Source of the DNA: Candidatus Bathyarchaeota archaeon
GTDB taxonomy: Archaea; Thermoproteota; Bathyarchaeia; Bathyarchaeales; DTEX01
DNA: 35,247 nucleotides
Reading direction: 5' to 3'
Assembly: GCA_018396655.1 (NCBI GenBank)
Contig: JAGTQF010000011.1
Span: 1-35,247, forward strand
Made by a program: the position numbers and the translations under genes
In this document: one piece after another, positions 1 to 35,247 of the stretch
Position numbering within the stretch: position 1 is the stretch's first letter
Layout: each line of letters opens with the position of its first letter
Notes under the pieces: generated by a model
What the model was told of the DNA's origin: nothing
Databases searched by the model: none
Seen by the model: the letters and a program-made list of their open reading frames with translations, nothing else

Positions 1-341
1 GCCTTCTCCAGCGCCCTCCTCCCAGTTATCCCATATAGGCTAGAATAAAATATTAAATTCTCTAAACCAGTTAAATCGTCATATAGGGCGGGGTTCTGAG
101 GGCAATAATTAATCTTAGCCCTAATCTCCGAATCCCTCACTTCGCCACCAAGCACCTCAATAGTTCCTTCATCAGGCTCAATCACACCAGCAATCATCGA
201 GATTAGGGTTGATTTTCCAGCACCATTCGGCCCGAGAAGCCCATAAACCTCGCCAAACCCAACATTAAAACTAACTTTGTCTACTGCGGTTTTATCGCCA
301 AACCTCTTTGTGAGCCCATTTACTTTAACAGCTACCCCCAT
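1..341 (-). CDS. ABC transporter ATP-binding protein, N-terminal part (truncated by window edge)
   Basis: Reverse-complement translation from ATG at 341: MGVAVKVNGLTKRFGDKTAVDKVSFNVGFGEVYGLLGPNGAGKSTLISMIAGVIEPDEGTIEVLGGEVRD...; Walker A GPNGAGKS; runs off position 1. Confidence 0.9.
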   Translation of the reverse strand, partial: MGVAVKVNGLTKRFGDKTAVDKVSFNVGFGEVYGLLGPNGAGKSTLISMIAGVIEPDEGTIEVLGGEVRDSEIRAKINYCPQNPALYDDLTGLENLIFYSSLYGITGRRALEK

Positions 342-493
342 CACATTTTTCCTCCAAGCTTAACGTTAATGTCCAACCGCAAAAAATAAGCTTTTAAATT
401 AGCTTCCTGAAGAATGTTTATATCGCTCACATATTTTTCTTTAATAAATCCAAAATTAAGATGAAAATTGGGGTCTCCGAGGAGTAGGCTTCG

Positions 494-1609
494 TTGAAGG
501 GTGAGCTCATCTTTGCGCTTTTTATTCTAGCCTTCTGGTTAGCGGTTTATATTCTGGGTAGGATTTTGTCCTTAAAAAGATATGGGGTGGAGGTTAAGCC
601 TCTCCTCCTCAAATATAATTCCGAGGGGTTTAAGAGTCTCCTTTATAAGTTTTCCAGCCGGTGGAGGAGGGCATGGATATTTTTCTCCCATATAAGCATC
701 TTATTGGGTTTTGGGTTGATGCTCTTCGCCATAATATTTCTCTCGGGTAACCTTATTGAGTCTCTTCTTCCAGGCGGAGAAGGAGCGGTTATAACACCAA
801 TTATACCTGGATTAACGCTCAGCCTATATTGGCTCCCATATTTCTTAATCGCGGTTATTGTGGCAGTCTTCACTCATGAGGCTGCACATGGAATAATTGC
901 CTTAATCGAGGGAATAGACATAAAATCTGCCGGAGCGCTTATTCTAGCAATCTTCTTTGGGGGCTTCGTCGAGATAGACGAGGGGAAGCTAAACAATCTT
1001 CCGCAAGTATCTAGAATGAAGATTTTCTCGGCCGGCTCATCATCAAACATTTTAGGGGGATTAATAGTCTTCTTGATTCTCTCGGCCCTCTTCATTCAGA
1101 GCCCCTCAGGAATAGTTGTTCTTGAGGTTTTAGATGGTGGTCCATTAGATGCCGCTGGCATTAGAAGATGGGATGTGATATACGCCTTAAATGGCACGAT
1201 AATACGCACATACCAAGATTTGGTGGAGTTTATGTCTGGCATTAGGCCAGGTGATACGCTCATAGTTTCAACTAGTAGGGGCGTCTTCACTATAAAGATA
1301 ATCCCAAACCCGGATAACTCTGAGAGGGCCATAATTGGGATAGTCCGGCCAGTACTCCAGTATTACCCAAGTAGGCTTGGGCTGAGCCCCTTCTGGAATA
1401 TTCAAGCCTACTTAACCCTAAACTGGCTTTTCCTGATTCTCGTAAATGTTGCTGTCTTCAATATGCTCCCAATCCCACTATTAGACGGTGACAGGTTTCT
1501 TCAATGCCTTCTTGAGAGGATTGCTGGAAGTGATACCCTGAGAAAATTCCTCAATATACTATCATTGTTTCTTATGGCTGCCAATATAATTGTGGGCATG
1601 AGACCATAG
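494..1609 (+). CDS. Site-2 protease family intramembrane zinc metalloprotease with PDZ domain
   Basis: HEAAH (HExxH) in a transmembrane segment, PDZ-like GGPLDAAGIRRWDVIYALNG, NMLPIPLLDGDR (S2P second motif); TTG start. Confidence 0.88.
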   Translation: MKGELIFALFILAFWLAVYILGRILSLKRYGVEVKPLLLKYNSEGFKSLLYKFSSRWRRAWIFFSHISILLGFGLMLFAIIFLSGNLIESLLPGGEGAVITPIIPGLTLSLYWLPYFLIAVIVAVFTHEAAHGIIALIEGIDIKSAGALILAIFFGGFVEIDEGKLNNLPQVSRMKIFSAGSSSNILGGLIVFLILSALFIQSPSGIVVLEVLDGGPLDAAGIRRWDVIYALNGTIIRTYQDLVEFMSGIRPGDTLIVSTSRGVFTIKIIPNPDNSERAIIGIVRPVLQYYPSRLGLSPFWNIQAYLTLNWLFLILVNVAVFNMLPIPLLDGDRFLQCLLERIAGSDTLRKFLNILSLFLMAANIIVGMRP

Positions 1610-1680
1610 AAGGGAAAACATAAATGAATTGCCACAGACAATAATTCTTTGGCATTAAAGGGGGAGAAGATAGCAAGGAT

Positions 1681-2607
1681 ATGATTAGTTGCACGGTATG
1701 CGGGGTTCGAGAAGCCTTTTATGCTAGGCTCTATTCTGGCGAGAAGCTTTGCACAAGATGCTTCTTAGAGTCAATTGAGGATAAGGTTAGAGCGGCGATA
1801 GCTAGGCATAGGATGTTTGAGTTTAACGATAGGATAGCGGTTGCGGTTTCAGGTGGAAAGGATAGTCTCAGCCTACTGCATATATTGGCGAGGATTGAAA
1901 GAGACTTTCCAAATGCCTCATTATATGCAATAACTGTTGATGAGGGGATAGAGGGCTATAGGGACGAAGCCATAGAAATAGCCTCAGAAAACTGCGAAAG
2001 ACTTGGCGTAAGACACTTCATAATATCATTTAAGGAGCTTTACGGTTACGCACTCGATGATATTGTAAAGCGTATTCGCCATCTGGAAAGCGGACTAACG
2101 CCATGCTCATACTGCGGCGTTCTTAGGAGGAGGGCTCTAAATGTATTGGCGAGGAGGATTAATGCAACCAAAATCGCTACTGCACACAACTTGGACGATG
2201 AAATACAAACGTTCATGCTCAATATAATTCATGGAGACACGTCTAGAATGTCCAGAACCGGGCCAGCGTTCGACGAGGAGTTGCCGAACTTAATTCCGAG
2301 GGTTAAACCATTATGTGAGGTTCTTGAGAAGGAGACGACGTTATATGCTTATCTTAGGGGGATAAGATTTCAGGAGAACCCATGCCCATACGCTAGTGAA
2401 GCGTTGAGAAATGATGTGCGGAATATGTTGAATAGGCTTGAGGAGAAGCATCCTGGAATAAAATACACCATATATAGGTCGGCTGAGAAGATTAGGGAAG
2501 CCCTTAGAGAGAAGATTCCAAAAATTAAGTTGAGCCGATGTAAAGTATGTGGGGAGCCAACGGTTGGCGAGATATGCCAAGTATGCCAACTACTCCAAGG
2601 CATATGA
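1681..2607 (+). CDS. tRNA 2-thiolation protein, TtuA/Ncs6/TtcA family (PP-loop ATPase)
   Basis: PP-loop SGGKDSLSLLHIL, N-terminal CxxC...CxxC zinc finger, central CSYCG, C-terminal CKVCG...CQVC zinc finger. Confidence 0.85.
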   Translation: MISCTVCGVREAFYARLYSGEKLCTRCFLESIEDKVRAAIARHRMFEFNDRIAVAVSGGKDSLSLLHILARIERDFPNASLYAITVDEGIEGYRDEAIEIASENCERLGVRHFIISFKELYGYALDDIVKRIRHLESGLTPCSYCGVLRRRALNVLARRINATKIATAHNLDDEIQTFMLNIIHGDTSRMSRTGPAFDEELPNLIPRVKPLCEVLEKETTLYAYLRGIRFQENPCPYASEALRNDVRNMLNRLEEKHPGIKYTIYRSAEKIREALREKIPKIKLSRCKVCGEPTVGEICQVCQLLQGI

Positions 2608-2667
2608 GCTTGACTGAGAGGATTTAGAAAAACTAATTTCTATGTAAATTCTAAACTAAGAGGGTTT

Positions 2668-3252
2668 ATGGGAGGTCTACATGGGATGAGCCCTAAAATT
2701 GAGAGTGCTGAGGGTGAGAGGGAAGCAATATTTAATGTTGCGAGGCTTATGCAAGTTGCTGCGAGAACTGCCCCTAAGGCGGCTGGGATAGATGATATCC
2801 TAACGCTAATTGTTTATGGAGCTGAGAAGGATGCCATAGCCGATAAAATGGAGGAGATGGGTGAGCAGAGGAAGATTGATCTTTTCAAGCGCGACGCTAA
2901 GAACGTAAGGGATTCGGAAGCCATCATTTTAATAGGCGTTCGAGGGAGCAAAAGCCTAGGACTAAATTGCGGGGCATGCGGCTACAGGAGTTGCAAGGAG
3001 TTTGAGGAGGCACAGAAAACTGCTGGACAAGACTTTATCGGCCCAACATGCCTTTTTAAGGCCCTAGACCTTGGAATAGCCATCGGCTCAGCCGTGAAGA
3101 TTGCAAGCACTCTAAACATCGACAACAGAATAATGTATCGCATTGGAACAGCAGCCCTAAAATTAAATTTAATGCCAGGAGCAACAGTCATAATGGGTAT
3201 ACCGCTATCGGCTAAGGGCAAGAACATATATTTTGATAGGAAATGGCCATAA
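2668..3252 (+). CDS. DUF2148 ferredoxin-domain protein
   Basis: Cys cluster LNCGACGYRSCKEFEEA...GPTCLFKALDLGIAIGSAVKIA typical of DUF2148 proteins. Confidence 0.75.
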   Translation: MGGLHGMSPKIESAEGEREAIFNVARLMQVAARTAPKAAGIDDILTLIVYGAEKDAIADKMEEMGEQRKIDLFKRDAKNVRDSEAIILIGVRGSKSLGLNCGACGYRSCKEFEEAQKTAGQDFIGPTCLFKALDLGIAIGSAVKIASTLNIDNRIMYRIGTAALKLNLMPGATVIMGIPLSAKGKNIYFDRKWP

Positions 3253-3299
3253 AAATCGCTCTAAAGACAAGACAGATAATCTCACTCTTACTTTTGATT

Positions 3300-3633
3300 G
3301 GACGGTGGGTCACTGAAGCTCGACGTGCAGAATCCGCAAACCCAAACCAGCCCTCCACTCATACCCGAACCCCTCTGAGCACTGGGCGTCCAGGCTTAGG
3401 TTGCTCCCTCCCGGGCCTGGCCAGGTTCGCCCGGCAAACACGGTTACACCCCTCCTACGAGGGGTGCTCCGTGACCGCCAGCCCCAGAGGACAGATACTC
3501 ATCGTTTTGGGCTGGCTGGGTCGGCGGCCTTGCACGCCTCACTTCAGCTTTCGGCCCGTCGTGTAGGGGGTTTACGGTCGAGGCCGATTGCCTCTCAGGG
3601 GACCCCTAGCCCCCCGCCTAAGACCCACCGTCC
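3300..3633 (-). ncRNA. ffs: Signal recognition particle RNA (archaeal 7S RNA)
   Basis: Minus strand: terminal 12-nt pairing GGACGGTGGGTC (3622-3633) with GACCCACCGTCC (3300-3311). Helix 8 motif GGCCAGGCCCGGGAGGGAGCAACC at 3399-3422. Helix 6 hairpin CACGG..CACCCCTC-GTAG-GAGGGGTG..CCGTG at 3439-3473 with a GNAR (GUAG) tetraloop. Local GC is far above the surroundings and length is about 334 nt. Confidence 0.93.
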
Positions 3634-3654
3634 AAAATAAAATTTCGTTTGGGT

Positions 3655-3672
3655 GCTAATAAACTCTTTGCG
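3655..3672 (-). promoter_or_regulatory. Candidate BRE/TATA promoter of SRP RNA, overlapping the 5' flank and abutting the apgM 3' end
   Basis: Minus strand ...GCGCAAAGAGTTTATTAGCA..., about 25-30 nt upstream of the inferred 5' end at 3633. Confidence 0.4.
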
Positions 3673-3675
3673 CCT

Positions 3676-4956
3676 TTAAATGGCCTTTATTGTCTCCATT
3701 AGGATTGGCATTAGCATTGTTCCCCTCTCTATTGTTCCTAGGCTTCCACGCTGGCAATACCTCTCGGAGAACCTTTTTATTCCATCGCTCTTAATTTTAT
3801 CTCCGGATATCATTACTGGGACTGGTGTGTCGCTGTGCGCTTTGAGTTTGCATGGTGTTGAATGGTCCGCTGTAACGCATACAACTACATCCTCTAGGTT
3901 TATCTTATCTAGTATGCTCCCAAAGAAGTATCTGTCTATTATGGCTATCTTTTCAGCCTTAAGCATGAAATCCCCATCATGACCAGGCTCGTCCGGACCC
4001 TTGATGTGAATATAGAAGCAATCGAATTCCTCCAGTGTGCTCAATAGTTTCTCAGCTCTAATTAGGCAGTCATGTTTGAGGTCTCCGGATGGCGGTGGAA
4101 GCTCAATAAGCCGCATACCCGCTAACCTAGCGATTCCTCTTTCAACAGGCATGTCCGCTAGGCATGCAAATCTAACACCATACCACTCATTTATATTGAA
4201 GAATTTCGGTAGCGTATTGCCAGCGTCACGTGTAAGTATTACATTGGCCTTTAGTTTTCCCTCGGCTTCCCTAAGCCTATTAACCTCATGCCCATCCAAA
4301 ACCTCATGGCTCTTCCAGACAAACTCATTTACAAGCGCGGCTGAAATCCTAGCGGACTCGCTATCCTCAAGTGGAATACAGTCCTCAAGAATCATGCGGA
4401 CATCCATCTTTGCAACGCCCAGTCCAGCAACCCTCTCATACGCTGGGTCGGTGTTTGAGATTTTGCCGGATAATGGGGCTGCCTTACTCCTTATTACCAG
4501 AACACCCCTATGGCCAATAGTATTCTTAAACTCGAAATCGGCTGGATAAGACTCTAACCTAACTAGTTTGTTGACTGCCTCAGCGAGTTTAGACGCCTCT
4601 TCAGTGGTTAGGTTCCTGCCAGCCCTCCTATCAATTATAAGCCTACTCGGCCCTAGTGTTGCGAAGTTACATCTTAGCGCTAAATCGCCATCCCTCATAT
4701 TTAGACCTGAACCATATGCTTCAAGCGGCCCCCTACCAACATGATACTTGTATGGGTCGTAGCCTAAAATCGATATGACTGCAACATCGCTTTCCGGAGC
4801 TATGCCTCGACCAACAGTATACATAAGCCCGAGCCTACCAATGCTTGCTAAGAAATCCATGTTCGGCGTCTCAGCATACTCTAGAGGCGTCTTACCACTA
4901 AGCTCCTCTATTGGCAAGTCTCCCATACCATCAATAACCACGTAAATTAACTTCAA
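3676..4956 (-). CDS. apgM: 2,3-bisphosphoglycerate-independent phosphoglycerate mutase, archaeal type
   Basis: MKLIYVVIDGMGDLP...LEYAETPNMDFLASIGRLGLMYTVGRGIAPESDVAVISILGYDP; HIKGPDEPGHDGD and VTADHSTPCKLKAHSDTPVPVMI metal-site motifs. Confidence 0.93.
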   Translation of the reverse strand: MKLIYVVIDGMGDLPIEELSGKTPLEYAETPNMDFLASIGRLGLMYTVGRGIAPESDVAVISILGYDPYKYHVGRGPLEAYGSGLNMRDGDLALRCNFATLGPSRLIIDRRAGRNLTTEEASKLAEAVNKLVRLESYPADFEFKNTIGHRGVLVIRSKAAPLSGKISNTDPAYERVAGLGVAKMDVRMILEDCIPLEDSESARISAALVNEFVWKSHEVLDGHEVNRLREAEGKLKANVILTRDAGNTLPKFFNINEWYGVRFACLADMPVERGIARLAGMRLIELPPPSGDLKHDCLIRAEKLLSTLEEFDCFYIHIKGPDEPGHDGDFMLKAEKIAIIDRYFFGSILDKINLEDVVVCVTADHSTPCKLKAHSDTPVPVMISGDKIKSDGIKRFSERYCQRGSLGTIERGTMLMPILMETIKAI

Positions 4957-5080
4957 TTTCCATCAGCCCCGCTTCAGGCTCTATTATGAAAGGGTAAAGG
5001 GACACTATTAAAGTTTTTAAGTTTTAAGAACACTCTAGGAAAATGCTGTAAACCATAATATTTGTTCGGGGCGCATAGCA

Positions 5081-6631
5081 ATGAGACTTAAAGTTAGATT
5101 GCTTGACTTAGAAGCTGGCGGAAAATTCATAGTTGTTTTGAATAGGGATGATGCTGAGGATATGGGTGTTTCAGGACTAAGCCGTGTTAGGATTTCATAT
5201 GCCAACAGATGGTTGACGGCTATAGTTAATGTCGCGTTGGAGAGCGTTACAAGGGGTTATATTGGCGTATATAATGAGGTTAAGAGGTTTCTGAATTTGA
5301 GGGATGGTGATGAGGTTGATGTTGAGGCGGCGCACTTTCCACTCTCAGTCTATTATATAAGGAATAAGCTAAGCGGAAGGAAACTATCCTATGAGGAGAT
5401 ATTTGAGATAGTTAGGGATGTTGTCAGTGGTAATTTGAGCGAGATTGAGATTGCAGCATTCGTGACGGCCCTCCACACATTTGGATTGGATTTGGATGAG
5501 GCAACAAGCCTATCTATGGCTATGGTTGAGACTGGTAATAGGCTTGAGCTCAAGAAGCCCCTAATAGTTGATAAGCATTCTATAGGCGGCGTTCCTGGAG
5601 ATAAAACAACGCTTCTAGTTGTCCCAATAATTGCTGCGTCAGGATTAACGATACCTAAATCCTCCTCTAGGTCTATTACTTCCGCTGCTGGAACAGCCGA
5701 TAGAGCCGAGGTTCTTATGCCAGTCACGTTAGGCATAGAGGAGATGCGTGAGGTTGTCGAGAGGACTAATGGCTGTATTGTTTGGGGTGGGGCGTTAGAT
5801 TTGGCGCCAGCGGACGACATATTCATTAGGGTTGAGCATCCCCTGTCAATAGACCCGCTTCTACTGCCATCGATAATGAGTAAGAAGAAGGCTGTTGGCG
5901 CAAACCTCCTAGTAATTGATATACCAACTGGGAGGGGAACAAAGATAAAGACTATTGGCGAGGCGGATTTGTTGGCTAAAGACTTTATTGAGCTTGGCCG
6001 AAGGCTTGGAATAAGGGTTCAGTGCGCGGTTACGTATGGTGAGCAGCCGGTCGGCTACGCAATAGGCCCGGCCCTAGAGGCCTGGGAAGCCCTAAACACA
6101 ATAATGGGCAAGAGCCAATCATACGACTTAATAGATAAGGCGGTTCACATAGCCGGAATATTACTGGAAATGAGTGGAAAAGCTGATGGAAACGGTAGGG
6201 CAATAGCCTTAGAAATCCTAAGGTCGGGAAAAGCCGAGGAGAAGCTGCGTGAAATAATCAGCGCCCAAGGAGGGGACCCAAAAATTAAACCTGATGATAT
6301 AGTGTTGGGTTCAGAGAGGTTCACTGTGCACTCTAAGAGGGGCGGCGTAATCTTATGGATAGATAATGCATCAATAGTTGAGGCTGCTAGGCTGGCTGGC
6401 GCGCCGAGAGATAAAGGCGCGGGTGTTCTATTGCATAAGAAGATAGGTGACAAGGTTTCTGAAGGTGATGCGCTGGCAACGATATTTGCTGAAAGAGCCA
6501 GCAAGCTTGAGAGGGCCATAAGCCTCTTTGAGGAGTTTCCAGTTATAGGTGTTGGGGATAGGATGGAGATGCTAATCCACGAAGTTAAGGAGAGACCGGT
6601 GGCGAAGAGAACCTTCGTTCTTGAGCGCTAA
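5081..6631 (+). CDS. deoA: AMP phosphorylase (archaeal thymidine-phosphorylase family)
   Basis: KHSIGGVPGDKTTLLVVPIIAASGLTIPKSSSRSITSAAGTADRAEVL; N-terminal double-psi-barrel-like extension of archaeal AMPpase; C-terminal PYNP-like domain. Confidence 0.93.
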   Translation: MRLKVRLLDLEAGGKFIVVLNRDDAEDMGVSGLSRVRISYANRWLTAIVNVALESVTRGYIGVYNEVKRFLNLRDGDEVDVEAAHFPLSVYYIRNKLSGRKLSYEEIFEIVRDVVSGNLSEIEIAAFVTALHTFGLDLDEATSLSMAMVETGNRLELKKPLIVDKHSIGGVPGDKTTLLVVPIIAASGLTIPKSSSRSITSAAGTADRAEVLMPVTLGIEEMREVVERTNGCIVWGGALDLAPADDIFIRVEHPLSIDPLLLPSIMSKKKAVGANLLVIDIPTGRGTKIKTIGEADLLAKDFIELGRRLGIRVQCAVTYGEQPVGYAIGPALEAWEALNTIMGKSQSYDLIDKAVHIAGILLEMSGKADGNGRAIALEILRSGKAEEKLREIISAQGGDPKIKPDDIVLGSERFTVHSKRGGVILWIDNASIVEAARLAGAPRDKGAGVLLHKKIGDKVSEGDALATIFAERASKLERAISLFEEFPVIGVGDRMEMLIHEVKERPVAKRTFVLER

Positions 6632-6676
6632 AATTAAATATTCCTATATTCTTTATGGGTTTGTTAAGCTGGTGAG

Positions 6677-8032
6677 ATGATGGAAGAGTTCTTTAGGTTG
6701 GCTCTTGAGCTTATTGAGGCAAGCGAGAAGCATGAGGTATACCGTGGTGAGGAGTGTATAAACCTTATAGCGAGTGAGGGCCTAAAATCCCCGGCTGTTA
6801 GAGAGATGCTCCAGCTCACAATGGACCTTGAGAGTAGATATGCTGAGGGTGAGAATGACCTTGAGGGGCATGTGAGGAAGCGATATTATCAGGGACAAAA
6901 ATATATCACTGTTATAGAGGATCGCACAACAGACCTAATGAAAATGCTATTTAAGTGTAGCTGGGCTGATGTCCGGCTGGTCTCCGGAACCCACGCCAAC
7001 CTAGCAACATTCAAAGGCTTATCATTAACAACTAAAAGCCGGAAGATGGTTGTCGCACCATTAAGCGCCGGAGCCCACATATCCCACGACTACACAGGTT
7101 TAGCCGGGATGGTTTTGGGCTTAGAGAACATAGAGCACGCGTATGATGTTGATAGGATGAATATAGACCCAGATAATTCGGCTGAGATTATTAGGGCGGC
7201 AAAGCCCGGCATAGTAACATTCGGCGGAAGCCTATTCCTATTCCCACACCCAGTTAAAGAGCTTAGCGATGTAGCGCATGAGGTTGGCGCATACATAGTT
7301 TACGATGCAGCACACGTGCTTGGCTTAATAGCCGGGGGAATGTTCCAAGACCCACTTAGAGAGGGCGCAGACTTCATAACAGCATCAACCCACAAGACCT
7401 TTCCAGGTCCTCAGGGCGGCGTAATCCTAGCCGATAGGCGGGATGAGCGCATGGAAAAAGCCATAAAGAACGTTCAGTATGCGATTTTCCCGCTTAGCAC
7501 ATCGAACACGCATCTCGGCAGGCTTCCAGCAACTGGCATAGCGGCCCTAGAACTTAAGATATTCGGTGAGGCGCTTGCAAGGCAGACTATTAGGAATGCG
7601 CAGGTAGCTGGACAATATCTTTATGAGAATGGCCTAAAGGTTTTGGGCGAACGCTATGGCTTCACAATGTCACATCAGCTGGCAGTTGACGTCCGAGAGT
7701 ATGGTGGCGGCAGAAGGGTTTCCGAGGCCCTTGAGGAAGCAAACATAATACTGAACAGGAATCTTCTGCCATACGACAACCAGAATAACCGCGAGAACCC
7801 ATCCGGCATAAGAATAGGCTTCCAGGACGTAACTAGAAGAGGCTTCGGCGAGAGCGACATAAAATACCTATGCGACCTAATGCTTGACGTAATCAAGGGC
7901 AGGCGCAGGCCAGAAGAAGTAAGAAAAGACGTCATAGCACTAAGAAGAGAACACAGCGAAATCAAATATGGATTCCAAAGCGTAAAAGAAGCCGTGGAAT
8001 ATCTGCAGAAAAGCCTAAAAGGAGTATCATGA
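6677..8032 (+). CDS. glyA: Serine hydroxymethyltransferase (archaeal type)
   Basis: NLIASEG, SRYAEG, TASTHKTFPGPQGGVI (PLP lysine), RIGFQDVTRRG. Confidence 0.93.
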   Translation: MMEEFFRLALELIEASEKHEVYRGEECINLIASEGLKSPAVREMLQLTMDLESRYAEGENDLEGHVRKRYYQGQKYITVIEDRTTDLMKMLFKCSWADVRLVSGTHANLATFKGLSLTTKSRKMVVAPLSAGAHISHDYTGLAGMVLGLENIEHAYDVDRMNIDPDNSAEIIRAAKPGIVTFGGSLFLFPHPVKELSDVAHEVGAYIVYDAAHVLGLIAGGMFQDPLREGADFITASTHKTFPGPQGGVILADRRDERMEKAIKNVQYAIFPLSTSNTHLGRLPATGIAALELKIFGEALARQTIRNAQVAGQYLYENGLKVLGERYGFTMSHQLAVDVREYGGGRRVSEALEEANIILNRNLLPYDNQNNRENPSGIRIGFQDVTRRGFGESDIKYLCDLMLDVIKGRRRPEEVRKDVIALRREHSEIKYGFQSVKEAVEYLQKSLKGVS

Positions 8033-8037
8033 CGAAG

Positions 8038-8075
8038 GAGAGGGGAGGGAGCTAATCGAAAAGATAGGGAGGTAT
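8038..8075 (+). repeat. 38-bp repeat, copy 1 (GAGAGGGGAGGGAGCTAATCGAAAAGATAGGGAGGTAT)
   Basis: Exact 38/38 match to 8670-8707 read by eye; lies in the SHMT/DUF4258 intergenic region. Confidence 0.95.
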
Positions 8076-8125
8076 TCTTCGAGCATTTTTATGAAGTCCT
8101 ACCAAAGGAGCGCTAGCATATCACG

Positions 8126-8410
8126 ATGTTCAGTTTTTCGAAGCATGCCAGTGAGAAAATGAAGGAACGGGGAATAGGGATAGAGGATTTAAGGAGGGTT
8201 TTTGAGAACCCCATATTTAGATTCTATGATGTGTCATCGAGAGCCGAAGTTACAATAGGCGAAAGCATCCTTTATGACCTTAAAATCTTTCTTGTGGTAA
8301 TCTTTAGAAGAAAGGACGATTGTTTACATATTATTACGATTTACCCAATAAGAAATGTTAGGGAAGAAGTAGAGAGAAAAGTTAAATCGGGAAGGTGGAT
8401 TCAAATATAG
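8126..8410 (+). CDS. DUF4258 family protein (putative toxin of a TA-like pair)
   Basis: MFSFSKHASEKMKERGIGIEDLRRVFENPIF...; small ORF immediately followed by a DUF2283 ORF. Confidence 0.75.
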   Translation: MFSFSKHASEKMKERGIGIEDLRRVFENPIFRFYDVSSRAEVTIGESILYDLKIFLVVIFRRKDDCLHIITIYPIRNVREEVERKVKSGRWIQI

Positions 8411-8623
8411 GTGGGAGGAAAATTGAGAGTAAATTACGATGCTGAGGAAGACATCCTCTACATAGTTATCAGGGAGGAACCAATAGTCGATAGCAAAGAG
8501 ATAGACGAAGACATCAGAGTGGAATACAATCTTGAAGGCGAAATAGCGGGAATAGAGATAATGAACGCAAGAAATATAGCCAGAATAATGGCCAAGGAAA
8601 TAGCAGCAATAATAAACAAATAA
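8411..8623 (+). CDS. DUF2283 family protein (putative antitoxin partner); real start may be TTG at 8423
   Basis: RVNYDAEEDILYIVIREEPIVDSKEIDEDIRVEYNLEGEIAGIEIMNA is characteristic. GGTGGGAGGA (8410-8419) is a Shine-Dalgarno-like site for TTG at 8423. Confidence 0.8.
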   Translation: MGGKLRVNYDAEEDILYIVIREEPIVDSKEIDEDIRVEYNLEGEIAGIEIMNARNIARIMAKEIAAIINK

Positions 8624-8669
8624 TGATAAAATATAGAAATAAGCAACAAAAACGTTAACGTGGAAGTGA

Positions 8670-8707
8670 GAGAGGGGAGGGAGCTAATCGAAAAGATAGG
8701 GAGGTAT
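8670..8707 (+). repeat. 38-bp repeat, copy 2
   Basis: Exact match to 8038-8075; direct orientation. Confidence 0.95.
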
Positions 8708-8752
8708 CGATAGAAAACTTTAAAAGTAAATTTGGCTTTTCTCCCATTTCTT

Positions 8753-9853
8753 CTAAATCTTAATTACTCTTGGTATTTTCCCGGCTCTTAGCGCGTGGTC
8801 TGCTATCACGAATGCTAGGCATGCTTCGACCACTGGGACGGCTCTTGGGACTATGCATGGGTCATGCCTTCCAGCAACTTGAATCTCCTCCTCACTCATC
8901 GTTTCTAGGTTTACTGTCCTCTGCCTCCTCGATATTGATGGTGTCGGCTTGAAGGCAACCTTAACTTTTATCGGCATCCCGTTAGATATCCCGCCTATTA
9001 TCCCACCGGCATTATTCGTCAGCGTAATGACCTTTCCATTCCTAACAGCATATTGGTCGTTTGCCTCGGAGCCCCTCATAGACGCCATTTTAAAGCCTGC
9101 GCCAAACTCGACGCCTTTAACGGCTGGTATATTAAACAGCATCTTCGCTATGTCCGCATCTAGCGAGTCAAATATGGGTTCACCCAGCCCGGCTGGAACA
9201 TTAAGCGCAATACCCTCAACGACGCCGCCTACGCTGTCACCCTCCCTAGCTGCGCTCAAAACCTCCTCAACCATCCTTTCAGCTAGCTCGGGGACAGCGC
9301 ACCTAACGGGGTTCGCATAAACGTTCCTCCTGACATCATCATATGAAACCTCACCCTCAACCCTTACTCGCCCAACCTGCACCGTGTGGGCTAGGACCTC
9401 AACCCCAATGAGACTTAGGAGCTTCTTAGCGACCGCTCCAGCCATAATATAAGCGGCGGTTATCCTCCCAGAGAACCTACCACCCCCGCGCGGATCATTG
9501 TATCCGCCATATTTGATTCTAGCCGTGTAATCTGCGTGCCCGGGTCTAGGCTTAAACATGACGCTTTCATAGGGGCTTGAGTCAACATCCCTATTCCTAA
9601 CGATCATGCATATCGGCGCGCCGGTTGTATAGCCCCTATAGACACCAGATATTATTTCAACCTTGTCCTCCTCCCTCCTAGATGTGCTTATGTCGCTGAA
9701 CCCTGGGCGCCTCTTATCAAGCTCGGTCTGAACATCCGATTCGCTTAGGGGTAGGCCGGCTGGGCATCCATCTAAAACTACGCCTATGCAGGCTCCGTGG
9801 CTCTCCCCAAAGCATGTGAGGACGAGAGATTTACCGATGGAGTTACCGTTCAA
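8753..9853 (-). CDS. aroC: Chorismate synthase
   Basis: GKSLVLTCFGESHGACIGVVLDGCPAGLPL; RRPG; GGRFSGRITAAYIMAGAVAKKLL; GRHDPCIVPRAVPVVEA. Confidence 0.96.
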   Translation of the reverse strand: MNGNSIGKSLVLTCFGESHGACIGVVLDGCPAGLPLSESDVQTELDKRRPGFSDISTSRREEDKVEIISGVYRGYTTGAPICMIVRNRDVDSSPYESVMFKPRPGHADYTARIKYGGYNDPRGGGRFSGRITAAYIMAGAVAKKLLSLIGVEVLAHTVQVGRVRVEGEVSYDDVRRNVYANPVRCAVPELAERMVEEVLSAAREGDSVGGVVEGIALNVPAGLGEPIFDSLDADIAKMLFNIPAVKGVEFGAGFKMASMRGSEANDQYAVRNGKVITLTNNAGGIIGGISNGMPIKVKVAFKPTPSISRRQRTVNLETMSEEEIQVAGRHDPCIVPRAVPVVEACLAFVIADHALRAGKIPRVIKI

Positions 9854-11147
9854 TGATTTCTACTCCCAGCAGACGCATATCTCTAATAAAATCTGGGTAG
9901 GATTTATTTATGCATTCGGCATCATGTATGACTGTTTCCCCCTTAGCAGCCAGAGCCGCAACAGCACAAGCCATGGCTATGCGATGGTCCCCATGAGGAT
10001 CTATCTCGGCGCCTCTCAATTCCCTTACACCGTAAATAATTATCTTGTCGTCTAAAACCTTTATCTTGGCTTTCATTTTTGAAAGCTCGGTTAGCAGGGC
10101 TTTAACTCTATCAGACTCCTTAAATCTAAGCCTCCCAACACCGCTAATAACAGACTTGCCTTCAGCCATGCATGCTAACACCGCGCATACTGGGACAAGG
10201 TCTGGATTATCCCTCATATCAACATCAAGCGGCTTCAGCGGTCCATCCGCACCCATAACCTCAATAAAATCTTCACCAACCCGCACATGTACTCCAAAAT
10301 CATGAAGAAGCCTAACTATAATACGGTCTCCCTGAAGGCTCCTCCTGGGAAGATTCTCTATTCTTACACGCGAGCTAGTTATGGCTGCTGCAGCCATTAG
10401 GAATGCGGCCGAAGAATAATCCCCCTCAATATAATAGTTGTGCAACCTATACATCTGCCCGCATGGTATATGAAAGACCCTTCCATCGCCGGTGACTTCA
10501 ACCTTTATCCCATGCCTATTAAGCACATCCAACGTTACATCAATATAGGGCCTGGACTCTAAGGGGGTCGTGAGAACTATATCCGTATCATTCTCAGCCA
10601 TAGGTGTGGCGAAGAGCAAGCCCGAAATAAACTGTGAGCTCACATCCCCCCTAATACTGGCCCTCCCACCCCTTATCCCACCGCCAAAAACAACTATGGG
10701 TGGGCATCCATCCATCCTAGTCGAATAACATTTTACACCCAACTGGCTTAAGGCATCTAGGAGTGGGCCCATAGGTCTCCTCCTAAGGCTCCTCCCACCA
10801 GTCAAAACTGATATTCCATCGGCCAGAGCGCAGACTGGCGTAATAAATCTAATTGTCGAACCAGACTCTTTGCAGTCGATTATATCTTCTGGGGTTTTAG
10901 GCCTAGAAATCCCCAAAACCCTGAGTGCTCCACCACTTTCCTCACTTATCTCAGCTCCAAGCATACGGCAAGCATTAATTGTTGCCAGAGTATCATCACA
11001 TATAAGTGGGTTATGTATTGTGGAGGTGCCCTCAGAGAGCGCGGAGGCTATGATAGCCCTATGTGTATAAGCCTTTGAGGGCGGTGCCCTAACTAAACCC
11101 CTTAAACAAACCCCGCCTTTAACAATTAGGTCCGTCAACTCTTCCAC
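9843..11147 (-). CDS. aroA: 3-phosphoshikimate 1-carboxyvinyltransferase (EPSP synthase)
   Basis: APPSKAYTHRAIIASALSEG; CKESGSTIRFITPV; RLRFKESDRVKAL; DPHGDHRIAMACAVAAL. Confidence 0.96.
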   Translation of the reverse strand: MEELTDLIVKGGVCLRGLVRAPPSKAYTHRAIIASALSEGTSTIHNPLICDDTLATINACRMLGAEISEESGGALRVLGISRPKTPEDIIDCKESGSTIRFITPVCALADGISVLTGGRSLRRRPMGPLLDALSQLGVKCYSTRMDGCPPIVVFGGGIRGGRASIRGDVSSQFISGLLFATPMAENDTDIVLTTPLESRPYIDVTLDVLNRHGIKVEVTGDGRVFHIPCGQMYRLHNYYIEGDYSSAAFLMAAAAITSSRVRIENLPRRSLQGDRIIVRLLHDFGVHVRVGEDFIEVMGADGPLKPLDVDMRDNPDLVPVCAVLACMAEGKSVISGVGRLRFKESDRVKALLTELSKMKAKIKVLDDKIIIYGVRELRGAEIDPHGDHRIAMACAVAALAAKGETVIHDAECINKSYPDFIRDMRLLGVEIIER

Positions 11148-11150
11148 CAG

Positions 11151-12014
11151 CTAAATTATCTTAGCCTTTTCACGGTTTATAGAGGTCTCGATTATCTCGC
11201 CGCCATACCTTTCTATCGCCCCTCGAATATCGCTCACTCTATCCTTTGGAGCAACAACAGCGACAGCGGGTCCCTTACCGGAGAGCCCAGCAGCTATAGC
11301 ACCGTTGGCCAGAGCATCTATTACTATATTAGGGTTATAGCCCAAAACCGCTGAGTATAATATTCCGTTGATTGTCATAGCACGCCAATAATCGCCGAGA
11401 AGAGCCATCCTATGTATAGCCTTAACTTCATCGGCTATTACCCTCATCCTCCTAACATCAGACTTTGCTGTATAAGACTTCTCTCTGGGAACGTGAACCA
11501 AAATGACATAATCCTCTTCGGGCTGAAAGCACTTAAGAATCCTCCGCCCAAGATTATCCGTCACTACTATATTCCCAAAGTATGAGGCGCATGCGTCATC
11601 AAATGCTCCAGTAACGGTTACGCCAGCCTCAATAGACGCATCAACACCAATATTAACCACCGTTAAATCATCGGCATTTTCATTCAACGCTGATACGGTA
11701 GCCAGCGCGATGGCATTAGCCGCAGCACTACTACTCTTCAATCCTCTAGCAATCGGAATATTAGATTTAGTCTCAACATACGCGCCATACTCACCCTCAA
11801 GATTAAAGTGCCTTAAAACCCTCCTAACAACCATCTCAATCAATATTGTGCTTTCAGAGGGGTCTGAAAGTATCTTGCCCTCAATTCTTCCAGGCTCATT
11901 TGTCAGCCTAACAGTAGCCTCGGTTCTGAGGCTCACGCCTAACGCCGCCCCTAAACCACATGATATAGCATTAACTATTGTGACAGCGCCATAAGCTACA
12001 GCCTTACCAATCAT
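11151..12014 (-). CDS. aroK: Shikimate kinase, archaeal GHMP-kinase type
   Basis: GHMP ATP-binding motif NIPIARGLKSSSAAANAIALA; AAGLSGKGPAVAVVAP; located in an aro operon. Confidence 0.93.
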   Translation of the reverse strand: MIGKAVAYGAVTIVNAISCGLGAALGVSLRTEATVRLTNEPGRIEGKILSDPSESTILIEMVVRRVLRHFNLEGEYGAYVETKSNIPIARGLKSSSAAANAIALATVSALNENADDLTVVNIGVDASIEAGVTVTGAFDDACASYFGNIVVTDNLGRRILKCFQPEEDYVILVHVPREKSYTAKSDVRRMRVIADEVKAIHRMALLGDYWRAMTINGILYSAVLGYNPNIVIDALANGAIAAGLSGKGPAVAVVAPKDRVSDIRGAIERYGGEIIETSINREKAKII

Positions 12015-12903
12015 CCTTCATCCCTCTATTGTACCCCTCAGCCTCACGCATCTTTTTTAACGCAGCTTCCTTCATAACCTCTACCGGCGCCCTCATACCA
12101 GTCCATATCTCAAATGATGCTGCTCCCTGATGTATCAACATTGAGAGGCCATCAATAGTCTTTGCACCAGCAATCCTCGCCTCCCTAATAAGCCTAGTTT
12201 CAAGTGGCTCATAAATTATGTCAAAAACCGTGAGATTACTATGTAAAAAATCACATCTGACGGGGGTTTCAGAGTCATTGGGCTTCATCCCGATAGAAGT
12301 CGCATTGATAAGTATATCAGCATCCTTAAGCTCCCTCTCAAGATTCCGGTCGGCCAGCTCTCCAGCCTTAACATTAACCAAATCGCCAAGAGCATCACGT
12401 ATGTTGCGTGCCAAATCCACAGCTCTCTCCACAGTCCTATTCAATATGATAAGCTCACGTGCATATTCAGCCAGCGTGAAAGATATGGCCCTAGAAGCAC
12501 CGCCAGCTCCAAGTATGACAATCTTCTTGCCAGAGGGGTCGACTCCGGCATATCTCAGAGCATTTAAAGCCCCAACTCCATCAGTCGTATAGCCTACAAG
12601 TCTTTCATCCCTATTAAGAACGGTGTTTACTGAGCCAATTCTTCTCGCACTCTCGTCCAAAATGTCAAGATACTTAATTATGCTGATTTTATGCGGCATT
12701 GTAATATTTAGTCCATAAATGCCAAGCCCCCTAACACCCAGAATCGCCTTCTCTAGATTTTCAGCGCTGACATTAAATGCCACATAAACATAATCTAAGC
12801 CCAGATGCTCGAATGCCGCATTCTGTATTGTTGGGCTGAGCGAATGCCAAACAGGGTCTCCTATTAAAGCGCAAACCCTAGTCCTACCAGATATACCTAT
12901 CAT
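12004..12903 (-). CDS. aroE: Shikimate dehydrogenase
   Basis: TRVCALIGDPVWHSLSPTIQNAAFEHLGLDYVYVAF; NITMPHK; GAGGASRAISFTLAEY; INATSIGMKP. Confidence 0.96.
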   Translation of the reverse strand: MIGISGRTRVCALIGDPVWHSLSPTIQNAAFEHLGLDYVYVAFNVSAENLEKAILGVRGLGIYGLNITMPHKISIIKYLDILDESARRIGSVNTVLNRDERLVGYTTDGVGALNALRYAGVDPSGKKIVILGAGGASRAISFTLAEYARELIILNRTVERAVDLARNIRDALGDLVNVKAGELADRNLERELKDADILINATSIGMKPNDSETPVRCDFLHSNLTVFDIIYEPLETRLIREARIAGAKTIDGLSMLIHQGAASFEIWTGMRAPVEVMKEAALKKMREAEGYNRGMKDDW

Positions 12904-13610
12904 TCAACACCAAGCCTCCCATAAATCTCCCTCAAATCCTCTATGGTTAATTGACCTGACGCAGTTTCAAATCCCACGCCAAGAGATGCGTAAGTAAACG
13001 ATGCGCCAAAAATGGGTGATAAAACTCTAGAAAGCAAACCATATCTCCCCATCGCGAAGCAAATCACATCATATTTTTGGCTAACCTCATACGTGAGAAT
13101 TAGGCATTTAATACTATCATCGAGGCCATTTGCCATAGTAACAACTTTACATATATCCGCCCCAGCTTCAACCTCAGCCCTAACAATCCGCTCAAGCTCA
13201 GAGAGACTTGGCGTTGAATTAAAATCGTGGAAAGAGATTATGACTCTCGCCCCATAAGTCTTAACAGCGCCAACAACATCCCTTAACCCCTCCGTAACTA
13301 ATTCAAAATCAACGTATGTGAATCCAGCCTCTGCAGCTTTAAGGAGAACGTTAATCCTTTGCTCCTCACTTAGATTCCACATGCCGCCTTGTCCAGCGTG
13401 CCTATTAGTTGCTATAAGCGGAACAGACGTATATTTAACGAAATCTTTCAACCTATCTAGGGCATCCAGCAGTTCAGAACCCATATAATCTAAGCGCAAC
13501 TCAATTATATCTGCACCGCTCTCCTCAGCTCTCCGAATCATAGCGAAGGCTTCTCGAAGGCTTCTGGCTGGTATCGGCACACAAACCCTAATTTTCCTCA
13601 CATCCACCAC
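12900..13610 (-). CDS. aroD: Type I 3-dehydroquinate dehydratase
   Basis: GADIIELRLDYM; SFHDFNSTPSLSEL; ADICKVVTMA (Schiff-base Lys); GASFTYASLG; 4-nt overlap with aroE. Confidence 0.94.
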   Translation of the reverse strand: MVDVRKIRVCVPIPARSLREAFAMIRRAEESGADIIELRLDYMGSELLDALDRLKDFVKYTSVPLIATNRHAGQGGMWNLSEEQRINVLLKAAEAGFTYVDFELVTEGLRDVVGAVKTYGARVIISFHDFNSTPSLSELERIVRAEVEAGADICKVVTMANGLDDSIKCLILTYEVSQKYDVICFAMGRYGLLSRVLSPIFGASFTYASLGVGFETASGQLTIEDLREIYGRLGVE

Positions 13611-13660
13611 TCTAACAATTAAGAGCTTAAAGATAACAGAAAATTCTCTCTACTTGCAAA

Positions 13661-13668
13661 CTTATAAG
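13661..13668 (-). promoter_or_regulatory. Candidate TATA box for the aro operon
   Basis: CTTATAAG about 50 nt upstream of the aroD start. Confidence 0.4.
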
Positions 13669-13774
13669 CATTCAAGTAACCAATTCTCTCAAAAGGCACC
13701 AGCAACAATTAGAAGCGTAAAAGGAGAATTCTCACGCTAAACATGGGTTATGTTATTCGCTCGTTTTTATTGAG

Positions 13775-14776
13775 CTACTCTACTTTTCCAGCGAATAGCC
13801 TCATATACTCTTTAACCTTCTCCTTAACTCTGTCACGTGCTGCGCTACCGAACTTACGGAAGTCCTTTTCGCTTGGATTAGCCCTCCAAGCCTCTATAAA
13901 GCCATCTATGAATGCTATTGAAAGTGCTGTTGCAACATTGACCTTCGTTACACCACCAGTTTTAATGGCGTCGAGCAGAGTTCCTTCACCCTTAAGGAGC
14001 TTTATACCCTTCCTCTCGGCATCCTTAGGTGTCATCAATATTCCTGAGGAGCCGTGTGAAACCAGAGGTATACGCATCCTTTCTTGTATGGCGATTAGAC
14101 GGTCAAGCCTTATAGGCCATATATCATCCCATATACCGTGTATTGAGCCGAAGGCGGCCGCTAGAAAATCACACCCAGTCTTCTTAACAAAGTATTCAAC
14201 ATCCTCAGGCTTAGCCATAAGCTCCTCAACAGACTTTCCAGCTCTCTCACGAATAATTCTTACAGCCTCAGCCGCTGGGAGAGACCTTAAATATGCAATC
14301 TCAGATTGCGAGAAATAATCCTCAATCCTAGGAATCTTACCTAATTCAGCCTCAACCGGAACCCCTCTAGAATGGCACATCTCAACAACCTGCCGCGTTA
14401 AGCGAATATTCTCCTCAAAGGGAAGGGATGAGCCATCAAAGAGGACGGCTGTAAAACCAGCCTCAAGAGCCTTCTTCACTTGGTCAATTTCTGTTGCATG
14501 GTCAAGGTTTAATGCTACCCGAATGTCGGTTTCAGAGGCTGCTATCTTAACCATTCCAGCAGCCATCGACCAGCCAGCATATTTTGCCGCTCCAGGGCTG
14601 ACTTGAATTATTAGGTCTACGGGCTCGCCTAGCTCCTTACTTACCTCCTCAGCAGCCCATATAAACGCCTGAACCATCTCCATGTTATTGGCGTTGAATG
14701 CGCCTACAGCTCTCCCCTCCTCTAAGGCTGGTAGGAGTAAATCCTTCTCGTTGACAAGCGGCATGTTGCGCATCAC
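13775..14776 (-). CDS. Class II fructose-bisphosphate/ketose-bisphosphate aldolase family protein
   Basis: GAFNANNMEMVQAFIWAAEE; NLDHATEIDQVKKALEAGFTAVLFDGSSLPFEENI; VEAELGKI; AAAFGSIHG; PLVSHGSSG. Confidence 0.85.
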   Translation of the reverse strand: MMRNMPLVNEKDLLLPALEEGRAVGAFNANNMEMVQAFIWAAEEVSKELGEPVDLIIQVSPGAAKYAGWSMAAGMVKIAASETDIRVALNLDHATEIDQVKKALEAGFTAVLFDGSSLPFEENIRLTRQVVEMCHSRGVPVEAELGKIPRIEDYFSQSEIAYLRSLPAAEAVRIIRERAGKSVEELMAKPEDVEYFVKKTGCDFLAAAFGSIHGIWDDIWPIRLDRLIAIQERMRIPLVSHGSSGILMTPKDAERKGIKLLKGEGTLLDAIKTGGVTKVNVATALSIAFIDGFIEAWRANPSEKDFRKFGSAARDRVKEKVKEYMRLFAGKVE

Positions 14777-14824
14777 CCCAAAGTTTTATCAATGTATGGA
14801 GGCAAAAGACGTATAAATCTTTTC

Positions 14825-15106
14825 CTATTGCGAGCCCCCCTCTATTAGGGGTACTATGGCAACTCTATCCCCTTCAGAAAGCTTAGCCTCAAGCCCTCCT
14901 AAAAACTCCACGTTCTGTCCATTGAGAAATATTGATGTTTCCGGCTTCAATATTGACTCTAATGTTTTATCGCCATACTGCATTACCGCTTTTCTCAGCA
15001 AGCATCTGACGGTTGCCTCACTCTCATGCAATTCGATGGCAATCTCCTTCTTACCAATCTCCTTTTTCAATCTCTCATCTAGCAGTATCAGCGTAACCTT
15101 AATCAT
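14825..15106 (-). CDS. MoaD/ThiS-family sulfur-carrier protein with C-terminal ...GGSQ
   Basis: Small ubiquitin-like ORF ending LSEGDRVAIVPLIEGGSQ; immediately downstream of an AOR gene. Confidence 0.8.
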   Translation of the reverse strand: MIKVTLILLDERLKKEIGKKEIAIELHESEATVRCLLRKAVMQYGDKTLESILKPETSIFLNGQNVEFLGGLEAKLSEGDRVAIVPLIEGGSQ

Positions 15107-15115
15107 CCCAGACCC

Positions 15116-16972
15116 CTACTCAAGAAACTTGATGGCGAAATCTAAATTCAACCCTAGGAGCTTCTCCTTTTTAGGCTTACCCTCATCATCCAATTCCCGC
15201 TCAGTATAATAGTCCTTGAGCATAGGCTCCAGCTCAACAATCTGACCTTTAGCTGCACCATCAACCATCGGCTCCTCCAAAAATCTTCTTGGCAAAGTAT
15301 CATCCTTTCGTCTGACACCCATCCTCACATTAAAGAGCCTCTGAAGAATCCATATTCTCTCACCAGCCTTCAGGAGTTCCTCAAGAGTTGTCTTCCAGCC
15401 CGTCACCGCCGTATATAATTCTGCTAAAGTTTTCAGAGGAATGCCGCTAAAGAAGACCAGAAACTTGCATATTCCCAAGGCATCAACTACTCGGCAAGCA
15501 TCCTGCATAACCTTGACAATATGGGCTTTGCCCTCAATGGAGAAGCCATCCAGCTTCTCGCTAATCCCTAGCTCTGGAAAGAGAAAGCCGCGAGCTGGAA
15601 GCATTGAGAAACCCCTTAAGTGGCATGCTCCTCTCTCAGACGTGGCATACTGCAACCCCATCTCCTTAAATCGGTATGGATTATGCATTGGAATCTCAAG
15701 ACCCTTAACATGCATGGCATATCTCTCTGCGCCTTTCCCTATCTTCTCAGCAGCCCTCATCGAACCCTCGCCTAGAATAGCTCCAAAACCCTCCCTCCTT
15801 CCTATGAGCTCGATTGTCCGGATGATTGCGTCAGGATCTCCCCAAATTAATTCAATTCCTCCAGTTTCATCCTTTGTTATTATGCCTCTCTCATAGCATT
15901 CCATCGCAAACGCTATTGTTGCGCCAACAGATATCGTGTCCAAACCAAACCTATTACAAAGGTCATTTGCTTTAGCTATAGCTTCTAAGTTATCATTCAT
16001 GCATAGCGAGCCTAATGCGGCGATAGTCTCATACTCTGGACCATAACCCTCTAAAGGTGCATAGGGCCCCTCACTGACCCTAACATACCTTCCACAAGCC
16101 ACATGACATGCAAAGCAAGCTTTTCTTCCAACTAGTATTGTTTCGGCCATTCTAACACCGGATATTTTCTCAGCACCTGGGAATCTTCCTCCAGTCCAAT
16201 TCTTTATGGGTAAGTTACCCATCTCCTCAAATGCCACAACACCTCTGGAGGTTCCATAATCGGTGAAAGCCTTAAGCTTCTCCCTCGTAAACTCTATAAT
16301 ATCCCCCCTAAGCTTATTAAGCGCCTCCGGATTCGCAACCTCTATCGCTCGTGAACCTTTAATTGCTATGGCCTTAAGATTCTTTGAACCCATAACCGCG
16401 CCTAAACCACACCTTCCAGCAGCCCTACCATTATCACTTATGATGCATGCCAATCTAACAAGTCTCTCACCAGCTGGACCAATGCAAGCTACAGCTGCAT
16501 CTTTCTCACCTAAATCGTTCTTTACAGCATTACATGCCGTAAACGTATCCATACCCCAAATGCCATTAGCATCCTTAAACTCCACATTGTCATCGCATAT
16601 CCACAGATAAACCGGTCTCTCAGCTCTTCCTTCAATAATAATCATGTCAAATCCAGCACGCTTGAGCTCTATGCCAGCATTAGCCGAGAAAATGGCTTCA
16701 CCCCAAATATTCGTTAGAGGAGACCTAGAAATAACAATAGACTTATTACCGGCGGGGGCTGTTGAGCCAGTTAAGGGTCCCGTTGCCAGAATAAGTTTGT
16801 TTCTTGGGCTAAGGGGTTCCACGCTATGGTCTACCTCTTCAAGCATAATCTTAGATGCAACCCCTAAGCAACCGATTAAGCTCTTTGCAAGGGATAAATC
16901 CAACCTCTCAATGCTAAAGCTCATCTCAGAAAGATTAATTCGAAGGATTCTGCCAGCATATCCGCCAACCAT
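15116..16972 (-). CDS. Aldehyde:ferredoxin oxidoreductase family tungstoenzyme
   Basis: GGYAGRILRINLSEMSFS; LATGPLTGSTAPAGNKSIVISRSPLT; GRAAGRCGLGAVMGSKNLKAIAIKG; CFACHVACGRYV. Confidence 0.93.
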   Translation of the reverse strand: MVGGYAGRILRINLSEMSFSIERLDLSLAKSLIGCLGVASKIMLEEVDHSVEPLSPRNKLILATGPLTGSTAPAGNKSIVISRSPLTNIWGEAIFSANAGIELKRAGFDMIIIEGRAERPVYLWICDDNVEFKDANGIWGMDTFTACNAVKNDLGEKDAAVACIGPAGERLVRLACIISDNGRAAGRCGLGAVMGSKNLKAIAIKGSRAIEVANPEALNKLRGDIIEFTREKLKAFTDYGTSRGVVAFEEMGNLPIKNWTGGRFPGAEKISGVRMAETILVGRKACFACHVACGRYVRVSEGPYAPLEGYGPEYETIAALGSLCMNDNLEAIAKANDLCNRFGLDTISVGATIAFAMECYERGIITKDETGGIELIWGDPDAIIRTIELIGRREGFGAILGEGSMRAAEKIGKGAERYAMHVKGLEIPMHNPYRFKEMGLQYATSERGACHLRGFSMLPARGFLFPELGISEKLDGFSIEGKAHIVKVMQDACRVVDALGICKFLVFFSGIPLKTLAELYTAVTGWKTTLEELLKAGERIWILQRLFNVRMGVRRKDDTLPRRFLEEPMVDGAAKGQIVELEPMLKDYYTERELDDEGKPKKEKLLGLNLDFAIKFLE

Positions 16973-17094
16973 ACTTTCTTCCTCCTCGAATAGACTTAAA
17001 ATATCTCCACTTGGGAAATAACGCTTACGCCAATCTCTCAGCTTAAAAATGAATAAAATAGTTATTATAAAAGAAAGATTGATAAGAAATTCTA

Positions 17095-18912
17095 TTAAGA
17101 TGGAACCTGAATCTCCATTTTTCTTTGTCCACCTATTTGAATTTCATAGAGCTTTGCGTAGATTCCTCCTTTCCTCAAAAGCTCCTCATGCGTTCCCTCC
17201 TCAACAATCCTGCCGCCCTCCAAAACTATAACCCTATCAGCCAAAAAAGTTGTAGATAGCCTATGAGCAATTATTATACATGTCCTTCCCTCAAGGAGTC
17301 TTTTAAGAGCCTCTTGGAGTAGACTTTCAGTGTAAGGGTCAACGCTGCTTGTTGCCTCATCTAAAATCACTATCTTAGGTTTTCTGAGGAGCGTTCTAGC
17401 AATATTTATCAGCTGTCTCTGGCCGACAGATAAATTTCCACCTCCCTCTGAGACCACAGTGTTAAGGCCGTTTGGAAGTGTTTCTATAATTGGCTCAAGC
17501 CCTAAATCTTTTATGACATTCACGATTTCTTCGTCTGTAGCATCCGGCTTACCATAACGAATGTTCTCCAAAACGGTGTCTTTAAATAATATTGGCTCTT
17601 GCGGGACCAGAGCCATCTGGCTCCTAAGAGACTTCATTTTAATGGTCCTTATATCCACACCGTCTATAAGTATGCGCCCCTCTTGTGGGTCATAGAGTCT
17701 CAGTATGAGATTCGCCAAAGTTGTTTTGCCAGCTCCAGTTGGCCCTACAACAGCCAATATTTCGCCAGGATTGATTTTGAGGTTAAATTTCTCGAAGACG
17801 TTCGTCTCATCACCATATCTGAAGCTCACGTTCTCCATGATTATTTCACCCTTCGTAATTTCAAAGTCTATGGCATTATCCGCTTCCCTTACAGTTGGTT
17901 TAGTCTCTAAATACTCGAATACTCTCTCAGCAGCCGCGAGGGCTGATTGAAGCATATTATAGTAAACTGTTAAAGTTATCAGCGGGTTAAAGAACATCTC
18001 CACATAACTATAGAATGCTATTAATGTGCCCACGGTTGCCCTACCATTAATAATCATGTATCCTCCCCAGAATATTAGGAGCGCAACTGTAGCGGCCCTT
18101 ATAAGGCTTAGAACTGGACGTGTAAGAGCCATTACAAGTGTCGCCTTTAGATTTGCGCGCATAGTCTCATAGCTTACTCTTTCAAAGCGCCTGAGATTCT
18201 CTCTATCCCTCTCGGAGAATGACTGTGATACCCTTATGCCCGAGACTGTCTGCTCAATGTTTGATGTGAGTTCACCAACCTTAGCTCTAACTTCTCTATA
18301 AGCTCTATAGCTCCTTCTAGCTAGAAAAATCACCGAGACGATTATTAGGGGTATCAATGATAGGGTTATTAATGTAAGTTCGATGTTTAAGGTTAGCATG
18401 GCAATAAGGGCGCCAATAATTGTGAGGGCATTAAAGACAGCATCTATAAAACCTGTCGTAGCCGTTTGACCAACAGCTTCAACATCACTTGTAAACCTTG
18501 ATATTATTTGGCCAGCTGGCATTGAGGAGAAGAAGGCGTAATCCAATTCTATGGAATGCGCAAAGAGTGAAGAACGCAGGTCGTAGAGAAGTCTCTGAGT
18601 CAACCAAGCAACGCTATAGCTTCTAACGACACCTAATATCCAACTGCATAGGGCTATAACCGCGATGATGAGAGCATAATATGTGATTGCAGTGATATTC
18701 CTAGCCATTATCCCCTCATCGACGATTCTCTTACCAAAATATGGCGATATTACATTTAAAATCAAGACTAGCGAAGCCGCGGCCACGAAAATTAGTACTC
18801 TAGCCTTATATCTCCATACTAGCTTTAATAGCCTCATTATTATTTTCAGTGGGGAACCTTTTGGTTTTCCCTCAGCCCCTTCCCTTGCATATCTACCTAT
18901 TATCCATCCCAA
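17095..18912 (-). CDS. ABC exporter half-transporter (TMD-NBD), canonical catalytic Glu, signature LSVGQ
   Basis: Walker A GPTGAGKTT, NLSVGQRQL, VILDEATSSVD, IIIAHRLST; six-TM export domain. Confidence 0.94.
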   Translation of the reverse strand: MGWIIGRYAREGAEGKPKGSPLKIIMRLLKLVWRYKARVLIFVAAASLVLILNVISPYFGKRIVDEGIMARNITAITYYALIIAVIALCSWILGVVRSYSVAWLTQRLLYDLRSSLFAHSIELDYAFFSSMPAGQIISRFTSDVEAVGQTATTGFIDAVFNALTIIGALIAMLTLNIELTLITLSLIPLIIVSVIFLARRSYRAYREVRAKVGELTSNIEQTVSGIRVSQSFSERDRENLRRFERVSYETMRANLKATLVMALTRPVLSLIRAATVALLIFWGGYMIINGRATVGTLIAFYSYVEMFFNPLITLTVYYNMLQSALAAAERVFEYLETKPTVREADNAIDFEITKGEIIMENVSFRYGDETNVFEKFNLKINPGEILAVVGPTGAGKTTLANLILRLYDPQEGRILIDGVDIRTIKMKSLRSQMALVPQEPILFKDTVLENIRYGKPDATDEEIVNVIKDLGLEPIIETLPNGLNTVVSEGGGNLSVGQRQLINIARTLLRKPKIVILDEATSSVDPYTESLLQEALKRLLEGRTCIIIAHRLSTTFLADRVIVLEGGRIVEEGTHEELLRKGGIYAKLYEIQIGGQRKMEIQVPS

Positions 18913-20665
18913 CCTTCACGGCCTCCCTAAGTAGTGATTCTTGATGGGCGAACTGAGCATTATAGAGTCTTGCATATACGCCCCCGATTCTCATCAACTC
19001 CTCATGAGTTCCTTCCTCAACGATTCTGCCATTATCTAAAACTATTATTCTATCAGCCAGCTTAAGTGTTGAAAGTCTCTGAGTCACTATAAGCACTGTT
19101 CTGCCACTAACAAGATTCTTCAAAGCCTCAACAACCATCGCCTCTGTTTCAGCATCAAGATTTGACGTCGGATCATCCAGTATGAGTATTTTTGGATTAA
19201 GTATTAAGGTCCTCGCTATCGCTATTCTCTGTCTCTGCCCACCAGAGAGTGTTACACCTCTCTCAGCAACATCTGTGTCATAGCCCTTAGGCAAACTAGC
19301 TATAAAATCATGTATACCAGCAGCCTTGGCAGCCTCAATCACCTCACTCATGGATGCACCTGGCTTACCATAAGTTATATTATCTTTTATTGTTCCCGCA
19401 AAGAGCGCGATATCTTGATGGACAATCCCGATATGTCTACGAAGGGATTTAATTTTAACATTTCTTATATCTACACCGTCTATAAGTATACGTCCCTTCT
19501 GCGGGTCATAAAACCTCGGTATAAGCTTGATAAGCGTGGATTTGCCTGAACCTGTGGGACCGACTATCGCAACCCTCTCTCCAGGTTTAACCTCAAGACT
19601 TACATCTACTATAACAGGCTTGTTCGGGTCATAACCAAAAGAAACATTCTCAATCTTAATATGTCCCTTAACATCTTTAAGTTCTATTGCGTTAGGCTGA
19701 TCCTTAACCTCAGGCTCCTTATCTAGCACATCAAATATTCTAGATGCTGAAACTGATGCCCTTTTATAATCTAGGACAAAGAAACCCAGCCCAACGAGAG
19801 GCCAATTGAGCATTGAAAGATACAATAAGAAGGCAACTATATCTCCTACGTTTAGAATGCCTGCTGCAACCTTAAATCCACCATACAAGTATACTACGAT
19901 CTGTATGACTGCTGAAATAAGTCCTATAGACGGCCATGATAATGATGCATATCTATGAAATTTCATGTTTAAATTATATAGGTTATCAAGTTTGGATCTG
20001 TAAACTCTTCCAAAAACATCCTCAACTCCAAGAGCCTTCAAAACTTTAATTGTTGAAGTATATTCTTGAATTGCGCTATTAAATTGGCTCATCGCGCTCC
20101 AGCTACCCTCAAGTATGGGATAAACCTTCCTGTTAAAGAGAATTGTTATTAGTGCTAAAAGTGGCAGTAGTGATGCTGCAACGAGAGTTAACTCAGCATT
20201 CAGATTTAAGAGTATGTAGAGGGCTATTGAGGCTGAGAAAATAGCGTTTAATAGAGGCATACTTGCAAAACTTATGAAGCGATTTAAATTGTCCATATCG
20301 CTTGTCACCCTCACGATTATCTCACCAACATCTACCCTATCATAAAATCCATAGGAGAGCTCGTGAAGATGCCTATAGAGGTCTAACCTAAGCCTATATA
20401 TGGTTCTCTGAGCTATAAGCTCAAAGAGATATCTGACGAGAAAAGCTAAGGCTCCCTCCAAAAACGTTAGTATAACGACAGCTAGCGAGAGAGGCAGTAG
20501 CTTGCTCGCATCATATGCCATCACGGAATTCAAGAGTTCTCTAACATACCAAGGTATCATCATGGCCAAAAGTGTGGAAGCAAAAACCATACCTATGGCG
20601 AATACTAAGAGCTTCCATTCTTTAATTACATATTTATAGGTTCTAAATATCGGTGAGCTAACCAT
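18893..20665 (-). CDS. ABC exporter half-transporter (TMD-NBD), degenerate Walker B/H-loop
   Basis: Walker A GPTGSGKST, LSGGQRQRIAIART, LILDDPTSNLD, LIVTQRLST; overlaps the downstream half-transporter by 20 bp. Confidence 0.94.
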   Translation of the reverse strand: MVSSPIFRTYKYVIKEWKLLVFAIGMVFASTLLAMMIPWYVRELLNSVMAYDASKLLPLSLAVVILTFLEGALAFLVRYLFELIAQRTIYRLRLDLYRHLHELSYGFYDRVDVGEIIVRVTSDMDNLNRFISFASMPLLNAIFSASIALYILLNLNAELTLVAASLLPLLALITILFNRKVYPILEGSWSAMSQFNSAIQEYTSTIKVLKALGVEDVFGRVYRSKLDNLYNLNMKFHRYASLSWPSIGLISAVIQIVVYLYGGFKVAAGILNVGDIVAFLLYLSMLNWPLVGLGFFVLDYKRASVSASRIFDVLDKEPEVKDQPNAIELKDVKGHIKIENVSFGYDPNKPVIVDVSLEVKPGERVAIVGPTGSGKSTLIKLIPRFYDPQKGRILIDGVDIRNVKIKSLRRHIGIVHQDIALFAGTIKDNITYGKPGASMSEVIEAAKAAGIHDFIASLPKGYDTDVAERGVTLSGGQRQRIAIARTLILNPKILILDDPTSNLDAETEAMVVEALKNLVSGRTVLIVTQRLSTLKLADRIIVLDNGRIVEEGTHEELMRIGGVYARLYNAQFAHQESLLREAVKVGMDNR

Positions 20666-20858
20666 TCATTCTCAACCTCTATTGTTTCTGACCGGAGCGT
20701 TTGTTCTTCGAGTGTGCTTTAAGTTGTATCAATAGTGATATCAAACTCGATATCTACCATATAAATTTATCCAAAAACAACAATGCAACAATACGTTAAA
20801 AATAGAAATTACGGGAGTTAAGACTCTTATAGGAGCAATTTAATTTCGGAGTTCGAGA

Positions 20859-21272
20859 CTATGTTGCGGCCGCCAAATTAACGTTAACCGTAAATTCGCC
20901 CTTGTCAGTTCTAATCTTCACTTTTAAGGTTACTGCACTAGTTGGCAAGTCGCTTGTGAAGCTAACGTCAACCTGCCTGGAGGACCCAGGATCTATTATA
21001 ACTCCGGGAGCAGCAGTTCCGGATATACCTGTATCTGTAACATCCACTTTTTGTATCTTCACCCTTACTTCACCATCATTAACTATGGTTAGTCTCACTA
21101 TGTTTGAACCTACTCTACCAGCGTCACTAACAGTTACGCTGACGCGGCCAGCTGGTCCGGCGAGTTTTGTTAGGGCTGGGCTCATAACCCATAAGCCTAT
21201 TCCTACGGAGACAACTAACGTTACTATGGCGAGAATTCCACCCATACTTATTGCTTTCTCATTCTTTATCAT
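20859..21272 (-). CDS. Archaeal type IV pilin-like protein
   Basis: N-terminus MIKNEKAISMGGILAIVTLVVSVGIGLWVM: class III signal-like K-A/I-S followed by a hydrophobic helix, then a beta-rich ectodomain. Confidence 0.6.
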   Translation of the reverse strand: MIKNEKAISMGGILAIVTLVVSVGIGLWVMSPALTKLAGPAGRVSVTVSDAGRVGSNIVRLTIVNDGEVRVKIQKVDVTDTGISGTAAPGVIIDPGSSRQVDVSFTSDLPTSAVTLKVKIRTDKGEFTVNVNLAAAT

Positions 21273-21359
21273 AACCCATCACGATTAAAAAATTTAATAA
21301 CCTTAAATATATAAAAGTTTTCACGAAAGAATGAAAAGATTGTTAAGAGTGATGCTGCA

Positions 21360-22163
21360 GTGACAAGATGCTTAAGAAAATTGGCAATAATATCTTCCTG
21401 GATATATTGTCTACCAACGATATCTTCGACTTTTTGGCTTCCAATGTGGATATCACTTTCGCTTGTTTTCCCAACGATTTTTAATTACTTTCCTGAGACT
21501 CCGTCTCCATTCAGATTAGATTGGGTTCCGCAATGGTTCTTTCGCATACTTTACATATCGTGGATACCCATGACTCTAATCCCTGGGGCTGAGTGGCTTA
21601 CAGAATTCCTACATTTGCCTGAAGTGTGGACAAATTTCCATTTAATTCTCATAATAGACATTGTTAGGCCGATCTTTACGTTCGGCGGCTTCCTATTTTT
21701 TATGGCAAGCATGCTTCAACTGATTATAAGTAAGTTTAGAGGAATCGAGCTTGTAAAATCTGGCTTCTATAGTATTGTACGCCACCCCCAATACCTAGGA
21801 ATATTTGTCTGGACCTTTGGTCATATACTCTACGCCTTGCCCCTCCATTTAAGGCCAGCCGATTTAATAGCATGGGTTACATTGGTCTTCTTATATATCT
21901 TGTTGGCTAAGAAGGAGGAGGAGAATCTAAAACGAAGGTTCGGTGAAGCATACGAAGATTATCGAAGGAAAGTTCCATTTATGATACCCTTTATACCCAG
22001 AAAAATCTACAGAAGATTATCAGAAAGCATTTCCCACTTAATACCAAAAGAGAAATGGGGAAGGTATATCCTCATAACACTCATCTATGCTTTAATAGTA
22101 ACCTCAATATTGGTCCTGACCTATGGGAGAACATATTGCTACTGGGGGAAGTCAGGCCCTTAA
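21360..22163 (+). CDS. Isoprenylcysteine carboxyl methyltransferase/PEMT-like membrane methyltransferase
   Basis: GIELVKSGFYSIVRHPQYLGIFVWTFGHIL...KKEEENLKRRFGEAYEDYRRKVPFMIPF is the ICMT/PEMT C-terminal signature. Confidence 0.82.
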   Translation: MTRCLRKLAIISSWIYCLPTISSTFWLPMWISLSLVFPTIFNYFPETPSPFRLDWVPQWFFRILYISWIPMTLIPGAEWLTEFLHLPEVWTNFHLILIIDIVRPIFTFGGFLFFMASMLQLIISKFRGIELVKSGFYSIVRHPQYLGIFVWTFGHILYALPLHLRPADLIAWVTLVFLYILLAKKEEENLKRRFGEAYEDYRRKVPFMIPFIPRKIYRRLSESISHLIPKEKWGRYILITLIYALIVTSILVLTYGRTYCYWGKSGP

Positions 22164-22230
22164 ATACCATTATAATATCGGAAAGTTTCTGAATAGTTTT
22201 GGAGTTAACTTTTGAGAAAAAATTGAATAT

Positions 22231-23649
22231 CTATCGGGTGGTAAGGGTTGTTATGCTATCAGATGGAAGAAGGACCTCAAGTAAACCATCTCTAACCACT
22301 ATGTTACCAATATATTTGCAATTCTCGTTTCTTGATGTGCGATATTGCTTTAAAGTCAATGATGGTGTGATATTTTTTAAGGATATTTTAGCATTAACGT
22401 CCGTCATTCCCCTATTTATCAATACTATTGTGATGTCACCGCTCTCCTCATTTAGATAGGCTGAGGCTAGAATTTGAGGTCTATCGCTTCTTGCTTCTAC
22501 CCTAACAGAGCCTGGACTTATGAACTTAAAGAATTGCTTAACAGCATAATATTTAGGGGTTATTTTATAGTTGTCTCCTTGAGAGCTTATACTAATCAGC
22601 CCAGTCTCCCTATACCAAAATAGCTCCCAAACCAAGTAAACTGAGGCATTTCCATACACCAGCGTATTATGAATGTGTTGAGCCGTATAAAGAGCTTCCT
22701 CATAGGTGCCTGCATATGGAAAATCTAGGTAGCTATATTCCGTCATCCACAAAGGCCTACCATACTTAGCACAATAACCAGAAATCGTTTTAAGCCATCC
22801 TATCCCCTGATCGGGATTAAAGAATTGTATATCGTATAGGTGCACAGCGAAGACATCAACATACTGAGCTGCCTCGGGATCAGACATTATTGTTTCTAAG
22901 TAATTGAGGGCAGCGTAAACGCCAGAAGTTTCTGGAACAACTATCTTTGCTGTTATCCCTTCTCTAGCGAATTTTCTGCCAACAACCTTTATCAATTCCT
23001 TTAGTTGCTTGGGTGTATAGATGCAAGTCTCCCAAGTAGCAGTATAATCTGGCTCATTTTGTATGCTTACCCAACCTATGTCTATGTCATGATATGTCTT
23101 GTAACCCAAAATATAGGCGGACAACCACTCCGCGAATTCCTCATACATTTCTGGCAGAAGATAACCATCATTCGTCTCCTGCGTATTATTTTTCATCCAG
23201 GCTGGTGGGCTCCAGACGGAAGCTATAAACTTTGTAACACCCCTCTTTTTAGCCTCAAGGGCATTCCAAACTTGGTCTTGGTCTGTTGTAAAGTCGAATG
23301 CTTCCCAATTGAAATTATTTGGGTCATCGTCATCATTTTCACTCTCAATCTTAGTCCACACTCTCAGCCTATAGATGCTTATTCCAAGGTCTGAAAAAAG
23401 TAGGTCTGTAGCCTCCGTTCTAAGCGGCTCTTTTAGATTCCTTAATAAATGCTCGTAGTAGGCTCCTGAACCACCAAATCCCTCAATTCTTTGATATTTT
23501 CTTGCCCCATCAACCTCGATTATTGATTCTATAAGCGTTACACCAATCCTATTTTGAACAAGAAAATATAAGAATAGACTTCCTATTATCACTATTGCCG
23601 CTAAAGTAAGTGTAAGAGTCTTCCATTTCATTTTAATGTCACCATGCAT
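22231..23649 (-). CDS. Membrane-anchored glycoside hydrolase, GH30-like
   Basis: N-terminal TM helix; RIEGFGGSGAYY; WVSIQNEPDYTATWETC (acid/base Glu); RPLWMTEYSYLD (nucleophile Glu); C-terminal beta domain ITIVLINRG. Confidence 0.8.
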   Translation of the reverse strand: MHGDIKMKWKTLTLTLAAIVIIGSLFLYFLVQNRIGVTLIESIIEVDGARKYQRIEGFGGSGAYYEHLLRNLKEPLRTEATDLLFSDLGISIYRLRVWTKIESENDDDDPNNFNWEAFDFTTDQDQVWNALEAKKRGVTKFIASVWSPPAWMKNNTQETNDGYLLPEMYEEFAEWLSAYILGYKTYHDIDIGWVSIQNEPDYTATWETCIYTPKQLKELIKVVGRKFAREGITAKIVVPETSGVYAALNYLETIMSDPEAAQYVDVFAVHLYDIQFFNPDQGIGWLKTISGYCAKYGRPLWMTEYSYLDFPYAGTYEEALYTAQHIHNTLVYGNASVYLVWELFWYRETGLISISSQGDNYKITPKYYAVKQFFKFISPGSVRVEARSDRPQILASAYLNEESGDITIVLINRGMTDVNAKISLKNITPSLTLKQYRTSRNENCKYIGNIVVRDGLLEVLLPSDSITTLTTR

Positions 23650-23756
23650 GCAACTTAATATCTACAATTATTATATGGCGCTAAGCTCTCCTTTAACTAT
23701 TTTTTGAGTAATCTTTAAAAACCTAAATTTGAATATTCATCTTTTGGGTTTAGCGT

Positions 23757-26700
23757 ATGGTCTCAACTGGTAAGTGGGGAAAAATATCTTTATCTCTAGC
23801 TCTAACGATATTTCTAGTAGCCTCCTACATAATGATAGTGCTTTTATTATCTGCGAAACCGGCTGTTGCTCAGGAAATCACCTTTGACTACTTTACACCA
23901 GCATTAAAAGCAATTAATATAGATGAGCTTAAGGGCTTTGTAGAGGACCTTGTCGGTTTTGGCTCAAGGTTTACTGGGTATCCTGGGTGTTATGCTGCAG
24001 CCGATTATATTGAGAGCAAGTTCCGCGAGTTTGGTTTGTCACCCGTCTTAAGACACAGCTTTAGGACTCCCATACCAGTGGATGAGGGCGCCTATATAGA
24101 GACATCCTTAGGTGAGAGAATAAAAGTTTATCCAATCTACCCGAATAGGGTTTGTCCACCGCAGACTCCGCCTGGAGGCTTAACTGGACGTTTAGTTTAT
24201 GTGGGCTCGGGCGAATATGAGGACTTTGATGGTAAACCAATAGAGGGCAGCATAGTTTTAATGGACTTTAACACGCAATATCATTGGGTTACTGCGGCTA
24301 AGTTCGGTGCTAAAGCTGTTGTCTTTCTTGAGCCAGAATATACAACAACGGTTGAGGCCCGAATGAAACTGATTGAGAGCGTAGCATGGAACTTTCCAAG
24401 AGTATATGCTAGGGCTGAGGAGTCAAGGAGACTTCTACAGCTGGCTGAGAGGGGAGAGATAGTTACATTGGTTTCTAATATGAAGTGGCGCAATGTTGAA
24501 TCCTACAATATTATTGGTTATTTAAAGGGAACAGCTTATCCCGATGAATATGTGCTGATAACAGCGGCATATGATAGTTTCTCATTTATACCAAGTCTAG
24601 CCCCTGGGGCTAGAGAATCTATAGGAACAGCTATAATGCTCCAGCTTGCTAAGTTCTTCGCTACGCATCCAGGTTCAAACAAATATACGCTGGTTTTCAT
24701 AGCCTTTTCTGGAACAAATCAAGGGGTCATTGGTTCAAGATGGTTTATGAAGGAATATGTAGATAATAAGTGGAGTGAATGGGGCAGCAGAGTGAAGTTC
24801 CAGATGAACATAGACATAAACGACATAAACAAATATCTTATGCCATATCTCGTTATGGGGTGGACATATGGGTGGAATGAGGGTGTAGCGCCTTGGCTGA
24901 CAAACTATTACGATTGGTTCTTCAAGACCTTACTCCCAGATTTAGCTGAAAAGCTTAATAGACCCTATCTTGCCAAAGAAGACCCAGCTATAGGTAGGCA
25001 ATGGATTCCCAAAGAAATGTTCGGGACTGGAGGACCTGGTCACGGCATAATTTATGAAGATTACTATGGCTCCCCACTTAGATATGCTAACAGCGAACCT
25101 CTACTGATTTTGGGCGGTCCTGGGATGACATGGGGTAACCTATGGGCATACAGTAATGATTATTGGACACCATTCGACTTGCCGGACAACATTAACTGGG
25201 ACAATATAAAGTTTAAGCTCGAAGCCCTCTATCCAATAATCTACGCCACGGTTAATATAGACCTTTCAGCCCTCATAGGGACTTGGGTTCCTAAGGCTCC
25301 AGGCCAGTACTATCCTAAGTGGGTCGATGTAGTTGGTAAGACAATGGAATACAATATGTACTCTGGATGGTGGGATATACCGGTTAAGAATGCCATAATA
25401 GTTTACGGGAGGGGCAGTCCATCCGCTTTAGGCTTCCGGCCATATCAGCTTCTCTTGCCATCTTATGCCATGTCGGATGAGGATGGAGATGTATATATAC
25501 CCGGCCTGTTGCAGATGGAGAGGTTAATGATGGGCAGCTATGGTCTAGAGGCCTATGTTATTGATGAAGAGACGGGAAATGTTATATATGCTCCGGCGTA
25601 TGGAACATACTGGTTTAGGGGAAGAGTTGACGCTTCTTCTATAGGTACAAGCTTCCAGGTAAACACTTATGATAGGATGCAGAACTTTGGCATATATACG
25701 CTGTTCAAGTGCGGTTCTATAGTATTATTCGACATATGTGACATATACTATAGGAGCGGTTCAATAGATGTTGGCGGTGGCGGCGGTCTCTCATTGACAG
25801 TTAATGATTTCGTATCTCATGCTCCGCCTGACCAGTGGAGTTGGGACTTCTACATGTATGGTGGGTATGGTGTTAGCGTCGCAGTGGCTTTTGTTCCTCC
25901 GGAGAAACCTGTAGAATTTCTTGTTCATACAACTTACACTAGAAGATATCCAATGCTGGTTCTGACTAATTCGAGTGATGAGTATCCATTGGGCGTAGGC
26001 TTCACTGTTAAAGAGGGAGAACAGCATGCGATAATTCATACAACGCTTAGATTCGCCCAAGACATGTACAGACTGAATTTAGATAGGATAAAGACGCTTT
26101 CAGCCGGGGGCATAACTCCCTCCGGCTACACCGATACAAAGGAGCTCTTTGAAGAAGCGCTATTGGCTCTCAAGAACCGTGAATATAGCAAGCTTGAGGC
26201 GCTATCAAACAGGTTACTGGTCTATGAAAGGAATAATTATTCAACCTTAAGGGCGTCGATTGAAGATGCAATATATGCGATAACATTCTTTGGCTTGACC
26301 CTAGTGCCCTTCTCAATCCTTACTGAGAGGCTCTTCTTCCAGTCTAGTGGCGTAAAACGCGTAATGATTACGCTTTTTGGCTTCGTAGTTCCTCTGGCTT
26401 TCCTATCATTTGTTCATCCGGGCTTTAGGCTTGCAACAGACCCCATAATGGTTATTATAGGCTTCTTAGTTGTGGTTCTAGTAATGCCCCTAATAGCAGT
26501 GATATTAAACACCGTCCTCTCAGCTATAAGGCGCTTAAGAATCAAAGTTGCAGGGGTTCACTGGGTTGAGATGCCAAGGTTCTCTGTCGCTCTACTTGGA
26601 TTCTCGACTGGCATCTCACATATGAGAAAACGAAAGCTGCTGACTGGCTTAACGCTTATTGCAGTAATACTTGTAACGTCATCTACCTCGGCATTTACAT

Positions 26701-28412
26701 CGCTGGGCTCTCTAAGAGTAATTAGAGAGGAATCTACTGGAAGAGCAGCGCTTTATAATGGAATTTTGTTCCATCATCAAGACTATTCTGGCGGAGGCTT
26801 TGAGGATTACGGTGGATTAGGTGGTGCTCAATCACGACCGCAGGTAGGAGAGAGATTCTTAGCCGAGTTTAGAGTATTTTATGGAGACAAGGTTATAATG
26901 GCTCCTAGAGCATGGTCATACATCGGATATAGTATGCGCGGAACATATCTGCTTAACGAAAGCGGCCTAGTCACATATGACTATGAAAACAGAAAGGCGG
27001 TAATGAGGCCGATAAGAGGCTTCTTAGGGATGACTCCTGAAGAGAAGTATGTTACTGGCGTAGACAAGACAATAATTGATGGCTTCTGGTTTACGGAGAG
27101 CATGGCCGATAAGATGGTGGCGATAATATCAAAGAAGATGGCTGATGGACTGGGAGCTAAGGTAGGCTCAACAATTATGGTTTCGGGCTTCGCCTTCAAA
27201 GTTATAGGAATAATCGATGATAACGCCTTCTTTGAGATAAAAGACTTAGACGACCTTCAATTGACAATATGGGATGATAGAGTTCCGGGTTACTCCGGCA
27301 GGGTTGCTCCAGACGAGCTTATAATAATCCCATATAAGACGCTCTTAACAATATCTAAAGGCTGGATTGTTAGCGTGGCGATAAAATTTAAGCCGGAATA
27401 TGCAACTTACGACTCAATTATAGCGGTTGCAAGAGAGATATATAAGCAGACTGATGCATTCTCGCCAGTACCACTGAATATTGGTGTTGAAGGCGTGGTT
27501 TGGACTCTATCTCCGCGCTCAGTCGTTACAGTCTTTGGGTGGCAGCAGCAGATTATACCAGTGATTATATCTGCAATGGTAATACTTGGTCTTATGATAA
27601 GTTCTATAGAGGAGAGGAGACGCGAGATACAAGTGCTAAGCACGGTAGGTTTATCACCATTCCATGTAGCCTTTCTATTCCTCTCTGAGAGCGTCACATA
27701 CTCGGTGGTTGGTGGCATAATAGGCTATATATTGAGCATGATAATGGCTATGCTTGGAGGAATAGTTGGCGTTGAGGGGCAGCTCAACTATGCCTCTACA
27801 GTTGTGGTTACAACAGTATCTATTATGATGCTGGCAATATTAGGGGTGACAATTTATCCAGTGATTAGAGCTGCAAGAATGATAACTCCTTCACTTGAAA
27901 GGAGATGGAAGGCACCGCCACCAAAAGGTGATATATGGGAGATACCGCTGCCATTCTTTGTAACCGAAGATGAGGAAGCTAACGGAGTCCTGTGCTATAT
28001 ACATGAGCTCTTAATGGGGCATCTAGCAGAGGATTCGGAAATATTTAGGCTAAAGCCACCTGTAAAGATTGTGGAGCAGAAAGACCCCAAGATGCATGTT
28101 AGGGCATTAACTTTCGAGTCTTTTCTGGCACCATATGACCTTGGCATAACTCAGTATGTTGAGTTCTTGGACATTAAGAGTATTGATACCAAGAGACACA
28201 ACTTTTCACTATATATAAAGAGGCTTACTGGACCAAGAGGCTCATGGATAACATTTGGCAAGGGATTCATAGATTTAATGAGAAAGCAAGTTCTCTTATG
28301 GAGAAGCTTCACACCCAAAGAGAGGATTGAATACCAAAAGAGGTTTAAAGACTTATTGCTAAAAATTGAGAGTGTAAGTTCGCGTGTTGAGGAGGCTGGG
28401 AAGAGTGAGTGA
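23757..28412 (+). CDS. M28 peptidase-like (probably inactive) ectodomain fused to an FtsX/MacB-like permease domain
   Basis: N-terminal TM; PA-like region; AADYIESKFREFGLSPVLRHSF and VFIAFSGTNQGVIGSRWFMKEY resemble M28. C-terminal half has multiple TMs with ISSIEERRREIQVLSTVGLSPFHVAFLFLSESVTYSVVGGIIGY, characteristic of FtsX. Confidence 0.82.
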   Translation: MVSTGKWGKISLSLALTIFLVASYIMIVLLLSAKPAVAQEITFDYFTPALKAINIDELKGFVEDLVGFGSRFTGYPGCYAAADYIESKFREFGLSPVLRHSFRTPIPVDEGAYIETSLGERIKVYPIYPNRVCPPQTPPGGLTGRLVYVGSGEYEDFDGKPIEGSIVLMDFNTQYHWVTAAKFGAKAVVFLEPEYTTTVEARMKLIESVAWNFPRVYARAEESRRLLQLAERGEIVTLVSNMKWRNVESYNIIGYLKGTAYPDEYVLITAAYDSFSFIPSLAPGARESIGTAIMLQLAKFFATHPGSNKYTLVFIAFSGTNQGVIGSRWFMKEYVDNKWSEWGSRVKFQMNIDINDINKYLMPYLVMGWTYGWNEGVAPWLTNYYDWFFKTLLPDLAEKLNRPYLAKEDPAIGRQWIPKEMFGTGGPGHGIIYEDYYGSPLRYANSEPLLILGGPGMTWGNLWAYSNDYWTPFDLPDNINWDNIKFKLEALYPIIYATVNIDLSALIGTWVPKAPGQYYPKWVDVVGKTMEYNMYSGWWDIPVKNAIIVYGRGSPSALGFRPYQLLLPSYAMSDEDGDVYIPGLLQMERLMMGSYGLEAYVIDEETGNVIYAPAYGTYWFRGRVDASSIGTSFQVNTYDRMQNFGIYTLFKCGSIVLFDICDIYYRSGSIDVGGGGGLSLTVNDFVSHAPPDQWSWDFYMYGGYGVSVAVAFVPPEKPVEFLVHTTYTRRYPMLVLTNSSDEYPLGVGFTVKEGEQHAIIHTTLRFAQDMYRLNLDRIKTLSAGGITPSGYTDTKELFEEALLALKNREYSKLEALSNRLLVYERNNYSTLRASIEDAIYAITFFGLTLVPFSILTERLFFQSSGVKRVMITLFGFVVPLAFLSFVHPGFRLATDPIMVIIGFLVVVLVMPLIAVILNTVLSAIRRLRIKVAGVHWVEMPRFSVALLGFSTGISHMRKRKLLTGLTLIAVILVTSSTSAFTSLGSLRVIREESTGRAALYNGILFHHQDYSGGGFEDYGGLGGAQSRPQVGERFLAEFRVFYGDKVIMAPRAWSYIGYSMRGTYLLNESGLVTYDYENRKAVMRPIRGFLGMTPEEKYVTGVDKTIIDGFWFTESMADKMVAIISKKMADGLGAKVGSTIMVSGFAFKVIGIIDDNAFFEIKDLDDLQLTIWDDRVPGYSGRVAPDELIIIPYKTLLTISKGWIVSVAIKFKPEYATYDSIIAVAREIYKQTDAFSPVPLNIGVEGVVWTLSPRSVVTVFGWQQQIIPVIISAMVILGLMISSIEERRREIQVLSTVGLSPFHVAFLFLSESVTYSVVGGIIGYILSMIMAMLGGIVGVEGQLNYASTVVVTTVSIMMLAILGVTIYPVIRAARMITPSLERRWKAPPPKGDIWEIPLPFFVTEDEEANGVLCYIHELLMGHLAEDSEIFRLKPPVKIVEQKDPKMHVRALTFESFLAPYDLGITQYVEFLDIKSIDTKRHNFSLYIKRLTGPRGSWITFGKGFIDLMRKQVLLWRSFTPKERIEYQKRFKDLLLKIESVSSRVEEAGKSE

Positions 28413-30303
28413 GCAAACTAGTGTAGCCCTACGCGGTCGAGGATTAACCTGGCGCTCTATACTTGCTCTCCTCTACATAACGTTTGTATTCCAGTCTTCT
28501 ATGGCCTTCATGCATCTGGTGACGGGTTCAACTCCCTCTTATTCCGCTGTTCAATGGGCTACAATCCTACTATTCATAGAGTTGGCAGCGGTCTTCGCTG
28601 GGACTAAACTGACAATATTTGAGGCTGTAATAATTTATTTAGCGGCTGGGCAATCGATAAAATACTGGTGGTTCCTAGCCCCTACGCTTGGGAATCTTGC
28701 TCATCCAGGATGGATATACCAGATATATTTGAGGTATTCACCGGTCTCTATTGCTCTGGGGCTTGCTGATAAAATTCCGTGGTTCTATGCTCCAGAATCT
28801 TACGAGGTTTGGGTTCAGAGAACATTGTTTCATTCCGAATGGACTATAGTGGCCATTTGGACAGCTGCATATTGGCTTGCAGCTATGTTTGGGGATTTCG
28901 CAATGAGCATACTAGGTTACCACCTATATGTACGTGTGGAAAATCTGCCATTCCCATATGCTGACCCGATAGTTGATACGACAAGAACTCTTATAGAAAG
29001 AGAATGGAAGAGAATGAGTATACTTGGTGCATCATCAATTCTAGGTTTCGTTTATGGTCTTCTGCTTTATACTCTCCCGCTAACTGGAGAAGTCTTCCTA
29101 AATGTTAATCTTAGAACTATACCAATTCCATGGGTAGACTACAATTATCTAATACAGCAGGCTTTGCCCGGGGCTTCACTTGGTATTGCTACCGACCTAG
29201 CGGTTATGGCGACAGGCTTCATACTGCCATTTAATGTTGTTTTGGGCTCACTAATAGGTTCCATCGCCATATATGTTGTTGGAAACCACCTACTAGTTAG
29301 GTACGGTGTAACTGGCTTCGCTCAGGAATACACCTATGGGATGGATATACAGACTTGCTGGCAGCGCTCTGTATTATGGGCTTGGGCAATGCCGATGGTC
29401 GGAGTTGCAGTGGCTGTGGGCGTGGTCCCATTACTACTTAGGCCCAGAGAGACCTTTAAGGCCTTTAAGGCTTTTAGGCGTGTTACTGAGACCGCTGCTG
29501 AGTTTAATGTGGGGCTAGTTATAGGCTTATTCTTGGCAGCAACTCTTGGTTTATCCTTCGTTGATTATTGGCTCGCGCCGGACTTCCCACTAGTCTACCT
29601 AATATTACTTAATGTTGTTATACCATTCCTAACAATGCTTGTGGCTGTTCGCGGTGAGGGACTAGGAGTAAGCATTGGAGTGCCCTATGTAAGGGAACTC
29701 GTGATTAAAGCAACTGGGTATCCGGGCATAAACGCATGGTTTGTTCCAATATATACTTCGTCTTCTTGGGTTACTGGATTTAAGGTGTGCGATATGACCA
29801 ATACGAGGATGAAGGATGTAATACTTGGCATGTTCATAATATTCCCAGTAGCCCTGTTTATAGGGTACATAACGGTTCAGTCATTATGGAGGGTTGCTCC
29901 AATACCATCCTCAGTTTATCCAGGAGTACTTTACGCATGGCCAGTGCAAGCGACATTTCAATCCATCTTTATATCACCGGAGGCAGCGGTTTTCTTCCAG
30001 GTTCCCTATATGCTTTACGGGTTCATTGCCGGCAGCATATTGTATATCGTGGGGCACGTGCTACATATAACGCCCCTAGTAATTGGAATAGCTGGTGGAA
30101 TCGGCTCTCCAACCCCATCGGCTCTCTCAATCTTCATTGGAGCAGTAATCGGTCTATTAATGCAGCGCCTTATCGGCAGAGACTTCTGGAGAAGCATTCG
30201 AGGCATAATCTACGCTGGAATCTTACTGGGTGAGGGACTGGCGGTTACAATAGGCACCGGATTAGCTGTGATAATGAGAAGCATGTGGGCAGCCCCATAC
30301 TAA
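28405..30303 (+). CDS. Large polytopic membrane protein, OPT-like (possibly DUF6785/DUF6784 family)
   Basis: Many TM helices; VRVENLPFPYADPIVDTTRTL resembles the OPT-type FP.A motif. GAGGAGG at 28389-28395 precedes GTG at 28405, a better start than 28384 given by the ORF track. Confidence 0.6.
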   Translation: MSEQTSVALRGRGLTWRSILALLYITFVFQSSMAFMHLVTGSTPSYSAVQWATILLFIELAAVFAGTKLTIFEAVIIYLAAGQSIKYWWFLAPTLGNLAHPGWIYQIYLRYSPVSIALGLADKIPWFYAPESYEVWVQRTLFHSEWTIVAIWTAAYWLAAMFGDFAMSILGYHLYVRVENLPFPYADPIVDTTRTLIEREWKRMSILGASSILGFVYGLLLYTLPLTGEVFLNVNLRTIPIPWVDYNYLIQQALPGASLGIATDLAVMATGFILPFNVVLGSLIGSIAIYVVGNHLLVRYGVTGFAQEYTYGMDIQTCWQRSVLWAWAMPMVGVAVAVGVVPLLLRPRETFKAFKAFRRVTETAAEFNVGLVIGLFLAATLGLSFVDYWLAPDFPLVYLILLNVVIPFLTMLVAVRGEGLGVSIGVPYVRELVIKATGYPGINAWFVPIYTSSSWVTGFKVCDMTNTRMKDVILGMFIIFPVALFIGYITVQSLWRVAPIPSSVYPGVLYAWPVQATFQSIFISPEAAVFFQVPYMLYGFIAGSILYIVGHVLHITPLVIGIAGGIGSPTPSALSIFIGAVIGLLMQRLIGRDFWRSIRGIIYAGILLGEGLAVTIGTGLAVIMRSMWAAPY

Positions 30304-30429
30304 ATAAAAGATCTCCCCACCATTTTTTAACAATATTGTTTAGTCGTTTTTCAGATGGAATGTTGAAGTTAGCGCGATTTACTAATTGATGGAATCTCGC
30401 GTGGTAGGTGTAAAATTCTAGGCGTTAAT

Positions 30430-30440
30430 TTTATAAATTA
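30430..30440 (+). promoter_or_regulatory. Candidate TATA box upstream of the second OPT-like gene
   Basis: TTTTATAAATT about 50 nt upstream of the proposed TTG start at 30487. Confidence 0.35.
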
Positions 30441-30486
30441 AAATGTAAATAATAAAGTGGGAGTGAGGGAAAAGGAGGGGAATCTT

Positions 30487-32598
30487 TTGGCTGAAAAGGT
30501 TGTAGCCGTTATAAGACCTAGGGCTTATATCATTGGCGCTATTGCGGCCGCAATAGCCGTATTGGTCATGGAGTTCGTTGCGCTCTTCACTCCAGGCGGC
30601 ACACTATGGGGCCTGCATGGTGAGACATGGAGCAATGCTTGGATGTCTAATATGACGTTTGGTTTCTTCTGGCCGCTTCTTCTATCATCAATATGCGCCC
30701 TACTGGGAAAATATAATGTTATATCTAAGCAGGAGTTTGTGATTATCCTGACTATGGTTTGGACTACGTGGATGCTCCCAAGCTACTATGGTATACTCCC
30801 ATTGTTGACGGCTCTTGGGACAGCAAGGCAGATTCCGGCATTCCATAGATGGAACCTTGAGTATGCTAAGGACATTAATTGGCAGTTTGGGCCTGACCCA
30901 CTAAACCCCGCATTATGGGAGTCATGGATGTATGGAGGCCCAGTCCCATGGGCTGAGTGGATGCCAGCCCTAACATTCACCCTAGCAAGGCTCATACCAT
31001 ACTATTTAATGTACATGTTCTTTGCGACGTTATGGCGTAGGGAATGGGTTGATGTTGAAGCACTACCATTCCCACATGCAACGGCAGCATCAAAGCTGGT
31101 AGATATGGCGTTTGAGAAGGAGAACGGCTCAATAAAACTGTTCAGAAATATATGGCTTTGGCTGGGAGTCCTAATAGGGCTACTAGCAATATACCCATAC
31201 TGGATATGGACAATACCAGGACTAGGCATACCCATACCCTCCCACATGGGTAGAATAGGTGTTGATTACACGCCATACGTGATTATACCACTAGCAAACC
31301 TAAACTTCAACTTCGAACTATTCCTAATAGCCGGAGCAATACTAGTCCCAACCAAAACGCTATTCAGCTACGTAGTAACAAGCATAGCTGTAATGTGGGT
31401 TTGGTGGCCAATAATGAACTATCTCGGCCTCTGGGAAGCCCAGTCCGCTGGCACTACCGGCTATGCTCACTCGCTCTACCATAACATTTGGAGGGGCACA
31501 TCTACTGGCCCAATGATGTCGGCATGGAAGAGCGAATGGGGGCCGCCGGCACTGCTAGCTATAGGAGCGTTATTTGCGTTCATATTTGTTCCATCATTCA
31601 CAACATTCAGGGGTGAATTGGTCAATTGCCTTAAGGCAATTGTCGGTAAAGCCCCACCAGAAGTCGAGGAAAGGGAACCAATGAAATATAGGCTCATGTT
31701 TCTGCTCTTCATAGTATTTCTACTCATATCAGTGGGCTTATGGTACTACGCAAGCTTAGGAACACTGCCAATAATATTCGGGATAATATACTATATATTA
31801 AACGGATTGTATTACATGGGCAGAGCTAGGACCGCAGCCGAGTTCGGTCTAGTTATGGATGGCTGGAACGACCAGATATTTGCCCATAACTGGGATAGTA
31901 TGGCTAAGGAGTGGTGGCTCGCCGACCCCGCCTCACCATTCTACATAAGAGACCCAGCAGTCAGATTCCTACCATTAAAGACGGAGTGGACGTGGTTCAC
32001 AACGACCATGAGGACTGCTCCAATGGCATCCCTACTAGAAATGTATAAGATTGGTTCGCTTCAGGGGGTTAGGTCAAAGCATATACTGACAAGCACAATA
32101 ATTGCTATGATAGTCGGCTTAATAGTCGCGATATTCGCTTATCTGCCATTATGGTGTAGTTATGGCGCAACAAACCTATCAATATTCAATTATACTGGTG
32201 CGCCACACAACTACTTCCAGAGAGCACCAACATATGGATCCATAAGTGAGGTCGGGGATTACTGGAGGAGTGGCTTAGGCCATCAGCCTCAGCTCAAGCA
32301 TTGGGTCCAGATAATCGTTGGGGCCGCAATAGTGACCGTTGTATACATATTACATGCTAGGTTCCCATGGTTCCCACTCAACGCAGCCGGAGTAACATTA
32401 GGCTTCTGCTGGATTACCTATACTGTGACTGTTCCAGCCTTGGTTGCTTTGGTGGCTAAGTATGTGATATTGAGGATTGGTGGTGCAAAGGTCTACGAGG
32501 AGATGGTCGTCCCATTCGCAATAGGCGCAATGGCATGCACAGGCATAGCCATATTCTGGGGAGTCCTATACAACTACGCCGCCCTACTAACAGCATAA
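30487..32598 (+). CDS. Large polytopic membrane protein, OPT-like (paralogue of the preceding gene)
   Basis: Many TM helices; VDVEALPFPHATAASKLVDM aligns with NLPFPYADPIVDT of the previous protein. GGAGGGG just upstream of TTG 30487 (ORF track gives 30457). Confidence 0.6.
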   Translation: MAEKVVAVIRPRAYIIGAIAAAIAVLVMEFVALFTPGGTLWGLHGETWSNAWMSNMTFGFFWPLLLSSICALLGKYNVISKQEFVIILTMVWTTWMLPSYYGILPLLTALGTARQIPAFHRWNLEYAKDINWQFGPDPLNPALWESWMYGGPVPWAEWMPALTFTLARLIPYYLMYMFFATLWRREWVDVEALPFPHATAASKLVDMAFEKENGSIKLFRNIWLWLGVLIGLLAIYPYWIWTIPGLGIPIPSHMGRIGVDYTPYVIIPLANLNFNFELFLIAGAILVPTKTLFSYVVTSIAVMWVWWPIMNYLGLWEAQSAGTTGYAHSLYHNIWRGTSTGPMMSAWKSEWGPPALLAIGALFAFIFVPSFTTFRGELVNCLKAIVGKAPPEVEEREPMKYRLMFLLFIVFLLISVGLWYYASLGTLPIIFGIIYYILNGLYYMGRARTAAEFGLVMDGWNDQIFAHNWDSMAKEWWLADPASPFYIRDPAVRFLPLKTEWTWFTTTMRTAPMASLLEMYKIGSLQGVRSKHILTSTIIAMIVGLIVAIFAYLPLWCSYGATNLSIFNYTGAPHNYFQRAPTYGSISEVGDYWRSGLGHQPQLKHWVQIIVGAAIVTVVYILHARFPWFPLNAAGVTLGFCWITYTVTVPALVALVAKYVILRIGGAKVYEEMVVPFAIGAMACTGIAIFWGVLYNYAALLTA

Positions 32599-32692
32599 AA
32601 AAGAAGCCAAATCAACCACAACCCCTACAATTTTTTAAATATCTCATCACAAAACCAGGCTAGCAATATTTCCCTTATACCTTCATATGCTG

Positions 32693-32730
32693 ATACCTCC
32701 CTATCTTCTCGAATAGCCTCTCCCCCTCTA
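32693..32730 (-). repeat. 38-bp repeat, diverged copy 3 (inverted relative to copies 1 and 2)
   Basis: Minus strand TAGAGGGGGAGAGGCTATTCGAGAAGATAGGGAGGTAT; 31/38 identities to copies 1/2 by hand alignment, with the last 15 nt identical. Confidence 0.75.
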
Positions 32731-32772
32731 CTGCAAGAGTTTTTATGTATAATCCATGAATATTTTATTGGG

Positions 32773-33666
32773 ATGGAGAAGATGCTTTTAAGCGGGTTAA
32801 GAAACCCCCTCCTAGTAATAGCTGCCATAGCCTTCTTTTTAGATTCCAACGTATTATCTGCTGATCTTCGGGAGTGCGGAAGAGCTATTGTTATCGACCC
32901 ATTTAATAGAGAATTTAATTTAATGTCTCTGGACGTATATGAAATGTACATGAGGAGCATAATTTATAGTCTTGAGAGGGCTGGCTATGCTGTAGATTAC
33001 TATAAGGATGAAAATGTAACGATAGATCTTCTTAAGAGACTTGATGATGAGGGATATGACATTGTCTATATAAATTCGCATGGATTCATCGATTCTCGGG
33101 GGTTATTCGCGCTATTCGTTAGGGAGAAATTAAATTCAGAGAACGCGCTTCTATATCAAGACGATATTGCAGAGAACCTTATAGGATATCTTAAGGAGGG
33201 GGATTTGGCGGGATATCTCTATGTAACGCCGGGATTCTTTTTACGATATGGAAATGATAGTCGTCTTCCCGGAACAATTATTTTTGTGGACGCATGCTAC
33301 TCCGGAAATAATACGAGTCTAGCGGACGTTTTCCTCGTTTTAGGAGCTAGTTGCTTCATAGGCTGGGATAAAGTTGTTAATGTAATACATGGGATAATGA
33401 TGGACGGGCTTTTCTTTCATGAGACATGTAAGTATAATAGGACTGTTGAGGAGGCACTCCGTAAGACTAGGAGAGACCCAGAGAGTGGGGCATCACTAGT
33501 CTATTTCGGAGACGGCTCCCTAAGAATTCAAAGGGTTGCATTAAATGCGGAATCTGAGGAAATCCCTAATTTCATTTTAGGAATAATACTCATCTTAATA
33601 TTTTCAGCTTCAGCTTGTATAAGCTACATTATGCTATCAAAAGTTCTTGGAAAAGGAAAATATTAA
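32773..33666 (+). CDS. Membrane-tethered caspase-like (clan CD) protein
   Basis: N-terminal signal/TM; DIVYINSHGF (His-Gly after a beta strand) and GTIIFVDACYSGNN (catalytic Cys context); C-terminal TM FILGIILILIFSASACISYIML. Confidence 0.6.
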   Translation: MEKMLLSGLRNPLLVIAAIAFFLDSNVLSADLRECGRAIVIDPFNREFNLMSLDVYEMYMRSIIYSLERAGYAVDYYKDENVTIDLLKRLDDEGYDIVYINSHGFIDSRGLFALFVREKLNSENALLYQDDIAENLIGYLKEGDLAGYLYVTPGFFLRYGNDSRLPGTIIFVDACYSGNNTSLADVFLVLGASCFIGWDKVVNVIHGIMMDGLFFHETCKYNRTVEEALRKTRRDPESGASLVYFGDGSLRIQRVALNAESEEIPNFILGIILILIFSASACISYIMLSKVLGKGKY

Positions 33667-33706
33667 TCAATATACTTCGCATTTATGCTCACATTCCAAA
33701 AATTAC

Positions 33707-35215
33707 TTAATCAACATATGGCCATGATTTATTTTTTAGTTCTTCAGAGGGTGGATATTTAACTTCTAAGGCTCTCTCTTTTGACATAAGTTCCTCCTTA
33801 CTTATCCATCTACGTTTCCTTAGATCTTCTTCTGAGAGTACATCTTCAAATTGAGGAAGCCATCTTTTCTGGTAAAAAAGCATGTTTTCCATCATGTCTT
33901 CTATTGCTTCTTCATCTTCTATAAAAGCGCACATCGCATCCCTTAAAAGAGCTTCATAGAGGAGAGTTTTATCACCCTTCAATGCTGCCTCAACTATTAG
34001 ACGCTGATTTTCAGCATGTGGTTTTATTAACTCTGCAATTTCGGAAGGCATTTTACCAACATTTACTCCGCGTATTCTTCGGTTCTTAAAGTATCCTGGT
34101 ATTTCAACTATACAATCTTCTGGAAGATTTGGTATAAAGCCCATGTTAGGTATGTTAACTACATATTTATTTGGAATATCGTTTTTCCAATCCCTTGTCA
34201 TATCTAGTGCTTTTTCTCCACCTTTAAATGGAGCTGGCAAACGATCTATATACCAGTCTCTTGACATTGTATAGAAGTGAATAACAGCCCACTTATGCTT
34301 TCTGTCCAACTCGTTAACGTTACGGATGATATTAATACCAAAGGGAGATTGAAGGTAGTTAAAGTAATTATAATATCTTGGGATGAACTCGGCTACGTGT
34401 CTGCTTCCTGGGTAAGGAAAAAGACCATGTTTACCTAGCAAATAAAAATTAAATGCTCTTCCATAAAATGATGTTCTATAGTATTCCTTCCACCTCATGT
34501 GTAAAAGTGGATATATATCTTCACCTTTATATCTGCATTCTAAAAGCCAACCAAAATGATTAATTCCACCGTAAATTAAGTCCATCTCCTCCCATCTTTC
34601 AATTTGATAACCATTAATGCGCATTATCTCTTGAATAACTTTCATTCCACCAAAAAGTTCGTGACATAAGCCTATTACTTGAAGATCTGGAGCTATAGTT
34701 CGCATCGTTAAGGTTAAACATGAAAGTGGATTTGTATAATTAAAGACAACTGCGTTAGGACATAAGTCCTTAATATCTCTTGCAATCTCAACAAAAACTG
34801 GTACGCATCTCATGGCACGAAATATCCCGCCTGGTCCAACAGTATCACCCGTATTTTGCGGTATCCCAAATTTTAGCGGTAAATGAATGTCTATCCACTC
34901 AGCTTCTTGTGCGCCAACTGAGATTGAAATATAGACAAAATCGGCATTTTTTAATGCTTTTCTCCTATCAGTTGTGCTCTCCACAAAAATTTCTGCGCTA
35001 TATTTTCTAGCCATGTTCACCAAAATCTTATGTACGCATTTGAGTAGATCTGCGTCAATGTCAACCAACGAGACTTCTAAAGGATGAACCTCTTTCATAG
35101 CGACAATGTTTCTAAAAAGTCCTATAGAAAAGCGGTGAGAGCAAGCGCCTATATAGACAATTTTTAGTTTTTCGCTCAAAATTATAACCTCCGCTAATAA
35201 ATTTGGAGGAACCAA
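33707..35215 (-). CDS. Glycoside hydrolase family 4 (NAD/metal-dependent; alpha-galactosidase/galacturonidase-like)
   Basis: KIVYIGACSHRFSIGL Rossmann start; NTGDTVGPGGIFRAMR; FNYTNPLSCLT; GLCHELFGG; GGINHFGWL. Confidence 0.85.
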   Translation of the reverse strand: MVPPNLLAEVIILSEKLKIVYIGACSHRFSIGLFRNIVAMKEVHPLEVSLVDIDADLLKCVHKILVNMARKYSAEIFVESTTDRRKALKNADFVYISISVGAQEAEWIDIHLPLKFGIPQNTGDTVGPGGIFRAMRCVPVFVEIARDIKDLCPNAVVFNYTNPLSCLTLTMRTIAPDLQVIGLCHELFGGMKVIQEIMRINGYQIERWEEMDLIYGGINHFGWLLECRYKGEDIYPLLHMRWKEYYRTSFYGRAFNFYLLGKHGLFPYPGSRHVAEFIPRYYNYFNYLQSPFGINIIRNVNELDRKHKWAVIHFYTMSRDWYIDRLPAPFKGGEKALDMTRDWKNDIPNKYVVNIPNMGFIPNLPEDCIVEIPGYFKNRRIRGVNVGKMPSEIAELIKPHAENQRLIVEAALKGDKTLLYEALLRDAMCAFIEDEEAIEDMMENMLFYQKRWLPQFEDVLSEEDLRKRRWISKEELMSKERALEVKYPPSEELKNKSWPYVD

Positions 35216-35247
35216 TTTATATCGCTTGCTGTTAAAAAATAGTGAGA

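Follow-up and report, generated by a model that had tools for sequence, protein, structure and literature searches.

An M28-type pseudopeptidase ectodomain joined to an FtsX-type permease and genetically partnered with OPT-superfamily transporters in Bathyarchaeia

The window (the whole stretch of DNA that was analyzed, 35,247 nucleotides from a 1.32-Mb Bathyarchaeia genome, G000) encodes a membrane-anchored fusion protein whose ectodomain combines an M28 fold with loss of the catalytic ligands, and which is therefore a predicted M28-type pseudopeptidase. Gene order and co-occurrence identify two genes for OPT-superfamily transporters as its genetic partners. We consider it somewhat probable that the ancestrally inactivated M28 ectodomain is the receptor or gating part of a three-protein system with this transporter pair.

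The fusion gene is a single open reading frame, and the coordinates of its parts and of its partner genes are collected in Table 1. The protein matched the Pfam families Peptidase_M28 (PF04389; 5e-13), FtsX (3e-9), MacB_PCD (2e-6), and Nicastrin (1e-5), and more than 60 homologues share a similar architecture; near relatives numbered only two in a single scan of a genome collection, one of them at 81% identity. Hydropathy averaged over the family placed a transmembrane (TM) segment at residues ~15-25, an ectodomain of ~800 residues, and TM segments near 841-855, 872-885, and 897-916 in the first half of the chain, and a TM segment at 968-981, an extracellular part, and three more TM segments (near 1264-1278, 1311-1330, and 1350-1364) in the second. 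We read this pattern as two MacB-type units, each consisting of a TM segment, a large outer domain, and three further TM segments; by this topology, the protein would contain a duplicated FtsX-type permease whose first unit bears the M28-like domain as its outer part. The FtsX (PF02687) and MacB_PCD (PF12704) matches above the Pfam cut-offs both lie in the second unit, which has the same order of segments by hydropathy, and residues 561-835 of the ectodomain gave no family match. The original prediction had assigned the M28-like domain to positions 23757-25260, equivalent to residues 1-501; this range covers most of the M28 part but stops short of the end of the ectodomain near residue 835 and leaves out the FtsX-type permease.

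Table 1. Positions in the window of the fusion gene, its domains and former metal-site residues, and the adjacent genes.
Feature	Position	Strand	Evidence
M28-pseudopeptidase/FtsX fusion protein, 1551 aa (ATG 23757, stop 28412)	23757..28412	+	ORF; Pfam M28, FtsX, MacB_PCD
Hydrophobic segment at the N terminus (residues 13-33), signal anchor or TM1 of first FtsX unit	23793..23855	+	Family-averaged hydropathy
M28-fold ectodomain with PA-like insert, residues 38-560	23868..25436	+	AlphaFold2 model, Foldseek, profile match to 2ek8
A271, equivalent of ligand H97, lost	24567..24569	+	Alignments
R286, equivalent of bridging ligand D117, lost	24612..24614	+	Alignments
T320 (general base E151) and N321 (ligand E152), both lost	24714..24719	+	Alignments
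D353, equivalent of ligand D179, retained	24813..24815	+	Alignments
W470, equivalent of ligand H256 in YHTxxDT, lost	25164..25166	+	Alignments
Strand-rich second ectodomain part, residues 561-835	25437..26261	+	Secondary structure of model
Three TM helices (841-855, 872-885, 897-916) closing first FtsX-like unit	26277..26504	+	Hydropathy, alignment; FtsX assignment inferred
Second FtsX unit: TM 968-981, MacB_PCD-like extracellular part, FtsX TM helices to 1364	26658..27848	+	Pfam PF12704, PF02687; hydropathy
C-terminal part, residues 1376-1551, predicted cytoplasmic	27882..28409	+	Topology inferred from hydropathy
OPTa transporter	28384..30303	+	Two in-frame GTG candidates (28384, 28405), each giving overlap with end of fusion gene; OPT fold
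OPTb transporter (DUF6785 + DUF6784)	30457..32598	+	Pfam
CHAT-like / clan CD-like peptidase, secreted and probably membrane-anchored	32773..33666	+	CHAT 0.008, homologue 9e-5

An AlphaFold2 model of residues 38-876, calculated from a 34-sequence alignment, had a mean pLDDT of 85 and a pTM of 0.86. In Foldseek searches of the PDB, its best matches were the M28 aminopeptidases 2ek8 (6e-24) and BSAP (~1e-23), followed by PaAP, transferrin receptor 1 (TfR1), and glutamate carboxypeptidase II (GCPII). TM-scores were modest (0.5-0.6 by target for the aminopeptidases) and rmsd values were 8-10 Å across several domains, indicating that the domain arrangement of the ectodomain differs from that of the aminopeptidases. 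A single-sequence search of the PDB gave TfR1 as the best match (4e-10), and the family profile matched 2ek8 across most of the M28 region (8.6e-36), with Nicalin also among the matches. The ectodomain has the alpha/beta fold of family M28 with its motifs in order, and the scaffold is intact, as had been claimed from the sequence.

In the numbering of Aeromonas aminopeptidase (1amp), E151 is the general base. In that enzyme, Zn1 is bound by D117, E152, and H256, and Zn2 by H97, D117, and D179 (PMC7522609). The window protein keeps one of these five ligands, the D179 equivalent D353 (in NIDIND), and has Ala, Arg, Thr, Asn, and Trp at the other four and at the general base, so a canonical dinuclear zinc site cannot form in its ectodomain and the protein falls outside the active M28 peptidases. 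Substitution of the metal site had originally been read from the strings AAYDSF, GARESIG, FSGTNQGVIGS, and SNDYWTPFD, all of which occur in the protein; that reading is correct for four ligands and the base but passed over the retained D353. Loss of the C-terminal ligand likewise holds, but the pairing of SNDYWTPFD with the usual SDHxPF was a misalignment: the His ligand sits in a YHTxxDT motif, which is YWTPFD in the window, and SDHxPF aligns with NSEPLL, ~20 residues upstream.

We aligned 66 fused homologues, sampled across the phylum, and surveyed their ligand positions. E151, E152, and H256 were retained in none of them, and H97, D117, and D179 in 22, 15, and 52, respectively. The canonical zinc site was absent from all 66; no fused homologue kept more than three ligands, and the nine that keep exactly the Zn2 triad (H97, D117, D179) might still bind metal. 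The E151 position is His in 56/66 and the N118 position Glu or Asp in 64/66, and the D99 equivalent is invariant. The family signature reads A-[YH]-Y-D-S-W-S-x-V-P-x-L-A-P-G-A-x-[ED] and S-G-H-[WY]-Q; residues at the former metal positions vary between clades, and the window's clade deviates there (A/S, R, T, N), with Ala or Ser at H97, Arg at D117, Thr (T320) at the His site, and Asn at E152. The strong family-wide conservation of the D99 (Asp), N118 (Glu/Asp), E151 (His), and D179 (Asp) positions, together with the nine members that have the full Zn2 triad, would be compatible with a pocket rebuilt as a different enzyme or as a mononuclear metal site. We judge such altered catalysis very unlikely, as the substitutions at H97, D117, and the His site leave the window member without this alternative set of residues.

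Free-standing M28 proteins from the same phylum served as controls in the same kind of alignment. All six positions were kept in 16 of 19, which excludes chance and misalignment as the source of the losses in the fusion family. In two of the other three the base is replaced by His: L165 otherwise keeps the five ligands, and L176 also carries Cys in place of D117. The third, L180, is a fragment that ends before the later sites and is too incomplete to judge. In L165 (1394-3172) and L176 (147-1949), WDGHE replaces the usual EE pair and E152 is kept. A complete zinc site hidden by misalignment of the window protein was considered and is ruled out at the level of the alignment, in which the free-standing controls have their ligands in place.

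In a midpoint-rooted FastTree phylogeny, the 66 fused and 18 free-standing proteins formed separate groups (supports of 0.88 and 1.0), and the simplest reading of this separation is that E151, E152, and H256 were lost before the fused family radiated. By these comparisons, the loss of ligands appears to be ancestral, with a single origin, rather than a product of decay. Recent decay in one genome, another candidate explanation, was ruled out by the presence of the loss in all relatives. The original prediction had spoken of several independent losses, a view at odds with losses of E151, E152, and H256 that all 66 relatives have in common; of the two outcomes that it had named as contradicting it, a complete zinc site formed by alternative residues did not emerge from the alignments, and homologues with the canonical ligands did not appear among the 66.

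We calculated an entropy profile over 54 non-redundant family members in sliding windows along the domain. Residues 270-290, the former active-site loop, had a mean entropy of 1.31 bits compared to 2.30 bits over the domain, making this loop the most conserved stretch of the ectodomain (0.2 percentile of windows of the same length); the former EE pair lies in a block that ranked at 3.6% of windows, and the D179 and H256 blocks were ordinary. Such conservation of a dead active-site loop argues for a selected, non-proteolytic role, in line with the original prediction of binding or sensing instead of proteolysis. Simple decay of a once active enzyme into a functionless domain might account for the several different residues that substitute for ligands at some positions. 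This explanation is scarcely credible for a loss common to 66 members across the phylum, in intact reading frames and with an active-site loop more conserved than the rest. Conservation of the pocket and constant association with OPT-type transporters together suggest that the ectodomain has a binding or sensing function.

The AlphaFold model of the OPTa protein had a pLDDT of 85 and aligned by Foldseek to barley YS1 (7wst) with a TM-score of 0.70 over 656 columns. OPTa thus has the OPT fold; its sequence search against the PDB returned nothing useful, and only the fold comparison gave a match. The window's OPTa has no direct match to PF03169 (OPT), which 11 of 33 OPTa homologues match (up to 9e-16). 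The window's OPTb matches DUF6785 and DUF6784 only, and PF03169 is matched by 4 of 30 OPTb homologues (best, 1e-11).

Among the 46 loci with neighbors on both sides, an OPT gene was the immediate same-strand neighbor of the fusion gene in 43, separated from it by <60 bases or overlapping it in 40 of these, and both OPT types were present in 38. We also scanned 300 genomes of the phylum for full-length fusion matches and for OPTa matches (E <1e-80) and counted the resulting lists by hand. The fusion was found in 39 genomes, OPTa in 39, and both in 38 (Fisher p ~7e-46, with phylogenetic relatedness left in); one genome had the fusion only and one had OPTa only. These two exceptions are G010, whose OPTa is no more than a disrupted remnant, and G142, where the fusion-type match lies in a frame of 1141 aa within a short contig. 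In distant relatives from one family (L130, L131), fusion and OPT genes are unlinked yet co-occur in the genome. Distance matrices for the M28 part, the FtsX part, OPTa, and OPTb correlated at 0.83-0.93, a value reached in 0 of 2000 permutations and one that is inflated by relatedness and includes within-genome paralogues; for distant pairs alone, correlations were 0.37-0.59. With such paralogues included, duplication appears to have involved the entire unit, and several diverged copies of the system occur per genome, which would fit different solutes. Gene order, co-occurrence, and divergence in step thus point to a genetic partnership between the fusion and the OPT transporters.

Some copies of these genes appear disrupted. 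In G010, the fusion is intact and has no OPT neighbors, and an OPTa remnant with several in-frame stops lies at G010:C53:24760-25272 (L179). OPTa matches with one in-frame TGA occur at G073:C5:20931-22814, G228:C4:42692-44596, and G090:C58:2848-4800, where the TGA may be a terminal stop or mark a disrupted copy.

A receptor or gating subunit for uptake fits the conserved non-catalytic pocket that faces outward, the diverged copies, and the constant pairing with two transporters. OPT-superfamily transporters carry peptides and metal chelates, and MacB and LolCDE, relatives of the FtsX part, act in mechanotransmission. In the system that we slightly favor, the inactive but conserved M28 pocket would bind an extracellular solute, the FtsX helices would transmit the binding event to the OPT pair, and the solute would be presented to the pair, or the pair opened, for uptake. 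The conformational relay by the FtsX part is proposed by analogy with MacB and LolCDE, and we infer the physical complex, solute binding, direction of transport, and any coupling to an ATPase. More tentatively, and as a possibility a little short of even, the loci may represent an undescribed archaeal class of uptake system, in which paired OPT-type transporters act under a pseudopeptidase receptor that forms half of a duplicated FtsX permease, with several solute-specific copies in each genome. If so, this class would be a receptor-coupled secondary importer that operates without a classical solute-binding protein.

Two other roles for the fusion protein have to be weighed against a receptor. 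The dead M28 domain and its permease-like anchor might instead stabilize, assemble, or sterically gate the OPT pair, with no transported solute in the old pocket. Nicastrin and Nicalin, which function with polytopic partners and are recovered here as a Pfam match and among the PDB profile matches, are precedents for such a scaffold, as is the wider habit of M28-like proteins of this sort to sit in multi-protein membrane complexes, and both the strict partnership and the in-step divergence with the OPT genes would follow from it. The Nicalin-TMEM147-NOMO assembly is one multi-protein membrane complex with an M28-like member (PMC7505659). A scaffold would not need the former catalytic loop to be the most conserved part of the ectodomain, and we regard this role as unlikely. 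Alternatively, the duplicated FtsX permease might work in the manner of MacB/LolCDE, as a mechanotransmitter that acts on lipids, peptides, or surface molecules and is driven by an ATPase encoded elsewhere, with the M28 domain selecting cargo and the OPT proteins supplying a related substrate. FtsX-type permeases normally require an ABC ATPase, and the lack of one beside most fusion genes also counts against the favored receptor system. The window's genome contains 30 ABC ATPase matches, and the FtsX and MacB_PCD matches, the coupling-type FtsX motif retained in the second unit, and a match to ADOP (TIGR03434; E 1.4e-4) would agree with an export or envelope machine. Such a machine is distinctly unlikely, however, because no ABC ATPase is encoded beside the fusion gene in most loci and the partners constantly found with it belong to a family of importer-type secondary transporters.

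We rate the components as members of known families and the M28 pseudopeptidase in a new membrane context as what is new. In the literature searched, which excludes most subscription journals, we found no published description of an M28-FtsX fusion or of a fusion/OPT combination, and no paper on DUF6785/DUF6784. The PA-domain M28 aminopeptidases AM-1 (2ek8) and BSAP (6hc6) share the fold, a PA-like insert, and the order of motifs with the fusion protein, which differs from them in lacking the zinc ligands and general base and in being a membrane-embedded FtsX fusion. The TfR1 ectodomain is itself an M28-type pseudopeptidase, in which a dead peptidase fold is used as a receptor. TfR1, the best single-sequence match, shares the PA plus M28 architecture, but the fusion protein is archaeal, is joined to an FtsX-type permease, and has no identified counterpart of the TfR helical dimer domain. 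With Nicastrin and Nicalin, the protein has in common an M28-like ectodomain, which in their case is part of a membrane complex with polytopic partners; here the partners are OPT transporters and the anchor is a multi-helix FtsX unit rather than a single helix. The MacB/LolCDE FtsX superfamily and ADOP share the twice-repeated order of TM segment, large ectodomain, and three TM segments as well as the FtsX and MacB_PCD matches, and ADOP duplicated orphan permeases, as their name implies, resemble most fusion loci in having no linked ATPase. Unlike these proteins, the fusion has an M28-like first ectodomain in place of MacB_PCD, and its ADOP score of 20 bits is far below the 622-bit cut-off and places it outside TIGR03434. 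The OPT superfamily (barley YS1; PF03169) is linked to the system by the OPTa fold and by the PF03169 matches of some OPTa and OPTb homologues, whereas two distinct OPT-like genes, one of them DUF6785/6784, with a constant pseudopeptidase partner set the system apart. Archaea, like animals (transferrin receptor, nicastrin), have thus turned the M28 aminopeptidase fold into a membrane module without catalysis, and the archaeal setting points to nutrient uptake. If the proposed mechanism is correct, it would extend the OPT superfamily by a receptor-dependent mode and offer a handle on uptake by uncultured archaea; DUF6785 and DUF6784 gain a likely context.

Enzymes encoded near the fusion loci point to no single substrate class and include pectate lyases, GH30, GH42M, GH127, GH130, URO-D, and GFO/IDH/MocA. 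GFO/IDH/MocA accounted for 11 of 200 neighbor genes and 6 of 195 genes in control regions of the same phylum (p = 0.32), and among the 25 top families listed neither it nor URO-D was significantly more common near the fusion than in control regions. A glycan-uptake operon was dropped as a reading of these neighbors, enrichment over control regions being unproven. In the window, a gene for a GH30-like glycosidase (22231-23649, minus strand) is divergent from the fusion gene, and it has homologues near the fusion in L009, L010, and L065. The CHAT-like peptidase encoded after OPTb has a C-terminal hydrophobic segment and HG and AC motifs read from its sequence; it adjoins the system in four related loci only, as an accessory of the window's subclade, and peptide uptake was dropped as a conclusion from its position for this reason. 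M28 proteins of ~680 aa adjoin OPTa in L173 (1221-3257) and L071 (14719-16773), and since the L173 copy has all canonical ligands, a probably active peptidase accompanies some copies of the system. Elsewhere in the window, the minus strand encodes a pair of MsbA-like ABC exporter half-transporters (17095-20665), with no apparent relation to the FtsX system, and a run of genes whose translations read as a shikimate pathway cluster (8753-13610).
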